Positions 1 to 64,000 of a stretch of DNA of 64,000 bases are shown piece after piece. Within the stretch, counting starts at the first letter, position 1, and every line of letters begins with the position of its first letter. Below the pieces are notes generated by a model. That model was given only the letters and a program-made list of their open reading frames with translations. It searched no databases and had not been told where the DNA came from. Both the position numbers and the translations under genes were made by a program. Origin of the DNA: Candidatus Methanoperedens sp. BLZ2 (GTDB lineage Archaea; Halobacteriota; Methanosarcinia; Methanosarcinales; Methanoperedenaceae). The stretch is taken from the NCBI RefSeq assembly GCF_002487355.1, contig NZ_NTMG01000017.1:1-64000 (forward strand), written 5' to 3'.

Positions 1-19
1 ATGCTCCGATGGGGAGCAT
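1..19. other. Short perfect hairpin at the window edge
   Basis: The first 19 bases form an inverted repeat, arms ATGCTCC and GGAGCAT around a 5-base loop, about 40 bp before the integrase. It could be a terminator of a gene left of the window or part of an attachment site. The flank is outside the window, so neither can be settled. Confidence 0.3.
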
Positions 20-61
20 ATAGAAATAGTTTATACTCCTATACCTCCTATTGAGGAAGTG

Positions 62-1255
62 ATGACACGAAATGTTGACGATATTCACTGTTATGATAGC
101 GGTTTTATCAATGCCATGGCTCGATTAGAGTGTGCAGAGACTTCTTCGAAAAATAAAGAATTGATAAAAGGCTTTGTTATGGAATGTAGGCGAGATGAAC
201 TGGCAAAAAGTACCACAACCAATTATCTGAATCTCCTCACTCGTATGACTGAAAGGCTGAAAGAAACAACATATACTAAAAATCTTGATGAACTTGATCA
301 AACTGACTTTGATAAGCTGCTTTTACATTTGGAGGTCAGGGGAATAAGTACCGGAGAGATCAGGAATTATAAAAAAGTATTAAAGAAGTTTTTCCGGTGG
401 AAAACAGGAGACGATTTGCCTAAATGGATTGACCGTCTAAAGTTGAAAAGTATTGATAGCACCGTCCAACCAAGCGATCTCCTGACGCAGAGCGATATCG
501 ATAAAATGTTTGCAGCTTGTAAGCATCCGAGAAACAAGGCATTTATTGCAGTTTTATTAGACAGTGGTATGCGTGTGGGTGCTCTTGCATCAACTCGAAT
601 AAAAAACGTGGAATTTAATCAAAGCGGTGCTATAATATATATAAGCAAAACCAGCAAATCGAAAAAATCCACTGCTCCCAAAGGAATACCTCTAATTTGG
701 AGCGCTGGATTCCTAAATCAATGGCTGGCAATCCATCCGTTAAAGGATGATCTTGAGGCTCCATTATGGACTACTATGACAGTACCTCACGAAGCGCTGA
801 GTTACAATGCGATCCGTGTGATGCTTCAAGAGATAGCGGAGACAGCAGGAGTAACTAAAAGAGTAAACCCGCACTCTTTTAGACACAAGGCAATCACATC
901 TTGGGTGCTTGACAGATTGAGTGAACAGGAAATCAAGCATCGTGCAGGATGGAGTAAAGGTAGTAACCAAATGCTAAAAATTTATGCGAATTTCACTGAT
1001 GGTGAGATCAATGATCAAATCTATGAGAGATATGGTCTCAAGAAAGATGAAAAGCGCCAGGTAACCTTAGAGAAGTGCCCAAGGTGTTTCAATGTTTTGA
1101 GGCCATCAGACAGAGTTTGCAGCCAGTGCAGTCTTATTCTTGATCAAAACCTTGCAGGAAAAATTCAGAATTACGAGAAACAGATACCTCAGCTTATAGA
1201 ATTACTGCTTAAGAGCGACGAAGCAAAGAAATTATTAATAGGAATGACAAAATAA
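62..1255 (+). CDS. Tyrosine recombinase/integrase with C-terminal zinc ribbon
   Basis: Site-specific recombinase of the XerC/D phage-integrase superfamily, about 397 aa, expected to integrate or excise the mobile element that follows. An N-terminal SAM-like core-binding region spans about residues 30-130. The catalytic domain shows Arg in GMRVGAL (about 172), HSFRH (His about 272, Arg about 275), AGW in place of the usual LGH (about 298) and the nucleophile Tyr in KIYAN (about 309). The Trp variant is familiar from archaeal integrases. A C-terminal C-x2-C...C-x2-C zinc ribbon follows (about 340-357). Start: ATG at 62 or the adjoining GTG at 59, with GAGGA just upstream at short spacing. An IS256-type insertion begins 12 bp after the stop, so the gene is intact. 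Family is clear; the att site is not visible. Confidence 0.9.
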   Translation: MTRNVDDIHCYDSGFINAMARLECAETSSKNKELIKGFVMECRRDELAKSTTTNYLNLLTRMTERLKETTYTKNLDELDQTDFDKLLLHLEVRGISTGEIRNYKKVLKKFFRWKTGDDLPKWIDRLKLKSIDSTVQPSDLLTQSDIDKMFAACKHPRNKAFIAVLLDSGMRVGALASTRIKNVEFNQSGAIIYISKTSKSKKSTAPKGIPLIWSAGFLNQWLAIHPLKDDLEAPLWTTMTVPHEALSYNAIRVMLQEIAETAGVTKRVNPHSFRHKAITSWVLDRLSEQEIKHRAGWSKGSNQMLKIYANFTDGEINDQIYERYGLKKDEKRQVTLEKCPRCFNVLRPSDRVCSQCSLILDQNLAGKIQNYEKQIPQLIELLLKSDEAKKLLIGMTK

Positions 1256-1266
1256 TCCCATTAATA

Positions 1267-2606
1267 GGGAGTGTCACCTTTTTTGCTGAAACTATCCATA
1301 TGAATATCTCCTCATATTTATAAATATGTATCAACCCTTTCACCGAAATAGACCCTTAGCTGGTTCACTATAATGCCCCATTCACGCATAGGCATTGTCC
1401 ATTTCTCAGATGCATCAAACACTATCAGATATAGTATTTTGAATAAGGAATCATCCGTTGGGAAAGAACTTTTGGTTTTTGTGATTTTCCGTATCTGCCT
1501 ATTGAAATTTTCTATAGCATTGGTCGTGTATATTATTCGTCTTATTTCAGGAGGATATTTGAAGAATGTTGATAGATATTGCCAATTGTCTCTCCAACTC
1601 TTGATAGCATATGAATATTTAATGCCCCATTTATTCTCAAACCGGTCAAGAGCAGCCAATCCTGCTTCCTCATTGGCAGCAGTGTAGATCTCTCTCATAT
1701 CTGCACAGAATACTTTTCTGTCCTTATAACTGACAAATTTGGTGCTATTCCTTATCTGATGAACTACGCATTTTTGAATCTCCGCTTTAGGAAAAGAGGC
1801 TTTAATGGCTTCCTCGAATCCTTTTAAACCATCAACAGAACAAATAAGGAGATCCTTTACACCCCGATTTCTTAGATCAGCAAGAACACCCATCCAGAAT
1901 TTGGATGATTCGGCTTCGCCTATCCATATTCCAAGAATATCCTTCTTTCCTTCAATCGTTACTGCAAATACAACATATGCCGTCTTCTTGACTATCTGCC
2001 CATCTTTATTCACGTTAAAAACAATACCATCCAGATAGATGATAGGATACAGTTCGTTCAATGGTCTAATTTGCCATTCTTTCGCAATCGGTAGAATCTT
2101 ATCAGTTATCCTGGTAACCATTTCAGCCGAAACTTCAAGGCCATATATTTTATTCATATGAGATTCTATGTCCCTGTTGCTCAATCCTTGAGAAAATAAT
2201 GAAACGATCATTCCTTCAAGGTCGCTTGATATTGTTCTTTGGTGTTTCTTTACAATGATTGGTTCATGTTCACCATCGGCGTCACGTGGGATATCAAGTT
2301 CTATCTTGCCAAATTGACTTTTTACTGTCTTTTTTGTATGACCGTTTCTTGTGTTGTCGTTATTTTTATTTGTGTAGTCATATTTAGAATAACCAAGAGT
2401 GTTATTCATTTCTTCTTCTAATGCCTCTTGAAGAACTCCTTTTATCTCGTTAATAAACGCATCCTGGATGCCTTTACCCGTTTTTAAATTGTTTGCCCGA
2501 AGCCATGCCCTTGCTTGTTCTCGTGTAAATAATTCTGCCATGTCACTCAACTCCTATAATATTTGTTTTAGTTTATAGAAGTTTCAGCAAAATTGATTAC
2601 ACTCCC
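1267..2606 (-). mobile_element. Complete IS256-family insertion sequence
   Basis: A 1340-bp element bounded by inverted repeats of about 27 bp (1267-1293 and 2580-2606), both beginning GGGAGTGT and ending in TTTTGCTGAAACT. It is flanked by a perfect 8-bp direct repeat CATTAATA at 1259-1266 and 2607-2614, which fits the 8-9 bp target duplication of IS256 elements. It contains a single full-length transposase. Matching ends and an exact duplication suggest a fairly recent insertion. Confidence 0.93.
1318..2550 (-). CDS. IS256-family (mutator-type) transposase
   Basis: DDE transposase of 410 aa, the normal size for the IS256/MULE family. Putative catalytic residues are Asp174 (YLDGIVF), Asp240 (SVDGLKGF) and Glu347 (TTNAIENFNRQIRK). 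The stretch CVVHQIRNS (about 261-269) is typical of the family. The N-terminal 100 residues carry the charged DNA-binding region. It fills its element, with only short gaps to both terminal repeats. No frameshift or internal stop is seen, so it may be active. Confidence 0.95.
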   Translation of the reverse strand: MSDMAELFTREQARAWLRANNLKTGKGIQDAFINEIKGVLQEALEEEMNNTLGYSKYDYTNKNNDNTRNGHTKKTVKSQFGKIELDIPRDADGEHEPIIVKKHQRTISSDLEGMIVSLFSQGLSNRDIESHMNKIYGLEVSAEMVTRITDKILPIAKEWQIRPLNELYPIIYLDGIVFNVNKDGQIVKKTAYVVFAVTIEGKKDILGIWIGEAESSKFWMGVLADLRNRGVKDLLICSVDGLKGFEEAIKASFPKAEIQKCVVHQIRNSTKFVSYKDRKVFCADMREIYTAANEEAGLAALDRFENKWGIKYSYAIKSWRDNWQYLSTFFKYPPEIRRIIYTTNAIENFNRQIRKITKTKSSFPTDDSLFKILYLIVFDASEKWTMPMREWGIIVNQLRVYFGERVDTYL

Positions 2607-2614
2607 CATTAATA

Positions 2615-2902
2615 CTTTTTTTCACTAATCTGAAATGGCATTTTCGTTAGCTGCACTCACTAACGTGGATAATTATCAGTCTATCTTTTTTTTAATATCA
2701 ATCGGCAACGTCTGAATCTGTCATTTTGACAGTTTATTAGTTTTTAATCAAATCACATTAAATTCTTGATTCCGATCTCAAATCAAATAATATTCCAGGA
2801 TGGAAGTACGACAAAGTTGTCCTGAGGGGACAATTCTTTTCATTTATTGACATAACCGAAAGTTATAAATCAATATTTATACATAATATAACACGCACGT
2901 AT
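2615..2902. promoter_or_regulatory. Intergenic region with TATA box before small-gene pair
   Basis: No gene is seen here. A short stem (CGTTAG...CTAACG near 2653-2673) followed by a T-rich run could end the integrase transcript. ATTTATACATAATATA at about 2874-2890 is a good archaeal TATA box for the ATG at 2903. The decamer ACGCACGTAT at 2893-2902 directly abuts that start codon and recurs inverted at 4112-4121. Confidence 0.4.
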
Positions 2903-3079
2903 ATGACAAAAACAAAGCTACAAAAAACTTCTGATAGACAATATCCCTATATTTATTTTGATAAACTCCTGATTGAAATAGGCTTTAGATGGAAGAAGGG
3001 AGAGCCTTTAGACATTGAATATGATTTGGAGAACAAGCGCATCGTAGTCACTCAAACCAATAAAGGAAAGGAATTATGA
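2903..3079 (+). CDS. Small AbrB/SymE-like protein
   Basis: A 58-aa protein. Its middle (YPYIYFDKLLIEIGFRWKKGEPL, then DIEYDLENKRIVV) has the alternating pattern of the swapped-hairpin AbrB/SymE fold, suggesting DNA binding or an antitoxin-like role. This is pattern recognition rather than a firm family match. A TATA box lies about 25 nt upstream and no Shine-Dalgarno is evident, so the transcript may be leaderless. The stop overlaps the next start as ATGA, indicating coupled translation. Confidence 0.55.
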   Translation: MTKTKLQKTSDRQYPYIYFDKLLIEIGFRWKKGEPLDIEYDLENKRIVVTQTNKGKEL

Positions 3080-3243
3080 TCGCTACAAAATCTGAACTTG
3101 AAAAACTCCGTAATGACCCGCTCGTTCAGATGTATGCTAATGCCCCGGATGAGATCTATCAACTTGCAAAGAATACGAATCCGATGCTGAGGAAGGCGAT
3201 CGAGTGGGCAAAGGTAATCGTGACTTCAAATAATATCCAGTGA
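3076..3243 (+). CDS. Hypothetical 55-aa protein coupled to preceding gene
   Basis: Starts at 3076 within the stop of the preceding gene (ATGA overlap). It is helical in composition, with a segment around NDPLVQMYANAPDEIYQLAKN, and has no recognisable family. The coupling and clean codon structure argue that it is real. It may form a two-component module with the AbrB-like protein, but nothing in the sequence proves a toxin or other activity. Confidence 0.5.
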   Translation: MIATKSELEKLRNDPLVQMYANAPDEIYQLAKNTNPMLRKAIEWAKVIVTSNNIQ

Positions 3244-3412
3244 GTGGAGTTACAAATTTTTGATTGCATATCAAACAGCTATGAGCAACCTTTTAATGAT
3301 AACTGAAATAGAATACTTCTTTTTTCAAGGTCGGAGCTCAAAAGTGTGGATTACTACTGCGATATATATCAAGACAATTGCAGGTCGTTTGGACTTAAAG
3401 ATGGTTTGAGAT

Positions 3413-4078
3413 ATGCCTGAAAAAAAGAAATATCAAGACAAGAACCATTTCAAAATTACCAGCAGTACTCCTACTCCTACTAATTTTATTTCAAATCCCT
3501 GCAAGTTTAGGGGAAAAACCATAGATATTCTTGGTGTTATTTCCAATAGCGGTGGAATGACTACAAGGGAGATTGCTGACCAAACAGGGATGCCGATAAA
3601 AACAGTTAATGTATATTGCTGGCTCGGTGAGAAAAGAGGTATTCTTGAAAGAAAAGAACGATGGGGATGGATAGCTACGTCTTTTGGTTTGTTTATATTA
3701 AGCATTAATAATAATAATGATAAATCGAATATTAATAAAGTATTAATCAAAGATAAATCGAGTATTAATCATCTTTACACAGTTCCCAAAGAATCGCATC
3801 AGCTGAACCTATCAATTTTTACATCTCGATCAGACATCGCCGATCCAGAGAGAGTAGTAGTAGAAGTATTGGTGGGGCATTATGAGAGAACAGGAGAGAA
3901 GTATCGCTATTTTCGCGATTTATATCATTTCTGTGATGAAACCGGTGTGAGCGCCGTAGATGCCCCCACTGCCATAGCCCGATTAAAAGAAGAAGGGTGC
4001 ATCTACACAAGAAAGGATGAGTTTGGATGGAAGATCGGTCTTAAAGTAGGTTTTGTTGAGAGATTAAAATTCTGTTAG
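3413..4078 (+). CDS. Winged-helix DNA-binding protein
   Basis: A 221-aa protein. Residues about 35-85 form a helix-turn-helix with wing: TIDILGVISNSGGMTTREIADQ, then a recognition-helix-like TVNVYCWLGEKRGILERKE. A low-complexity Asn/Lys/Asp linker (about 100-125) leads to a second helical segment (about 145-215) that may be another winged helix (VEVLVGHYERTGEKYRYF...AIARLKEEGCIYTRKDEFGWKI). It is likely the element's own transcription regulator. It lies between two copies of an inverted decamer (2893 and 4112) that could be its operators; that link is inference. Confidence 0.65.
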   Translation: MPEKKKYQDKNHFKITSSTPTPTNFISNPCKFRGKTIDILGVISNSGGMTTREIADQTGMPIKTVNVYCWLGEKRGILERKERWGWIATSFGLFILSINNNNDKSNINKVLIKDKSSINHLYTVPKESHQLNLSIFTSRSDIADPERVVVEVLVGHYERTGEKYRYFRDLYHFCDETGVSAVDAPTAIARLKEEGCIYTRKDEFGWKIGLKVGFVERLKFC

Positions 4079-4111
4079 TTATCGGCAAAAAAGAAAAACC
4101 TTTTAATAAAA

Positions 4112-4123
4112 ATACGTGCGTAT
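4112..4123. promoter_or_regulatory. Putative operator ATACGTGCGTAT
   Basis: A dyad with 5-bp arms (ATACG/CGTAT). Its first ten bases are the exact reverse complement of the decamer abutting the start codon at 2903. A related ACGTA-containing dyad, AATAAGTACGTATTA, lies at about 4163-4178, close to a TATA-rich stretch before the ORF at 4198. The positions fit an operator shared by two promoters of the element; no binding protein is proven. Confidence 0.35.
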
Positions 4124-4197
4124 CATATAACATAAAAGTATTTATAGGTTAAAATCATACTATAATAAGTACGTATTATATTACAAAAGATGAAAAA

Positions 4198-4374
4198 ATG
4201 AATATAATTAGAACGATCTCATACAATTCCTTTTATCCATTAGCAGGCTGTGCCGCGCATCTTAAAGCGTCCATAACTGAAATAGCACAGCTACAGCAAC
4301 CCTACAAAAATCTGTCCGGGAGGGATTGTGTCAATCTCTCCCTTGCCTCCTGTATTAATGGAGAAATGACTTGA
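4198..4374 (+). CDS. Hypothetical 58-aa protein coupled to ERCC4-like gene
   Basis: This small frame begins with ATG at 4198 and ends in TGA at 4372-4374, overlapping the TTG start of the next gene (TTGA). Cysteines at about 18, 48 and 57 are notable for such a short protein. No family is recognised. The 4-nt overlap and promoter-like AT-rich DNA upstream support translation, but there is no strong Shine-Dalgarno. Confidence 0.42.
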   Translation: MNIIRTISYNSFYPLAGCAAHLKASITEIAQLQQPYKNLSGRDCVNLSLASCINGEMT

Positions 4375-4817
4375 AGCGTTACAAAATTGTTGTTGATTCA
4401 AAGGAAAAGGATTCAGGTGTAGTAAAGGCACTTGAGAACCATGACCTTGAAATCGAGATCGCAACCCTTGAAGCTGGAGACTATATAGTAAACCACAGTA
4501 TTGCTTTCAAGCGCCTGACAATTAATGATATCCTTAAATCTATTTTCAAGGGCGAGAAACTATCCAGCAAGATAGGAGATATGACAAGCATCTATGAGCG
4601 CCCAATCCTGATTATTGAAGGAGACGACCCCTTCTTTCCAAGCCGACCGTTTAATCTTTCTTTCATTCAGAACTTCCTTAAGACTATAGCTGTTTCTTTC
4701 GGAGTTTCGACGCTTTTCACTTTGAATGAAGAGCAGACAGCTGAGGTAATATCGTATATAGCCAGAGCTGAGCATTTGAACAAACCTGAACCCAGCAGAA
4801 TTCAGGATTTACAATAA
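4371..4817 (+). CDS. ERCC4/XPF-type nuclease-fold protein, probably catalytically degenerate
   Basis: A 148-aa stand-alone domain of the ERCC4 (XPF/Mus81) nuclease fold. VVDSKEKDSGVVKAL near the N-terminus and LEAGDYIV (Asp37) match the family's VDxRE...GDYIV pattern. Where active members have the GDX(n)ERKX3D signature, this protein reads K47-R48-L49 with Asp53, so the expected Glu and Lys are missing. This suggests a DNA-structure-binding rather than cutting role, although an unusual active site cannot be excluded. Start is TTG at 4371 with GGAG about 8 nt upstream; the preceding ATG frame closes at once. It lies just before the replication protein. Confidence 0.7.
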   Translation: MKRYKIVVDSKEKDSGVVKALENHDLEIEIATLEAGDYIVNHSIAFKRLTINDILKSIFKGEKLSSKIGDMTSIYERPILIIEGDDPFFPSRPFNLSFIQNFLKTIAVSFGVSTLFTLNEEQTAEVISYIARAEHLNKPEPSRIQDLQ

Positions 4818-4829
4818 AATGGTGATAGT

Positions 4830-6599
4830 TTGGGAATAGAGCAGTTGAACGAGGCCATTAAACTCACCAGAAAAGGTTGGGTAATCCATCCACTCGCATG
4901 CCCAAAGGACACCGGAAATAGTCCCGGGAAGAGACCTCTATTAAACAGCTGGCAAAAACGAAAGAAGGCTACAGCAACCGAGTTAAAAGAATGGTTTGAG
5001 AAAACTGATAATAACGTAGGACTTGTACTGGGAAAAGAGAGCGGGATAATTGTAATTGACCTCGATAAGCTTGACTGGGTCGATGTCATTTTTCCACCCG
5101 GGCAGAAGATCCTTGAGAAGACACTTCGAGCAGACAGAATAACTGGCAGAGGGCACGTCTATTTCAAGTTTACAGATAAGATTGGGAACTGGAAATTCCA
5201 TGAGTTCGGTATCGAGATATTAGGAGAGGGGAATCAGGTAGTTGTGCCCCCTTCAGTCCACAGGGAAGGGCAACAGTATAAATGGCAGCTGACAGAAGGA
5301 GCAGACCTGGAAACATTCGAAATTCCAGAATTACCAGAGAACGTCATTGAAACTATCAAACTATTAAAGAAGCTCGATGAGAGGATCAAAGGTTGCCGCA
5401 AATGCTTCAGGTGGATCATAAACCAATCACTGGATGCCATGCATGGTAAAGAAGGACGCAGGTTAATGCTTGCAACAGCAACGGAGTTGAAAGCCCAGAA
5501 AGTGACGCTTGAGGAGTTCAGGCTGTATGCTAAGAAGGTGTATGGAGATAATTATGATCCCGGGCGCACCACAGATGAGTGGAAGAATGTTGATGAGAAG
5601 AAAACCTGGAAATGCGATACCATCCGTCAGAACTTCCCTGAAGTAATGGAAATATGCAGGTCATGTTTCAAAAAAAGCCCGGATATTGAAGACACAGAGA
5701 TCGAAACAACGAAAAAGGCCATCGAGATCATGACAAAAGGTGATCCTATCGGATATATACTGGACACCTGGAACAAGTTCCATTCGGGAGACAGGCCCTT
5801 TGGTTATGTCTTATTATGCAGTTCCGTATGCAGCAGCATAGTTGCAAGCGATGGCCTTGCCATAAACTTTAACGGAGACAGCGGCGGGGGAAAATCGCAT
5901 GCATGCAGGTCAATGTTGCATCTTATTCCACAAAAATGGTGGATCCGGAGAAGCCTGACCGATAAAGCGATCTTTTATTCTGATTCCGTTCAGCCGGATA
6001 TGATATTATTTTCAGATGATGTGCAAATGTCGGATGACATGAAGATGATATTCAAAAATAGTATCCGTGATTTCCAGGAACAGTTCGAGCAAGAGAAGGA
6101 TAACACGCTGCGTAAAGATGTAGTTTTAAAAGTTCCCCCCAGACTGACCTGGTGGCTCACAGCAGTTGCTGATATGGGTGATGACGAGACTGAAAGACGC
6201 TGCATGAAGATTGTGATAGAAGTCAATGAGCAAAGATCAAATATCCTATCAGATCGATTGCAAAAGAGAAGACAAACGGGTGAGGAAAAGTATCCTGAAG
6301 ATTATCCCGAAGTGAAGATATGCAGGGCGATATTCAAAGAACTCAAATCCAAAAAAGAAAAGGTTGTTTTCAATTTTAACCTCAAATTCAAAGATGGCGT
6401 TAGCGCAGATACGCAGAACATTATTTTTGAGATGCTTCTGGCGACTGCTCTGATAAACAAGTATCAGAGGCATAGAGATTACGATGGGGCTATAATGTCT
6501 TCAAAGGAGGATTTTAAGACAGTTGTTGACAATTTTGCTGCTATCAGCGGTAACCAGGTTAGCAAGATACATGATGTGATCGCGGAGATAATTGAATGA
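4830..6599 (+). CDS. PrimPol-helicase replication protein
   Basis: A 589-aa protein with an N-terminal bifunctional primase-polymerase (archaeo-eukaryotic primase) domain. It shows the metal-binding pair VIDLDKLD (Asp77, Asp79) and the GRGHVYFKF motif (His109), followed by ILGEGNQVVVPPSVH, which is typical of PrimPol. The C-terminal half is a P-loop ATPase, with Walker A GDSGGGKS (about 348-355) and a Walker B-like DMILFSDDV (about 389-397), probably a helicase of phage/plasmid primase type. It would prime and start replication of the mobile element. Start is TTG at 4830 with GGTGAT upstream. Full length, no lesions. Its presence means the element has, or had, an autonomous replicating phase. 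Confidence 0.85.
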   Translation: MGIEQLNEAIKLTRKGWVIHPLACPKDTGNSPGKRPLLNSWQKRKKATATELKEWFEKTDNNVGLVLGKESGIIVIDLDKLDWVDVIFPPGQKILEKTLRADRITGRGHVYFKFTDKIGNWKFHEFGIEILGEGNQVVVPPSVHREGQQYKWQLTEGADLETFEIPELPENVIETIKLLKKLDERIKGCRKCFRWIINQSLDAMHGKEGRRLMLATATELKAQKVTLEEFRLYAKKVYGDNYDPGRTTDEWKNVDEKKTWKCDTIRQNFPEVMEICRSCFKKSPDIEDTEIETTKKAIEIMTKGDPIGYILDTWNKFHSGDRPFGYVLLCSSVCSSIVASDGLAINFNGDSGGGKSHACRSMLHLIPQKWWIRRSLTDKAIFYSDSVQPDMILFSDDVQMSDDMKMIFKNSIRDFQEQFEQEKDNTLRKDVVLKVPPRLTWWLTAVADMGDDETERRCMKIVIEVNEQRSNILSDRLQKRRQTGEEKYPEDYPEVKICRAIFKELKSKKEKVVFNFNLKFKDGVSADTQNIIFEMLLATALINKYQRHRDYDGAIMSSKEDFKTVVDNFAAISGNQVSKIHDVIAEIIE

Positions 6600-6707
6600 T
6601 CCTGGATTTTTTGATATTAAGAATGGAAATTTTTAAATATGGATATTGGATAATATGGATTATCAAAACCAAAAGTTAACATTCATAGTTAACAAGAGTT
6701 TATAACC

Positions 6708-7061
6708 ATGACAAGAAAAACGGCAGCTTCAAAAAAGTTATCTGATGATAAGTTAAAAGAACTTCTTTCGAACGAAGACAATAAACTTAAAAAGATCTTA
6801 ATTTTCATGAAATATTCCATACAGGAAACAAATTTGCCCTGGGTTTCATGGAGAATGCTCGAAGACAATGCCGGCAAAATACTGGGGAATTCAAGGCGTC
6901 CTGAAGCTGATCTATGGGCGATCATGCAGCCACTCACCTATACAATAGGAGAAAAAGAGGAGGAAGTAGAAAATCCAGAATTTTACGAATATAAGATTGG
7001 AAATGCCTGGGTTTATATCCCTGCTCAAATGATCTCATTTTATTGTGAAAAAGAGATTTAA
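6708..7061 (+). CDS. Hypothetical protein of the mobile element
   Basis: A 117-aa, lysine-rich protein with a helical N-terminal half (about 8-40) and a more structured C-terminal part (LWAIMQPLTYTIGEKEEE, then YKIGNAWVYIPAQMISFYCEKEI). No family recognised. The initiating ATG follows AT-rich DNA with a TATA-like TTTAAATATGG near 6634 and no clear Shine-Dalgarno. Downstream of the replication protein, same strand, separated by about 110 bp. Confidence 0.55.
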   Translation: MTRKTAASKKLSDDKLKELLSNEDNKLKKILIFMKYSIQETNLPWVSWRMLEDNAGKILGNSRRPEADLWAIMQPLTYTIGEKEEEVENPEFYEYKIGNAWVYIPAQMISFYCEKEI

Positions 7062-7332
7062 CATGATTTTTGATTTCTGGAGTTAATATCATCTTTTGAC
7101 TTTGATATTTGCTGCTTATTATTCAGATTTTAAAAGATGATCCTGAATAATAGTTATTCGAATGTTTCTAATACTCTTTTTTATTTGATCCTCAAGTTCA
7201 GATTTTAATTTCAATTTTAAATTATTAAATTTATATTATCATAAAAATTATATACCCATTAAGACATTTAGCGATCGGAGGTATGGAAATGAGGTTGAAA
7301 GGCCTTATTTTCTAATCCAGGATACTAAAAAA

Positions 7333-7401
7333 ATGATTAAGAAAATCTACAAAAATGGCATTATGAAATCAATGGAATTTGAGTTCAATTGGGAGACCTA
7401 A
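7333..7401 (+). CDS. Very short possible ORF (22 aa)
   Basis: A 22-codon frame that closes immediately before the ATG at 7402. Upstream at about 7277-7283 is a strong GGAGGT with an ATG at 7283 that opens only ten codons. The pair looks like either a leader arrangement or the remains of one broken gene. Support is weak. Confidence 0.2.
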   Translation: MIKKIYKNGIMKSMEFEFNWET

Positions 7402-7602
7402 ATGAATGGAAAGTGTCCCGGTATTCGCAGCTTTCTTTGTCTGGCCGTAATATTAGATCTGGATTACCTTATAGGTCGCGGGATATTTGCTGATGATATA
7501 CAGGCAATCCAATCCGCAATTACACGGATCGCCATGGTAGAGCGTATAAAAGAGAGGCAGAAGCTCAGAGCACTCAGGAATTGGCAGGAAGACAATGCCT
7601 GA
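7402..7602 (+). CDS. Hypothetical 66-aa protein
   Basis: Small protein with an N-terminal hydrophobic segment (SFLCLAVILDLDYLI) and a charged helical C-terminus (TRIAMVERIKERQKLRALRNWQED). No family recognised. It starts one base after the preceding mini-ORF stop. A TATA box (AAAATTATATAC, about 7245) upstream could serve the whole stretch. Confidence 0.4.
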   Translation: MNGKCPGIRSFLCLAVILDLDYLIGRGIFADDIQAIQSAITRIAMVERIKERQKLRALRNWQEDNA

Positions 7603-7657
7603 AAGAGGCAGAATTAGCTCAGCTAATTGAGCTTGATATAAACTAAGAATGGGATAA

Positions 7658-7705
7658 GAAGAACTGATTGATCGGTATTAAGGTATTATCGACCATCAGT
7701 TCTTC
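7658..7705. terminator. Bidirectional terminator-like hairpin
   Basis: An 11-bp perfect stem (7658-7668 with 7695-7705, GAAGAACTGAT/ATCAGTTCTTC), extended inward by further pairs around GATCG/CGA. It lies between the convergent genes ending at 7602 (+) and 7738 (-), where a shared terminator is expected. A second short stem AGCTCA...TGAGCT lies at about 7616-7633. Confidence 0.55.
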
Positions 7706-7737
7706 CATTACCTTTTTAAATATAATCTACTTCTTAT

Positions 7738-8046
7738 CTATTTCTGTGTAACTCTTATCCATCTGTCGCCATTGTCCTCAAGAAGACCATCATCCGTGAT
7801 ATTCATCATACTGGTAAATCCTAAAGCATTGGTTATTTCTATAGTGGAGCCACGTTTGACATAGACACCCTTTTGAGTAAATTTAGGGTCAACAGGAACC
7901 AGAAGATAAGTCCCATCTTCTCTGAGTTCAAGAGTCTTGGAGGGAGTTTTATCAAGCTTATACGTGCCAATATATGCATTATTGCTTACACACCCTGAGA
8001 ACAAAGATGCGAGCAATATAATAGCCGCAAATAATTTCAATTTCAT
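7738..8046 (-). CDS. Small secreted lipoprotein
   Basis: A 102-aa protein with a classic lipoprotein signal peptide: MKLKLFAAIILLASLFSGC, lipobox LFSGC, with Cys19 as probable lipid attachment site. The mature part (GTYKLDKTPSKTLELREDGTYLLV...) resembles small beta-rich domains with repeated GTY and DGxY turns. No specific family is assigned. It overlaps the upstream AbrB-like gene by 4 nt, so the two are one transcript, divergent from the secretion operon. It may be an element-encoded surface or exclusion factor; that is inference. Confidence 0.65.
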   Translation of the reverse strand: MKLKLFAAIILLASLFSGCVSNNAYIGTYKLDKTPSKTLELREDGTYLLVPVDPKFTQKGVYVKRGSTIEITNALGFTSMMNITDDGLLEDNGDRWIRVTQK

Positions 8047-8282
8047 TCAAAGTTCACCTTCTTAAGCGGAATAAGCACGATAGTTTTACCATCCCATTTC
8101 GCAGCAAGCTCTTCGCCCTGTTCTAGACCTACATCGAACCCTACAGGCAGATTGATGCTTCCGCTTCCATTAGGTTTCCTGTAGTACTTGGCAAATGCGT
8201 ATTTGATCTCTTCCTTCGAGTTTTTTTCATCTTTAGCCATGTTTAAGGTATATTTTCCCTGAACTAATATAAATCTTCTCAT
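8043..8282 (-). CDS. AbrB-domain DNA-binding protein
   Basis: A 79-aa protein whose C-terminal half (NGSGSINLPVGFDVGLEQGEELAAKWDGKTIVLIPLKK) is a SpoVT/AbrB-type swapped-hairpin. ATG at 8282 lies 20-33 nt from a TATA box at 8302-8315, giving a leaderless transcript. An alternative start at about 8240 (MAKDEKN) would drop 14 residues. It probably regulates the divergent secretion operon and its own promoter, which share one TATA region. Confidence 0.6.
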   Translation of the reverse strand: MRRFILVQGKYTLNMAKDEKNSKEEIKYAFAKYYRKPNGSGSINLPVGFDVGLEQGEELAAKWDGKTIVLIPLKKVNFE

Positions 8283-8301
8283 TTTATGTAATTAATAAGT
8301 A

Positions 8302-8315
8302 AAATATATAAACTA
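8302..8315. promoter_or_regulatory. Symmetric TATA box shared by divergent genes
   Basis: AAAATATATAAAC reads as a TATA box on both strands (TTTATATATTTT on the other). It lies 20-33 nt from the start at 8282 (-) and 21-34 nt from the start at 8336 (+). Both genes would then be leaderless and compete for one site. Confidence 0.55.
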
Positions 8316-8335
8316 TTGAGTAATTACCTATATTT

Positions 8336-8692
8336 ATGCGATTATATGTAATATGTTTATTAGTACTCATAATGCTGGCAGGTCTGGCATCAGCCGCGGG
8401 AAATGACAGCGATCTAATGCAGCCTGGCATGGGACGCACCTGGCTCGAACAACAGGGAGCAGATGTACAGGAATTGCTTAACTTTGTCCTTGGCGCCCTT
8501 GTTGTAGTTACCATAGTTGCTTATGTGATATTCACCGGGAAAGCGGGTATCGGGATCATGGCACATTCAACGACCATGGGAGACCCAAGGGAACGGTCTC
8601 ATGCACAGAATGCTTTACTTCAAGTCCTTTATGCGCTGGTGGCAATAGTATTACTCATAAAAATAGGAACACGGTTCTTTGGCTGGTATTAG
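8336..8692 (+). CDS. VirB2/TrbC-like pilin candidate
   Basis: A 118-aa protein with an N-terminal signal peptide (about 1-20, ending LASAA) and two further membrane segments: LLNFVLGALVVVTIVAYVIFTG (about 49-70) and ALLQVLYALVAIVLLIKIGT (about 94-113). They flank a short polar loop with GDPRERSHAQ. Signal peptide plus two hydrophobic helices is the architecture of VirB2/TrbC-type pilins. It heads an operon of membrane proteins ending in a VirB4-type ATPase, which supports the assignment. Sequence similarity alone would not prove it. Confidence 0.6.
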   Translation: MRLYVICLLVLIMLAGLASAAGNDSDLMQPGMGRTWLEQQGADVQELLNFVLGALVVVTIVAYVIFTGKAGIGIMAHSTTMGDPRERSHAQNALLQVLYALVAIVLLIKIGTRFFGWY

Positions 8693-8709
8693 CTTTATTT
8701 CTTTTTTCA

Positions 8710-9606
8710 ATGTCGTTAAATCCTGCTTGTGCAGGGCTTCTGGAAGAATTGAACAGTACCTATATTACTGACATTTCAGGGCTTCCTCCCTACAAAGAAT
8801 CAGACTTACGGCCTGAAATAGAACAGACTATATCCGATCATTTACAGGGTTGGGTTGACATCGTGGGCTTCCAGAATTTAGCGAATATAAGCGGGACTTT
8901 TTATATCTGCGGGGATCCAGCAGCAAATGCAGTCGTGAGAGGAAATGCTAGGATATGGCTCCAGCCGCCTGGAATCAACACCGAATTGACTAGAAGCATA
9001 TCCGTTAAACAGGTCGGAGCAAATATTATTGCCACCCTTCATGCAGTCCTGACGTGGGATACGGTCTCATGTGATTATAAAGGATGCTGGATAAGCGGCA
9101 GTTTCACAGAAACACATGATTGGACAGATACAGAGATCTCTCCGCCACAATTCATATTCCCAGGCCCGCAAAACATGATTATAGAGCAATATCTGGGTTT
9201 CGCCCCGGTGAGTTTGATACACTTTCCAGGTCTCAATGATTCAATAATATTTTTCAATATCACTACGCAAAGAGGCTCTGTTGAACATTTAATGAACATT
9301 GGCAAGGTCGAGCAAACAGGCAAAGGGATCCCTTACATGAACGTAACCCCGTTCTCGGTATGGAGGAAGACGGGAAAAGGAATCTACCATCAGGGTGACG
9401 ACCCGATAATGGATAATGATACTATTATCTCTGTTTTTTTCTGGACGCCTTTCGGAAGAGCGCCGGATTACGATTTCAGCGAATATGCCGTTTATCACCA
9501 GAATAAGCACACAAGCATAAACCCGGCAATTGGTTTCATAATTTATGTAGTTTTGATATTTTTGATAGGAATTTACATAATGTACAGATCGTCGAGGTTT
9601 AGATGA
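8710..9606 (+). CDS. Membrane-anchored protein of the secretion operon
   Basis: A 298-aa protein with a large extracytoplasmic-looking domain containing scattered N-x-S/T sites and a single C-terminal membrane helix (PAIGFIIYVVLIFLIGIYIMY, about 272-292) followed by a short basic tail. No standard T4SS family is recognised. It starts 17 nt after the pilin-like gene and overlaps the next start by 4 nt, so it belongs to the same machine. A surface adhesin or channel component is plausible. Confidence 0.6.
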   Translation: MSLNPACAGLLEELNSTYITDISGLPPYKESDLRPEIEQTISDHLQGWVDIVGFQNLANISGTFYICGDPAANAVVRGNARIWLQPPGINTELTRSISVKQVGANIIATLHAVLTWDTVSCDYKGCWISGSFTETHDWTDTEISPPQFIFPGPQNMIIEQYLGFAPVSLIHFPGLNDSIIFFNITTQRGSVEHLMNIGKVEQTGKGIPYMNVTPFSVWRKTGKGIYHQGDDPIMDNDTIISVFFWTPFGRAPDYDFSEYAVYHQNKHTSINPAIGFIIYVVLIFLIGIYIMYRSSRFR

Positions 9607-10520
9607 AACGAGTGATATTATTCCTGACTCTGTGCCTTATCATGACTCAGCCTGCAGCAGCTTCCTTCGACCTGGAAGACCTTCTTCCTGACCTTATCTC
9701 AAAAGGATTTGACAGGATCCTAGAATCGCAGGCTGATAACATATACGATATAATTGGCGTAAACAGTTCAAACGCACAGCCGGCAGTATCCACCCTGATG
9801 GCACAGAAAAACGATTTCTTATCAAATCCAATGGTACAGAAACAGAAGAACTTCACATCCTTCTGGTATTTCGTGTTTTACATAATATTCCTGCTGGCAG
9901 GAGGGATAGGTGTGATGAAAGAATCTGCAAGTTTTGACACGATGGGAAATGCTTTTGGCAACTGGAGAAATAAATATTTCGAGATAGCCATAATCGCTCC
10001 TCTGGTATGGGCATTCTACCTGTACGGGTTGCAGTGGATATTCTCACTGGAATCAATACTTGCAAAATCAGCCTTCCTGGAGTCGATGAATTTCGTTTCA
10101 TATTCCCCTGATAACTCCATGGCATATCTTCTAAGAGCATTGAGTTTTGTTAGCCTGATGATAATATTTTATTTCAGGTATCTGGTGGTGGGTATCATAT
10201 CAGCATATTTCCTCTTATTTGCTGCTGCAGGATTTTTCCCGTTGGCAAGATCGTTTGCATTGACAATTTTCATGTATGGAGCAGTTATGCTGTTTTCACG
10301 GTTCCTCATGTGCCTGATATTGCTGGGAGGAACCGGATTAATGAGCGGATTGCCATACCCACTGAATGAATCACTGTTGCTTTATTACGTGATCACGCAG
10401 GGCGCACTGCTTGCAGGTTTACTGTGCATCCTGTATCCGGTTTTATCTCTGTTTGGTAATCAAATAAAGTATCTGGTAATAGGCAAATATCTGTTCGGAT
10501 CAGGAAGACGATCTCGTTAG
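9603..10520 (+). CDS. Polytopic membrane protein, VirB6/TrbL-like
   Basis: A 305-aa protein with a cleavable signal peptide (MKRVILFLTLCLIMTQPAAAS) and about six hydrophobic segments between 85 and 295, including FWYFVFYIIFLLAGGIGVM and LLYYVITQGALLAGLLCILYPVL. Topology and operon position match the VirB6/TrbL channel proteins of type IV secretion systems, which are poorly conserved in sequence. The 4-nt overlap with the preceding gene indicates coupled translation. Confidence 0.6.
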   Translation: MKRVILFLTLCLIMTQPAAASFDLEDLLPDLISKGFDRILESQADNIYDIIGVNSSNAQPAVSTLMAQKNDFLSNPMVQKQKNFTSFWYFVFYIIFLLAGGIGVMKESASFDTMGNAFGNWRNKYFEIAIIAPLVWAFYLYGLQWIFSLESILAKSAFLESMNFVSYSPDNSMAYLLRALSFVSLMIIFYFRYLVVGIISAYFLLFAAAGFFPLARSFALTIFMYGAVMLFSRFLMCLILLGGTGLMSGLPYPLNESLLLYYVITQGALLAGLLCILYPVLSLFGNQIKYLVIGKYLFGSGRRSR

Positions 10521-10537
10521 ACAGGAGGTGTATTAAA

Positions 10538-13500
10538 GTGAATGAACCACAATCCCATAAAATAATCGTTCCTTTACCGCCGAGGTATATTGTTGAGAAA
10601 TTGCAGCTTGGACCTCTGGAATTATCCTGGGATCAGGTAAAGGTAATGTTGATCTGTGCTATTCTGACGACAATAGTAATAGGAGTAGGAGAAGGCACAT
10701 CAGGACTTATATTCAACCTCACAACCTTATCAATAATATGGGGACTATATTATAAATTCGCAAGAACCCATGAAGTATTGGTAGAATCAAAGATAATTTT
10801 CGCTCATAAGATCAGGAAATTAAAGGGGCTGGATAGATATTCAAGCATGTCAAGCCCGGATAAACAGGTCTCAGAGCTGTATAGATTCAGCCTGAAGAAC
10901 ATATCGAAAACAGGAGTAATAGACTTCGGGGATAACAGGTTTGGTGTGATCCTGGGATGCGATACTCGCTGGCTAGATGATGAGGAACTGGCTCTAAATA
11001 TTGCCAGGGTAAGCGGATTCCTGAACTCGATACAGCCAAGGACCCTGATAAAGGTGCGTGCAAGCTCCCAGATACCTTATCTGAATCCTGTGGAAAGAAT
11101 GGTAATGGAGCAGGTGAATCAACCAAGATCCCATAATGAAAAGGCTCTGCTGTATTCTCTGCACGATCTTTCTTCCAGGACCCCAAAGACCACGAACTGG
11201 GACGTGAAAATATTCATCTCGGTAATATCGAATCCAGACGAAGTAGAGACCCTGATGATGACCCTGCTGCCCGGTGTGCTGAACAGGCTGCAGGCAGCTC
11301 ATACCGTATCCGCTGTAATAACACAGCGAGATAAGATATACAATATCTTTGCAAATGATAATACAAGATATCAGGTTCAATCTAACAGGACTCCCGCGCT
11401 CTACGGAGAGAAGGCAGTCTGGAAGAATACACTGCGCCAGATAATGCAGGGTTCGATCGTGGATAACAGGGACCATCTTCTGGTAAACAATGCCGAGTAC
11501 ATTTCCTGCATAATCGTGGGCATCCCTGTGGGAGGGGTAAGCGGGTTTCCCCCGACTCTGTCACCTGAAATACTGACTCAAGTTTACAGGCTGTCAGCAA
11601 GCGAAGAACATGTGATCAGGATCGACCAGAGCATATACCCGATAGATTCTCCCAAAGCGCTTGTTGAGATCAAAAGAGCGATGAATACCATTAAAGGGAA
11701 TGAGGAATCGCTCCAGAACAACCAGACAGCGCGCTTTGATATGGGGCTTGACCAGGAAGACCTCAGAGCGCTCTATGCCCAGATCAAGGACGGAAAGGAG
11801 AGCATGTTCGATATAAACTTCATTATCACGGTCTTTTCCCCTTCATACACATCACTGCTGGCAGGGATATCAAAGGTAAGGGCAATACTTAGCGCCAACA
11901 ACATCATGAATCGCGTTCCAAACGGCAGGATTCTGGAGACCATCCAGTGCACTCAATTCTTACCTTACTATGACGAGAAGATCTCGGTCTGGCTTCCCAC
12001 TTCCGGAATCTCAAGGATCACACCTCTCGTGAACGGCCCGAACAATATGGTCTCATCGCACGGGGTTTATTTCGGGAATGATATTCATACTCAACAGGAG
12101 ATAATAATCGACCTGGATAAGCTTGGAGCAAGCCACACGCTGATGATCGGCCCGACAAGGTCAGGCAAAACCACAGCCATGGCAATAACAGGAATAAGAA
12201 CTATCCTGAACGGTGATGATGCTATCTACATAACAAATAAGCCGGATTCAACCACAAATTATCTCGCTGTGGCAGAATATTTCAGCGACGTCAGCCAGAT
12301 CATAAACCTTGGAAGGCAGCCTGACGGCAAGACGTGTTACAACATCAATCCGCTTGAGATAATCTTTAATGAAAACGTCCAGTTCGACCCGATCTCGAAG
12401 TTCTATGAGCACCTGAATACTGTCAAGTTTTTCCTGAACCTGCTGACAGGCGGGGACAGGACTCATAAACAAATAACATACATTGGAGAGACCCTGGTAG
12501 AGCTCTATGCAAAATTTGGAATTTCCCCGGACGATCGAAAAACCTGGAAACAAGAAAAACAGCCGACCTTTCTTGATTTATATGATCTCTGGGAGAGGGA
12601 TAAAAAGAAATACAAATCCGATGCTACCATCGAAGCAGTATATAGCAGAACGTCATCTCTCAGGAATACACTGAGGTGGCTTTCGAATCCCACTAACGTT
12701 GACCTGACAAAGCAATATACGGTCATAGACCTGTCTGCAATTCCCATAGACACACAGGAAGCCATGAATTACCTTCTCACAGCCATTCTTGCCCTGCGAT
12801 TCAACATAAAGTCAAAACGAAAGACAACCATTATGATCGATGAGGCAGGCGTATTCCTGAAGAACGCCAGGCTTCAGGATGAGTTCTCGCGGATGCTGAA
12901 GCAGGCAGGGAGTTTCGGAGTCAGGATAATTATCGGGTCTCAGCAGCTTTCAGATCTTGTGAGTATCGGTCCTGAGCTGAGGGCGAACATCTTTATTTCA
13001 GAGGTATATGGATTGAACATCGGGAAGAGTATTGACGATGTCGTGAGGTTCTTCAAGCTATCGAATAACGATGCACAGTTCTTATTATCCTGCTCCAGGC
13101 CAGGCATGTGCGCAGTATCAGTGGGATACCCATACGCGACTACCTATCATATGCAAAGAGTAGCCTCCGATCTTGAGGCTCAGATCCTGTTCGGAAAACA
13201 GGAGCGCCAGGTTGCTTATACGTTTGTTCATCCTGATCTTGAATCCTTCGCAAAAGAGCAGGGTGTGATCATGTCCGACTGGATAAATGGCGACACAACA
13301 GTACTCAGGGCGGAAAGGTTCGTGGAATGGACTCAGCGCGCGATAGGAAGCGGGAAGGTCTTTGCATATATCGAAAAGGAGAAGCTAAATAACGAACTCA
13401 TCCTGAACCAGAGCAAAGAACACTATCTGAGCGTCATCCAGATAGCGGCATATTTCATTGACAGAAATATCAAAGTCGAGGTTAATCACTATGAAGACGC

Positions 13501-13759
13501 TGATGTGGTTGCCTGGCTGCCGGACGGACCAATGGCATTTGAGTACCAGACCTCTGGATATAACGACCCGAAGAGATTGACCGAGAAGAGGAAAAACTGC
13601 GAAAACAAGTACGGTCGTCTGTTTTTTGTGGGGAATACTCAGAGCGTAAAAGAGGTCGCGCTTTCGATAGAAACTGACGAAATAGTTATTCCGAGGGGAA
13701 CTCGCCTGGAGGAGAAGATAAAAGAACTGCTGGGTGAAAAAACTATACAGAATGAATAG
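10538..13759 (+). CDS. VirB3/PrgI-VirB4-like ATPase with possible C-terminal nuclease-fold domain
   Basis: A 1073-aa secretion ATPase. Residues about 10-70 (IIVPLPPRYIVEKLQLGPLELSW, then two membrane helices) look like a VirB3/PrgI protein fused in front. The VirB4/TraC core has Walker A GPTRSGKTT (about 535-545), Walker B TIMIDEAGVFLK (about 765-775) and a following GSQQLSDL motif. After about residue 950 is an extra domain with D989 (DADVVAW), then E1002-Y-Q1004 (AFEYQTSG) and a conserved-looking RLTEKRKNCENKYGRLFFV. That spacing recalls PD-(D/E)XK folds with Gln in place of Lys. Start is GTG at 10538 behind AGGAGGTG. It powers pilus assembly or DNA transfer. No VirD4 or relaxase gene is seen nearby. 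Confidence 0.8.
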   Translation: MNEPQSHKIIVPLPPRYIVEKLQLGPLELSWDQVKVMLICAILTTIVIGVGEGTSGLIFNLTTLSIIWGLYYKFARTHEVLVESKIIFAHKIRKLKGLDRYSSMSSPDKQVSELYRFSLKNISKTGVIDFGDNRFGVILGCDTRWLDDEELALNIARVSGFLNSIQPRTLIKVRASSQIPYLNPVERMVMEQVNQPRSHNEKALLYSLHDLSSRTPKTTNWDVKIFISVISNPDEVETLMMTLLPGVLNRLQAAHTVSAVITQRDKIYNIFANDNTRYQVQSNRTPALYGEKAVWKNTLRQIMQGSIVDNRDHLLVNNAEYISCIIVGIPVGGVSGFPPTLSPEILTQVYRLSASEEHVIRIDQSIYPIDSPKALVEIKRAMNTIKGNEESLQNNQTARFDMGLDQEDLRALYAQIKDGKESMFDINFIITVFSPSYTSLLAGISKVRAILSANNIMNRVPNGRILETIQCTQFLPYYDEKISVWLPTSGISRITPLVNGPNNMVSSHGVYFGNDIHTQQEIIIDLDKLGASHTLMIGPTRSGKTTAMAITGIRTILNGDDAIYITNKPDSTTNYLAVAEYFSDVSQIINLGRQPDGKTCYNINPLEIIFNENVQFDPISKFYEHLNTVKFFLNLLTGGDRTHKQITYIGETLVELYAKFGISPDDRKTWKQEKQPTFLDLYDLWERDKKKYKSDATIEAVYSRTSSLRNTLRWLSNPTNVDLTKQYTVIDLSAIPIDTQEAMNYLLTAILALRFNIKSKRKTTIMIDEAGVFLKNARLQDEFSRMLKQAGSFGVRIIIGSQQLSDLVSIGPELRANIFISEVYGLNIGKSIDDVVRFFKLSNNDAQFLLSCSRPGMCAVSVGYPYATTYHMQRVASDLEAQILFGKQERQVAYTFVHPDLESFAKEQGVIMSDWINGDTTVLRAERFVEWTQRAIGSGKVFAYIEKEKLNNELILNQSKEHYLSVIQIAAYFIDRNIKVEVNHYEDADVVAWLPDGPMAFEYQTSGYNDPKRLTEKRKNCENKYGRLFFVGNTQSVKEVALSIETDEIVIPRGTRLEEKIKELLGEKTIQNE

Positions 13760-13910
13760 AATCTGGTTGTTTTGGAGTGTTTGTTTTTGGAAGGAGGGGT
13801 TTTAAGGGGAGAATAGCTGAAGCTACTTTATTATTGGGGGTGTTGCCAGGCTGCTACACTATTGTTTTATAGATAAATCGTGGGTGGTAGAGTGTGTGAG
13901 ACCGATGGGG

Positions 13911-14417
13911 TTATAATAAGGATTTGTGAAGGGTCTGTTCGATCGTGAGCGTGGAATCAAATTCTTCTTCTGTATACTTCCATCCATCGTGCCTTCCAGC
14001 CTCACTATTCTTTTGAACAGTAATGTATCTCGGATTCAACTGCTCCAGGAAGTCAAAGTCGGACTCAGCCGGATCAAGTACGGTAAATGAGTTCCCAAAT
14101 ACCATGTTTGCAACAGTAAGCTCCGATATCATGGTATCCATCTCATACTCAGAGACCATGTTATTCGCCTGCTATGAGGTATCCCTGTCAGGGTGGACGA
14201 AAGTTAACCCGGACTCAGACATGCTGTCTGCTATGCAGGTGATTATCCCGAACACATGGGAATCCTGATAGAAAAAGTTCTCAAACTTCTCGAAATCTGC
14301 CGTAACATCGGAAGATTTCAGATTCTTTCCTTTGCCCATCTTGCTTGCTCCTCTATAGGCTTCGGCTACGACGGCCTGGGTTTTCCTGAAAAATCTGATT
14401 AGATTTATGCCGAACAT
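13911..14417 (-). pseudogene. Truncated phage portal-protein-like gene with in-frame amber
   Basis: ATG at 14417 opens MFGINLIRFFRKTQ..., running 81 codons to a TAG at 14172-14174. The same frame then continues QANNMVSEYEMDT...VFGNSFTVLDPAESDFDFLEQLNPRYITVQ... to a TAA at 13911. The order (helical N-terminus, SHVFGIITCIADSMSESGL, then a GNSF.VL segment and a LNPRYITV strand) resembles tailed-virus portal proteins, but only about 170 of an expected 400 or more residues remain. Neighbouring genes end in TAG (8692, 10520, 13759), so recoding is unlikely. Best read as viral debris. Confidence 0.5.
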
Positions 14418-14823
14418 TTTAGTGGATTTAACGGCTTTAACTAATAAAATACACCTTTCAACGGTCAGTATTAAATATATCGTTAAGATAAATGATTTTT
14501 TATGTAAAAGTATTTTGGAACAATACAACATATCCAAAAGAGCGAAAACAATCCATTTCAGACCGCACAGGTAACCATTCTCTTTGCAATCCGTTAGGTA
14601 CGAGTGGAGCGCCTTGATGAGTTCCCAGTTTCTCCTTGGTGGATTATGATCTCTTTTTCTACAATCCTATCTCAGCCAACACTCGATGGTAGGAAAGGGT
14701 TATACGCGTAGGGGGCATTAAAAAAATGGATTCATGGTTCTATCTGTCTTCTAAAAACAGCAAGTTTGCTTGAGGGGGTAATCTTATCAGATGTGTTGTC
14801 CCATATCTGCACTACTTTCACTT
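14418..14823. other. Gene-poor decayed stretch
   Basis: No supported gene. Frames are short and interrupted. The sequence between a portal-like remnant and a small ORF looks like relic mobile DNA. No tRNA, repeat array or clear terminator was recognised. Confidence 0.4.
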
Positions 14824-15057
14824 TCAGGTTACCCAATTGCCGTCTTCCTTCACGTCTGCAACATGAATTGGCGTTGAACTGCCCTTATAAAGAGCGGAGG
14901 GATTAACGCCTGCTGCCTGGCAGACGTCTGGTGGCATTTCGTTAAGCTTCCTTGCCCGTAACATTGAACGGTCTGAGTTTTTAATTTGTTCCGATGCTGC
15001 TGAAACACCAATGTTTTTTAAAGTGGCCCGTATTTCTGCCACATCGTTGTTTGACAT
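14824..15057 (-). CDS. Hypothetical 77-aa protein with strong ribosome-binding site
   Basis: Small protein beginning MSNNDVAEIRATLKNIGVSAA, preceded on its strand by AAAGGAGA about 10 nt before the ATG. The C-terminal half (RARKLNEMPPDVCQAAGVNPSAL...VADVKEDGNWVT) has no recognised family. It lies in decayed DNA near the portal remnant and may itself be a surviving piece of a viral operon. The good Shine-Dalgarno supports expression. Confidence 0.45.
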   Translation of the reverse strand: MSNNDVAEIRATLKNIGVSAASEQIKNSDRSMLRARKLNEMPPDVCQAAGVNPSALYKGSSTPIHVADVKEDGNWVT

Positions 15058-15800
15058 TGTTTTGGATTCTCCTTTTTAACAGATACATAACCAAATCATG
15101 GAAAAGGGCATGAGTAAATATTTCGCAACCTTTGCTTATCTGGTCATTTTCTTCCCTGACTTGCGGCTGCTCGAAGCACCACTTTATTGCTCAGAGTGCC
15201 GCTTATATTTACCATACCCTGAGTCCGCTTTATGGGGTAAATATTAGTGGTTCATTACCATCAAGACGGATGAACTTCAAATTGAAGGAAGAGTGCTACT
15301 CGAAAATATGTTGCTGTGATTTTATTGAAGACAACTGGATTGGGTGCATCCTTATAATATCTTGGACAGGAATCCTATGCAAAAAGAGGATTGGCAGTAT
15401 CATATATATATCAACCATACGGCTATATGAGAATACTGAGAACATCGCAGTCAGGCGGAATCTCGGAATAGACTATTTCTCTGAACAACAGACACATTAT
15501 GGATCTTTTTCTTTATAAGATCTCAGAGGCAGATGTCGAGTAAATAAATACTTCCACTGGAAAGCAGTGCAAGTTCGATATCAGTTCAGTCCATGGGTTT
15601 GCTGCTCTATCGTAATGCACTTTTGCCCTATGCTTTTGTGCATGAGTTCTTTGATAACAATGTGGGCTGCAATATTATGACAAAGATGCTGAGGTTTGCG
15701 AGCTTGGCCTGAGCTAATCTTCTCTTGAACATAGGGATTATATCTATATCGATATCAAATATGCAGCTTTGAAATTTCATATTTGTAAAGTGCAGGGATG
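15058..15800. other. Long gap without a convincing gene
   Basis: A 128-codon open frame exists on the + strand (15132-15518). It has no ribosome-binding site, unusual cysteine- and isoleucine-rich composition and no family pattern, so I do not call it. I see no RNA gene, repeat array or mobile-element end. This is probably the scar between the mobile element and the host operons. Confidence 0.4.
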
Positions 15801-16562
15801 TCATTTATCGTTATTTTCGATGAAAAGAGCATCATGAACCGCCTTTCTGATAATATATCCTGCTTTATGCAGTATAGTATCTTTAAGTTCAGCGTCTCTT
15901 TCCATACTAGCGGTGCAGGGATATGCATGGTGCGCATTTGATATAATCTCATCCAATTTATCATCTGAATGAGTGTTTTTGAGTTTCTGTGCTACATAAT
16001 AAGCGCATCCGCATGGCTGGCTGCATAAAACCTGTACTGTTACAATATTGTTATTTTTAACCCCAATTTTTAATCTGGGGAAGCCTATCTTGAAATGCTC
16101 TATAAAATGGTCTATTAATGGATTGTCTCCCTTTTTGAGAGAGCAAAATGGTTTAGGAGCAGTAAAAACTATTCCAAGCTTTTCGCTTTTCTCTTTGATT
16201 TGATTTTTCAAACCCGCAGATAGCCAGTTTGGCTCTTCAACGGGAGCTATAATCAAACGAGTGCCTGAATCCTTTGCAAGGTTTGGAAGTTCGCTGATAA
16301 TATCGGGATGCAGATTTATAGCTAACAATACATCGTTTTCTGGCAGGGTGGGGGGCATATATTTCGCTGGCTCTTCTATATAAACCGGCAGATTTGAAGG
16401 TTGAGTGTATATTCCAATAATATTATCAGTATAATTAAGTGCTTTATCGTCCCTGCAAAAGATACATAATTTGTCACAGGAAATGCAGAAATTCTTGTAG
16501 TTTATCAGATTCCCTATAACACGTTCTCCGAATTTGCCATTATATGCAACACATATTCGCAT
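15801..16562 (-). CDS. DUF166 family protein
   Basis: A 253-aa archaeal protein of the DUF166 family. It has MRICVAYNGKFGERVIGNLIN at the N-terminus, FCISCDKLCIFCRD (CxxC pairs, about 27-36), LAINLHPDIISELPNLAKDSGTRLIIAPVEEP in the middle, and a C-terminal QVLCSQPCGCAYYVAQKLKN...HHAYPCTASMERDAEL. Many Cys and His residues suggest a metal or Fe-S cofactor. The molecular role is unknown to me; some databases label relatives thymidylate-synthase-like without proof. It is downstream of nrfA on the same strand, about 110 bp away. Confidence 0.7.
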   Translation of the reverse strand: MRICVAYNGKFGERVIGNLINYKNFCISCDKLCIFCRDDKALNYTDNIIGIYTQPSNLPVYIEEPAKYMPPTLPENDVLLAINLHPDIISELPNLAKDSGTRLIIAPVEEPNWLSAGLKNQIKEKSEKLGIVFTAPKPFCSLKKGDNPLIDHFIEHFKIGFPRLKIGVKNNNIVTVQVLCSQPCGCAYYVAQKLKNTHSDDKLDEIISNAHHAYPCTASMERDAELKDTILHKAGYIIRKAVHDALFIENNDK

Positions 16563-16670
16563 TTGGAATTCCCTTCAAGTTTTTATTGCCTTTTTTATAT
16601 GCACAGTTATATCACTTGCGCTTATGAGACATAATTATTAGATGAAAGAAAACATTCAGTATACCTCAAT

Positions 16671-17984
16671 TTAAATATAATTAACGACTGCTGTTCCGGA
16701 TAATGCCGGGTTGCCAGCAGCCTGTACTGCTTTCAGTTGGGCCTGACGGGCAAGATCGGTTGAAGCAGCCAAAATGCGCAGGGCTTCTTCAGGGTTGTGG
16801 AAGCCCATGCTGTTTTCAGCGTTGATAAAATCCCAACGGAGCTGTGCTTCGCGGTGCAGTCGTCGGGCCTCTTCCAGAGCTGTAGTATTCATGTTGGGTT
16901 GCGCCGATGCGGCCTTAATCGCCGTAATTGCCTCAATGAGTGCATCTTCAGTAGTGTTCATGGTTTCCCGCACCTGACTCTGGATCACAGCAACCCGCGC
17001 ACTCACATAGTCCACATCCCGATGGCAGGCACCGCACGCTACATTAGCATTCAACAATGGGCTTTTAACGTCATGAGTGGAGAACTTAGCAGCACCTTCA
17101 CGGATGTAAGGCATGTGGCAATCAGCGCAAGCCACCCCTGCCGTGTAATGCGTACTATTTGCAGTGTACATTTCATAGTCGGGATGCTGCATCTTGATCA
17201 TTGGCGCATCAGTGATATTATGCAGCCAGTCCTTGAATCCTATGTCATCATAATATGTGGCTATATTTTCAATCTTCATGCCATTCTTCCAGGGAAAGGT
17301 TAGGTATTTGCCTTCTCCTGCGAAGTAATATTCCACATGGCAGTTTGCGCATACAACAGTGCGCATCTCCTGGCGCGTAAAAGTTTGCCATTCTTTGCCC
17401 TGAGCTTTCAGAGCTTCATCCAGGGCAGGATTGGTAACAATCAGGCGCATCGTATTAGCCTCATGACAGCTGGCACAGCCAATCGGGTTGTTTATATGCT
17501 TACTAAGTTCTCTAAAGGAACTATTGTCAAACTTTGCCATTCCCATCTCTCCCCATAGGCGGGGATTATCGGCACTCTTGCATGAGAAGCATGTGCCAGG
17601 TGTTTTATCGTTGACACGTTTGGTGCTATGCACATCGCTCAGGCTATTAAGATGCCCGCGTTCTTCATTGTAATCCTTGCTAAAACTGTAGCCTGCAAAT
17701 AAAGTGACAAGACGCGGATCTGCCTCCAATTTTGAATAGGGCATGGACCCGCCATACGTGGTGCGGGCTTGATTGGTTTTAGTGAGCAAGAAAGTTGAGT
17801 ATTCATTGGGGAAGTTCAGTCCCCATTGAGCAGAATCAGGCTCCATAACATTTACTTCTACCAGAGGATTAACTCCGCGAGTTGACCCTGGCTGATTCTT
17901 GATAAAGATCAATGACATGACTAATGCCGCTGCTATAGCCATTGTGATAGTTATCAAAATAAAGATAAAAATTGAGCGTCTCAT
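16671..17984 (-). CDS. nrfA: Cytochrome c nitrite reductase catalytic subunit NrfA
   Basis: Pentahaem ammonia-forming nitrite reductase (nitrite + 6 electrons to ammonium), 437 aa, on the outer face of the membrane. The catalytic haem motif is CFSCK (Lys ligand). Four CxxCH motifs follow: CASCH, CANCH, CADCH and CGACH. The active-site surroundings NCHVEYYF and KMQHPDYE are conserved. Residues 1-25 (MRRSIFIFILITITMAIAAALVM) form a signal anchor. Start ATG at 17984-17982 is chosen because AGGAGGGG lies just upstream and it overlaps the nrfH stop; an upstream ATG would run 46 codons into nrfH. Transcribed after nrfH. Identification is firm. Confidence 0.95.
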   Translation of the reverse strand: MRRSIFIFILITITMAIAAALVMSLIFIKNQPGSTRGVNPLVEVNVMEPDSAQWGLNFPNEYSTFLLTKTNQARTTYGGSMPYSKLEADPRLVTLFAGYSFSKDYNEERGHLNSLSDVHSTKRVNDKTPGTCFSCKSADNPRLWGEMGMAKFDNSSFRELSKHINNPIGCASCHEANTMRLIVTNPALDEALKAQGKEWQTFTRQEMRTVVCANCHVEYYFAGEGKYLTFPWKNGMKIENIATYYDDIGFKDWLHNITDAPMIKMQHPDYEMYTANSTHYTAGVACADCHMPYIREGAAKFSTHDVKSPLLNANVACGACHRDVDYVSARVAVIQSQVRETMNTTEDALIEAITAIKAASAQPNMNTTALEEARRLHREAQLRWDFINAENSMGFHNPEEALRILAASTDLARQAQLKAVQAAGNPALSGTAVVNYI

Positions 17985-18487
17985 TACCCCTCCTTGTAGG
18001 GTAAGAGTGAGATGCCTGGTTCTCCATGCCCCACGGTTCGATGACAGTTGAAACAGTAGCGCCCAGAATCCATCTGGCCATCCGCGATATTCTCTACGGT
18101 TTGTGCATGGCAACGGCGGCAATTCTCCTGAATGATCTCCTGCGAAGATTCTTTGGCACGAATAGTGTCAGGAATGTTACCAGAGATAAAGGCTGTGATA
18201 TCATGAAAACCAGATTCAGCTTTCACTATATACTTGGGAACAAGATCATGTGGGAGATGACAATCAGCGCAGACGGCATGGTTTTTGTGGTCGCCGTGAT
18301 ACCAGCCTTCGTAAACTGCATCCATCACATGGCAGTTGTTACATGTAGAGGGGTTATTTCCAAGGTATTCAGTAAAATAGCTGACATGCATACCCGAATC
18401 GTTGATATATGTGCCTGAATCATTGACATACATACCCGATCCTATTGTGATCAGAGCAATGGTTCCAACAATGAGTAGAATTTTCAT
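17984..18487 (-). CDS. nrfH: Tetrahaem cytochrome NrfH, quinol dehydrogenase subunit
   Basis: Membrane-anchored NapC/NrfH-family cytochrome, 167 aa from ATG 18487. It carries electrons from the quinone pool to NrfA. One N-terminal membrane helix is followed by four CxxCH haem sites: CNNCH, CADCH, CRRCH and CFNCH. AAGGTG sits just before the ATG at 18487; a GTG at 18496 is the alternative. Between anchor and first haem is an odd repeat, YVNDSGTYINDSGMHV, made of NDSG units that look like a recent small DNA duplication. Its stop overlaps the nrfA start, so the subunits are made together. Confidence 0.92.
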   Translation of the reverse strand: MKILLIVGTIALITIGSGMYVNDSGTYINDSGMHVSYFTEYLGNNPSTCNNCHVMDAVYEGWYHGDHKNHAVCADCHLPHDLVPKYIVKAESGFHDITAFISGNIPDTIRAKESSQEIIQENCRRCHAQTVENIADGQMDSGRYCFNCHRTVGHGEPGISLLPYKEG

Positions 18488-18492
18488 TTTCT

Positions 18493-18837
18493 TCACCTTG
18501 TTATAATATTAGGATTTACGCATTTTGTGAGCTTTGCTGCCCCTCTAGTGCAAGGAAGTATCATAAATTCCGCCCTTCCTGATTCAACATATTTTATACC
18601 AATGCACCCTCTCCGCAAAATATTTTCAGATCTGATGTCTGCGGTGTGGAAGTTTCTGAGGATAGCAACAATGGTTGTTTGGTTTTTTCCTCTCAGAGGC
18701 ATCCCCGTAAAGTTAGCTCCGTGATCATAGCCTATCTGCATCACTCGCTTATCCATCGAAGCAAGCGCTGTGGTAAGGTTATATGTCTCCGTGGACTTAC
18801 CTGCTCCACCTTTCCCGTATATTGATATCTGTCTCAT
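18493..18837 (-). CDS. Truncated NifH-like P-loop protein heading the nrf operon
   Basis: 114 aa matching only the first 40 percent of the NifH/BchL/CfbC family (about 275 aa). P-loop GKGGAGKST and the MRQISIYGKGG start are intact. The Cys/Asp region IGCDPKAD has become IGYDHGAN, and the ESGGPEPGVGCAGRG region has become ESGRAEFMILPCTRG. Switch II and the second cluster cysteine are absent. The stop lies between the ribosome-binding site and start of nrfH, and AGGAGG plus a TATA box precede its ATG, so it is transcribed as the first gene of nrf. It may be a relic now serving as a translated leader, or a reduced ATP-binding protein. Confidence 0.65.
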   Translation of the reverse strand: MRQISIYGKGGAGKSTETYNLTTALASMDKRVMQIGYDHGANFTGMPLRGKNQTTIVAILRNFHTADIRSENILRRGCIGIKYVESGRAEFMILPCTRGAAKLTKCVNPNIITR

Positions 18838-18842
18838 TTATT

Positions 18843-18890
18843 CCTCCTATAAACGGCAGCCTATTGGTGACATTATAATATATAAAACTA
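18843..18890 (-). promoter_or_regulatory. Promoter and ribosome-binding site of the nrf operon
   Basis: On the minus strand TTTTATATATTAT (complement of about 18874-18887) is a TATA box. A start of transcription about 25 nt further on leaves a leader of roughly 20 nt containing AGGAGG (complement of 18843-18848) before the ATG at 18837. Confidence 0.6.
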
Positions 18891-19098
18891 ACTATTACAA
18901 AAATTATAAGTAAAACAACATTCTTAATATATTATATAATATAATTAGTATTTGTATCTATAATATTATCTATAAGTCCGCACTTCCACAGGTAGATGAG
19001 TGCCAATTAAAAAACGCCGCTTATTTGCGCGTTTTTATCAGATTGAAGCGTCAATTGCAAAAAAGTATGGCTTTACTCTCTTACCCTTTTTCCGTACC

Positions 19099-19113
19099 TT
19101 GTAACTGTTACAA
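19099..19113. promoter_or_regulatory. Dyad TTGTAACTGTTACAA, copy 1
   Basis: A 15-bp palindrome with 7-bp arms, 10 bp after the end of the small gene at 19123-19398 (minus strand). The same core recurs at 19460-19473, and a related dyad lies at 19404-19425. The three sites bracket one gene. Confidence 0.45.
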
Positions 19114-19122
19114 TAGTTAAAA

Positions 19123-19398
19123 TCATTGTTCAACAAATAGATTCCTCAATATATCCATGTTCTCTTTAATTTTCAGTCGTTTGATCCATTTTTCTAAATG
19201 TTTTCGTTCTATTAAACCTCCTCCTATCTTCGTTATGGCTTCCGCTACTTCTTTTTCGGTAGGCGTCTTCATAATTACACTTTTTTCAATATCGACTCTT
19301 CCTAAGTATTTTTGTTTTGATTTCTTCTCTGCCTTGCCCCAATACAGGAGATATTTGTACTTGTGACCTTTGATTTCACGTATGAATTCTTTTGCCAT
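19123..19398 (-). CDS. Hypothetical basic protein bracketed by palindromes
   Basis: A 91-aa lysine-rich protein. The N-terminal part (HKYKYLLYWGKAEKKSKQKYLGRVD) resembles a short beta-hairpin element seen at the start of some transposases and DNA-binding proteins. The remainder (EKEVAEAITKIGGGLIERKHLEKWIKRLKIKENMDIL) is helical. No firm family. The palindrome at 19404-19425 ends 6 bp before the start codon, so transcription is probably repressed by a dyad-binding protein, possibly itself. Confidence 0.5.
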   Translation of the reverse strand: MAKEFIREIKGHKYKYLLYWGKAEKKSKQKYLGRVDIEKSVIMKTPTEKEVAEAITKIGGGLIERKHLEKWIKRLKIKENMDILRNLFVEQ

Positions 19399-19403
19399 GA
19401 TTC

Positions 19404-19425
19404 CTATTGTAATTTATTACAATAG
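19404..19425. promoter_or_regulatory. Perfect palindrome over the start region, copy 2
   Basis: CTATTGTAAT-TT-ATTACAATAG: two perfect 10-bp arms around a 2-bp centre, immediately upstream of the minus-strand ATG at 19398. It shares the TTGTAA/TTACAA core with copies 1 and 3. Confidence 0.55.
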
Positions 19426-19459
19426 TATAAGATTTGCTAAAACAATTTTTGCTGCCATA

Positions 19460-19473
19460 TTGTAACTGTTACA
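19460..19473. promoter_or_regulatory. Dyad TTGTAACTGTTACA, copy 3
   Basis: Same core as the site at 19099-19113, placed about 62-75 bp upstream of the gene starting at 19398. Spacing from copy 2 (about 52 bp between centres, five helical turns) would put bound dimers on one face of the DNA. Confidence 0.45.
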
Positions 19474-19540
19474 CTATAATTCACTCAATAGAATAAAATA
19501 ATTCATCGACCGTTTATGTAGAAAATAAAAAATTATGGAG

Positions 19541-19655
19541 ATGAAGGGTACGGAAGATGGGCTCTTAGACTGTACATTACAAAGAATATTATAGAATTCC
19601 TTTGGAGGTAAAAATATGGATTGAAAGCAAAGTTGGAAAAGGGACTACTGTCTAG
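19541..19655 (+). pseudogene. 3' remnant of a histidine kinase, upstream of nor genes
   Basis: Reading across lesions, the sequence encodes the G2-box end of a histidine-kinase ATPase domain: GYG..W..LRLYITKNIIEFL, then after a frameshift WIESKVGKGT(T)V and TAG. Only about 38 codons survive. A parallel remnant lies at about 25560-25700 in front of the nar genes, followed by the same downstream sequence. Confidence 0.6.
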
Positions 19656-19720
19656 ATGCTCTGACCTATTGTCAATTAAGACATTATTGAATATAGATAT
19701 TTCGAGACATTTCTTTATAG

Positions 19721-19755
19721 TCTATAACGAATACCTATTTACATTAGGGTATTAT
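19721..19755. repeat. Duplicated upstream block, nor copy
   Basis: A 35-bp block (TCTATAACGAATA, then CTATTTACATTAG and GTATTAT) that matches 25754-25788 at all but two or three positions. A second shared string GATTATTAACAAATCT follows about 30-35 bp later in both copies. Each lies between a histidine-kinase remnant and a cytochrome-leader-like gene, so it is part of a larger duplicated upstream module that probably contains the promoter. Confidence 0.65.
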
Positions 19756-19832
19756 TTATAAAATATGAGATATCTGCAGTGTGGTGATTATTAACAAATC
19801 TGCAAGAATCAAGAGTCTAAAATGATAAAAAC

Positions 19833-20051
19833 ATGGCGAGTGAAAGTATGAGGTACTCTATAGGTGATATTGTAAAATTTAAAGTTGGAACAGATGATAT
19901 ACAGGAAGGGGAAGTCCAAATTATTGAAAAGAGCCTTAATGGGGACATATTGTATATAAACAGTTTCGGCGGCTGGGCATATAAAGTCACGGAAAAAAGG
20001 ATTATATCAATGGTTCCTGTAAAAAAATCATCAAAGCCGCAAAGATCCTAA
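19833..20051 (+). CDS. Hypothetical 72-aa beta-rich protein
   Basis: Small protein, MASESMRYSIGDIVKFKVGTDD then EGEVQIIEKSLNGDILYINSFGGWAYKVTEKRII, with the spacing of a five-strand SH3-like barrel (GDIVKF opening, ExR-type close). No specific family. An internal ATG at 19848 is an alternative start. A TATA-like TTTATAAAATATG lies at 19756-19768. It precedes the truncated cytochrome leader and nor on the same strand. Confidence 0.5.
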   Translation: MASESMRYSIGDIVKFKVGTDDIQEGEVQIIEKSLNGDILYINSFGGWAYKVTEKRIISMVPVKKSSKPQRS

Positions 20052-20142
20052 TTATAATTCGTTAAAAAAGTGGGACTTTATTGGGGAAACAGTCGTTTCT
20101 CCCCTCCCCAAATAATTGAGATGAAATGTTATAAGCATAACA

Positions 20143-20328
20143 ATGCATCTGAATTCACCCAACACATCGAGCAACGTTTTCAAGCTACTCCTTGTTGTAT
20201 TGGTTCTGATTGGACTAATCCATCCTTCCATAGCTTCAAATCTTAATAAAAAACCAGCGAAAGGTGAAATCTTATTCAACAGAAAGTTTTTTAAATTCCA
20301 AAGAGAATGGAATATGATGTGGAGGTAA
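20143..20328 (+). pseudogene. Truncated cytochrome c leader
   Basis: Encodes 61 aa: a signal peptide with VFKLLLVVLVLIGLIHPSIASNLNKKPAKGEILF, nearly identical in its core to the leader of the dihaem cytochrome at 25860 ([23 protein letters not shown]). It then departs into KFFKFQREWNMMWR and stops before any CxxCH. It is a paralogous cytochrome gene cut off just ahead of its first haem site. It ends 4 bp before the nitric oxide reductase start and may still be translated as a leader peptide. Confidence 0.65.
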
Positions 20329-20332
20329 TATT

Positions 20333-22594
20333 ATGGTATCAAGAAGTTATAAGATAATTTTATTCTTGGCTTTTGTCGTGTCAATTATATTCTTGCTGAT
20401 TGGGGGTTATTACACCTCCAAAGACACTGTCCCTTACCCTGGAAAGGTCGTATCAGGAGACGAAAATCTCACAGATGGGGTTGCTATAAAGAGCGGAGAA
20501 GGAGTATGGCAGAAATATGGGCTCATGGACCTGGGGTCTATCTGGGGCCATGGGACTATAAGAGGACCGGATTTCTCAGCTCAATCCCTTCATATGATGG
20601 GGCAAGAGATGCGGAATTACTATGCTTCAGAACTCTACAAGACGCCCTACACCCAATTGGATGCAGACTCCAAGGCGGCTGTGGATGTAAGGGTTATTTC
20701 CGAGATTAAAGAAAATCGTTACGATTATACAAAAGATGTTCTTACTCTTACCCCTTCTCAGGCATACGCTTACCAAAAAATAAGAGAGTATTACCAGAAG
20801 ATATTCTCAGTGGGCTCCATAGATTACAATATCTTGCCGGGATTAATAAAAAGCGAGAGCGAAAGAGACGACTTGGCTGCTTTTTTCTTCTGGACTGGCT
20901 GGGCTGCAGGTACCAATAGACCCGGGCAGGATTATACTTATACAACAAACTGGCCTAGAGACCCATCCGTGGGTAACGACTTACCTGCAGTGTCAATCCT
21001 CTGGACTTACGTCTCACTCCTTGTCATGATCATTGCACTGGGTGTTGTCGTATACATCATCCATGCTTATGGCTTTTGGGGTGGGGGTGCACAGAACCCC
21101 GATGTGGCAGTGGCTATAGCCAATGCTCCAATAACTTCCAGCCAGAGAAAGGCAGGCATGTTTTTCCTGGTGGCAATAACCCTCTTCCTGGCACAGACCC
21201 TCGTTGGGGGCCTGATGAGCCATTACAGCGTCCATCCCCTGTCATTCTACGGCCTAGACTTTATCGCCAGTCTCCTGCCTTACAACCTGGTAAAGAGCTG
21301 GCATCTTCAACTGGCAATCTTCTGGATTGCTGTCTCATGGATCGGGGCTTCTCTGTACCTGTCCCCACTTCTGATCGGCAAAGAGCCTAAGCATCAAGGA
21401 CTCTTAGTGAATGTGCTATTTATTGCAGTCCTCATAGTTGCCGTGGGCAGTCTCCTGGGAGAGGCAGCCGGTATAATGGGTCTCCTGAGTGGAGACCTCT
21501 GGTACTGGTTTGGGCACCAGGGATGGGAGTTCCTAGAGCTCGGGCGTATCTGGCAGATTCTTCTCTTCCTGGGTCTTGTTATCTGGCTCTTCTTAGTCTT
21601 TAGAGTAGTAAAGAGCATCTTCCAGAAAGGAAAGGAGAAAGGTGACCTGCCCCACATGTACGTCTACAGTGCCATCGCAATTGTGGGCTTCTATGCTTTC
21701 ACATTCCTTGTCAGGAGAGATATCCACATCACCATGGCGGATTACTGGCGCTGGTGGATGGTTCATATCTGGGTAGAATCTATATTCGAGTTCTTTGCTG
21801 TAGCAATAATAGCACTTGTTACAGTCTCTCTGGGTCTGGCGGGAAAGGAAGGGGCACTCAAGGTAGTCTATCTATCTGCAGTCCTTGCTTTCATCACGGG
21901 TATCATCGGCACAGGACACCACTTATTCTGGTTCGGGGATCCTGCCTTCTGGGTAGGCGTGGGTGGCGTCTTCTCCACTCTGGAGCCCATTCCCCTCATC
22001 ACCCTTGTAGCCCGGGCATGGAGAGAGCAGAGCCACATGGAAAAAATAGGAGTTAAATTCCCTTATAAATGGCCTATGAGGTTTCTTATCGCTTCATCTC
22101 TCTGGAACTTCCTCGGTGCCGGAGCTTTCGGATTTATCCTAACAACACCTGTAGCCAATTATTATGAACATGGTACCTATCTAACCACGAACCATGCCCA
22201 CACAGCCCTTTTCGGGGTATACGGAATGCTCGCTATCGCCCTCATACTCATAGCCTATCGGGGAATTGTCAAGCCTGAATTCTGGGATGAGAGGCCACTT
22301 AAGCTTTCCTTCTGGGCCCTGAACGCAGGCTTCCTTATAATGTCCTTAGGAACCCTTTTCCTGGCCGGGCTCCTGCAACTTGGCTACACCACCTCGGCCA
22401 CGGGGGGCGTCTGGTACGCAAGGTCGCCAGAGTTCTTCAACTCGCCTACATTCCAGTTACTTGGCAGTTTGAGGATTATTCCTGATACCCTCATCATCGT
22501 TTTCGGTGTACTGCCCCTTTTATACTTCTTGGTCACTACTATAACGAGGCGGAAAGAAGCCACCATAAAAGAGGAGGAGCCCATCTTTAGATAG
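20333..22594 (+). CDS. norZ: Quinol-dependent nitric oxide reductase (NorZ/qNor type)
   Basis: A 753-aa single-subunit heme-copper superfamily enzyme reducing 2 NO to N2O. The extracytoplasmic N-terminal domain (VWQKYGLMDLGSIWGHG, about 60-80) and about 14 membrane helices are typical. FeB ligands are conserved: His478 (VHIWVE), His529-His530 (TGHHLFWFG) and Glu551 (STLEPIP), so it is a reductase of normal active site and not the altered NO-dismutase pattern. In the quinol pocket HYxxE reads H297-Y-S-V-H301, a Glu to His change. GGAGGT precedes the ATG. It probably detoxifies NO made during nitrate/nitrite respiration. Confidence 0.9.
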   Translation: MVSRSYKIILFLAFVVSIIFLLIGGYYTSKDTVPYPGKVVSGDENLTDGVAIKSGEGVWQKYGLMDLGSIWGHGTIRGPDFSAQSLHMMGQEMRNYYASELYKTPYTQLDADSKAAVDVRVISEIKENRYDYTKDVLTLTPSQAYAYQKIREYYQKIFSVGSIDYNILPGLIKSESERDDLAAFFFWTGWAAGTNRPGQDYTYTTNWPRDPSVGNDLPAVSILWTYVSLLVMIIALGVVVYIIHAYGFWGGGAQNPDVAVAIANAPITSSQRKAGMFFLVAITLFLAQTLVGGLMSHYSVHPLSFYGLDFIASLLPYNLVKSWHLQLAIFWIAVSWIGASLYLSPLLIGKEPKHQGLLVNVLFIAVLIVAVGSLLGEAAGIMGLLSGDLWYWFGHQGWEFLELGRIWQILLFLGLVIWLFLVFRVVKSIFQKGKEKGDLPHMYVYSAIAIVGFYAFTFLVRRDIHITMADYWRWWMVHIWVESIFEFFAVAIIALVTVSLGLAGKEGALKVVYLSAVLAFITGIIGTGHHLFWFGDPAFWVGVGGVFSTLEPIPLITLVARAWREQSHMEKIGVKFPYKWPMRFLIASSLWNFLGAGAFGFILTTPVANYYEHGTYLTTNHAHTALFGVYGMLAIALILIAYRGIVKPEFWDERPLKLSFWALNAGFLIMSLGTLFLAGLLQLGYTTSATGGVWYARSPEFFNSPTFQLLGSLRIIPDTLIIVFGVLPLLYFLVTTITRRKEATIKEEEPIFR

Positions 22595-22678
22595 CTTTTG
22601 CAAAAAGATACTTACTATAAAAAACTTAACCGTACTCAGTTAAAAGGAATACCGCTATAAAGCACGGATGAATGGGGT

Positions 22679-22717
22679 CGAGGATGAAAAAGTATCCACT
22701 ACATCTGGTCATCCTCG
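22679..22717. terminator. Terminator-like hairpin after nor
   Basis: A 9-bp perfect stem, CGAGGATGA (22679-22687) with TCATCCTCG (22709-22717), 85 bp after the reductase stop. It is followed by AT-rich DNA and lies between this gene and the convergent cupin gene. Confidence 0.5.
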
Positions 22718-22894
22718 CTATAATTTAAATATCCTTATGTTAAATTTTTGTTTGCCCATCCATGTATAATGCTTATTACCGCAGGATTAGCCATTAGTTT
22801 CTTGAAGACATTGGAGAACAACAATATGCATTGAACAGACTCTAAACGGCACATGATCATTGGCAGTCATTTGCTGTAAGAACCTGGAAGAAAT

Positions 22895-23203
22895 TCAAGC
22901 CCGAAGCATTGTGAGCAACATTTTAAACTTCTGCACTGCTTTGACAGCATGTGGCACATTTGCCGGCATTATTATCAAGTCTCCCTCCTTCAAATTATGT
23001 TCCTCACCACCAATTAGGAAACTTCCTTCTCCCTCGATAACATGTACAACTGCATCAAATGGTGCTGAATGCTCGCTCAATTCCTGTCCAGAGTCAAAAG
23101 CAAATAAAGTTATAGTACCTGCCGAATTCTGTTTTAAGGTTTTACTGACTACTGATCCAGGACTGTATTCGATGAAATCTTTTAAATTGATGGGTTCAGC
23201 CAT
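22895..23203 (-). CDS. Small cupin-domain protein
   Basis: A 102-aa single cupin barrel. Motif 1 is around ELSEHSAPFDAVVHVIEGEGSFLIGG and motif 2 is around LKEGDLIIMPANVPHAVKA; His residues of both motifs are present, so a metal-binding cupin is likely. Substrate unknown; homologues often sit beside nitrogen-oxide or stress genes. Its N-terminal segment (SPGSVVSKTLKQN) is echoed in the relic at 25392 (SDGSVVSRTLKNT), so a second copy once stood before the nar genes. Convergent to nor. Confidence 0.8.
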   Translation of the reverse strand: MAEPINLKDFIEYSPGSVVSKTLKQNSAGTITLFAFDSGQELSEHSAPFDAVVHVIEGEGSFLIGGEEHNLKEGDLIIMPANVPHAVKAVQKFKMLLTMLRA

Positions 23204-23355
23204 ATTGATTCACATATTAACTTGGTTAAACATTGCAGAAATAGTCTTTGTTGCATATGGGGTAATTTCCACAAATAATTTTAAAGTGTCATAATAGGGG
23301 TACATTTATTAAATCTGCGACTGAATAGAATAATCATAAGAATAGAGGTTTATTC

Positions 23356-23745
23356 ATGGAAAAAAAAGAAATTAATGACCAATTAGATGTTACAAAAAAA
23401 AGCATGGGTTTCATACCCGAGATCCAGCAGCTTGTAGGAGAGCATGCGCCTGAATGGTTTAAGCTGTACCGTGACAGCGATGAAGCGCTCTGGTCAGAAA
23501 CGGCTCTTTCGGCAAAGATAAAAGTACTGATGGCACTCGCTGTTGTGGCGGGGCGGCTCTGTCCAGACTGTGCAGAATCACAAATGAAAAGCGCAATTCA
23601 CCATGGCGCCACTAAGGAGGAGATCCTGGATACGCTTGGAGTAGTCTATGTCACCGCTGGAGCTCCGGGGGTCAATGTTTGCAAGAACGCAATAAGAAAA
23701 TTGCTCAAAGTTGATTTCGGATGTGAAGGGTGTGGCAAAGTTTAA
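23356..23745 (+). CDS. AhpD/carboxymuconolactone decarboxylase-family protein
   Basis: A 129-aa all-helical protein of the CMD/AhpD family. The redox pair C-P-D-C (GRLCPDCAESQMKSAIHHGAT) with the following His is the AhpD-like active site, implying a thiol-disulfide or peroxidase-reducing role. The C-terminus (DFGCEGCGKV) adds an extra CxxC. It is preceded by ATAGAGG and overlaps the ferredoxin gene, so the two are likely co-expressed redox partners. Confidence 0.8.
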   Translation: MEKKEINDQLDVTKKSMGFIPEIQQLVGEHAPEWFKLYRDSDEALWSETALSAKIKVLMALAVVAGRLCPDCAESQMKSAIHHGATKEEILDTLGVVYVTAGAPGVNVCKNAIRKLLKVDFGCEGCGKV

Positions 23746-23971
23746 GGTAGAAATTGAAAGACCATTATGCATAGCATGTGAGAACTGCGTCAATACCTGC
23801 CCTGAATTCTGGGAGATGGCTGATGACGGTTTCTCCCATTTAAAGGGGTCAAAAAAAATAGGTGAGAATGAAGAAAGAGAGATGGACGATGTGAAGTGCA
23901 ACATCGAAGCTGCAGAAAGCTGTCCTGCTACATGCATACATGTGTATGAAAATGGGAAGAAAAGGATATAA
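23732..23971 (+). CDS. Small ferredoxin, [4Fe-4S]/[3Fe-4S] single cluster type
   Basis: About 79 aa. Cysteines CIACENC...C (VEIERPLCIACENCVNTCPEFWEM) and a distal C...CPATC pattern give a single-cluster archaeal-type ferredoxin. Start is uncertain: GTG at 23732 has GAAGGG just before it, while TTG at 23711 and GTG at 23723 lie inside the preceding gene. It overlaps the AhpD-like gene by 14 bp. A probable electron carrier for that protein. Confidence 0.75.
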   Translation: MAKFKVEIERPLCIACENCVNTCPEFWEMADDGFSHLKGSKKIGENEEREMDDVKCNIEAAESCPATCIHVYENGKKRI

Positions 23972-24112
23972 TAACTAAATACAAAAATATAATAAGTGAT
24001 ATACCTGAAGTAAAATAAAAGAGCTATAGTTTAGGAAAAAAAATTAATACTTGAAGGGTGTCAAATTAAAAACGGAGAAATGGAAACAAAATATTGATCC
24101 GGAGGATAAATT

Positions 24113-24184
24113 ATGCCACCACACTGCGATACAATGGATGGGCCTGTTGTTAAGGCTGCAAAACTGGCTCTGGAAAAAGCCTAA
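24113..24184 (+). pseudogene. Stub of a DUF6448-like gene
   Basis: GGAGG about 7 nt before an ATG opens 23 codons (MPPHCDTMDGPVVKAAKLAL...) and then stops. The start matches the N-terminus of a longer family (DUF6448, PHCDTMDGPVV) as I remember it. It lies directly before the flavodiiron gene. It is either a truncated relic whose ribosome-binding site persists or a short leader peptide. Confidence 0.45.
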
Positions 24185-24202
24185 CATCAGTGAAGTGAGA
24201 CT

Positions 24203-25387
24203 ATGATAGAAATCAAAGAGAACATATTCTGGGTAGGTATTAAGGACTGGGAAATAAAGACATTCCACGGTGAGGAGTTATCAACACACCGTGGCAGTAC
24301 TTATAACAGCTATCTGATAAAGGACGAAAAGAACGTACTTGTGGACACCGTCTGGACTCCATTTAAGGAAGAATACGTAGCCAGGCTTGATGCTGAGTTC
24401 GGACTTGATAACATCGATGCCGTTGTCGTGAACCATTCAGAATCCGATCATTCCGGAAGCCTGACACATCTTATGTCGCAGATACCGGATGCTGATATAT
24501 ACTGCACAAAGAATGGGCACGATATGATCTACCGCCATCATCACATGGACTGGAAGTTCAATGAGGTGAAAACAGGTGACACATTAAAGACAGGCAAATA
24601 CGAGCTTGTTTTTGTGGAAGCACCGATGCTGCACTGGCCTGACAGCATGTTCACATACGTCAAGGGCGCTGACCTTTTGCTTTCCAATGATGCGTTCGGC
24701 CAGCATTATGCTACATCTGCCATGTATGATGATGAGGTCGACCAGTGCGAACTGTTCCAGGAAGCCATCAAATATTATGCCAATATCCTGACCCCGTTCA
24801 GTTCCCTTGTGAAAAAGAAGATTGAGGAGTTCAAGGCAATGAATGTGCCTGTGGATATGATAGCACCGAGTCATGGCGTGATATGGCGCAAGGACGCGCT
24901 GGACATTGTAGGGAAGTATTACGAATGGGCTGATGCGTACCAGGAGGACTTTGTTGTTATTGCCTATGATACCATGTGGAATGGAACTAAATCCATGGCT
25001 GAGGCCATCGCATCCGGTCTAAAGGAGAGCAGGGTACCCTACAAGTTGTTCAACATTGCAAAGAGTGATATGAACGATATCATAACACAGATATTCAGGT
25101 CGAAGGGTGTCATAGTCGGTTCGCCTACAATAAACAGGAGGGTGCTTTCGGCTGTGAGTGCCCTGATAGAGACCATGAAGGGTCTGCGGTTCAAGAATAA
25201 GGCCGGGGCGGCATTCGGTGGATATGGCTGGAGCGGGGAGTCGGTGAGTGTCATAGAAGATGGGCTAAAGAGTGCCGGCATCGAGGTGGCTGTCCCCGGA
25301 ATAAAGTTTAGGTATAATCCAACAAGTGATGAACTGGAAGAATGCAAACAATTCGGGAAGCAATTCGCGAAGAATCTAAAAAAATGA
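24203..25387 (+). CDS. fprA: F420H2 oxidase / A-type flavodiiron protein
   Basis: A 394-aa flavodiiron protein: a metallo-beta-lactamase-like domain with the HxExDH diiron motif (NHSESDHSG, about 75-83), further His ligands (PSHGVIW), then a C-terminal flavodoxin domain beginning at about 250 (VVIAYDTMWNGTKSMAEAI). In methanogens these enzymes reduce O2 to water with F420H2; related ones reduce NO. It is placed with nitric oxide reductase, so either role fits. Size is normal for the family and no C-terminal rubredoxin or flavin reductase is attached. Confidence 0.88.
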   Translation: MIEIKENIFWVGIKDWEIKTFHGEELSTHRGSTYNSYLIKDEKNVLVDTVWTPFKEEYVARLDAEFGLDNIDAVVVNHSESDHSGSLTHLMSQIPDADIYCTKNGHDMIYRHHHMDWKFNEVKTGDTLKTGKYELVFVEAPMLHWPDSMFTYVKGADLLLSNDAFGQHYATSAMYDDEVDQCELFQEAIKYYANILTPFSSLVKKKIEEFKAMNVPVDMIAPSHGVIWRKDALDIVGKYYEWADAYQEDFVVIAYDTMWNGTKSMAEAIASGLKESRVPYKLFNIAKSDMNDIITQIFRSKGVIVGSPTINRRVLSAVSALIETMKGLRFKNKAGAAFGGYGWSGESVSVIEDGLKSAGIEVAVPGIKFRYNPTSDELEECKQFGKQFAKNLKK

Positions 25388-25391
25388 TATT

Positions 25392-25700
25392 ATGAATCCG
25401 CATAATCAGACAGATGACCTGAGTTTCAAGCCCAATGACTTTCCTGTGGCGAGAGCCATTGATATTGTCGGCTCCATAAGCTATTCAGACGGCTCCGTTG
25501 TCAGCAGAACACTGAAAAATACGCAGCGATCGTGGAGCATGAAAGCGAAGAGACTTTTATCAGTTGACACATCTGCGTCAAGAAAGTATGGGGTACACGC
25601 ATTGGACTGTACGTAACAAAGAGCATTATAGATGCCTTTGGGGTTTAGATCGTGATTAAAAATGAGGTTGGATAGGTACGACTGTTCACTTGCTATTACC
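25392..25700 (+). pseudogene. Chimeric relic: cupin N-terminus joined to histidine-kinase C-terminus
   Basis: The first frame (25392-25616) encodes FPVARAIDIVGSISYSDGSVVSRTLKNT, matching the start of the cupin at 22895-23203. It then moves into DTSASRKYG.., the ATP-lid of a histidine kinase. Frameshifted sequence continues LYVTKSIID.FG..VIKNEVG.GTTVHLLLPI to about 25700. Two unrelated gene ends are fused by deletion. It parallels the kinase remnant at 19541. Confidence 0.55.
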
Positions 25701-25753
25701 GATTGCCAGGCAAGTGCTATTGAGTATAGCTATTTTACGATATTTCATTATAA

Positions 25754-25788
25754 TCTATAACGAATAGCTATTTACATTAGTGTATTAT
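25754..25788. repeat. Duplicated upstream block, nar copy
   Basis: Matches 19721-19755 with two or three differences, and is followed by GATTATTAACAAATCT about 30 bp later. It lies about 70 bp before the cytochrome gene that heads the nar operon. It probably carries its promoter or regulator site; the shared sequence suggests common control of the nor and nar groups. Confidence 0.65.
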
Positions 25789-25859
25789 CTTAGCGAATGA
25801 GAACAATTATCAAGCGACGATTATTAACAAATCTTCATATATAAGAATTAAAGGTCCAA

Positions 25860-26726
25860 ATGTTAACAGTGAGAAATTTCTTCAACTATGTGGGTAAAGT
25901 TTCCAAGCTGCTTCTTTTACTATTAGCTATGATTGGATTAATCCATCCTTCCGTAGCTTCAAATCTTAACGAAAAAGCAATGAAAGGGGAAGATATCTAT
26001 ACCGATAAGTGCATTTCCTGTCATAGTATTGGTGGCGGCAAGAAGATAGGGCCTGACCTGAAAGATGTAACTAGCCTGAGGAATCGAGATTGGCTAGTAC
26101 GTTATATCTCCGAACCAGACAAGGTTTTAGCTGATAAAGACCCAATTGCTATCAAATTGCTTGAAGAATACAATAACATTCCCATGCCCAACATGGGGCT
26201 TTCAGAAGCTGAAGCAGATGATGTTGTGGCGTACCTTGAGGCTGTAGGAGGTATTCAGGCAACGCAACCTTCCATAACTCCTGCTCAAGCAGTTCCCTCT
26301 CCTGTAGAAACACTGACCGGTGACGCAAAAACTGGCAGTGCTCTGTTCACGGGGTCTATTCCTTTCAAGAACGGAGGTTCTTCCTGCATAGCCTGCCACA
26401 ACATTGCGGGAATAATGGAAGGGGGTACTCTGGGACCCGACCTTACACTTTCCTATAGTAAATATGGCGAAGCCGGGATTGCATCAGTTCTAGCCAGCGT
26501 CCCCTTTCCTACGATGAGCCCCATATATAGCAATCGTCCACTCACTCTACAGGAGCAGGCCGACCTTAAGGCTTTTTTGCAGCAATCTGCACCTGAACAA
26601 CCCAAGCAAGCTTTGATTATGATTGTGGTGTTTTCGTTGATAGGAATGGTGGGACTATTATTGCTTTCGCACATCATCTGGCGGCATCGTCTAAGTAATG
26701 TGCGAGATTCTTTGAAATATAGGTGA
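25860..26726 (+). CDS. Dihaem membrane-anchored cytochrome c heading the nar operon
   Basis: A 288-aa protein: signal peptide (about 1-35), haem site [17 protein letters not shown], a second haem site CIACHNIAG...GTLGPDLT, and a C-terminal membrane helix ([24 protein letters not shown]). Both domains have class I cytochrome c spacing with downstream Met ligands (MPNMG; PTMSP). It is likely to shuttle electrons outside the membrane to or from the nitrate reductase or NO reductase. narG starts 4 bp after its stop. A truncated paralogue of its leader stands before nor. Confidence 0.85.
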
Positions 26727-26730
26727 AGGC

Positions 26731-29700
26731 ATGAGCTGGATTCAAGACTTGATAAACCCTAAAGGACGCCTCTGGGAGGAGTTCTACCGCAACCGCTGGC
26801 AGTATGATAACATAGTTCGCAGTACACACGGTGTTAATTGCACTGGTGGATGTTCCTGGAATGTGTTTGTTAAGGATGGCATAATTACATGGGAAATGCA
26901 GGCTACGGATTATCCACTCCTAGAGGCAAATTTGCCGCCCTACGAGCCCCGTGGATGCCAGCGCGGCATCAGTGCTTCATGGTACGTCTATAGTCCTCTG
27001 CGTGTAAAATATCCTTACGTGCGTGGTGCTCTTCTTGATCTCTGGCTTGAGGCAAAAGCAAAGTACGATGATCCGATAGAAGCGTGGGGTTCGATCGTTG
27101 AAGATGACCAGAAGCGCACCAGTTACCAGCATGCAAGGGGTAAGGGAGGCTTTCGCCGTGCAACCTGGGATGAGATGCTTGAGCTCATTGCTGCTTCTTG
27201 CCTTTATACCGCAAAGAAATGGGGGCCTGACCGTATCTTTGGCTTCTCTCCCATCCCTGCTATGTCTTACTTCTCCTATGCTGGAGGCTCGCGCTTCCTG
27301 CAGCTTCTGGGAGGTGTGAACATGAGTTTTTACGACTGGTATGCAGATCTCCCCAATGCCTTCCCTGAAGTCTGGGGCGACCAGACAGATGTATGCGAGA
27401 GCGCTGACTGGTTCAATGCCAAATACATTGTTTCCATGGGATCAAACCTCAGTATGACACGCACCCCTGATGTTCATTTTGTCTCGGAGGCACGCCATGA
27501 AGGAGCAAAGTTCGTGGTTCTCTCTCCGGATTTCAGCCAGGTGGCTAAATATGCCGATTGGTGGCTTCCGGTCAGAGCAGGAGAGGATACTGCGCTCTGG
27601 ATGGCTGTTAACCATGTCATTCTCAACGAGTTCTATGTTAAAAGAGAGGTACCGTACTTCATCGACTACCTCAAGCGTTACTCTGATGCCCCTTTCCTTG
27701 TACAGCTCGGGAAGGATGAGAAAAACTACAAACCAGATCAGCTACTCCGCGCATATATGCTGAGCCGATACAAGAATGTAGAAAATGGAAACTGGAAGCC
27801 ACTGGTATACGATAACCAACCGCGAATGCCCAAAGGCACAGTAGGGTTTCGTTGGGGACAGGAAAAGGGCAAATGGAACCTCAAGATGGAAGATGGACTG
27901 GATAACAGTCCTATAGATCCGGTTCTCACATTCCTGGACGAGTATGACGAGGTATTTCAGGTATCATTCGAGGATTTTACTCATAGCAGGACCATGCTTC
28001 GAGGTGTGCCTGTAAAATACGTGGAAACTACCAAAGGGCGGGTGCCTGTAACGACGGTTTTTGATTTGATGATGGCGCAGTTCGGTATTGATCGGGGTTT
28101 GGCTGGCGATTATCCGAAAAGCTATGATGATGACATCCCTTATACACCGGCATGGCAGGAGTCGCATACAGGCATAGGTAGAGAGACCGTGATTCGCCTT
28201 GCAAGAGAGTTTGCAGGCAATGCTGAAGTGACGCAGGGACGTTCCATGATTATAATAGGTGCCGGTGTGAATCATTGGTACAACAACAATCTGTCATACC
28301 GGGCTCCCATTACTGCCCTTTTACTGTGTGGTTGTTGCGGGCGCAATGGCGGTGGCATGAACCATTACGTGGGCCAGGAGAAGCTTGCCGCAATTGCTCC
28401 ATGGACAAGCATAGCTTTCGCACTTGACTGGATTAAGCCTCCAAGGCGTCAGCAAACCACAATATGGCACTATGTTCATAGCGATCAGTGGCGTCATGAT
28501 AGTAGTTTTACAGAATATGCCTCTGTGCCACCTGAGGCTCGTTGGGCCAAAGGTCATGCTATAGACCTGGTCGCCAAAGCAGTTCGCATGGGCTGGATGC
28601 CCTTCTTTCCACAATTCGATCGCAACCCTATCGATCTCGTTCGTATGGCAGAAGAGGCAGGTGCACGTACCGATGATGAGATCATCCACTGGGTAGTGGA
28701 GAAAGTTAAAGCAAGTAAATTGCGTTTTTCCATAGACGATCCCGATGCGCAGCAGAACTTCCCAAGGATATGGTTTGTCTGGCGGGCCAATGCCATATTA
28801 TCCAGTGGCAAAGGACATGAGTACTTCCTGCGTCACTACCTTGGCACGCATGATAATGCTGTTGCAGGGGAAAATGCTAAAGAAAGCGTGAAATCAGTCA
28901 TATTCCGGGAGCCTGTTCCACGTGGCAAGATGGATCTTGTAGTGGATATAAATTTCCGTATGGACACATCGGCTTTATACTCGGATATCGTTCTGCCCAC
29001 AGCCATGTGGTACGAAAAGAACGACCTGAATACCACAGACCTTCATTCCTTTATTCACAATCTTGGCGCTGCCGTGCCACCTGTATGGGAATCCAAGACC
29101 GACTGGGATATTTTCAAAGCTTTAGCCAGGAAGGTTAGTGAACTTTCCCCTTCAGTGTTCCCTGAGCCATTCAAGGACATAGTTGCTGCTCCGCTCATGC
29201 ATGATACGCCCGACGAACTTGCTCAACCAGAAGTTCGCGATTGGACTCTGGGCGAATGCAGCCCGATCCCTGGAAAAACTATGCCTCATTTGCGGATTGT
29301 GGAACGCGATTATGTGAACCTGTACAACCGTTTCATTTCATTTGGTCCGCTTGTGCGTCAGGACGGCATCACAGGCAACGGCGTCAACATTCCGATTGCA
29401 AAGTTCTATGATGAACTGCTAAAAAACCCCACTGGAGGCACGCCTGACCCATGGCACAGGCGCTGCGTATCGTGGAATGGACAGAAATACCCAAGCCTTG
29501 AAGATGCGCTGGATGCTGCCAATCTTGTGCTCTACCTTGCTCCTGAAACTAATGGAGAAGTCTCTTATGTCGGCTTCGAACATGAAGAGGAGAAAGTGGG
29601 TCTTCCTCTTTCTGATTTAGCCGAGAAGGCGCGCGGGGTTAATATGACATTTGGCGACATAATAAGGCAGCCCAGGCGTGTACTCACAAGTCCATGCTGG

Positions 29701-30360
29701 ACAGGGATAGTCAATAACGGCAGGGCTTACGCCGCCTGGTGCATGAATGTGGAACGGCTTGTACCATGGCGCACACTCACAGGAAGGCAGCACTTCTATC
29801 TGGACCATCCCTATTACCTGGATTTCGGTGAACATCTGCCCACCTACAAGCCCAAACTCGACCCCGAAAAGATGAATGAAATAGAACATAGCTTGCTGGA
29901 TGAGAAGGGCATCAAACTCAATTTCCTCACTCCCCACGGCAAGTGGCACATACACTCTACATATTCAGATAATATCCGCATGCGCACATTATCCAGAGGA
30001 ATTGAACCATGCTGGCTCAGTGATAAGGATGCGGAAAAAGTAGGGATATTGGATAATGATTGGGTAGAAGTTTATAATGATAACGGAGTTATGGTCACCC
30101 GTGCAGCAGTAAGCTCGCGCGTACAGCCTGGAACATGCATGATTTACCACTCTCCAGAGCGTACATCTATGCCTAAATCCCAGCTGCGCGGTGGAAGACG
30201 GGGCGGAGGGCACAACAGCTTGACCCGTGTGCGCATCAATCCTGTGGAACTGGCGGGAGGCTATGCACAGTTTACTTATGGCTTTAATTACTGGGGGCCC
30301 ACGGGCTGCAATCGCGATACCTATGTGCTGGTGCGCAAACTTACGAAACTGGAGTGGTAA
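26731..30360 (+). CDS. narG: Respiratory nitrate reductase alpha subunit NarG
   Basis: A 1209-aa molybdo-bisMGD enzyme, nitrate to nitrite. The FS0 motif is His-type [11 protein letters not shown]; the Asp ligand of molybdenum is Asp206 in [18 protein letters not shown], as in bacterial NarG. No Tat (RR) signal is present: the only possible start is ATG 26731, because an in-frame TGA lies at 26713. The N-terminus [23 protein letters not shown] corresponds to the cytoplasmic E. coli form. Full length, in order with narH, narJ and narI. Likely acquired horizontally from bacteria (inference). Confidence 0.95.
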
Positions 30361-30362
30361 AA

Positions 30363-31886
30363 ATGGACATACGCGCGCAGGTTTCAATGGTCTTCCATTT
30401 AGATAAATGCATTGGCTGCCACACATGCAGCGTTGCCTGCAAGAACATCTGGACAGACCGCAAAGGCACCGAATACATGTGGTGGAACAACGTTGAAACA
30501 AAGCCCGGCACTGGATATCCAACATTGTGGCAGGATCAGGATAAATATAAAGGGGGGTGGGAGAAAAAAGAAGATAAGCTTAGCCTGAAATTGCAAGGCA
30601 GGATAGGAGCGCTGGCAAATATATTCTTTAATCCCTCACTGCCTACGATAGACGATTACTATGAACCATGGACATACAGGTACGAAGAGTTGTTCAATGC
30701 CCCTCCGGGGGATGACCAGCCCACTGCACGACCTGTTTCTCTTATTACGAGCAGGCCTATTGATATAGAAGCTGGACCGAATTGGGATGATGACCTGGGT
30801 GGCTCGCAGCTATATGCCAAAAACGATCCAGTTCTTAAAAACAGTACCGAAGAAGAGCGGCACCTGCTGAATGAAGTGGAGCGAAATGTGTTTTTTTATC
30901 TCCCTCGCATCTGCAACCACTGCTTAAACCCGGGCTGTGTGGCAGCCTGCCCTGCTGGCGCTGTCAATCCTGGCGCTATGTACAAGCGGGGCGAGGATGG
31001 CATAGTGCTTATCAGTCCTGAGAAATGTCGCGCATGGCGCATGTGTGTGTCAGGATGTCCATACAAGAAAGTCTACTATAACTGGGCCACAGGTAAGTCA
31101 GAAAAGTGCATTCTATGTTATCCACGTTTAGAGAGCGGGCATGCCCCAGCATGTTTCCACGTTTGCGTAGGACGCGTCCGCTTTCTAGGCATATTGCTCT
31201 ATGACGCAGACAGAATACAAGAGACTGCATCTGTAAATGATACCGACCTTGTGGAGGCACAAAGGGCAATAATACAGGATCCTTTTGATTTTCAAGTTAT
31301 AGCTGCCGCAAAAGCTAATGGTATATCAGATGCCATGATCGATTCTGCCCAGAAATCCCCTGTTTACAAGTTTGTAAAGCAATGGAAAATAGCTCTTCCA
31401 CTTTCTCCGCAGTTCCGTACACTGCCCATGCTTTTTTATGTGCCACCGCTTTTGCCAGTGCTGGCGACGATGAAAAACGGACACTATGAAGTTGCTGGCG
31501 CTGGTGAAAAAGGTATGATTCCCCTGTTAACTTCACTTGAACAGGCAAGAATACCCCTGAGCTACATGGCCGGCCTTTTTGCTGCAGGAAATAAAAAGAT
31601 TGTTGAAGAAGTATACCGAAAACTCATTGCAGTCCGAATATATATGCGTGCTAAAAGTGTGATGGATATTCCAGCCTCTGAGGTACAGCAGGCCCTTGTT
31701 TCGGGTGGTACCACGGAAGAGGAGGCTTTAGCAATCTTTCAACTGACATCAAGGTCAACTTTTGAAGAACATTTTGTAATCCCGCCTTTGGCAAGGGAAA
31801 TGAATATCGAGACAACCGTTGATCCAGACACTCATAAGCAGGATGCAGGTTTCGGATTTCGAAAAATCATTAAGAGGAGAGGGTGA
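30363..31886 (+). CDS. narH: Respiratory nitrate reductase beta subunit NarH
   Basis: A 507-aa iron-sulfur subunit passing electrons from NarI haems to NarG. Four cysteine groups are visible: CIGCHTCSVACKN, CNHCLNPGCVAACPAGAV, CRAWRMCVSGCP (Trp replacing Cys, the usual [3Fe-4S] ligand pattern) and CILCYPRLESG. Start at ATG 30363 (MDIRAQVSMVFHLDKC) matches bacterial NarH and has GGAGTGG upstream; a GTG 9 nt earlier overlaps the narG stop. Confidence 0.95.
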   Translation: MDIRAQVSMVFHLDKCIGCHTCSVACKNIWTDRKGTEYMWWNNVETKPGTGYPTLWQDQDKYKGGWEKKEDKLSLKLQGRIGALANIFFNPSLPTIDDYYEPWTYRYEELFNAPPGDDQPTARPVSLITSRPIDIEAGPNWDDDLGGSQLYAKNDPVLKNSTEEERHLLNEVERNVFFYLPRICNHCLNPGCVAACPAGAVNPGAMYKRGEDGIVLISPEKCRAWRMCVSGCPYKKVYYNWATGKSEKCILCYPRLESGHAPACFHVCVGRVRFLGILLYDADRIQETASVNDTDLVEAQRAIIQDPFDFQVIAAAKANGISDAMIDSAQKSPVYKFVKQWKIALPLSPQFRTLPMLFYVPPLLPVLATMKNGHYEVAGAGEKGMIPLLTSLEQARIPLSYMAGLFAAGNKKIVEEVYRKLIAVRIYMRAKSVMDIPASEVQQALVSGGTTEEEALAIFQLTSRSTFEEHFVIPPLAREMNIETTVDPDTHKQDAGFGFRKIIKRRG

Positions 31887-31889
31887 ATT

Positions 31890-32414
31890 ATGGAACGGAT
31901 CATCAGTCTCTTCGCTGATATACTGGAATACCCGCAGTCAAACCTGCTCAAAGTGGTACAGGAGTGTCAAAGTGAGACTATAACAACGAACCCTGAGGCG
32001 GGGGCTATGCTTGGTGAATTCAGAGGCTTTGTTGAAGGAACGCCTCTGAATCGGCTGCAAGAGATATATTCCTCAACTTTTGACCTGAACGCAACATCTT
32101 GCCTTTACGCTGGACACTACCTTTTTGGGGAGAGCTATGAACGCAGCATGTTTTTGATCGGGCTAAAAGAGCATTATAATGCGTGTGGCTTCACTGCAGA
32201 AAACGAACTACCAGATCATCTGACCGTGCTGCTACGCTTCATAGCCGTGTGTGATAAAGTAGATGTGCGAGATGAGATTATAAGCGAAGCTTTGCTCCCT
32301 GCGCTCACGCTAATGACAGGAGGAAAAGGTTCTGAAAACGAGTCACAAAGCCAGTACTTTATTGCGCTTAAAGCTCTTGAGGCGGCGCTCAGGCAATATA
32401 AAAAGGAGGCTTAA
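31890..32414 (+). CDS. narJ: Nitrate reductase maturation chaperone NarJ
   Basis: A 174-aa all-helical protein of the NarJ/TorD/DmsD family, which holds NarG until its molybdenum cofactor is inserted. Position between narH and narI, size, and the segment YEPSFDL-like YSSTFDLNATSCLYAGHYLFGE match the family. GAGGAGAGGG precedes the ATG. Part of the uninterrupted nar operon. Confidence 0.9.
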   Translation: MERIISLFADILEYPQSNLLKVVQECQSETITTNPEAGAMLGEFRGFVEGTPLNRLQEIYSSTFDLNATSCLYAGHYLFGESYERSMFLIGLKEHYNACGFTAENELPDHLTVLLRFIAVCDKVDVRDEIISEALLPALTLMTGGKGSENESQSQYFIALKALEAALRQYKKEA

Positions 32415-32416
32415 CA

Positions 32417-33094
32417 ATGCTTGATTTTGTGCTGTTTGGGATATTTCCATATGTGGCTATCATTTTAGCTTTTGCTGTGGGGATATACAGATACTTCAAC
32501 GATCGAATCTCTTACTCAAGTTTTTCTTCCCAGTTCCTTGAAAAAAATACCCTGTTCTGGGGATCTGTGCCATGGCATTATGGCATCCTGGCTATTCTGC
32601 TTGCCCATCTGCTGGCATTGATTTTTCCTTCAGCCTGGATGATCGTGCCTGATCACCTCTATGTGCTGGAAGTCAGCGGTCTTGCACTGGCCTTATTCAC
32701 CCTTGTAGGACTGGGTTTTCTCCTGCTACGGCGTCTTGACAACGCCCGCGTATTCAGAGTAACCTCGGTCATGGATTGGATTCTGGTGGCTACCCTTCTG
32801 GTTCAGGTTGATATGGGTTTCATGGTTGCCCTGTTCTATAGATGGGGCTCACAGTGGTACCTGTACACCGCTGTTCCTTACCTTGTCTCCTTGCTTTCAT
32901 TCGACCCGCAGATTCAATACATTGTCACACTGCCGTGGCTGGTCAAGCTTCATATCATAGGTGGATTCGTTATAATTGCGCTCTTTCCTTTTACCCGGCT
33001 GATGCACCTGGTGACATTTCCGTTCTCTTATCTATGGCGACCCTACCAGGTTGTAATCTGGAATCGATCACGACAAAGCAAGAGGTCGAAATAG
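32417..33094 (+). CDS. narI: Nitrate reductase gamma subunit NarI (cytochrome b)
   Basis: A 225-aa membrane cytochrome b with five hydrophobic helices that oxidises quinol and anchors NarGH. Conserved His residues sit in VPWHYGILAILLAHLLAL, and in KLHIIGGFVIIALFPFTRLMHLVTFP near the C-terminus, giving the four haem b ligands. Its presence with narG, H and J makes a complete bacterial-type NarGHJI, and the basic C-terminus is typical. Confidence 0.93.
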   Translation: MLDFVLFGIFPYVAIILAFAVGIYRYFNDRISYSSFSSQFLEKNTLFWGSVPWHYGILAILLAHLLALIFPSAWMIVPDHLYVLEVSGLALALFTLVGLGFLLLRRLDNARVFRVTSVMDWILVATLLVQVDMGFMVALFYRWGSQWYLYTAVPYLVSLLSFDPQIQYIVTLPWLVKLHIIGGFVIIALFPFTRLMHLVTFPFSYLWRPYQVVIWNRSRQSKRSK

Positions 33095-33113
33095 GCCAAA
33101 CGGGAGAAGAGTC

Positions 33114-34169
33114 TTGGCATCAAAATTGAAAGAAAACATGCTAACTGGAGTGCGCGAGCTTTACCCTGGTTATTTTGCACTGGTCATGGCAACAGGCATT
33201 GTTTCTATCGCCTCATTTATGCTTGGAATGGCCTATTTAGCTTGGCCGCTGTTTTTAATAAACAAAGCAGCGTATGTGATTTTGTGGCTTCTCACTTTGA
33301 TCCGACTGCTCAGGTACTTTCCTGACTTTATTGATGATTTAATAGATCATGTTCGTGGGCCGGGGTTTTTTACAGTGGTTGCAGGGACGTGCGTGCTCGG
33401 AAGTCAGTATGTGATCATTTCGGGGGATTACACCACTGCGATATATCTCTGGTTTACAGGAATTCTCTTGTGGTTCATCCATGTATATACATTCTTCACG
33501 GCCATGGTAATACATGAACCAAAACCGGATCTGGAAACAGGAATCCATGGAGGTTGGCTCATCTCGGTCGTGGCGACCCAGTCAGTTTCTGTCCTTGGCA
33601 CGCTGGTTGTCTCCAGTTTTCCGGCCGGGCAGGAGACCATTCTTTTTTTCACGCTTTTCATGTATCTGTTTGGCGCCATGTTGTACCTACTGATCATCTC
33701 TCTGATCTTCTACCGACTTATATTCTTCCGTCCTCTTCCTAAAGCCTTTACTGCTCTCTACTGGGTCAACATGGGAGCTGCAGCGATTACAACGCTTGCA
33801 GGAGCCAGACTCATCCAGAACACCCATCATTGGGCTTTCCTTCAAGAAATTCTTCCATTTCTTAAAGGATTTACCCTGTTCTTCTGGGCAACTGCCACAT
33901 GGTGGATACCTTTGCTCTTAATTCTGGGTGCTTGGCGCCACATTTATAAACGATTTCCACTGGGATATGATCCACAGTACTGGAGCATTGTTTTCCCATT
34001 TGGTATGTACACCACCAGCACTCTCGTATTTGCACAAGCTACAGGATTGAGTCCATTTTATCTAATTTCCCGCTATTTCATTTATGCTGCTCTTGTTGCG
34101 TGGTTTGTCATCTTTATCGGGATGATTCGTAGCATTGTGAACAGGTTAGTCATGGCACAAGATTTATAA
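33114..34169 (+). CDS. TDT/SLAC1-family transporter or anion channel
   Basis: A 351-aa membrane protein with about ten helices of the tellurite-resistance/dicarboxylate transporter family (TehA, SLAC1, Mae1). YPGYFALVMATGIVSIAS at the N-terminus and WATATWWIPLLLILGAW and FGMYTTSTLVFA later are family hallmarks. Start is TTG at 33114 with GGGAG about 8 nt upstream. SLAC1 relatives conduct nitrate and chloride, so a role in nitrate uptake or nitrite export for the adjacent NarG is attractive, but it is inferred from position. Confidence 0.75.
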   Translation: MASKLKENMLTGVRELYPGYFALVMATGIVSIASFMLGMAYLAWPLFLINKAAYVILWLLTLIRLLRYFPDFIDDLIDHVRGPGFFTVVAGTCVLGSQYVIISGDYTTAIYLWFTGILLWFIHVYTFFTAMVIHEPKPDLETGIHGGWLISVVATQSVSVLGTLVVSSFPAGQETILFFTLFMYLFGAMLYLLIISLIFYRLIFFRPLPKAFTALYWVNMGAAAITTLAGARLIQNTHHWAFLQEILPFLKGFTLFFWATATWWIPLLLILGAWRHIYKRFPLGYDPQYWSIVFPFGMYTTSTLVFAQATGLSPFYLISRYFIYAALVAWFVIFIGMIRSIVNRLVMAQDL

Positions 34170-34213
34170 TGTATAATAATGTAAGATACTTTTCAATCAA
34201 AGGAGGAACATAA

Positions 34214-34804
34214 ATGGTAAACAAAGTTAAACCGGCCGAGGGCTGGCCTGTCATCAAAGGAGAATATGAAGTTGGAAACCCTGAAAATCCTGTAGCAGTA
34301 AGTACATGCGGGTCGCACGTCAAAGGCGCTTCACAACTGACAGCCGGTGCTGCTATTACAGGTCCGCAGAAAACAGAAAATCTCGGAATAGAAAAAATAG
34401 TAGCCAATGTTATCTCTAATCCCAACATACGCTTCCTGCTTGTTACAGGAGCAGAAGTCAAAGGGCATATATCGGGTGAAGCAATGGTAATGTTTCATAA
34501 GAATGGTATCAGAGATAATAGGGTCGTTGGCGCGACAGGAGCTATACCCTACATTGAAAATCTACCTGATGAGGCTGTAAAGAGATTCCAGACACAGGTG
34601 GTTGAGGTTGTGAACATGATCGGCATCGAGGATGAAGATGCTATAGTCGCCAAGGTAAAAGAGCTTGCTGCAAAAGATCCGGGGGCCCTTTCAACAGAGC
34701 CTGCGATCATCCCGGAGCTTGAGACTGAAGAGGATGCCGAAGAAGATGTTGAAATAGCTGTCCATATTCCCCGGCGTACCAGACCTGCAATCCTGGCATG
34801 CTGA
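34214..34804 (+). CDS. mtrA: Stand-alone MtrA-like corrinoid protein
   Basis: A 196-aa protein related to subunit A of tetrahydromethanopterin S-methyltransferase, the corrinoid subunit that shuttles methyl between H4MPT and CoM. The N-terminal domain is well conserved (PAEGWPVIKGEYEVG, GPQKTENLGIEKIVANVISNPNIRFL). His85 in EVKGHISGEAM fits the cobalamin ligand. Unlike full MtrA (about 240 aa) it lacks the C-terminal membrane anchor, ending instead in an acidic stretch and HIPRRTRPAILAC. No other mtr genes are nearby. It may be a soluble methyl carrier. AGGAGG precedes the ATG. Confidence 0.85.
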   Translation: MVNKVKPAEGWPVIKGEYEVGNPENPVAVSTCGSHVKGASQLTAGAAITGPQKTENLGIEKIVANVISNPNIRFLLVTGAEVKGHISGEAMVMFHKNGIRDNRVVGATGAIPYIENLPDEAVKRFQTQVVEVVNMIGIEDEDAIVAKVKELAAKDPGALSTEPAIIPELETEEDAEEDVEIAVHIPRRTRPAILAC

Positions 34805-34903
34805 CTTGGCAATTTATGCTGACGAATCCGTTCAAGGGTCTTTTAGAGTCCAGTATGAAGATTACATCCCATCAAATTTATCCAAAAGTCGTGTGAGAAA
34901 TAG

Positions 34904-35530
34904 ATGAGTCTGATAATCGCATTTGTTGGGGGAACAGAAGCTGCTATTGTCGCAGACATGCGGGAAATTACTTTTCAAGGGGATAAAGTCCTCAGGGAGA
35001 GACTTGAAAGAAAGCTATACAGGGGAGCCATCGCTACAGATATTGAACTTGAAAAAATGGCAGAAGAGATCGGGGTTAAAATAAAGATCAGGGATAATAA
35101 GATCAAGGTAATGCAGCGATATGGGGCTCTTGTGGGGGAGGTTGTCTCGGTCGAAGATGGATTTGTGCGAAAAAGGAGGTTGTATGCCACGGCTGGAAGT
35201 TATATGATTGCAGAGACCAGAGACTCTGAAGTTAAAGTGACTAATAAGGGTGGTAGTGCGTTCATAGTGCTGGGGAACAATATAACGAAAGAAATAGCTA
35301 ATAAATGCATTAGAGAAAACTGGAAAAATGGAGGCTTTCACGAAGCAATAAAGGTGTTGATACTATCTATGGAGGCCGCAGCTAAGGTATCAGCATCAGT
35401 GAGTAAAAAATTCATTATAATACAGACGTCTTCAAATGTTAATCTTTCTGAAGTTATAGAACAGGATAAAATAGGCAGAAAAAATCTTCCATGGTGTTCG
35501 TCGGTGTATGCCTTTGGAGGATATGATTAA
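34904..35530 (+). CDS. DUF2121 family protein
   Basis: A 208-aa protein of the methanogen-restricted DUF2121 family. It shows MSLIIAFVGGTEAAIVADMREITFQGD, then LERKLYRGAIATDIELEKMAEEIGVKI and AFIVLGNNITKEIANK. The N-terminal pattern recalls proteasome-like Ntn folds, but no nucleophile is evident. Function unknown. Its restricted distribution supports a methanogen-lineage host. Confidence 0.75.
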   Translation: MSLIIAFVGGTEAAIVADMREITFQGDKVLRERLERKLYRGAIATDIELEKMAEEIGVKIKIRDNKIKVMQRYGALVGEVVSVEDGFVRKRRLYATAGSYMIAETRDSEVKVTNKGGSAFIVLGNNITKEIANKCIRENWKNGGFHEAIKVLILSMEAAAKVSASVSKKFIIIQTSSNVNLSEVIEQDKIGRKNLPWCSSVYAFGGYD

Positions 35531-35570
35531 ATTATACAATTTATGAACAATAATTCTACGATTTTTAATC

Positions 35571-35609
35571 ATTATTAGACAATTTAGCATAGTTATATAT
35601 ACAATTACA
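35571..35609. repeat. Promoter-region direct repeat, copy 1
   Basis: TTATTAGACAATT..CATA followed by a TATA-rich stretch and ATACAATTA. It recurs at 35880-35918 with about 75 percent identity. Each copy precedes a gene start (35656 and 35925), so the repeat probably contains a regulated promoter. Confidence 0.5.
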
Positions 35610-35655
35610 TTCAATTATTGTTCGCTCCAAAGTCGCATAATGGAGGTGAGATAAA

Positions 35656-35781
35656 ATGGTTGGACTTGAAAGCACAATGGATACAGCTGAAAAGGCAAAG
35701 GATATCAAAAAGCCAGAGGTCTCCGAGGCTGAAAGAGAGAGGCAGAAAAAATTTCTCGAACAATTAAAAAGCCACAGATAA
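35656..35781 (+). CDS. Small charged protein, 41 aa
   Basis: ATG at 35656 follows a strong GGAGGTGAG and opens 41 codons: MVGLESTMDTAEKAKDIKKPEVSEAERERQKKFLEQ... in composition, highly charged and helical. No family. The optimal Shine-Dalgarno and the repeated promoter region before it support expression. It may be a small partner of the recombinase-like protein that follows. Confidence 0.55.
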   Translation: MVGLESTMDTAEKAKDIKKPEVSEAERERQKKFLEQLKSHR

Positions 35782-35830
35782 TCGAAGGACAGAAACATCA
35801 ATATACGTTGAATAACAACTATCGAAGTTA

Positions 35831-35876
35831 GTCAGTAGTTATAAAGAATAACTTACATGTTCGTATATCTACTGAC
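35831..35876. terminator. Long hairpin between small gene and recombinase-like gene
   Basis: A 13-bp stem with one mismatch (35831-35843 with 35864-35876, GTCAGTAG...CTACTGAC) around a 20-base loop. Terminator for the small gene, or operator just upstream of the second promoter repeat. Confidence 0.45.
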
Positions 35877-35879
35877 TAT

Positions 35880-35918
35880 ATTTATTAGACAATTCATCAT
35901 ATTAAAAATACAATTAGA
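35880..35918. repeat. Promoter-region direct repeat, copy 2
   Basis: Second copy of the block at 35571-35609, ending 6 bp before the ATG at 35925. It shares TTATTAGACAATT, CATA and ATACAATTA. Confidence 0.5.
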
Positions 35919-35924
35919 AAATTT

Positions 35925-36512
35925 ATGGGTGATAAACAAATTTCCACAAAAAACGAAAAAAAGCCAGTTGAGTACTTTACTCAATCCGAAATAGATTCAT
36001 TAATAGATTACTTGGATAAATTTACCGTTCCAACACTATGTAAAGCATTTCTTCAGGACAGGGACAAACTATTAATTCTATTTTTATGGAGTACTGGACT
36101 ACGGATCTCCGACGCGCTGGGCATAAGATTAGATAATATAGATTTTAAAAAAGAATCGCTAACCTTTAAGATCAGACGGCAATCGCAAAAAGTAGATCAT
36201 ACAATTTCCCTGGATAAGGCATTGCTTTTTGAAATTTTTAAGTATCGGGATACCTGGCGGATAACAAATCTGCTGTTCGATATGTCGCGGGATAATTTTG
36301 ATAAGAGGCTGAAGGGCTATTGCGACGCTATAGGCATAAAACCCAGGAGTTCCCAGAAGCTCCGCAAAGGCATGGCTATGAAATTGCTCGGTAAAGTCCC
36401 GATTGAGGTCATATCATATCGTTTGGGTCATTCAAGTACCCAGACGGCAGATGAAAGCCACTCAAAAGTTACTCCGGAGATCGAAAAAAGGTTTTTGAAA
36501 GATATCAAATAA
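35925..36512 (+). CDS. Tyrosine-recombinase-fold protein lacking its nucleophile
   Basis: 195 aa, essentially only the catalytic domain of the phage-integrase family. Arg60 (STGLRISDAL), Arg147 (QKLRKG, with Gln144 instead of His) and His169 (YRLGHSS) are present. The position nine residues after that His, where the Tyr nucleophile belongs, is Ser178 (TADESHSK). It lacks an N-terminal core-binding domain. It therefore probably cannot cleave DNA in the usual way and may act as a DNA-binding regulator or accessory factor. The frame is intact, arguing against a simple pseudogene. Confidence 0.7.
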   Translation: MGDKQISTKNEKKPVEYFTQSEIDSLIDYLDKFTVPTLCKAFLQDRDKLLILFLWSTGLRISDALGIRLDNIDFKKESLTFKIRRQSQKVDHTISLDKALLFEIFKYRDTWRITNLLFDMSRDNFDKRLKGYCDAIGIKPRSSQKLRKGMAMKLLGKVPIEVISYRLGHSSTQTADESHSKVTPEIEKRFLKDIK

Positions 36513-36528
36513 TCCGATTGGAGGAGAA

Positions 36529-36840
36529 ATGATAACTAAACAGGAATTGATAGAAGAATTGAAGGTAAAAGAACCGCGTAAAATAAGGAAAGAGTTGCAA
36601 GAGAAACTCTTAAAAAAATGGAAAAGCGATGGAGAGCCAGTTGAATGCGGCTGTGGGAAAGAGATTCCAGGTCAATCAGAGCACTATAAACAGATTCAAA
36701 ATAACATGTTTATTGTTGCATGTGGAAAAAGGAGAAAACTTAAAATGCCGGAGCGTTACGATGCAGCGGCAGTTCTCAGGCAATTGGTACCGTGGATTAT
36801 TTGGGATGAAAAGCCCAAAATCGCTGTAGAGATGTTATAA
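36529..36840 (+). CDS. Hypothetical protein with cysteine motif
   Basis: A 103-aa lysine-rich protein with ECGCGKEIPGQSEHY, then VACGKRRKLKMPERYDAAAVLRQLVPWIIWDEKP. The Cys/His arrangement suggests a small zinc-binding domain. GGAGGAG precedes the ATG. No recognised family. It follows the recombinase-like gene by 16 bp and is probably co-transcribed with it. Confidence 0.55.
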   Translation: MITKQELIEELKVKEPRKIRKELQEKLLKKWKSDGEPVECGCGKEIPGQSEHYKQIQNNMFIVACGKRRKLKMPERYDAAAVLRQLVPWIIWDEKPKIAVEML

Positions 36841-36866
36841 ATCAATGATTAAAGGAGAAGAGCAAT

Positions 36867-37253
36867 ATGGCAAAGATCGAAGGAAAATGTAAAGAAGTTA
36901 TGGATAAAACAGAATGGGTAGCAATAGTAACAAGTGGTGATAATGGTCTGCATGTTGTAGCGACGTGGGGAGACTATATAAGAGCCATTGGTATAAAAGG
37001 TGGCGAAGTTGTCATTATTCCTGCCGGGCATTATAATATAACCGAGGAAAATCTCAAAAAGAACAATCGTGTGGAACTGCTGATCGCTTCAAAACAAGTT
37101 CAGGGAAACTACGGTCCTGGACAGGGATGCTGCATCTCTGGAAAAGGTGAACTCCAGACCTCAGGAAAATTCGCCGAGATGGCAAAGGAAAAATTTCCGT
37201 GGGCAAGAGGAGCGCTTGTTATAAAGGTGAAGGAAGTAAGCACTCAACTCTGA
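36867..37253 (+). CDS. Pyridoxamine-phosphate-oxidase-like flavin-binding protein
   Basis: A 128-aa FMN-binding split-barrel protein: KCKEVMDKTEWVAIVTSGDNGLHVVATWGDYI, then GGEVVIIPAGHYNITEENLKKNNRVELLIAS and a GPGQGCCISGKGEL turn. AAAGGAG precedes the ATG. It sits 13 bp before a siroheme reductase gene, and relatives often accompany such reductases in methanogens, so it may feed them electrons. Confidence 0.75.
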   Translation: MAKIEGKCKEVMDKTEWVAIVTSGDNGLHVVATWGDYIRAIGIKGGEVVIIPAGHYNITEENLKKNNRVELLIASKQVQGNYGPGQGCCISGKGELQTSGKFAEMAKEKFPWARGALVIKVKEVSTQL

Positions 37254-37266
37254 ATACTCAGCGTAT

Positions 37267-38244
37267 ATGACACAAGATAAAAAACCAAGACTCATAACCG
37301 CAGAGGAACTTAAAAGTGGGGGATTCATCCCGCAGCGACAGAAAGACCTGGTCGCAGTGAGATGCAGGGCTCCAGGTGGGCGCTTGACAGCGGCCAAGCT
37401 GAGGAAACTGGCTGATGTTGCTGAAAAATATGGTGATGGAACGGTACATCTATCGGCACGTATGTCCCCTGAAATACTGTATATCAACATGAAGGACTTG
37501 ACCAGCGTGGTCGAAGAGCTTGGAAGTCTCTGGCATTCACCCATAGCCACATGCGGGAGCAGGGTCCGTGTTCCGACTGCGTGCGGCGGTTGCGAGTACA
37601 ATCCGAGAGGATGGACAGATACTCAAAAATTCGCTACGGAAGTTGATAGACGATATTTTTGTACAAGGACGCATCACAAGTTCAAGATGGCATTTACTGG
37701 CTGCGTCATCGACTGCATGCGTACCCGTGAAATGGATCTGGGTTTTCAGGGCATGGTAAAGCCTGAACTGGTAGAAAGTCTGTGCACGGGCTGCAGTCTG
37801 TGTATCCACTCCTGCCATTCAGACGCGCTTGAAATGGTAAATGAACTTCCAAAAAGAATATGGGAAATGTGCGTATCCTGTGGGGACTGCATCAACGTAT
37901 GTCCATCCAGTGCTCTTGTTGCAAAAAATGTGGGGCATGCCGTATATGTGGGAGGAAAACACGGAAGGAACCCACATGCGGCGTATCCAGTTGCTGAATT
38001 CGTTCCCGATGAAAAGGTCTTTGATGTGATAGATGGAACCCTCGCCTGGTATAAATCCAGAGGCAAGCCAGGGGAACGCATCGGTTTCACCATTGATAGA
38101 ATAGGAATCGACGATTACAGAAAACATATGAAAGATATTTTTGGAGAGTATCTTCTTACACAGAAGGATATTGAACAGCCGAAATGGAAAACTATATTCT
38201 GGCCCGGAGCTGCGGAAGCATTCCCCAGGTATGGAGATATTTGA
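37267..38244 (+). CDS. Small siroheme nitrite/sulfite reductase-like protein
   Basis: A 325-aa protein of the NiR/SiR superfamily, small methanogen type. An N-terminal ferredoxin-like half domain (about 10-75) precedes the siroheme/[4Fe-4S] motif PTACGGCEYNPRGWTDT...FTGCVIDC (about 98-140). Two inserted ferredoxin clusters follow: CTGCSLCIHSC and CVSCGDCINVCPSSAL. The first cysteine pair is C-x2-C rather than the C-x5-C usual for dissimilatory sulfite reductase. It reduces sulfite or nitrite, substrate unproven. A paralogue lies at 62960-63955. Confidence 0.8.
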   Translation: MTQDKKPRLITAEELKSGGFIPQRQKDLVAVRCRAPGGRLTAAKLRKLADVAEKYGDGTVHLSARMSPEILYINMKDLTSVVEELGSLWHSPIATCGSRVRVPTACGGCEYNPRGWTDTQKFATEVDRRYFCTRTHHKFKMAFTGCVIDCMRTREMDLGFQGMVKPELVESLCTGCSLCIHSCHSDALEMVNELPKRIWEMCVSCGDCINVCPSSALVAKNVGHAVYVGGKHGRNPHAAYPVAEFVPDEKVFDVIDGTLAWYKSRGKPGERIGFTIDRIGIDDYRKHMKDIFGEYLLTQKDIEQPKWKTIFWPGAAEAFPRYGDI

Positions 38245-38247
38245 TTT

Positions 38248-39219
38248 ATGGAACTGAAACTGAAAGAACCAGTTGATAATCTCTGCGATTACACGTATAA
38301 CTTCACATGGCAGAGTAATATGATCCGTCCCACCGGTATCATTCCTTCTCAAGAAAACACGAGTTTTACATACAAAGAGCTGGTGAATGAATTAAGAAAA
38401 GGCAAAGATGTGCGTATTACTGGCAGCGTTGGGAAGAGGCTTGCTTACAGCCTGGGCGCTGACCTCGTGCATTTCGGGGGAAGCGGAGCGCCTGAAAAAG
38501 CAGGAAAGATATACATCGATGGAAATGTTTCTTCTGAAATGGGTATGGGTATGGTTTCAGGAGTGATATATGTTAATGTTAAAGGGCTTATAGAAGAACC
38601 TCTCGGAAATGTAGTAGAGGTTGTGTCAGATGAGCCAGGTTATCGAAAGTTCCGATCAATAACCGAGATACTCTGTAAAGGGCTGGGAAAAGATGTTCTT
38701 GTCTGGAATGATTATGATGAGCGAAAAAGGCATCTTGTGCTGGATGATGGAATGCTTCGCGGGACAGTGGCCGCACGATGTAATTGTGAGGCTCTTGTCA
38801 TACTAAAGGGAAATGCCTACAACGGCACAGGGCTGTTGATGCAGAAAGGCACGGTTCATGTCTTGGGAGATGCAGGCATGAACACTGGTGCGCATCTTGA
38901 TGGTGGTGTGGTTATTGTAGAAGGCATGACAGATGAATTCGCTGGCGCATACATGAAAAATGGCACGCTGATTTTAAACGATTCAAAAGGGTTCGTGGGC
39001 GCAAATCTGAAAGACGGGGTAATTTTTGCAAAAAAGAAAATCAAAACCGCACCACCGATCGAAGAGCTTGTTATATTGCAGGAAGATGCGAACCTGATAA
39101 TGAAAAATCTCGGTTTGGGCCATGTTGAGGCAATGAGCTATCGAAAATATGGGATAAAGAAAGAGAGACTTGTGCGAATGCGGGATGGGTCGGTGGTCGT
39201 AATGGAAAAAGATGAATGA
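38248..39219 (+). CDS. GXGXG-domain protein (GltB C-terminal/FwdC-like)
   Basis: A 323-aa protein. From about residue 75 it forms the right-handed beta-helix with repeated G-x-x-G-x-x-x-G turns (GGSGAPEKAGKIYIDG, DAGMNTGAHLDGGVVIVEG, FAGAYMKNGTLIL) found in glutamate synthase and formylmethanofuran dehydrogenase subunit C. The first 75 residues are different. It starts 3 bp after the siroheme reductase and is therefore its likely partner. Structural rather than catalytic in known members. Confidence 0.75.
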   Translation: MELKLKEPVDNLCDYTYNFTWQSNMIRPTGIIPSQENTSFTYKELVNELRKGKDVRITGSVGKRLAYSLGADLVHFGGSGAPEKAGKIYIDGNVSSEMGMGMVSGVIYVNVKGLIEEPLGNVVEVVSDEPGYRKFRSITEILCKGLGKDVLVWNDYDERKRHLVLDDGMLRGTVAARCNCEALVILKGNAYNGTGLLMQKGTVHVLGDAGMNTGAHLDGGVVIVEGMTDEFAGAYMKNGTLILNDSKGFVGANLKDGVIFAKKKIKTAPPIEELVILQEDANLIMKNLGLGHVEAMSYRKYGIKKERLVRMRDGSVVVMEKDE

Positions 39220-39570
39220 GTATCTGAAAAATCATATTAGTATTTGTGGTGTTCAATATGGTGACCTTAGATCCTTGCTATCGACTCAATATAATTCAAA
39301 ATCCGGCGATTAAAAAAATTCAATAACCCGGTCTTCTAACCTTCTTTCATTATTAAGGTTTTGTATTCATTCCAGTCTGGGCTGGCCTCGGTTGAAGATA
39401 TGGAACTCCCAACCTCAGTCTGTATTATCATATACGGCATTTGGTGATTGCTAGAGTGCGCCCCTCATAATCGAATAAGAGAGGGTGATTACTCGCCTTC
39501 GCTAAGAACCCCGTATGAAACTTTCATCGTTACTGCTCAAGCATTTATAATCCTTTTAGATCGGACAGTT
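39220..39570. other. Intergenic region; possible group II intron 3' end
   Basis: No gene. On the minus strand, about 39541 to 39465 reads like domains V and VI of a group II intron: a GAGC...GATGAAAG...GGGGTTC stem-loop with GAAA cap, then GGCGAGTAATCACC and TTATTCGAT. No reverse transcriptase or 5' part is present. Pairing in the candidate domain V is imperfect, so this is a relic at best. Confidence 0.3.
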
Positions 39571-40107
39571 TTAACTCCAGTGTTCTACAATTGATTTGTA
39601 TTTTTCATGAATCATTTTTCTATCAAACTCCCAACACTCCTGAAGCACGTCTTCCTTCTCTTTTTGGCTAAAATAATCCATGCATGGGATAAAAAAATGC
39701 TTATCCTCCTTTCTAATGTGTTCCGGATAAAATTCAACCAATTGATTTAAAAGCCCGAGCACTCTATGAAAATCTTCTCCTTGACCTTGAATATCCTTCT
39801 CTTTTGCCCTCACTAATTCTTGAGTTAGTTTTCTCCCATATTTATGCTCATCAATCAACTCATTCATAATTTTCTGGTGTTGCTTTGATATCTGCTTTTT
39901 GGAAAGATCTCGAAAAAGGATGTTCTCCTCTTTACCATGATGTGTCATATCTGCATATATCTTGATAAAATCGATGGCAACATCAATGAATACTATATCG
40001 ATCTTTTTTTCAAGTTCTATTTGTTCTATTTCATTACGAACCTGGTTGATCATTCTTTCTATGAGACGGTGTTCAACCATCAATGGATCTATGGGCAACA
40101 TAATCAA
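39571..40107 (-). CDS. Hemerythrin-like diiron protein
   Basis: A 178-aa four-helix hemerythrin HHE-domain protein. It has MVEHRLIERMINQ (His of helix 1), MTHHGKEENILFRDL (HxxxE), DEHKYGRKL and YPEHIRKEDKHFF (HxxxD), all the diiron ligands. Probable role is O2 or NO sensing or binding. The 5-kb transposon inserted 43 bp upstream of its start, displacing its original promoter. Confidence 0.85.
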   Translation of the reverse strand: MIMLPIDPLMVEHRLIERMINQVRNEIEQIELEKKIDIVFIDVAIDFIKIYADMTHHGKEENILFRDLSKKQISKQHQKIMNELIDEHKYGRKLTQELVRAKEKDIQGQGEDFHRVLGLLNQLVEFYPEHIRKEDKHFFIPCMDYFSQKEKEDVLQECWEFDRKMIHEKYKSIVEHWS

Positions 40108-40140
40108 ACCCTATTACTGATTTACCATATATATTTGTTG

Positions 40141-40149
40141 TGATTATTC
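40141..40149. repeat. 9-bp target duplication, left
   Basis: TGATTATTC immediately before the left terminal repeat; the identical 9 bp follow the right terminal repeat at 45144-45152. Confidence 0.85.
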
Positions 40150-40207
40150 GGTTCTGTCAAATCTACGTTTGCTAGGATAGACTGTCAAAAATCGTTTGCT
40201 GGTAAAA

Positions 40208-41215
40208 TCACAATGAAGAGCTATAAGGCAATGACTTAATGTAGTTTTCCATAAAATCAAAATCTGGCGTGCCATCTGTTTTTGTTGGAAGTTTAATCTG
40301 TGTTTTACTCATCCTATCTTGGCTTGCTTTTCTTCCATAATTGTATCGATACTTCTCTGAATTAATCACAGTGGTTAAGAACATCGCATTATATTTATTC
40401 AGTTTAAACCTCGGAATTAGTTTCTCCACATGGTCACTTGCTGAGAAGTCTAAAGGTTGATAACTACAGTAACCTATCACTGCACTATCTACTGTCAATA
40501 TGTTACCGTCATTTGCCTTAAAATCATAAAATCCACCCACACCGTTGTTTGTAGCTTGCGTTGTTACATATGGATATTTCCCCTTACCGTATGATCCCTC
40601 CAATGTTCTCAATGGGGTTCTCTTACTTCCTGTAATCTCAAAAAGGTCTGATAGTTTATGATATTTCCATTGTGAAACATCCAACTCGATTTTCGTGCAG
40701 ATCAGATTTTTATTTGATATTGGTTTGGTTGAACTCATTAGCGATTTAATATATTTTTCCATAAACTCTATATCTGGTTCGCCGTTTTCTTTCACTGGAA
40801 GTTTAATGATGCTTTCATTCATCCTTTCTAATTTCCACTTTCTCCCATAATTAAATCGATATTTCTCTTTTCTAATTAATGTGATTAGAAACATTGCAAT
40901 AAACATATTTAATCTAAAGTTGTTTTTGGGATACAATATATTTACATCATCAAGTGCAAAATATGGTATTGGTTGATAAAACGTTTCTGCAACACTACTA
41001 CCATTATAATTCACAGTAATTGTATTTTCGGAATGGTTTGGTTTAATATCAATGTATCTATCGACACCATTGTTTGAATCGATTGGTCTTATACATGGTG
41101 TTGTTCCCGGTTGCGTGTCTCTATTAATAATTCTTTTTCCTTTTTGAATATAAAATAGTTCATCGTATCTAAAAGGTTTCCATGAGTTTGTATTCACAAA
41201 GGAATTGCCATTCAT
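40208..41215 (-). CDS. BcgI B-like specificity subunit with two target-recognition domains
   Basis: A 335-aa HsdS-like protein made of two similar halves. Each begins with W.....ELF/DLF.I..GKR/SKR and ends with an F..KYRFNYGRKW/KYRYNYGRKAS...R-M-x-x-x-I-KLP...DGxPDFDFMENYIKSL segment, two target-recognition domains separated by conserved helices. Length matches the BcgI B subunit (about 341 aa). With the A subunit it would recognise a bipartite DNA site. Its start overlaps the A-subunit stop by 4 nt. Confidence 0.8.
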   Translation of the reverse strand: MNGNSFVNTNSWKPFRYDELFYIQKGKRIINRDTQPGTTPCIRPIDSNNGVDRYIDIKPNHSENTITVNYNGSSVAETFYQPIPYFALDDVNILYPKNNFRLNMFIAMFLITLIRKEKYRFNYGRKWKLERMNESIIKLPVKENGEPDIEFMEKYIKSLMSSTKPISNKNLICTKIELDVSQWKYHKLSDLFEITGSKRTPLRTLEGSYGKGKYPYVTTQATNNGVGGFYDFKANDGNILTVDSAVIGYCSYQPLDFSASDHVEKLIPRFKLNKYNAMFLTTVINSEKYRYNYGRKASQDRMSKTQIKLPTKTDGTPDFDFMENYIKSLPYSSSL

Positions 41216-43017
41216 TTTAAATTCATCTCTTGAAATATAACAAACTCTTTGATTGATTTGGCAAAGTCTCTCTCTGTAAGTGTTGAGTAATCAGTTTCCA
41301 TATATGCTTCAGCACACCACTCGTCTTCAGATTTCACTACATGATTTACGCTAAAACCTGGTATATTTTTGCGATTTAAATAGCTATTCACCCATACGGT
41401 CTTAATACCATCCCATTTTTTATCCAAGTCAATTCTACCTTGATTTTTTTTCTTCACAAATCCATCATCTTTCCAATATCCAAAATAGGTTTCCTTATTC
41501 GGTGGGTGTGGCTTCTTTGCTGTTATAACAAGAATTGCAGTTACTACATTCACATCTGAATCAAAAAACAACTCGTTTGGCATTGACATTACTGCTTCTA
41601 ACGTATGGTTTTTGAGTAAGTTTATTTTATCCTCTAATCCTTCTCCAGATGTAGATAGAACCCGCTCCATTGGGATAATTGCGACACAAGTTCCACCACT
41701 TTGTAGGGACTCTAAATTATTCAAGATGAATTTAATTTCCGATGGGTCACCGTCAACAGATTTGTAAGGTGGGTTGAGCATGCCAATATTTGGTTGAAAC
41801 ATGGACATCTTTGTCATTGTCTCTTTATTAAAACAATCTCCCTGCATTAAATTTGTTTTCCCATCGTCATGAAGATACATATTACAGCATGCCAGTGCGT
41901 ATATGTGTGTCGCTTGTTCAACGCCAATAAGTTGTTTATTTTTTATATCGTTTTCTTTTTGCTTGTCACCTTTTGCATCATCCATCATAATTCGCATACC
42001 ACTGATTAGAAACCCACTTGTTCCGGTACAATTATCAAGGAGAATACTATTCTTATTTACCAATGCCAAACAACAAAAAAGGTCTGTGATGTGTGGTGGG
42101 GTTAGAACGATGCCGAACGCCTTATCTTTATTCGCATACCTTAAAAAAGCTATATATAACTCACTCAGGACATCATAATATTTATTTTTTGCAATAAATG
42201 GTTTAATATTGTCCTCGATTGATTTTATAATTGTAAATAATACCTCCCGTTTTTGGGATAATGTAGCATGGTTTTCTATAAAACCAAACTCACTTATTAT
42301 GATTTGTATTTTTTTCTCATCAAGTTTACCCTTCAATTGGTTTTTAATAGACTCAATTAAAAACCGAGCAAGTTCAACTGGTTCTGTCTGTTCTCGATAT
42401 GCACTTCTAAACGCCTTATTATCCAAGGCAATCAATATACCACTTAATAATAATAGTCGTTTGTCCTCACCAACCTTATCTTTATGAAGGTTATTATTAA
42501 GTTCTATAATATATTTTTTGATACTATCAACCGTGTGGATTGTTTTTTCTTGGCTTTCTTTATAATCATTCAGATAATTTTCCAACGATAGGAGTCTATC
42601 GCCGAATACACTGTTGGCTTTGCTTTCGTTCTTTAATTGTAAATAATGAGATACCTTCAATTCTTTTTCAGTTTCTCCACTTACTGCTATTGCCAAAACA
42701 TCATATTCTTTAGATAAATATGAAGAATAAAGCAATACGCCATCAACAGCGTATTCATCGTACTTATCATGGTTCTTGCTTTCATGTTTCATCACACTTG
42801 CCTTGCATTCAACGACTATTATGTAGTCTGGTCTTTCTTTTTGGAACGTGATTATAAATTCTGGTTTTCCTCCACCCATTCCAGACTTTGATGCAATTTT
42901 TAATATTTTATCTACACGTGGGATGCTAGACTTTTGTTTTTCAAGAAGAATATCATTATATTTTTCATCGTTTTTAAAATGGTCGTTTACAATATCTTCT
43001 GTATTTCGTTCATTCAT
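41212..43017 (-). CDS. BcgI A-like fused endonuclease and adenine methyltransferase
   Basis: 601 aa. N-terminal PD-(D/E)XK nuclease signature: FIITFQKERPD (Pro63-Asp64) and VVECKA (Glu70-x-Lys72). A helical linker follows, then an N6-adenine methyltransferase domain with a SAM site (LDNCTGTSGFL, about 325) and catalytic NPPY (about 414). One polypeptide thus cuts and methylates, the type IIB/BcgI plan, and size is close to BcgI A (about 637 aa). Start at ATG 43017 overlaps the upstream regulator stop (ATGA); GTG 43032 is less likely. Works with the specificity subunit. Confidence 0.82.
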   Translation of the reverse strand: MNERNTEDIVNDHFKNDEKYNDILLEKQKSSIPRVDKILKIASKSGMGGGKPEFIITFQKERPDYIIVVECKASVMKHESKNHDKYDEYAVDGVLLYSSYLSKEYDVLAIAVSGETEKELKVSHYLQLKNESKANSVFGDRLLSLENYLNDYKESQEKTIHTVDSIKKYIIELNNNLHKDKVGEDKRLLLLSGILIALDNKAFRSAYREQTEPVELARFLIESIKNQLKGKLDEKKIQIIISEFGFIENHATLSQKREVLFTIIKSIEDNIKPFIAKNKYYDVLSELYIAFLRYANKDKAFGIVLTPPHITDLFCCLALVNKNSILLDNCTGTSGFLISGMRIMMDDAKGDKQKENDIKNKQLIGVEQATHIYALACCNMYLHDDGKTNLMQGDCFNKETMTKMSMFQPNIGMLNPPYKSVDGDPSEIKFILNNLESLQSGGTCVAIIPMERVLSTSGEGLEDKINLLKNHTLEAVMSMPNELFFDSDVNVVTAILVITAKKPHPPNKETYFGYWKDDGFVKKKNQGRIDLDKKWDGIKTVWVNSYLNRKNIPGFSVNHVVKSEDEWCAEAYMETDYSTLTERDFAKSIKEFVIFQEMNLK

Positions 43018-43226
43018 GTCCTCAGCCACCAAAAAATTCTATTGCTTTCTTCTTTTCTGTTCACATAACTCTTTTCATGCAACGCTAAGAGATTATCCTT
43101 TGCGGTCTGCCAAGCGATACCCAATTTCTCCGAGACTTGCCTTGTTGTTAATGGTCTCCGAGCCACATAAAGAAGATTGATTATTCGCGTTTCGTTTGAT
43201 GTGAATTTGCTAATCACCTTTTTCAC
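43014..43226 (-). CDS. Winged-helix regulator of the restriction operon
   Basis: 70-aa winged helix: TRIINLLYVARRPLTTRQVSEKLGIAWQTAKDNLLALHEKSYVNRKEESNRIFWWL. Overlaps both the AbrB-like gene before it and the restriction-methylation gene after it, so all four genes form one coupled operon. Start GTG 43226 or GTG 43217, the latter having GGAG at good spacing. Likely plays the role of a controller protein timing restriction. Confidence 0.65.
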   Translation of the reverse strand: MKKVISKFTSNETRIINLLYVARRPLTTRQVSEKLGIAWQTAKDNLLALHEKSYVNRKEESNRIFWWLRT

Positions 43227-43479
43227 TCCGTACGTACGTTATTTCAATCTTCTCTTGCTGATTTGTTTTGGGAGATGGAAGTTCAACTCTGATCTTGATT
43301 CTATCTCCTTTTTTAACACCTATCGCTTTAGCAATATCTTTTGGAAATCTAACCAAAAACTGCTTACCATCAAAACTGATACTCATTTCCTTTTCTGTTA
43401 CGTCAGATGCAGGTTCAATAACATCCTGTAATTCTTTCGGTAAATTATCATAATCTAATCGTACATTTGAGTCATTCAT
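43210..43479 (-). CDS. AbrB-domain regulator heading the restriction operon
   Basis: 89 aa from ATG 43479 (MNDSNVRLDYDNL). The C-terminal half MSISFDGKQFLVRFPKDIAKAIGVKKGDRIKIRVELP is a clear AbrB swapped-hairpin domain. A TATA box (complement of about 43505-43513) lies about 30 nt upstream, so the transcript is nearly leaderless. GTACGA-containing sites at 43494, 43523 and 43567 surround the promoter; such palindromes are good candidates for its own binding sites. A longer reading from 43521 would cross the TATA box and is rejected. Confidence 0.7.
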   Translation of the reverse strand: MNDSNVRLDYDNLPKELQDVIEPASDVTEKEMSISFDGKQFLVRFPKDIAKAIGVKKGDRIKIRVELPSPKTNQQEKIEITYVRSEKGD

Positions 43480-43522
43480 ATCTACTACTAATATGTACGA
43501 TTTACTATATAAACTTAACATT

Positions 43523-43530
43523 TCGTACGA
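43523..43530. promoter_or_regulatory. TCGTACGA operator-like site, middle copy
   Basis: Perfect 8-bp palindrome between the divergent restriction operon and transposase gene. A half-related GTACGATTTA lies at 43496-43505 beside the operon's TATA box. Confidence 0.5.
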
Positions 43531-43566
43531 TTGATAGAAAGAGTTATATAATTTGAAGTCCTTTAG

Positions 43567-43582
43567 TAAATCGTACGATTTA
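43567..43582. promoter_or_regulatory. Perfect 16-bp palindrome at the transposase promoter
   Basis: TAAATCGTACGATTTA is a perfect dyad 8 bp before the transposase ATG at 43590 and about 25 bp downstream of a TATA box (GTTATATAA, about 43543-43551). A repressor here would cover the transposase transcription start. The same core appears next to the restriction operon promoter. Confidence 0.6.
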
Positions 43583-43589
43583 TTAAGAG

Positions 43590-44759
43590 ATGATTAAAAT
43601 GGAAACTAATACAATATATCCACAAGTTATAGGAACAAGAGAAGACAGGGGAAGGGCAATAGCTGAAAAAGATAGACAGATCATGCGAATGAATGACCAT
43701 TCTTATAAAGTAAAATCACAGTCCAGTGATATTCTTTATGACATAACACAAACTGAGACTGGTTGGAAATGTAATTGTCCTGACCATGAAACAAGAGGTG
43801 TGAAGTGTAAACACATTTTCGCTGTGGAGTTAGTCTTTAACTTGAGAGAACAAGTAAAAAAAAATGTAATCCACCCACTTGAAATTACTGATTGTATCTA
43901 TTGCCATTCGACCAATATTAAGAAATTCGGGGTTCGGCATAACAAACACCATGATGTTCAGAAATATCAATGCAGAGATTGTAAACAGTATTTTTCATTC
44001 AATATTGGTTTTGAGAGATTAAAACACAATCCTCAAGCAGTAACAACAGCTATGCAATTATATTTTAGTGGTGAATCACTCAGAAATACAAAAAATTCAC
44101 TGAAATTGATTGGAGTTCAGGTATCACACCAGACAATTTTCAATTGGATTGAAAAATACACCAATCTCATGAAACAGTATGTCGATAAACTAAAACCAAA
44201 TGTTGGCAGTACATGGAGAGCGGATGAAGTGTTCATAAAATTCAGCGGTGATACAAAATATCTATTCGCTTTGATGGATGATGAAACAAAATATTGGATT
44301 GCTCAGGAAGTCGCTGAAACAAAGTTTAAGCACGATGCCAGAAGCCTACTCCACGAAGGAAAAGAAATTGCCGGAAAAAGACCCAATGTGCTCATTACTG
44401 ATGGATTGCCAGCTTACCATGATGCCTTCAATAAGGAGTTTTATACAAACACATGCCCTCAATCCAAGCATATCAACGCTATAAAACTGGATGGGGATAT
44501 GAACAACAATACAATGGAAAGATCAAATGGGGAAGTAAGGGATAGAGAAAAAGTGATGAGAGGTTTAAAGGTAAAAGATACTCCGATTCTTCCAGGATAC
44601 CAAATATTTCATAATTACATAAGACCACATCAGACATTAAAGGGAAAGACACCAGCGGAAGCTTGTGGTATTCAGGTTGAGGGCGATAATAAGTGGATAA
44701 CGCTAATCCAGAATGCAACCTTCGATTCAGCGAATAGAAAAAATAACGGTGCTAACTAA
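43590..44759 (+). CDS. DDE transposase with N-terminal SWIM zinc finger
   Basis: 389 aa. Residues about 45-80 carry a SWIM zinc finger (CNCPDHETRGVKCKH). Residues about 100-135 form a zinc ribbon (CIYCHSTNIKKFG...YQCRDCKQYFSF). Then comes an RNase H-like DDE domain of the IS6/IS240 group: WRADEVFIKF (Asp), LITDGLPAY (Asp) and NTMERSNGEVRDREKVMRG (Glu), ending FHNYIRPHQTLKGKTPAEACG. Intact. The predicted promoter overlaps a TCGTACGA palindrome. It mobilises the element whose ends lie at 40150 and 45143. Confidence 0.88.
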   Translation: MIKMETNTIYPQVIGTREDRGRAIAEKDRQIMRMNDHSYKVKSQSSDILYDITQTETGWKCNCPDHETRGVKCKHIFAVELVFNLREQVKKNVIHPLEITDCIYCHSTNIKKFGVRHNKHHDVQKYQCRDCKQYFSFNIGFERLKHNPQAVTTAMQLYFSGESLRNTKNSLKLIGVQVSHQTIFNWIEKYTNLMKQYVDKLKPNVGSTWRADEVFIKFSGDTKYLFALMDDETKYWIAQEVAETKFKHDARSLLHEGKEIAGKRPNVLITDGLPAYHDAFNKEFYTNTCPQSKHINAIKLDGDMNNNTMERSNGEVRDREKVMRGLKVKDTPILPGYQIFHNYIRPHQTLKGKTPAEACGIQVEGDNKWITLIQNATFDSANRKNNGAN

Positions 44760-45017
44760 TTCTTGTTTTTTTTCTTTTTTATCGAATAATTTTCGTTTCT
44801 CTCTGAATAAATAAATTACCCAAAGAATAATTTGCATCGCAATAGTTAACTTAATTATAATTTCTGAGTAGAAGATACCTATATCTCCAGTAGGTGCTTT
44901 TAAAACATTTATATACATTGAAGCACTCATTAATAAAATTCCTAACAATAAAAAAGAAGTTGTTTTCTTTTTAAAAGCTTCTCCAAAATGTTTATACTCT
45001 TCAATTGCTTCAGACAT
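44727..45017 (-). CDS. Small two-helix membrane protein of the transposon
   Basis: A 96-aa protein with two membrane segments (TTSFLLLGILLMSASMYINVL and IIKLTIAMQIILWVIYLF) and a basic C-terminus. A TATA-like TATATATTT lies about 30 nt upstream of the ATG at 45017. It is convergent with, and overlaps by 33 bp, the transposase gene. It lies inside the terminal repeats and so travels with the restriction system. Function unknown. Confidence 0.5.
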   Translation of the reverse strand: MSEAIEEYKHFGEAFKKKTTSFLLLGILLMSASMYINVLKAPTGDIGIFYSEIIIKLTIAMQIILWVIYLFREKRKLFDKKEKKQELVSTVIFSIR

Positions 45018-45143
45018 AAACTTAATATTCTACGGTGTTAAATATATATCTTTTGATGATAATATCATGATGATATTATTTTTGGAAAAACCAGCAAACG
45101 AATTTTGACAGCATCCCTCAGCAAACGTAGATTTGACAGAACC

Positions 45144-45152
45144 TGATTATTC
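45144..45152. repeat. 9-bp target duplication, right
   Basis: TGATTATTC directly after the right terminal repeat, identical to 40141-40149. Confidence 0.85.
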
Positions 45153-45294
45153 CAGTAAAATCTGAGATTTTTGCACAGGAGATAGCTGTAAAGAAATAAG
45201 AATCTCGTAAACGATTTTATTCATATCATATCCATTATGTTTAAGATGTTCACTATTGCGGGGAAAAAATTGAACTGTGCAGTAAAGATAATAT

Positions 45295-45424
45295 GAGACT
45301 GTCGGATAAGTCCTGTTTTTTGGGTTTTAGAAATAATAGTCCAAACTCGATGTGCCAATGCATATCGGTTTACTTGGATTAATATCTTAGAATGTTCCAA
45401 TTTTGGTACTTTTCCGACAATCTC
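45295..45424. mobile_element. MITE-like 130-bp insertion
   Basis: Inverted ends of 17 bp, GAGACTGTCGGATAAGT (45295-45311) and ACTTTTCCGACAATCTC (45408-45424), differing at two positions. A 5-bp direct repeat AATAT flanks it (45290-45294 and 45425-45429). It has no coding capacity. It probably depends on a transposase elsewhere in the genome. Immediately right of it a reading frame of about 30 codons (LFQETRNKLENIWEEKEKQ...) runs to TAG at 45521-45523 and may be the tail of a gene it broke. The rest of 45153-45593 shows nothing else. Confidence 0.65.
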
Positions 45425-45593
45425 AATATAAAAGAATTATTTCAGGAAACCAGGAATAAGTTAGAAAATATATGGGAGGAAAAAGAGAAACAGAACAAAG
45501 CGCGCGAAACTGAGAACAAATAGAATAACACGAACAAACAAAAAAATAAATAGTTTTAAGACAAAAGATAATTAATATGAATGTGAGGAATTT

Positions 45594-45797
45594 ATGGTAG
45601 ACAAAATAACCAAAGATAACAAATTAAACGATGTAATAACAAAATATCCAGCCACCAGGGATGTATTTATCAAACACGGAATGCCAAAATATGTGGGACG
45701 ATTGCCATCCGAAAATCTGGAATTTTTCTGCAGGATGCACAGGGTGGATATTAATCAATTGCTTGACGAATTGAATAAGGCAGCAGAGACGGCATAA
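45594..45797 (+). CDS. DUF1858-like small protein
   Basis: 67 aa: KLNDVITKYPATRDVFIKHGMPKYVGRLPSENLEFFCRMHRVDINQLLDELNKA, the DUF1858 fold also found at the N-terminus of ScdA/hybrid cluster-associated proteins. GTGAGG lies upstream of the ATG. Probably a partner in redox or NO-related metabolism; it is coupled with the 4-TM protein that follows. Confidence 0.7.
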   Translation: MVDKITKDNKLNDVITKYPATRDVFIKHGMPKYVGRLPSENLEFFCRMHRVDINQLLDELNKAAETA

Positions 45798-45824
45798 ATA
45801 TAAAATTTTCAGCGAAGGGAAAAC

Positions 45825-46226
45825 ATGGAAATACCGCTTAAGTTTGCCTGGGCAAGCCTGGTTTATTTGCTCATAGGCAGCACCATGGGATTCATAATGG
45901 TTTTAAACTCATCACCACTTACACCCGCCCACGCTCATGTGCTTCTCATAGGCTTCGTTTCAATGATGATATTTGGTGTGGGGTACCATCTTCTACCGGT
46001 ATTCGCAGGCACTGACCTGTACAGCCTCGGCCTCGCCGAGATACAATTCTGGCTTCAGAACATAGGGCTCATTGGCCTTGCTTTCACCATGCCCTACAGG
46101 TATGCAAGTAACAGCTATCTGCTCGGGACAGAGGTATTTGGTTCGATATCGCTTCTGGCAATTTACATCTTTGTTTATAATGTGGCGCGTTCGATCATAC
46201 CGCCAAAAGAAATAAAGAAAAGTTAA
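45825..46226 (+). CDS. Four-helix membrane protein resembling part of a heme-copper oxidase subunit
   Basis: A 133-aa protein with four hydrophobic helices. FAWASLVYLLIGSTMGFIMVL and PAHAHVLLIGFVSMMIFGVGYHLLPVFAG resemble helices of cbb3/NOR-type catalytic subunits, with two His in AHAH and one in GYHLLP as possible haem ligands. Too short for an enzyme on its own. It follows the DUF1858 gene by 27 bp with GAAGGG upstream. Such pairs occur near nitrogen-oxide genes in other microbes, as I recall. Its stop overlaps the convergent PAS relic. Confidence 0.65.
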   Translation: MEIPLKFAWASLVYLLIGSTMGFIMVLNSSPLTPAHAHVLLIGFVSMMIFGVGYHLLPVFAGTDLYSLGLAEIQFWLQNIGLIGLAFTMPYRYASNSYLLGTEVFGSISLLAIYIFVYNVARSIIPPKEIKKS

Positions 46227-47075
46227 GACTTTTCTTCAACCTTTCTCAAAATCATTAAAAAATGTTGCTTGCCTACTGCTGGCAAAGGCGCTAAAATGAT
46301 ATAAAGACCGAAAGCCAGGGCAAATATCGTATCAAGGGTTGCTTTCTGTTCATCTTCGAACAATTTCTCGGACGGTAGTTACGACAGTGATTCCTTCCTT
46401 ATTTTCAATTGGGCTCATGTTAATCTCAACCGGGAACTCGCTCCCATCTTTATTCTTTGCAAGTGAACCAAAGTGAAGCGCTCAGGTATCAGCATATCAT
46501 ACGGTTTACCAAGGAGCTCTTTTCGTTTGTAACCAAATATTTTTTCAGTCTGTGCGTTCACAAGAAGGATATTGAATTTGCTATCTATTATCACGATGGC
46601 ATCTGGTAACGATTCTATAAATCTCTGGAAATTTTTCTCAGCCCGCTTGCGCTCTGTTATATCGCGGACAAGGGCCATCACGACGGTTCCTTTTTCGGTT
46701 CCAAGTGGTCCGAGAGCTATATATACGGGAATTTCGCTTCCATCCTTTCTTATAGCATATAATTCCAATTGGGTGCCCAGAAAGCGGATAATTGGTTTGG
46801 ACATATAATTATTGCGCTGCTCCACATGCAGCTTTCTGAAGCGTTCTGGTACAAAGGATCTCAACGGGTTTACCGAATACCTCATCCGTGCTATAACCAA
46901 ACATCTTCTCAGCTTGCTTGTTGATCTGTACAATGTCCCCGCCGCGGTTTACAACTACAATAGCGTCAGGTGCAAACTGGAAAAGACCTTCAAACATTGG
47001 TTTGGTTTTAAAAGATTCTGCTAGTTCATTTAATTCACTTATGAGTTGCTCTATTGTCTTACTTTCATCTCCCAT
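46223..47075 (-). pseudogene. Frameshifted double-PAS sensor protein
   Basis: ATG 47075 opens a PAS domain (FQFAPDAIVVVNRGGDIVQINKQAEKMFGYSTDEVFG). Near 46860 the frame shifts into VPERFRKLHVEQRNNY...AIRKDGSEIPVYIALGPLGTEKGTVVMALVRDITERK and a second PAS (FIESLPDAIVIIDSKFNILLVNAQTEKIFGYKRKELLGKP). A second shift near 46480 leads to KNKDGSEFPVEINMSPIE and a tail ending at 46223. There is no kinase domain. Two frameshifts make it a pseudogene unless sequencing errors are involved. It probably once sensed redox or small ligands. Confidence 0.7.
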
Positions 47076-47245
47076 ATTGGAACCCCCCAGAATAGTTGCA
47101 AATAACTTAACAGACCTGAGGTATCGGTTTTGTCATATTTTAATACTCATTCAAGACCAAATAATTATCGATTAGGATTTTAATGGAGCATCTGCTTTTA
47201 GAAGTTCCTAAATATAAACCATAAGAGTGGATCAAGTGACCATAG

Positions 47246-47785
47246 CTAAATCCAGTATTCAGGATATTTTCTGTCTTTTGAGAGGTTATTCACCAAAAGG
47301 GCAACGATTAGAAGAATAAAAGCACCAAGACCGGCAGGCATGAAAGCATAGAGATAACCCAGCCTGTGTATATTATCACCACTGATTACAGCAATCAATG
47401 AGGTTGCACCTGCCGGAGGATGGAGAGTTTTTGTTATGAGCATTGCTGAAATTGCGAGTGATACGGCAAGTGCAGAGGCAATCCAGATGGTCTTGCCGAA
47501 TGATTGATAGCATGCTACACCTATAAGGCCTGATATTATGTGTCCTCCAATAAGATTTCTGGGCTGGGCAAGAGGACTTTTGATTGCACCAAAAACAAGG
47601 ACTGCCGAAGCACCGAATGAGCCTATGATTAGAGTCAAGTCTCTCGGTTCAAAGTATTGCGAGGAGAGATACCCAATTATACTGATGCCAATAACAGAAC
47701 CAAGCCATGACCAGAATACCTCACTAAATCCAACTCCGGGTGGACTTCTGGTGCTGCCCCTCATTTTCGAAAAATATTCTTTCAT
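47246..47785 (-). CDS. HPP-family membrane protein
   Basis: A 179-aa membrane protein with about four to five helices and the signature LHPPAGATSLIA (His-Pro-Pro), plus GSFGASAVLVFGAIKSPLAQPRNLIGGH. HPP proteins include plastid and bacterial nitrite transporters, so nitrite movement is a fitting but unproven role beside nitrate-reduction genes. The start overlaps the CBS gene stop by 4 nt. Confidence 0.82.
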   Translation of the reverse strand: MKEYFSKMRGSTRSPPGVGFSEVFWSWLGSVIGISIIGYLSSQYFEPRDLTLIIGSFGASAVLVFGAIKSPLAQPRNLIGGHIISGLIGVACYQSFGKTIWIASALAVSLAISAMLITKTLHPPAGATSLIAVISGDNIHRLGYLYAFMPAGLGAFILLIVALLVNNLSKDRKYPEYWI

Positions 47786-48363
47786 TGTTTCCTCATAAAC
47801 CGGATTATGTTTGCCCTTGAGATTATTCCAATGAGCTTATTCTCCTCATCAACTACAGGGAGCCTTTTGATTCTTTTTTCATCCAGAATCCTCGCTACTT
47901 CCCTGATATCAGCCTCAGGTTTTATTGTTATTGCCGGTGAGGTCATTACATCAGCAACAGTTTCACAATTTTTGCGTCTTGGAATCGGCTCTCCAAGTAT
48001 ATGCATTAGAATATCCTTGAATGTATGATCGCTCTTTATGCCAGCCATGCAAAGAATGTCAGCTTCTGTGACAATACCGATCACATGATTTTCCTCATCA
48101 ATCACAGGCATTCCGCTGATCTTATTTTCTGAAAGGAGCCCTGCAGCCTCATGGAGACCTGCATTTTTTTTAATAGTTATAACGTCTTTAGTCATCACAT
48201 CGCTGACAGGAATCTTAAGTGCAATTCTTTCTTTTGCATGCTTCAGTGCAATTTTAAAAATTATCTTGAGGTCTTCCTCAGTAATGTCCACGTATTGATG
48301 CAGTTCCTTCAAAGCCGCTTGAAGGTCTTCACTTTCAAGTTCCAGTTCCTGCATAATACTCAC
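47782..48363 (-). CDS. CBS-pair regulatory protein
   Basis: A 193-aa protein with an N-terminal helical region (about 1-50) and two CBS domains: VSDVMTKDVITIKKNAGLHEAAGLLSENKISGMPVID and VADVMTSPAITIKPEADIREVARILDEKRIKRLPVVD. It binds adenosine nucleotides in known members. It overlaps both neighbours by 4 nt, forming an operon amidohydrolase-CBS-HPP, and may gate the HPP transporter, as CBS modules do fused to channels elsewhere. Confidence 0.88.
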   Translation of the reverse strand: MSIMQELELESEDLQAALKELHQYVDITEEDLKIIFKIALKHAKERIALKIPVSDVMTKDVITIKKNAGLHEAAGLLSENKISGMPVIDEENHVIGIVTEADILCMAGIKSDHTFKDILMHILGEPIPRRKNCETVADVMTSPAITIKPEADIREVARILDEKRIKRLPVVDEENKLIGIISRANIIRFMRKQ

Positions 48364-49088
48364 AACTCCAGTATGCGTCTCATATTTTCCCCCATAATAA
48401 GCTTTTTTTCATTCTCGGATATATTGAGCGATTTTATTTTTGTAAGTTCCGATTCCATACTGATATATGGGGAGTCTGATCCCATGATTATTCTTTCAGC
48501 ACCGAGATCCTCAACCGCTTCCTGGATAATCTCTTTTCGTGGCATGCCTGTTGTCTGAAGATAGATATTTTGGTGGTGTAAAGCCACTCGGAGAAAATCT
48601 CCTAACATGTGTGCCATGATTATCTTTGCGTCAGGGAATAAATCTGCCAGTTCTCCAAATTGTTCTGGTGGCGATTCCTTTTTACCTGAATCAAAGATGA
48701 TAGGAATGTTGAGCCTGTCTGCATTTTTGATAATGTCTTTTAGATTCTCGCTTCTGAGCGAGAACTTCTGGCTTGAGGGATGAAGCTTTAGACCAACAAG
48801 CCCAATCTCAACATCACGTTTTAGCTCTTCGACTGCTTTTTTCCCAAAGTTGGGGTCAAGCCGTGCAAAGCCTATGAGCCTGTCCGGATATTTATTGATA
48901 GCCTCTGCCGTCCTTTTGTTCGCCATGGAAAAAGATATTCCAGGATTTATCTCGTTGAACGGAAATATCACTGCCTTATCTATACCTAGCCGGTCCATTT
49001 CAGTCACTATTTCCTCGGCAGATTGCCTCTTTCCATCACCCCTATCCGGACCACCTACATGGTTGTGTGCATCTATTATCAATCCCAT
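48360..49088 (-). CDS. Amidohydrolase-2 family metal-dependent hydrolase
   Basis: A 242-aa TIM-barrel hydrolase: IIDAHNHVGGPD (HxH metal motif, about 4-14), GLKLHPSSQKF, a HMLGDFLRVAL segment, and AERIIMGSDSPY with the metal-binding Asp near the C-terminus. Substrate unknown. First gene of the minus-strand operon with CBS and HPP genes. Its promoter must lie within 49089-49190. Confidence 0.82.
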   Translation of the reverse strand: MGLIIDAHNHVGGPDRGDGKRQSAEEIVTEMDRLGIDKAVIFPFNEINPGISFSMANKRTAEAINKYPDRLIGFARLDPNFGKKAVEELKRDVEIGLVGLKLHPSSQKFSLRSENLKDIIKNADRLNIPIIFDSGKKESPPEQFGELADLFPDAKIIMAHMLGDFLRVALHHQNIYLQTTGMPRKEIIQEAVEDLGAERIIMGSDSPYISMESELTKIKSLNISENEKKLIMGENMRRILEL

Positions 49089-49192
49089 ATTATTTCTTTG
49101 TCTCCTTTTTATCTTCTCCGTCTAAGCAGACTATTGATGCAAAATCCATCAGTGCCACGCTGTGATTGCTTCAAATCCCGACACTGGTTTTG

Positions 49193-49279
49193 CTACTGTT
49201 CCTTCTGTGCTTCCACTATTCCTGAGAAACCCATGAAAATCAGGGTTACTGCAGCTAACCCAATCAATCTTTTATTCAA
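49193..49279 (-). pseudogene. Relic of a secreted protein (signal peptide, possible PGF-CTERM tail)
   Basis: AGGAGAT followed by TTG at 49279 opens 28 codons: LNKRLIGLAAVTLIFMGFSGIVEAQ..., a good signal peptide, then TAG. In the next frame the DNA reads VAKPVSGFEAITAW, and in a third frame INSLLRRRR. Together these resemble the P-G-F/helix/RRR pattern of archaeal PGF-CTERM anchors. It looks like a surface protein reduced to its two end signals and then frameshifted. Reading is tentative. Confidence 0.35.
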
Positions 49280-49516
49280 CTCTTAATCTCCTATCATGTT
49301 ATTTTTGAATGTTTTCAATCACATGTTCTTGATATTTTTAACAGATAAATCTAACTGCTATAACATATAGATTGAATTAGCTATTTTTATTATAGTTTAT
49401 AGTGGTTAAGTTTATTCGTGAGCGGTGAGTTAAAATTAATTGAATGCTCAACACCAAAAATAATACGATTAACCAAATAAAATCATAAAAATATAGAAGG
49501 AAATGGAGGATAAAAA
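49280..49516. other. Intergenic leader before mcrD
   Basis: No gene. AT-rich, with TATA-like AATAATACGATT... and ATAAAATCATAAAAATATAG near 49458-49495, and a strong GGAGG at about 49505-49509 before the ATG at 49517. Probably the promoter of mcrD and possibly of the Hdr supercluster. Confidence 0.45.
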
Positions 49517-50038
49517 ATGGTTCAAGCTAAAATAGCCAAGAATAAACCCATACAGATAAGAATATTCCCGGCTCGATTGTTACAACCGGAAACTGTTGAA
49601 AAAACCTTAAACGAGATTGATCATGTCAAAGGTGTGATCAGAATGCTCATTAATGGAAAAAGCCTTCCCAAAAAAGTCATGTGTGGACCCGGGACTGGCA
49701 CAGATGTAAACCATCCTGAAAGAAAAATAATTCATGTCGGAGATTGTGCTTTCGAATTGCACATAATGGTCGGAGAGATTTTAGTCGAAGTTGATGATGA
49801 ACGTGCAATGGATAGCGTCAAAAAGGCATGTGAACGGGTGCTTCCTTTTTCCTTTGAATTCAAACAAGGGAACTATATGAAGAGGAAACCAACTCTTACT
49901 GATTACGGCAAATATGGATTCAAAAGCAAGACTGATGAGAGAATCAATGTTGAAGACGAACGACTACTTGGCCTTATAGATCCAAATGCAAAAGCAGAGG
50001 ATACTTTTTGTATGATCTCTACTGAACAGGAAAAATAA
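49517..50038 (+). CDS. mcrD: McrD, methyl-coenzyme M reductase operon protein D
   Basis: A 173-aa protein. IQIRIFPARLLQPETVEKTLNEIDHVKGVIRMLINGKSLPK and GTDVNHPERKIIHVGDCAFELHIMVGEILVEVDDE are the McrD pattern. In methanogens and ANME archaea it accompanies methyl-CoM reductase and is implicated in its maturation. No mcrA, B or G genes are near, so this is a solitary or second copy leading into the Hdr cluster. GGAGG precedes the ATG. Confidence 0.85.
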   Translation: MVQAKIAKNKPIQIRIFPARLLQPETVEKTLNEIDHVKGVIRMLINGKSLPKKVMCGPGTGTDVNHPERKIIHVGDCAFELHIMVGEILVEVDDERAMDSVKKACERVLPFSFEFKQGNYMKRKPTLTDYGKYGFKSKTDERINVEDERLLGLIDPNAKAEDTFCMISTEQEK

Positions 50039-50149
50039 AGAACACAAATTGATTGACATTGTATCCTCATGAATTCAAGTATTAATTGAGGATGAAATTC
50101 TATCGAAATTTATGAACATTTAACCAGAAGTAACGATGGTGGATACGAA

Positions 50150-51178
50150 ATGAGTAACGTACAATCTTGTTATCAGTGCGGCAAATGCACATCCATATGC
50201 CCAATGCGCCGGGTTTCGAAGACCTCACCACGCAGTTCAATATATAATGCCAGTGTGTATGGGCTTGAAACGAAAGACATCTGGACATGCCTGACATGCG
50301 GCCTCTGTCCGATCGAATGCCCGCAGCAGGTGGATTTCCTTGGCTTTATACGTGAAGAGAGGAATGGGAAACAGCCTCTGGATATTGCTCATCTTGGTGT
50401 TTTTACGGAAATGGCGGAATTGAGCTCAAAACTGAACAGGAACATTCCCGATAAAACATCAGACTCGAAATATGGATTCTTTCCAGGATGTGTGGACTCA
50501 CTCGACCTGTTCCTTCACGATGTAAAAACCAATTTCGGGGAAATTACCACATCGTCACTCAAGCTTCTTGATAAACTGGGTATAAAACCGCAGGTCATGA
50601 ACATGAAATGCTGCGGTCATGATGTTCTATGGCAAGGGAAAAAAGATGTTTTCGATAGGTTAAAGAATTATAATAAGAAATCTATCAAAGAAAGCGGCAT
50701 TGATACCCTTGTCACAAGCTGCGCAGAATGTTACCGCACATTTTCGAAGGATTATGACATCGGAATAAAAGTCGTTCATACATCGCAACTCTATGATAAG
50801 CTTGGAATGAAGATCAATAAGCAAGTTACCTACCATGACCCATGCAGGCTTGGCAGGCACATGGGTGTATATGACGCACCGCGAAATGCACTCACTGCAA
50901 ATGGCGTGATCATAAAAGAGATGGAGCATTCAAAACAAAATGCCCTGTGCTGCGGGGTAAGTAATTTCATGAACTGCAACGAGCAGACAAAGGCGCTTCG
51001 CATTGCACGCATGAACGAAGCAGAAGCTACAGGCGCAAAGACCCTGATCACAACATGTTCAAAATGCCTTGCGCATTTTAATTGCCTTAAAACTGAAAAA
51101 GATGCAACAAAGAAGTATGATCTTGATATTGTGGACTTAAGCGTATTCCTTGCGCGGCAGCTGGAGGCGGGAAAATGA
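50150..51178 (+). CDS. HdrD-like heterodisulfide reductase subunit (HdrC-HdrB fusion)
   Basis: 342 aa. The N-terminus has two [4Fe-4S] groups (CYQCGKCTSICPM, CLTCGLCPIECPQ). Two complete CCG domains follow: FFPGC...KCCGHD...SCAEC and YHDPC...LCCGVSN...TCSKC, the sites of noncubane-type clusters that handle CoM-S-S-CoB. It is the layout of HdrD or of an HdrCB fusion without membrane partner HdrE in view. It overlaps hdrC by 4 nt. Redox partner is probably the HdrA pair downstream. Confidence 0.85.
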   Translation: MSNVQSCYQCGKCTSICPMRRVSKTSPRSSIYNASVYGLETKDIWTCLTCGLCPIECPQQVDFLGFIREERNGKQPLDIAHLGVFTEMAELSSKLNRNIPDKTSDSKYGFFPGCVDSLDLFLHDVKTNFGEITTSSLKLLDKLGIKPQVMNMKCCGHDVLWQGKKDVFDRLKNYNKKSIKESGIDTLVTSCAECYRTFSKDYDIGIKVVHTSQLYDKLGMKINKQVTYHDPCRLGRHMGVYDAPRNALTANGVIIKEMEHSKQNALCCGVSNFMNCNEQTKALRIARMNEAEATGAKTLITTCSKCLAHFNCLKTEKDATKKYDLDIVDLSVFLARQLEAGK

Positions 51179-51741
51179 TAAAATCAACTGATCTTGACCC
51201 GGATTTTAAATATGAAATATCCAGAGAACCGGGCGGCGAGAATATTAAAAAATGTTTCAACTGCACGGGCTGTACTGTTGGATGTCCGGTCACCGAAATC
51301 GATAAAACCTACAACCCGCGAATGATACTTAGAAAAGCCATCCTTGGCATGAGAAAAGAAGTGCTTTCTGATGAGTCACTCTGGCTTTGCGCTTCATGCT
51401 ATATCTGCTATGAACGATGCCCGCAGGATGTAAAAATAACAGAAGTCATTGGAGCTATACGCGCGATCGCACAGCGCGAGGCAAAAGCCGGCAAGATCAA
51501 GCTCACTAATCACAAACCGCTTTTTGATCATCTTTTCATTGACTCGGTCAAGAAGAACGGAAAATGGTATGAAGCAGGTGTGAGCGGCACATTCATGCTA
51601 AAGACAAAAGGTATAGGTGGAGCGATCGGTTATGCTCCAATGGGTCTTGAATTGTGGAAAAAAGGGAAATTAAGCATCCTGCCGCATACGATAAAAGGAA
51701 AAGGCGAGATCAAGCGCATATTTGAGGGAGTGGAAAAATGA
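51175..51741 (+). CDS. hdrC: Heterodisulfide reductase subunit C
   Basis: A 188-aa iron-sulfur protein with CFNCTGCTVGCPV (about 24-36) and CASCYICYERCPQDVK (about 77-92), two [4Fe-4S] clusters relaying electrons between HdrA and HdrB. Standard size. It overlaps both neighbours by 4 nt. Confidence 0.92.
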   Translation: MIKSTDLDPDFKYEISREPGGENIKKCFNCTGCTVGCPVTEIDKTYNPRMILRKAILGMRKEVLSDESLWLCASCYICYERCPQDVKITEVIGAIRAIAQREAKAGKIKLTNHKPLFDHLFIDSVKKNGKWYEAGVSGTFMLKTKGIGGAIGYAPMGLELWKKGKLSILPHTIKGKGEIKRIFEGVEK

Positions 51742-52664
51742 AGCTTGCTTATTATCCTGGATGTACGCTCCACGGAACAGCCCGCGAATACGATGCATCC
51801 ACAAAAGCAATATGCAAAGCGGCTGGCATTGAGCTTACAGAAATCGATGACTGGAACTGCTGCGGAGCGCTTGAGGCGATTTTTGACAAGGAACTCTCCA
51901 TGGGCTTATCTGCCCGAAATAATTTCAAGGCTCAAAAAACAGGTCTTGATCTTGTCATCCCATGCAGCATTTGCTCGCATAATCTTTCAAGAGCTGATAA
52001 AGCCATGAAAACGGATAGCGGTTTCAGGGAAAAGATCGAAAAAGCGCTCGGTGAAAAATATACTGGTGTAAATATAAAACATCTTCTGGATGTCGTTGTA
52101 AATGACATGGGAACAGAAACCATTGCCACGAAATTCAAAAAGTCCCTGAATGGCATAAAAGCAGTCCCATATTACGGCTGCCTTCTTATACGTCCATCAG
52201 AGATATGTAAATTCGATAATCCTGAAAATCCCACATCCCTTGATGATATTATTAAGGCGACAGGTGCCGAATGTCTGCCTTTTATCCAGAAAACGAAATG
52301 TTGCGGCGGCAATCTTCTGATGAGCAAACAGGATTATGCATTCATTCTCACGAAGAAATTGTTCGACGAAGCAAAAGCCAGAGGTGCTAACTGTATAGTG
52401 GTTGCATGCCCAATGTGCCACATGCTGCTTGACGGGCAGCAGGGAATGATCGAAAAAGCCCATAACACGGTGATCGATATGCCAGTGCTTTATTTTACCC
52501 AGCTTATCGGACTTGCGATGGGTCTGGGCGAAAAAGAACTTGAACTGGATAAGAACATGGTTTCAGCTTCAAAACTTATTGCATCCATCGGAAAAGAAAA
52601 ACCAGCTGAGAAAAAGGTAGAGGCAAAAATAGCAACAGCAGTTGAAGCGGAGGCAGCACAATGA
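51738..52664 (+). CDS. hdrB: Heterodisulfide reductase subunit B
   Basis: A 308-aa subunit with two CCG domains: YYPGC...NCCGAL...PCSIC and YYGCLLIRP...KCCGGN...ACPMC. These bind the noncubane clusters at which the heterodisulfide is made or split. A C-terminal tail of about 20 residues rich in Lys, Glu and Ala is an addition to the usual length. Coupled to hdrC and hdrA by 4-nt overlaps. Confidence 0.93.
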   Translation: MKLAYYPGCTLHGTAREYDASTKAICKAAGIELTEIDDWNCCGALEAIFDKELSMGLSARNNFKAQKTGLDLVIPCSICSHNLSRADKAMKTDSGFREKIEKALGEKYTGVNIKHLLDVVVNDMGTETIATKFKKSLNGIKAVPYYGCLLIRPSEICKFDNPENPTSLDDIIKATGAECLPFIQKTKCCGGNLLMSKQDYAFILTKKLFDEAKARGANCIVVACPMCHMLLDGQQGMIEKAHNTVIDMPVLYFTQLIGLAMGLGEKELELDKNMVSASKLIASIGKEKPAEKKVEAKIATAVEAEAAQ

Positions 52665-55600
52665 AAGGCTCAGTAGCGGTAGTTGGCGGTGGAATAGCGG
52701 GAATACAGGCAGCACTTGACCTTGCTGACAGCGGTTTTAAAACTTATCTTATTGAATCAAGACCAAGCATTGGCGGCGTAATGTCCCAGCTTGACAAGAC
52801 ATTCCCTACGAATGATTGCGCCATGTGCATCCTTTCCCCGAAACTTGTGGAGACCGCGCGCCATCCCAATATAGAATTACTCGCATACAGCGATGTCAAG
52901 TCCATAACTGGCACAGCCGGTGATTTCAAAGTAAAAGTCGTTAATAAAGCCCGATATGTCGATGAGACAAAATGCACAGGATGCGGATCATGCACTGAAA
53001 AATGCCCGTCTAAAGTAGCCGATGAATATAATGCAGGCATGTCAAAGCGTAAATCCATTTATATCCCATTCGCGCAGGCTATACCAAGGGTTGCGACGAT
53101 CGATGCCGCACATTGCATTTACCTCACAAAAGGCAAATGCGGAGTATGTAAGAAAGTATGCGGCCCAAAAGCTGTTGATTATGAACAAAAGGATAAAGAA
53201 GTGGAACTCGATGTTGGCTCAGTGGTGCTCGCTACAGGTTTTAAGCCGTTTGACCCTTCGATCCTGAAACAATACAGGTTCGATCATCCTGATGTCATAA
53301 CAGCACTCCAGTTCGAGCGCCTGTTGAGCGCAAGCGGCCCCACGCAGGGTCATGTCACGAAACAAACAGACGGGAAAGTCCCGAAAAATATTGCATTCAT
53401 CCAGTGCGTTGGTTCACGAAATCCCAGGATCGACAGGAAGCACTGCTCTTCAGTGTGCTGCATGTATGCCACCAAGGAATCCATAATCGCAAAAGAGCAT
53501 GATCCTGAACTTAATATTACCATTTTCCATATCGATATAAGAGCTTATGGCAAGAATTTCGAGGAATTCTATAACAGGGCGCAGAGGGAATACGGTATTA
53601 AGTACATCAACTCCCGCCCGTCTGAAGTAACGGTTGGCATAGATAATTCTCTTTCTTTGAAATATGAAGATTTCAATACGGGAGACCTTATAAAAAAGAA
53701 TTTTGACATGGTTGTTCTCTCCATCGGGCTTGACCCGGCTGATTCGACCCAAGCTCTTGCAAAGTCCTCAGGAATTGCACTTGATGATTTCGGGAATATT
53801 GCCACAAGTATCGAAAATCCTGTGGAGACAAGTGTAGCCGGAATATATGTATGCGGTGTGGCGCAGGGTCCCAAGGATATCCCTGACACCGTAGCACAGG
53901 CAAGTGCTGCCGCATCAAAGGCCGCCGCCCTGCTCTCCCCGGAACGCGGGACGCTCATTAAGGAACGAAAATTCCCCGATGAGAAAAAACTCTCGATTGA
54001 ACCGCGCATAGGCGTATTCGTTTGCCACTGCGGAATAAATATCGGAAGTGTTGTAAATGTCCCCAATGTCGTGGAATATGCAAAGACCCTGCCAGGAGTA
54101 GCACATGCCCAGGAAATGCTTTATGCATGTTCTTCTGATTCACAGGTCACGATAAAAGACGCCATCTCAAAGAATGATCTTAATCGCGTGGTAGTGGCAT
54201 CATGCACGCCGCGTACCCATGAACCTTTATTCCAGAACACATGCCGCGAGGCTGGACTTAATCCTTATCTTTTCGAGCTGGCAAATATCCGCGAGCACTG
54301 CTCATGGGTGCATTCAAAAGAGAAAGAGAGGGCCACAGAAAAGGCAAAAGGCATAGTCCAGATGGCTGTGGCAAAATCTGCGCTTTTCCAGCCCCTTTAC
54401 AAGCAAAAAGTCGATCTCATTAACAAAGCGGTAGTACTTGGCGGTGGTGTAGCCGGCATGACCGCTGCGCTTGATATTGCCAATAATGGCTATCATGTGA
54501 CGCTGATCGAGAAGGAAAAAGAACTTGGCGGAATGCTTCGTGAAATGATGGAATTATACGATGGCAAAAAACCTGCCGATGTGCTAAAAGAACTGATAGG
54601 CAAAGTGAGCGGGAACAAGAATATTAAGATCATAAACGAGGCAAAACTGATCAAGGTCGAAGGTTATCTTGGCAATTTCAAAGGAACTATTCTTGCAGGT
54701 GGAAAGGAACTACCAGTTGATTTTGGCGCGGCTGTGGTTGCGACTGGCGCCCTTAACCTTGAGCCTTCGGGATTATTCGAGTATGGAAAAGATCCACGCG
54801 TTGTTACGCAGGCGCAACTTGAGAAAATGCTGGGAAAGAGTATCAGCGCTAAAAATGTAACAATGATCCAGTGTGTGGGAGCGCGCAGCAGAGAACGAGA
54901 ATATTGTGGCCGCACATGCTGCGTTGATGCTGTCAAGAATGCGATAAGGATAAAGAAAGCAAACAGCAGCACAAACGTCTATGTTCTTTACCGTGACATG
55001 AGAACATACGGTGTGATGGAGAAGCTCTATGAGACTGCAAGAGACCTTGGCGTTGTTTTCATTAAATACGAACCTGAGAAACTGCCAAAATTGCAAAACG
55101 AGTCGGTAATCGTTCATGATGCCATGCTTAACCTGGATATTGAGTTAGCATCAGACCTCATCGTTTTGAGTACACCTCTTGTCGCAGGTGAGAATAAGGA
55201 GATCAACGAGCTCTTTAAGATCCCTCTTGATAAGAACAAATTCTTCCTTGAAGCTCATCCCAAATTGCGTCCAGTTGATTTTGCAACGGACGGCGTATTC
55301 CTGTGCGGCAGTGCCCAGGCGCCAAAGCTTATCGAGGAAGCAATATCGCAGGCAAGCGCAGCAGCGTCGCGTGCGTGCACGATCCTGTCACGCAAATTCA
55401 TCGAGACAGAGGGCGCCATATCAGTAGTTAATGAAGCAAAATGCATCGGATGTGGCACATGCGTTACGGTTTGTCCTTATAATGCCCCTTCATTGTATGA
55501 TGTGACCGTAAAAGTGGAGGAAGTCACATATACTACGAAGAAATCAAAAATAAACGCAGCTTCATGCAAGGGCTGCGGTTCATGTGCTGCTGCTTGTCCT

Positions 55601-55720
55601 GCTGGCGCTATAACCGCTCTGCATTTCTCCTCAAAAGAGATAGGTGAGGCAATAGATGCTTTTGATAAAGGCGTGAAGAGTATTTCGATCGAGAAAAGTG
55701 TTGTGGAGGTGACCGTATGA
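52661..55720 (+). CDS. hdrA: Tandem HdrA: partial HdrA fused to a second HdrA
   Basis: A 1019-aa flavoprotein, against about 650-700 aa for normal HdrA. Part one (1-430) begins at the FAD fold (VAVVGGGIAGIQAALDLADSG), with NDCAMCILSPK and ferredoxin groups CTGCGSCTEKC and CGVCKKVC. Part two (about 445-1019) starts with the HdrA N-terminal Fe-S domain VGVFVCHCGINIGSV, then a second FAD fold (AVVLGGGVAGMTAALDIA, about 590) and two C-terminal clusters (CIGCGTCVTVC, CKGCGSCAAAC). Two flavins in one chain suggest an internal HdrA dimer able to split electrons. Similar fusions exist in other archaea and sulfate reducers. Confidence 0.85.
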   Translation: MKGSVAVVGGGIAGIQAALDLADSGFKTYLIESRPSIGGVMSQLDKTFPTNDCAMCILSPKLVETARHPNIELLAYSDVKSITGTAGDFKVKVVNKARYVDETKCTGCGSCTEKCPSKVADEYNAGMSKRKSIYIPFAQAIPRVATIDAAHCIYLTKGKCGVCKKVCGPKAVDYEQKDKEVELDVGSVVLATGFKPFDPSILKQYRFDHPDVITALQFERLLSASGPTQGHVTKQTDGKVPKNIAFIQCVGSRNPRIDRKHCSSVCCMYATKESIIAKEHDPELNITIFHIDIRAYGKNFEEFYNRAQREYGIKYINSRPSEVTVGIDNSLSLKYEDFNTGDLIKKNFDMVVLSIGLDPADSTQALAKSSGIALDDFGNIATSIENPVETSVAGIYVCGVAQGPKDIPDTVAQASAAASKAAALLSPERGTLIKERKFPDEKKLSIEPRIGVFVCHCGINIGSVVNVPNVVEYAKTLPGVAHAQEMLYACSSDSQVTIKDAISKNDLNRVVVASCTPRTHEPLFQNTCREAGLNPYLFELANIREHCSWVHSKEKERATEKAKGIVQMAVAKSALFQPLYKQKVDLINKAVVLGGGVAGMTAALDIANNGYHVTLIEKEKELGGMLREMMELYDGKKPADVLKELIGKVSGNKNIKIINEAKLIKVEGYLGNFKGTILAGGKELPVDFGAAVVATGALNLEPSGLFEYGKDPRVVTQAQLEKMLGKSISAKNVTMIQCVGARSREREYCGRTCCVDAVKNAIRIKKANSSTNVYVLYRDMRTYGVMEKLYETARDLGVVFIKYEPEKLPKLQNESVIVHDAMLNLDIELASDLIVLSTPLVAGENKEINELFKIPLDKNKFFLEAHPKLRPVDFATDGVFLCGSAQAPKLIEEAISQASAAASRACTILSRKFIETEGAISVVNEAKCIGCGTCVTVCPYNAPSLYDVTVKVEEVTYTTKKSKINAASCKGCGSCAAACPAGAITALHFSSKEIGEAIDAFDKGVKSISIEKSVVEVTV

Positions 55721-56325
55721 ATTCAGGAACAGCTGCTGTTAAGCCCGCACAGGCAGGAAACGGTTGGGAGCCAAATATTCTTGCTTTTTGCTGCAACTGG
55801 TGCTCCTATGCTGGGGCAGACCTTGCAGGCGTGAGCAGGTTCCAGTATCCTCCAACTGTTAAGATACTCAGGGTAATGTGTTCAAGCAGGGTTGAACCTG
55901 CATTTATTCTGAAAGCGCTAAAAGAAGGAGCTGATGGAGTCCTTATCGCAGGATGCCATATCGGGGACTGCCATTACATAGACGGTAATAAGAATGCAGA
56001 GATCAGGATCAATAACACCAAAAAGGCTCTTGTAAAGCTTGGGCTTGATAAGAGGCTCCGGCTTGAGTGGATCTCAGCAAGCGAAGGATTGAGATTTTCA
56101 GAAATCATAAAAGATTTTACAGAAGAGATTAAGAAACTCGGAGAAAACCCGGTCAAACATAAGATAGAACCGCAGATTCCGAGTCGCGCCTCGGAAGGGC
56201 GCAGACACGTATGCCCCGATGGCATACGTGGATTCCCGCTCCCGAAGGGTAATCGGGACGCAGATGAACGCAGATTTAATGCATCGGCTAACAAGTCAGC
56301 GGTTAATGTTCAAGGAAGTGAGTGA
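55717..56325 (+). CDS. mvhD: MvhD-type iron-sulfur subunit with repeat-derived C-terminal extension
   Basis: 202 aa. Residues 18-148 are Mvh[40 protein letters not shown], [2Fe-2S] ligands that pass electrons into HdrA. The paralogue at 58794 ends at the equivalent of residue 150. Here about 50 more residues (IPSRASEGRRHVCPDGIRGFP...) come from an inserted palindromic repeat at 56165-56290. The extension has no domain character. Overlaps hdrA by 4 nt. Confidence 0.88.
   Translation: MNSGTAAVKPAQAGNGWEPNILAFCCNWCSYAGADLAGVSRFQYPPTVKILRVMCSSRVEPAFILKALKEGADGVLIAGCHIGDCHYIDGNKNAEIRINNTKKALVKLGLDKRLRLEWISASEGLRFSEIIKDFTEEIKKLGENPVKHKIEPQIPSRASEGRRHVCPDGIRGFPLPKGNRDADERRFNASANKSAVNVQGSE
56168..56290. 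repeat. Inserted palindromic repeat inside mvhD
   Basis: Contains a perfect 10-bp stem CACGTATGCC/GGCATACGTG (56206-56215 with 56221-56230), a CGCAGAT at 56171 and the CGCAGATGAACGCAGATTT motif at 56259-56277, a string that recurs widely between genes in microbial genomes. GC content and structure differ from the surrounding coding DNA. It is read in frame at the end of mvhD. Confidence 0.6.
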
Positions 56326-56326
56326 A

Positions 56327-58336
56327 ATGAGTGATAATAAAGGTACTGAAAACAAAGGTACTGTTGAAAAAGATATTGAAGAAAAACGGGTCGGTGTGTT
56401 CGTATGCGAATGCGGCGTTAATATCGGAGGCGTCGTCAACACAAAAGCGGTAGCGGATTATATTGGAACTTTACATGGCGTTAAGGTTACCTCCGTTAAT
56501 AAATTTACATGTTCCGATTCAGGGCAGGCTGACATACAGCAGAAGATAAAAGAGCACAACCTCAACCGCGTTGTTGTAGCTGCATGTTCTCCCAAGACGC
56601 ACGAACCCACTTTCAGGGCCTGTATCGAGCAGATGGGATTGAACCAGTATTTCCTTGAATTCGTAAATATCAGAGACCATTGCTCATGGATCCACATGTG
56701 GGAGAAGGAGAAGGCCACTGAGAAGGCAAAAGACCTTGTCAGAATGGGTGTTGAGCGATCAAAGCTGCTTGAACCTCTTCAGGCAAGCGAAGTACCTGTA
56801 ACTGATAAGGCTCTTGTTATAGGTGCGGGTGTTGCTGGAATGCAGTCAGCGCTTGACCTTGCCGATATGGGTTTCCAGGTTTATCTCGTTGAGAAGGAGC
56901 CTTCAATAGGCGGCAGGATGGCGCGCTTTGATAAAGTGTTCCCAACGAACGATTGTTCCATATGCATACTTGGTCCAAAGATGGTGGAAGTAGCAAGGAA
57001 CAAAAATATTAAGATAATGAGCTATTCAGAAGTGAAAGCTGTGGATGGCTATGTTGGCAATTTCAATGTTAAGATCGAGCATAAACCCAGGTATCTTGAT
57101 GTCACCAAATGCACGGGCTGTGCCAAGTGCAGTGAGGTCTGCCCGGTCGAAGTGCCATATGACTTTAATGAAGGGCTTGGGACACGAAAAGCCATATTTG
57201 TTCCTTTCCCACAGGCTGTCCCTCTTCGCGCCCTTATTGACAAGGAGAATTGCATAAACTGCAAGGCATGTGCAAAAGCGTGCGCAAGCGGAGCAATTAA
57301 TTATGATATGCAGACAAGTTATACTGATCTGAATGTTGGTGTCATCATAGGAGCGGTGGGCTTTAAGACCTATGACCCTGAACCGCGGCACGATTATGGA
57401 TACGGGTTATATGACAACATTATTACTGCCATGGAATTTGAGCGACTTCTGAATGCAGCAGGGCCAACTGGCGGCCATGTAGTGCGTCCATCTGATTGCA
57501 AAGAACCAATACGCGTAGGATTTGTAAATTGTGTAGGCTCGCGCGATAAAAATACCAACATCTATTGCTCTGGCGTTTGCTGCATGTATACGATAAAGAA
57601 CGCTCAGCTTCTCAAGGAAAAGCGCCCTGAGACTGACCATACGGTTATGTATATCGATATCAGGACTCCATTTCGGGCATATGAAGAATCATACAACAGG
57701 TCGCGAAACCTTGGCGTTAAGTTCCTGCGGGGAAGACCTGTTGAAGTGAAAGAAGACCCTGTTACAAAGAATATCAAAGTAAGGGTTGAGGATACACTTG
57801 CAGGTGAAATGCGAAACCTTGAGTTCGATCTCCTGGTGCTGGCTACTGGTATTGTTCCGAATGAAGGGATAGGCCAGATACAGCAATTATTGAAATTATC
57901 AAAAGCAGCAGATGGACTGCTCATGGAAGCGCATCCCAAGCTCAAGCCCGTTGATACTACCATAGATGGCGTCTACCTTGCAGGCTGTGCCTCAGGTCCA
58001 AAAGATATACCATATGCGGTATCCCAGGGCAGCGCATGCGCAGGACGGGCAACAATTCTTCTTAAGAACAAGAAAGCCATAACAGAAGGCATCACAGCAG
58101 TTGTAGAACCTGATGTTTGCGTGGGATGCCAGGTATGCGTACCCATGTGCCCGTTCCAGGCAATAAAGTTTGATGAAAAAGAAAATAAAGCGAACGTAGT
58201 CAAAGCATTGTGTAAGGGCTGTGGAACGTGCGTTGCAGCATGCCCGACTGGCGCGCTTGAGCAAAGCCACTTCAAGAATAACCAGCTGCTTGCGCAGATC
58301 AAGAACGTGTTTAAGTTCCAGGAGGTGGCAGCATGA
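56327..58336 (+). CDS. hdrA: HdrA, full-length second copy
   Basis: 669 aa from ATG 56327 (MSDNKGTENKG), chosen because AAGGA precedes it and upstream residues are read from the repeat. It has VGVFVCECGVNIGGVVNT, a catalytic-type Cys-rich segment, FAD site ALVIGAGVAGMQSALDLADMG, NDCSICILGPK, clusters CTGCAKCSEVC and CINCKACAKAC, then the C-terminal pair CVGCQVCVPMC and CKGCGTCVAAC. This is canonical HdrA, the flavin subunit that bifurcates or confurcates electrons between ferredoxin, F420 or H2 partner and HdrBC. Confidence 0.93.
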   Translation: MSDNKGTENKGTVEKDIEEKRVGVFVCECGVNIGGVVNTKAVADYIGTLHGVKVTSVNKFTCSDSGQADIQQKIKEHNLNRVVVAACSPKTHEPTFRACIEQMGLNQYFLEFVNIRDHCSWIHMWEKEKATEKAKDLVRMGVERSKLLEPLQASEVPVTDKALVIGAGVAGMQSALDLADMGFQVYLVEKEPSIGGRMARFDKVFPTNDCSICILGPKMVEVARNKNIKIMSYSEVKAVDGYVGNFNVKIEHKPRYLDVTKCTGCAKCSEVCPVEVPYDFNEGLGTRKAIFVPFPQAVPLRALIDKENCINCKACAKACASGAINYDMQTSYTDLNVGVIIGAVGFKTYDPEPRHDYGYGLYDNIITAMEFERLLNAAGPTGGHVVRPSDCKEPIRVGFVNCVGSRDKNTNIYCSGVCCMYTIKNAQLLKEKRPETDHTVMYIDIRTPFRAYEESYNRSRNLGVKFLRGRPVEVKEDPVTKNIKVRVEDTLAGEMRNLEFDLLVLATGIVPNEGIGQIQQLLKLSKAADGLLMEAHPKLKPVDTTIDGVYLAGCASGPKDIPYAVSQGSACAGRATILLKNKKAITEGITAVVEPDVCVGCQVCVPMCPFQAIKFDEKENKANVVKALCKGCGTCVAACPTGALEQSHFKNNQLLAQIKNVFKFQEVAA

Positions 58337-58797
58337 GCGCGTTTATTATTCCTGTAGGCCAAGAGACTTCGAATCCGAGTTTACTAAACGTTGCTGACCA
58401 TATCGAACATATGAAAGCAAATAATAAAGTTTTTTGGAATGTTGGTTTTCCAGGTGCTTCAATGTCAGTAATTCGAAAATCCCCTTGGAAATATGATGAT
58501 ATATCTACAGGATATTTTTATATTTACAAAACCAAAAAGATTTCTTATGAATTTGAAATTGATTATGTTAAACAAATAATGGAACTGGATTTTCCAAACA
58601 TACAACAATATGTCCCAAAATTTAGATTAAAATTTTTTGAGCCTATATCGTCTAAATACTCGCCAAATGATTATGCCTTTTTACTCAATAAAATCACTCC
58701 TTTACAACCTATGAAAAATCTAAATCATTTTAGGCTTTTAAAAAGTGGAAAACCTGTTAAGAAAATTAGATACTATGCGATCGTGGAGGATTTATGA
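58333..58797 (+). CDS. AT-rich hypothetical protein inserted in the hdr operon
   Basis: A 154-aa protein of unknown family. [53 protein letters not shown], with FWNVG and a following YFYIY strand, recalls the PUA-like/EVE fold, but I am not sure. Codon use is clearly more A/T-rich than the neighbouring hdr genes. It overlaps the hdrA stop (ATGA at 58333) and the mvhD start (ATGA at 58794) exactly, so it is translated in step with the complex despite looking foreign. Confidence 0.6.
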
Positions 58798-59261
58798 ACA
58801 AAGAACAAGGTTCAATTAATTCTTTAAACGTCTCAACAACCAACGGTTGGGAACCCAAGATCGTGGCCTTCTGCTGCAACTGGTGTTCATACGGAGGCGC
58901 GGACAGCGCGGGTATGGGAAGATTCCAGCAGCCGGCATCAACGAGGATTATACGAGTGATGTGTTCGGGAAGAATAGACCCGTTGCATGTGTTCAATGCC
59001 TTCCTTGAAGGTGCTGATGCAGTTCTTGTCACAGGCTGTCATATTGGCGACTGCCATTATGTTAACGGGAATGATAAGACGAAGATAAAATACAAATATC
59101 TTGAAAACGTGGTTCACGAGCTTGGTATTGAAAAAGAGAGGCTTCAGCTCAACTGGATATCGGCAAGCGAAGGCGAGAAATTCGCCAATTTTATCCGCGA
59201 TGTCACAGCGCAGATAAAGAAACTTGGCCCAAGTCCATTGAAACCTGAGGGGGTGGCGTAA
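58794..59261 (+). CDS. mvhD: MvhD-type iron-sulfur subunit, second copy
   Basis: 155 aa: [47 protein letters not shown] and a C-terminal helix ending [18 protein letters not shown]. The normal MvhD length. It would link HdrA to the FrhB-like F420 module that follows (1-nt overlap). Confidence 0.92.
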
Positions 59262-60415
59262 TGGAAAAGGGAGAGATGTATGTTGGATGGTCAACAAAAG
59301 AAGACGTGAGAAAGCGCGGAGGCTCTGGAGGTCTAGTAACTTCAATGCTGGCAGCGGCGCTTGATAAGAAGCTTGTGGATGCTGTTGTCGTTTTGAAGAA
59401 GATAAATGAATTTGAAGCTGTTCCAATAATTACTTCTGATATTAATGAAGTCCTGAACTCAGCAGGTTCCCTGCATTCTGTCCCAAGTCACTTTGCAAAG
59501 CTGATCGCGAACAGGAACCTCAAAGTCGCTCTTCCTGCCAAAGGATGCGATGTTCGGGGAATAATCGAGCAGGGAAAGCGCAATGCAATAAATCTTGATA
59601 ATACTTTCATCGTTGGATTGAACTGCGGCGGGTCAATGCATCCTGCTGTCACACGCAAGATGCTTGAAGTGATGTATAAGATCAAGCCTGAAGATGTCCA
59701 CGGTGAAGAGATCGAGAAGGGAAAACTTATCTTTAAGACAAAAAACGGGAAAGAACATGCAATAACCATTGATGAACTTGAGGAGAAGGTATTCGGAAGG
59801 CGCGAGAGCTGCCGCTATTGTACGATAAAGGTACCAAACAATTCTGATATCGCATGTGGCAACTGGGGCGTTACAGGAGACCTTGTGGGAAAAGCCACAT
59901 TCGTGGAGATCAACTCTGAAAAAGGCGCAAAACTCCTCCAGAATGCGATTGATGCTGGATATGTGCAGGTGCAAAAGCCTGATGATAAAGGTATTGCAAT
60001 GCGCGCCAAGATCAAAGGGGTGATGGAAGACCTTGGCAAGAAATGGAAAGGCAAAGTATTTGTCCCGATCGAGAATGGAAGACTTGAATATTTCAGGAAA
60101 GAGCTTGAGCACTGCATCGACTGCGGCGCATGCAAGACAGTTTGCCCGACGTGCTCGTGCGGTGAAGTTTCAAAGTGCACAGATTATCATTCCAGAAGCG
60201 ATGCTTATAAGATGTCGATGTATCATCTCGTTCGCTTCCTGCATCTTGCAGATGCATGTATAGGATGCGGGCAGTGCAGTGACGTATGCCCGGTTGATAT
60301 CCCGCTTACAAGATTATACAGGAGGTTTGCAAATCCTGTGCAGGAGCAGTTAAAATATGAGCCAGGGATGGATATGCGAAAGCCTCCCTATTTCGAGGTG
60401 AAGTTAAATGAGTGA
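59261..60415 (+). CDS. F420-dependent oxidoreductase beta subunit (FrhB/FdhB family)
   Basis: A 384-aa flavin and F420-binding subunit: RKRGGSGGLVTSMLAAALDKKLVDAVVV, SAGSLHSVPSHFAKLI, LPAKGCDVRGIIE, and GRRESCRYCTIKVPNNSDIACGNWG are the FrhB/FdhB hallmarks. Two extra ferredoxin clusters follow at the C-terminus (CIDCGACKTVCPTCSCG and CIGCGQCSDVCPVD). Electrons would pass between F420 and the MvhD-HdrA complex. The first gene after mvhD with a 1-nt overlap. Confidence 0.9.
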   Translation: MEKGEMYVGWSTKEDVRKRGGSGGLVTSMLAAALDKKLVDAVVVLKKINEFEAVPIITSDINEVLNSAGSLHSVPSHFAKLIANRNLKVALPAKGCDVRGIIEQGKRNAINLDNTFIVGLNCGGSMHPAVTRKMLEVMYKIKPEDVHGEEIEKGKLIFKTKNGKEHAITIDELEEKVFGRRESCRYCTIKVPNNSDIACGNWGVTGDLVGKATFVEINSEKGAKLLQNAIDAGYVQVQKPDDKGIAMRAKIKGVMEDLGKKWKGKVFVPIENGRLEYFRKELEHCIDCGACKTVCPTCSCGEVSKCTDYHSRSDAYKMSMYHLVRFLHLADACIGCGQCSDVCPVDIPLTRLYRRFANPVQEQLKYEPGMDMRKPPYFEVKLNE

Positions 60416-60614
60416 AGATTTTAATTTAAACAGTAAAAATAAGCCGCAGAAGAACCCTGATGAACTCGGATGCAGGCTGGATTTATTTTCATCTCTGGGA
60501 AAAGGGATGTTAGCTACGGAGGCTATGAGAAACGCTCCCGGATTAACTCCTGTGCATTTTGTTAATGAGACTCGTCCTCTGGGAAGATTTACAAAAGAGG
60601 GGTATTTAAGATGA
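60408..60614 (+). CDS. Small hypothetical subunit between frhB- and fdhA-like genes
   Basis: A 68-aa hydrophilic protein: MSEDFNLNSKNKPQKNPDELGCRLDLFSSLGKGMLATEAMRNAPGLTPVHFVNETRPLGRF. No domain recognised. It overlaps the FrhB-like gene by 8 bp and the FdhA-like gene by 4 bp, so it is part of the complex operon. It may be an assembly or linker subunit. Confidence 0.6.
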   Translation: MSEDFNLNSKNKPQKNPDELGCRLDLFSSLGKGMLATEAMRNAPGLTPVHFVNETRPLGRFTKEGYLR

Positions 60615-62023
60615 GCGATGTTTATTCAACAATATGTCCTGGCTGCAATTTCGGCTGCGGCCTCTATATCCGCAAAAATGCCGATTTGGCAGTTGATTTC
60701 AGAAAATCATCGCCTGCCAATGCCGGAAAACTGTGCAGGTTTGGAGTGAGCCTTCCAAGGTTCTTTGGACCTGTAAAATCGACCGTAGATGGCAAAAAAA
60801 TAACGCTTGACAATGCTGCAAAGGAAGCAGCAAAGAGAATTTTAGCAAATAAGGATTCTGTTGCATTTCTTTCATCAGGCAATACCACATGTGAAGAGCT
60901 TCTTGCATTCCAGAAGATCGCCGAATCATATTTATGCACAGGAGTAAATTTTGAAGCGCTTCCGAAGGATACATACCAGACGATCAGCGTAGGAATTCCG
61001 TACAGCGAGATCGAGGCCGCAAAACATATTGTGCTTTTTATTGACCCGTACGAGCAGTATCCTCTGATCGTACGGCGCTTGCTTTCTGCAAAGAACAAAG
61101 GTGCTAAAATCACAGCAGTCTGGTGGAAAGACCTGCCGCTGGCAGATGAGAACATCAGACTGAAAGATACCTCAAAACTTACACTCACAAAAGACTCACT
61201 CATTATTGCTGATTTCCATCCGTTTTCGGATATGGAGCAGGTAAAGAATGTGCTTTCACTTGCAAAGAACAGCGGTACAAAAATAACATTCCTCAAACCT
61301 TTTGCGAATTCAACTGGCGCATATATACTGTCAAAGGATGCAAAACAAAAATCCCTGGCACAACTCGTTGATGATATTAATAAAGGAACGATAAAGACGC
61401 TTTTTGCTCTTGAATCCGATCCGTCGGTGTTGATACCCCCTGAGACTCTTTCAAAGCTCACGAACCTGATAATCCAGACAGGCCAGGCAGTCTCTGCAAA
61501 AGCTAATATCGTGATAGCCCATGAGCCGCTTTATAAGAAAAAAGGTACGCTCATAAATAATGAAGGGAGGATGCAGGCTCTTGGCGGCAGCGGGATAAAC
61601 GGGCTTTACGTGCTTGGGACCATTGTAGGCGCCAAATTTGATTTCAATGAACTTCATGAATCTGTAAAGAAAGCGATCGGCATTACGGAAATTGATGAAT
61701 TTACCGTACCGAAATACGAGAGACCCGGATACGGTGCAATACAGGCAGCGCCGAAGGCATTGGAGGCTAAGCCAGTTCTTATTGATGTGTATAATCCTTT
61801 CACGTGGTTCAACCTTGCCGATGACAATGATTTCGTAGAATTGAATTTGAACACAGTCAGGGCGCTAAAGCTATTAAAAGGCGGGACGTTAAAGATAAAA
61901 TCAAACGGAAACGTTGTTGAAAAGAGATTCAAGGTTGCGCCTGTCCAGGATAATATTTTGCTTACAGGAAACAGGTTCGGGATAGAGAAGGGAATTATTA
62001 CGCCTGTTGAGATTTCGAGGTGA
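60611..62023 (+). CDS. Half-size molybdopterin-oxidoreductase-like (FdhA/FwdB-related) subunit
   Basis: 470 aa. N-terminal [4Fe-4S] motif CPGCNFGCGLYIRKN...AGKLCRFG, then a molybdopterin-oxidoreductase scaffold (FLSSGNTTCEELLAFQKIAESYL..., NNEGRMQALGGSGINGLYVLG) and a C-terminal barrel-like part. Normal FdhA is about 680 aa. In the place of the active-site Cys/Sec-His of formate dehydrogenases I see no matching Cys-His. It may bind a pterin without being a formate enzyme, or be an electron-transfer scaffold. Part of the FrhB-Mvh-Hdr operon. Confidence 0.75.
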   Translation: MSDVYSTICPGCNFGCGLYIRKNADLAVDFRKSSPANAGKLCRFGVSLPRFFGPVKSTVDGKKITLDNAAKEAAKRILANKDSVAFLSSGNTTCEELLAFQKIAESYLCTGVNFEALPKDTYQTISVGIPYSEIEAAKHIVLFIDPYEQYPLIVRRLLSAKNKGAKITAVWWKDLPLADENIRLKDTSKLTLTKDSLIIADFHPFSDMEQVKNVLSLAKNSGTKITFLKPFANSTGAYILSKDAKQKSLAQLVDDINKGTIKTLFALESDPSVLIPPETLSKLTNLIIQTGQAVSAKANIVIAHEPLYKKKGTLINNEGRMQALGGSGINGLYVLGTIVGAKFDFNELHESVKKAIGITEIDEFTVPKYERPGYGAIQAAPKALEAKPVLIDVYNPFTWFNLADDNDFVELNLNTVRALKLLKGGTLKIKSNGNVVEKRFKVAPVQDNILLTGNRFGIEKGIITPVEISR

Positions 62024-62028
62024 TAGGA

Positions 62029-62295
62029 ATGGCAGAAGAAGTAGAGAAAGGAGTCAAAACAGAAGAGGCAGTTCCTGAACCAAGGCCGGAAGCAAAGAAA
62101 GAATCTGACCTTAGCAAGGAATTCGTGGATGGCATTATGGCAGAGATGAGCTTAAAAGGCGCATCAAAGAAGAGGCTTATCAGGACGTTGGCCGAGCAGT
62201 TCAATTTCGATAAGCAGAAGGTCATGTTCAGGCTCAAGCGGGCGCTGATCACGGAGAGGTATGCGGCAGTAATCAGTAGTGAGCATTTAATATAG
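62029..62295 (+). CDS. Small helix-turn-helix-like protein ending the hdr operon
   Basis: 88 aa from ATG 62029 (AGG-rich upstream; GTG 62020 is an alternative). Residues 1-30 are acidic and disordered. Residues 33-88 (FVDGIMAEMSLKGASKKRLIRTLAEQFNFDKQKVMFRLKRALITERYAAVISSEHLI) form helices like a small DNA-binding or regulatory domain. No named family. Likely co-transcribed with the molybdopterin-like gene 5 bp upstream. Confidence 0.55.
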   Translation: MAEEVEKGVKTEEAVPEPRPEAKKESDLSKEFVDGIMAEMSLKGASKKRLIRTLAEQFNFDKQKVMFRLKRALITERYAAVISSEHLI

Positions 62296-62360
62296 GACTT
62301 AAGCAATTGAACTTAAAGTTCAATAAAGTTAGACATTTTGCATTGTGTATTAAGAATCTC

Positions 62361-62702
62361 TCAATGGTGCGTTCCATCCACAACTTTCACGCCTTTTTTA
62401 AGTATCATCTGCCTGATCTCATCTATATGAGGGCATTTGGGATAACCCCCTTCCATGAGCATACATGAACTCAGGTGAACTACATCCACGCCATGTTTGA
62501 GAAGGCTATCCACAAGCCTGAAGACTCGTCTTCCAGGGCAGCCTCCACAGGTGAAAAAACCGATAATCTCAGCTTCACCGTAATCGCTAAAATGAACTTT
62601 CCTTTTGTTGAATGCCTTGAAACATGCCATGCCTGGGCAGGTCTCACTTACGATGTCGCATCTGACAATTGCGATCTTTGTGGTCTTTTCATCCTTTTTC
62701 AT
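62361..62702 (-). CDS. CGGC-domain protein
   Basis: A 113-aa protein with the signature FFTCGGCPGRR (CGGC motif). It also has MACFKAFNKRK, VVHLSSCMLMEGGYPKCPHIDE and a nucleotide-fold-like alternation of strands and helices. CGGC proteins are small metal- or thiol-handling proteins of unknown function. Last gene of the minus-strand operon behind the siroheme reductase; its start overlaps the neighbour's stop by 1 nt. Confidence 0.75.
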   Translation of the reverse strand: MKKDEKTTKIAIVRCDIVSETCPGMACFKAFNKRKVHFSDYGEAEIIGFFTCGGCPGRRVFRLVDSLLKHGVDVVHLSSCMLMEGGYPKCPHIDEIRQMILKKGVKVVDGTHH

Positions 62703-62953
62703 TATTGTAAGGACTCTGAACTCAGAATAAAACCATTTCTCTCCAATTCAAAAAGAATTGAATGTATATCATCAGATGAGATTATTTTTATTTCAAATAA
62801 TGTTTTTCCCATAGGTATGTGAACAAAAGGGATGTTGTATCTTCTTATCAAGTCTGATAACATCGTTAACTTATCTGCTTCCCACTGCCCATCTTTCCCA
62901 AGGAGATGGAGAGTGACTCCATCCTGATTTTTATATGCTTTGACTTTATACAT
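62702..62953 (-). CDS. Detached NiR/SiR ferredoxin-like half domain
   Basis: 83 aa: VTLHLLGKDGQWEADKLTMLSDLIRRYNIPFVHIPMGKTLFEIKIISSDDIHSILFELERNGFIL. This matches the half-domain pattern (L..L..L...Y.I..VH....K.LE..GI...D...IL.EL...G) normally found at the N-terminus of siroheme reductases, here as a free protein, although the siroheme reductase 6 bp upstream retains its own copy. It may pair with it to complete or regulate the fold. Confidence 0.6.
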   Translation of the reverse strand: MYKVKAYKNQDGVTLHLLGKDGQWEADKLTMLSDLIRRYNIPFVHIPMGKTLFEIKIISSDDIHSILFELERNGFILSSESLQ

Positions 62954-62959
62954 ACTTCC

Positions 62960-63955
62960 TCACTCAAAGTGGATCTCATTTTTATATGGCATTTTTGGAG
63001 CCGGGAGCAGTTTCTTATCAAACTTAATTCTTAATTCGCAAATAAAATTATCCCATTGTTCAGGCATTCTCAGAATATCCCCGATCCGCAAAGTTCCACA
63101 TGTTTTGCCTGCTTTTTCGTACCATTTTATAATCGCTTCAATGAACTCCGGAATATCTTCATCGCTCACAAACTCGGCTATTTTGCAACCCACGACAGGA
63201 TGTCTTCCATGCTTTCCACCGATGCGGATAATCCAGCCCTTTCTCTCTTCCTGCCATGAATCTGTCGGGCACGAGCGGATACAGTCTCCGCAATAAAGAC
63301 ATTTTTGAGCGTAAAATACAGGTTTTCCGCTCTCAGGATCGCTCTCTATCGCCCCTTCCCTGCAAGCACTGGCGCAAATGCGGCATCCAATGCATAGTTC
63401 ATCAACCCATTTGGGTTCGACAGCACCCTGAAAACCAAGGTCGTTTTCAGAAGTGCGGGCGCAATCTATGGGGCATCCTGAAAATGAGATCTTAAATTTA
63501 TGGGGCATTGGATGTGCAAAGAATTTTTCATTTACAACTTCTGCCATTTTTTGTGTATCCATGATGCCGTTTGGATTATACTCACAGCCGGAACATGCTG
63601 TGGGCACCCTGACCCGCCTGCCGCAAGAGGCAATCTTCTGATCAGCTACTGATAGCTCCTCATTTAATTTTTTAAAATCATGATAATCAACATACGGTAA
63701 TTCAATAGACTGCCTGACAGAAAGATGTACATAGTCTCCGGCATATTTTTTTGCTACTTCTAAAATTTTCTCAAGCTTTGAAAGTGGGACCCTGCCTCCT
63801 GGGCAGCGAAGTCTGACCGTGAACAAATCTTTTTGCGTTTGCTTGATCAGACCCCCGGATTTGAGAGTATTGAAATCTATGTCCCCCGTTTTCCCTTCAA
63901 CTTCCGTATCTACTTTTACTTTATTGCTTTTATCTTTTACAGATTTATCTATCAT
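62960..63955 (-). CDS. Small siroheme nitrite/sulfite reductase-like protein, second copy
   Basis: 331 aa, close paralogue of the protein at 37267: an N-terminal ferredoxin-like half domain (GGLIKQTQKDLFTVRLRCPGGRV), siroheme motif PTACSGCEYNPNGIMDT...FSGCPIDC, and inserted ferredoxin clusters CIGCRICASAC and CLYCGDCIRSCPTDSW. About 20 extra residues precede it. ATG 63955 has GGAGG on its strand just upstream (complement of 63965-63969). Sulfite or nitrite reduction; substrate unproven. It heads a three-gene operon. Confidence 0.82.
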   Translation of the reverse strand: MIDKSVKDKSNKVKVDTEVEGKTGDIDFNTLKSGGLIKQTQKDLFTVRLRCPGGRVPLSKLEKILEVAKKYAGDYVHLSVRQSIELPYVDYHDFKKLNEELSVADQKIASCGRRVRVPTACSGCEYNPNGIMDTQKMAEVVNEKFFAHPMPHKFKISFSGCPIDCARTSENDLGFQGAVEPKWVDELCIGCRICASACREGAIESDPESGKPVFYAQKCLYCGDCIRSCPTDSWQEERKGWIIRIGGKHGRHPVVGCKIAEFVSDEDIPEFIEAIIKWYEKAGKTCGTLRIGDILRMPEQWDNFICELRIKFDKKLLPAPKMPYKNEIHFE

Positions 63956-64000
63956 TTCAAACCACCTCCATTTTTCCTTACTAGAAGTTTATAGCAGCCC

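Follow-up and report, generated by a model that had tools for sequence, protein, structure and literature searches.

The segment at positions 40150–45143 of the window, by which we mean the whole stretch of 64,000 nucleotides analyzed here from Candidatus Methanoperedens sp. BLZ2, is a transposon of 4994 bp. Because METP1, a related Methanoperedens genome, has the corresponding site empty, with the 9-bp target sequence present once, the restriction genes and the rest of the element entered as a single unit. The element probably belongs to an archaeal family of IS6-like transposons and is autonomous, controlled by a regulator and loaded with exchangeable cargo (Table 1).

The element is real and correctly bounded. 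Its inverted repeats of about 54 bp are identical over the outer 24 bp and align over the remainder with small gaps, each end being a tandem of two related boxes rather than one plain repeat, and a perfect 9-bp duplication, TGATTATTC, encloses it; the ends and the duplication had both been claimed in a preliminary description of this DNA and are borne out by repeat comparison. The GC content is 33.7% inside the element as against 42.1% for the whole window. In METP1 (genome G003, contig L197) the site is unoccupied: TGATTATTC is present once and the sequence reads straight through, with positions 36520–40149 and 45144–45294 of the window aligning to adjoining stretches of L197 with an overlap of exactly 9 bp, and all 4994 bp, restriction genes included, are missing. 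The flanks are 97–98% identical overall, and a search with the left flank found METP1 to be 98% identical across 850 bp. This comparison is most simply read as an insertion in the lineage of the window, precise loss in METP1 being less likely, and the insertion is probably recent. We infer that the element is mobile at present, although its transposase is found in only one copy in the source genome (G000; 3.74 Mb in 85 contigs). Over a wider region, window positions 33511–53102 match L197 at 89–99% identity in blocks, with a differing gap at about 46207–48358.

Restriction-modification (R-M) genes often adjoin mobile elements (PMC3031569), and relatives of the RM protein occur without ends of this type (L199 and L198), as they might if an R-M island merely adjoined an insertion sequence and the borders were due to chance or to separate insertions. 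That reading is highly improbable: the ends, the transposase and the R-M genes all lie within one duplication, and the absence from METP1 of exactly 4994 bp, with the 9 bp present once, rules it out at the window site. The proposal that a single transposase carries cargo inside its own long ends has instead been upheld, the empty-site comparison showing one insertion and not separate ones. A composite transposon with two flanking IS copies is ruled out by the single transposase and the single pair of ends, and a chance inverted repeat by the duplication, the empty site and the end-pattern search, which found about 100 similar ends in 28 of the 31 genomes of the genus (a reversed control pattern gave one match).

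Table 1. Features of the transposon and its target site (positions in the window)
Feature	Position	Strand	Basis
Left target-site duplication, TGATTATTC	40141..40149	.	Once in METP1
Left end, two boxes ending TTTGCT	40150..40203	+	Repeat comparison
S (specificity) subunit, 335 aa, two recognition domains	40208..41215	-	Pfam Methylase_S, 2 stretches; PADLOC Specificity_II, 6e-49
RM subunit, up to 606 aa, nuclease and N6-adenine methylase in one chain	41212..43032	-	PADLOC Type IIG, 4.3e-153
Winged-helix regulator, 70 aa	43014..43226	-	Weak Pfam TrmB/HTH match below cut-off; 73% identical copy in L035
AbrB/MazE-like regulator, 103 aa or shorter	43210..43521	-	PF04014, 2.6e-4, below cut-off; 67% identical copy in L035
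Divergent promoter region, TCGTACGA repeats (cores 43524, 43572), proposed operator	43486..43589	.	Putative function
Transposase, 389 aa: SWIM, zinc ribbon, DDE	43590..44759	+	DDE_Tnp_IS240, 3.1e-14; IS6 model (below cut-off); family alignment
Small two-helix membrane ORF, 96 aa	44727..45017	-	ORF
Right end, two boxes ending TTTGCT	45090..45143	-	Repeat comparison
Right target-site duplication, TGATTATTC	45144..45152	.	Once in METP1

The four leftward genes (AbrB-like, winged-helix, RM and S) overlap end to end and form one operon, divergent from the transposase gene. Gene calls and profile matches agree with the contents first described, namely a two-subunit R-M system, two regulators, a transposase and a membrane protein, and the S gene stops, as had been stated, about 5 bp inside the inner edge of the left repeat. 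The membrane ORF has no family match in Pfam, PADLOC and NCBIfam profile searches; small related membrane proteins recur as cargo in other elements (L040, 8307–8690; L053, 8640–9029). A PDB sequence search with the transposase returned zero matches, and its AlphaFold model (mean pLDDT 41) is too poor for use.

The predicted RM and S reading frames are intact and have a BcgI-like layout. RM matches the PADLOC Type IIG model over its full length, and the BcgI subunits are similar in size to RM and S. As in BcgI-like Type IIB/IIG systems, the nuclease is fused to a gamma-class N6 methylase and a separate S subunit has two recognition domains, the RM plus S layout of BcgI itself (PMC3874165); unlike them, the system of the window is borne by a transposon and shares its operon with two regulators. 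The motifs PD..ECK (nuclease) and NPPY (methylase) are kept in a 53% identical protein on the viral contig L199, which has an S gene downstream and no ends of the element type nearby, and in a 43% identical relative on a Pseudarthrobacter plasmid. Pfam, PADLOC and these conserved motifs thus support the original assignment to a BcgI-like RM with a separate two-domain S. Beyond the source genome, strong matches to RM numbered only two among 393 genomes sampled from the phylum, the better of them 53–58% identical, in two pieces and with an in-frame stop; METP1 has no close relative of RM, its best match being 27% identical (E 2.7e-4).

The predicted R-M cargo probably serves the host by restricting foreign DNA, and any addiction effect would be secondary. 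A different reading, close to the self-enforcing mobile unit of the preliminary description, makes R-M chiefly a device of addiction by which the transposon persists in a population. Some Type II R-M systems are known for post-segregational killing, and toxin-like proteins (Fic, RelA/SpoT) are repeatedly found as cargo between ends of this kind. However, much of the cargo of the family belongs to no toxin-like family; RM is fused and needs S, and therefore loss of the element would leave no free nuclease in any obvious way; and METP1 lives without the element, though it may never have had it. Addiction as the main function is possible but unsupported, and we consider it unlikely.

The closest relative of the element, L035 from isolate STD1_6, keeps the transposase, the regulators and the ends, but has a different R-M enzyme. 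Between the two, the transposases are 75% identical, the AbrB-like proteins 67% and the winged-helix proteins 73%, and the DNA is 71% identical over about 1.7 kb, with ends that are 87–90% identical and no DNA similarity outside these parts, whereas the R-M proteins share 25% identity over 214 aa. Within the genus, weak matches of about 35% aside, no genome but these two has the AbrB-like protein. Because the regulators are conserved while R-M differs, they appear to accompany the transposon, or those versions of it that bear R-M, and not any one enzyme. Chance gene capture by a few insertion sequences, with no special link between family and cargo, would make the window element a single transporter insertion sequence (tIS) whose regulators belong to the control of R-M; tIS have been described in several IS families (PMC7986276), and within the genus the two regulators are found as a pair only in the elements of the window and L035, which both carry R-M. 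Against this, the R-M systems of the two are very different while their regulators are 67–73% identical, in other elements the divergent position is taken by different regulators, which have operators of their own, and all intact copies with duplications contain cargo. We therefore judge chance capture to be rather unlikely, and favor a family in which a frame of ends, transposase and regulator appears stable and the cargo exchanged.

Transposases about 70–78% identical to that of the window are encoded in several Methanoperedens genomes, remoter ones (37–60%) in Nitrosocosmicus, Nitrososphaera, Nitrosotalea and one Asgard record, and three related ones on viral contigs. Duplications of 8–9 bp flank elements of Methanoperedens (L035, L036, L038, L040, L041, L044, L045 and L053, the transposase gene being damaged in L038 and L053), of the Nitrososphaeria type (L088–L091, L097 and L098) and of viral contigs (L104 and L106). 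Those with an intact transposase measure 2.6–5.4 kb, and no bare 1.3-kb insertion sequence was found among them; every one carries cargo, so that within this family the earlier view of cargo in a single-transposase element as uncommon does not hold.

Since close relatives carry other genes between matching ends, the family seems to be an exchangeable shuttle for cargo, often of the defence type. Three other Methanoperedens elements with such ends carry different R-M systems: an 867-aa methylase-specificity fusion in L035, an HSDR_N-methylase with S in L036, and a 724-aa methylase with a 503-aa S-like protein in L157. The preliminary description had proposed a search for such ends with the restriction genes and without them, and both kinds exist. 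GmrSD_N and HNH lie beside the ends of L045, NYN is found in L042, RelA/SpoT in L043 (PADLOC PDC-S33 at 5e-114; one end found) and an AAA ATPase close to the NsnB and AriA models in L098, in addition to membrane proteins and many proteins without a family. The inverted ends of L098, from Nitrosotalea, are identical over at least 64 bp, and its AAA ATPase and three familyless neighbors (3346–8764) are possibly a new defence operon. The viral-contig element L106 includes a proteasome-like (Ntn-hydrolase) cargo protein with a weak Pfam match (5687–6598).

Paired ends also occur without a transposase, around the R-M-type cargo of L157 (1687–7255; G020:C18), Fic in L136 (with a duplication) and L153, NYN in L140, and other cargo in further pairs. 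Because such ends hold cargo, a helper transposase acting in trans is likely. No duplication was found at the paired ends of L042, L116, L123, L140, L145, L146, L153 and L157, which are likely but unproven elements. At L051 (11200–11210; G009:C44) two family ends adjoin back to back with about 10 bp between them, as adjacent insertions might leave them.

Many elements have a gene for a small DNA-binding protein back to back with the transposase gene, and the gap between the two holds repeats. Of these regulators, four types are found twice, every type in two elements and with a private repeat: TCGTACGA in the window and L035, TAGGYACCTA in L034 and the Nitrosocosmicus element L090 (regulators 49% identical), GTGGTGA in L040 and L048 (88% identical) and GTAGCTAYATAATA in L037 and L047 (89% identical). 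A few regulator-linked repeats are also found once elsewhere (GTGGTGA in L106), and in about half of the elements direct or inverted repeats in the gap exceed almost every shuffle. From this arrangement we infer an autoregulated divergent promoter, which would also govern the transposase and, in the window, the R-M operon. The other CGTACG sites of the window, at 61047 and 61069, are without the operator layout and look like chance occurrences. The regulator of L047 (8595–8750) matches Pfam DUF2080, "putative transposon-encoded protein"; because this protein adjoins a transposase and has a private repeat, the match suggests that DUF2080 is a transposon regulator.

Whether the transposase belongs to IS6 is uncertain, because the IS6 model is missed, the ends are long and reviews disagree. 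Its DDE domain matches the IS6-type profile PF13610 DDE_Tnp_IS240 (3.1e-14, above the cut-off), and GGTTCTGTCAAA, at both ends of the window element, has the GG tips with cTGTt and caaa motifs described for IS6 (PMC7986276). Duplications are of 9 bp in the window and of 8 or 9 bp across the family, IS6 having 8-bp direct repeats. With the NCBIfam IS6 model, however, the transposase scores 116.2 bits against a cut-off of 125, about 9 bits short; ends of about 54 bp and a length of 4994 bp depart from the norm of 14–20 bp inverted ends in a compact 0.7–0.9 kb (PMC7986276); and reviews differ on whether archaeal and zinc-finger forms belong to IS6 at all (PMC7986276, PMC6807381). The family thus resembles IS6/IS26 and the zinc-finger clades in its DDE domain, GG tips, TGT and CAAA end motifs and, in some elements, 8-bp duplications, but differs in its SWIM domain and ribbon, two-box ends of about 54 bp, duplications of 8 or 9 bp and several passengers.

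The IS6 review names only ISDsp3 as a carrier of passenger genes (PMC7986276), and in a survey of thaumarchaeal mobile elements IS-like transposons typically have 1–2 genes (PMC6563490). Like a tIS (PMC7986276), the window element has one transposase and passenger genes inside its own ends; in its family, however, cargo is the rule, reaches about 4 kb and comes with private regulators. R-M systems on transposon-like units are known from PluTI and a Rhizobium system, as cited in PMC3031569; in that account these are R-M genes on a putative mobile unit, some of them flanked by repeats, whereas the window shows transposase, ends, duplication and empty site together. Tn7-like transposons, which are known to carry defence cargo (PMC8649781), likewise have a stable frame, variable cargo including defence genes and arrays of transposase sites at their ends (such sites being proposed for the window element), but the family of the window has one transposase, of another family, a size of 3–5 kb and archaeal hosts. 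R-M on a transposon is not new, then; a cargo-carrying IS6-like family appears to be undescribed in the papers searched, among which no account of one was found; bioRxiv preprints, ISfinder and the bulk of subscription journals lie outside that search. What is chiefly new is this cargo-carrying family with its conserved frame, and a testable rule for the recognition of ends.

Each end has two boxes of the design, roughly, TGTYAA-N-CG followed by six variable bases. The paired six-base words within an end agree at 4.49 of 6 positions (43 distinct pairs), compared with 3.20 ± 0.14 when shuffled and a maximum of 3.77 in 5000 shuffles. The residue after a conserved Q in the ribbon (K125 in the window) tracks the first variable base in 24 of 24 related elements, a pair of positions picked post hoc and labeled by majority calls over up to four boxes, with single boxes deviating in L038, L089 and L106. 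The pairings are R with G (12), K with T (6), L with A (4) and V with T (2), with zero exceptions; L034, which has two candidate right ends 67 bp apart, was left out of the set. On a tree built without the ribbon, the pattern requires 9 changes of residue 125 and 8 of box base 1. Their mutual information (1.27 bits) is the highest of 1260 pairs, one shifted box call notwithstanding. By z, two pairs involving base 4 rank above it, but their information is lower, and the higher z probably stems from relatedness. Direct contact between ribbon and box predicts repeated matched changes, as seen, and the ribbon may thus read the box; exchange of ribbon and ends together may also underlie the match.

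In the mechanism that we propose, the zinc ribbon of the transposase would locate the ends by the two copies of the short box in each, and the transposase would insert the whole segment, making a duplication of 8–9 bp. Its promoter would diverge from that of a small regulator specific to the element, and by way of the repeated operators this regulator probably represses transcription both ways. In the window the predicted regulator operon runs on into the BcgI-like R-M system, which would place cargo and mobility under one control region. More tentatively, and at slightly less than even odds, this may be a widespread archaeal family built for cargo, in which a frame of double-box ends, transposase and regulator with operators has repeatedly exchanged defence and other genes, and in which a rule of one residue to one base (R–G, K–T, L–A, V–T) would pair every transposase with the ends of its own element and perhaps with cargo elements that have no transposase. 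The window element, for which both filled and empty site are defined, points to a compact route, needing one transposase, for the movement of entire restriction systems and other defence-type genes among uncultured archaea. Moreover, the proposed match of one residue to one base would be a simple and directly testable rule by which a transposase recognizes its own ends, and could serve to assign transposase-less cargo elements to their helper.
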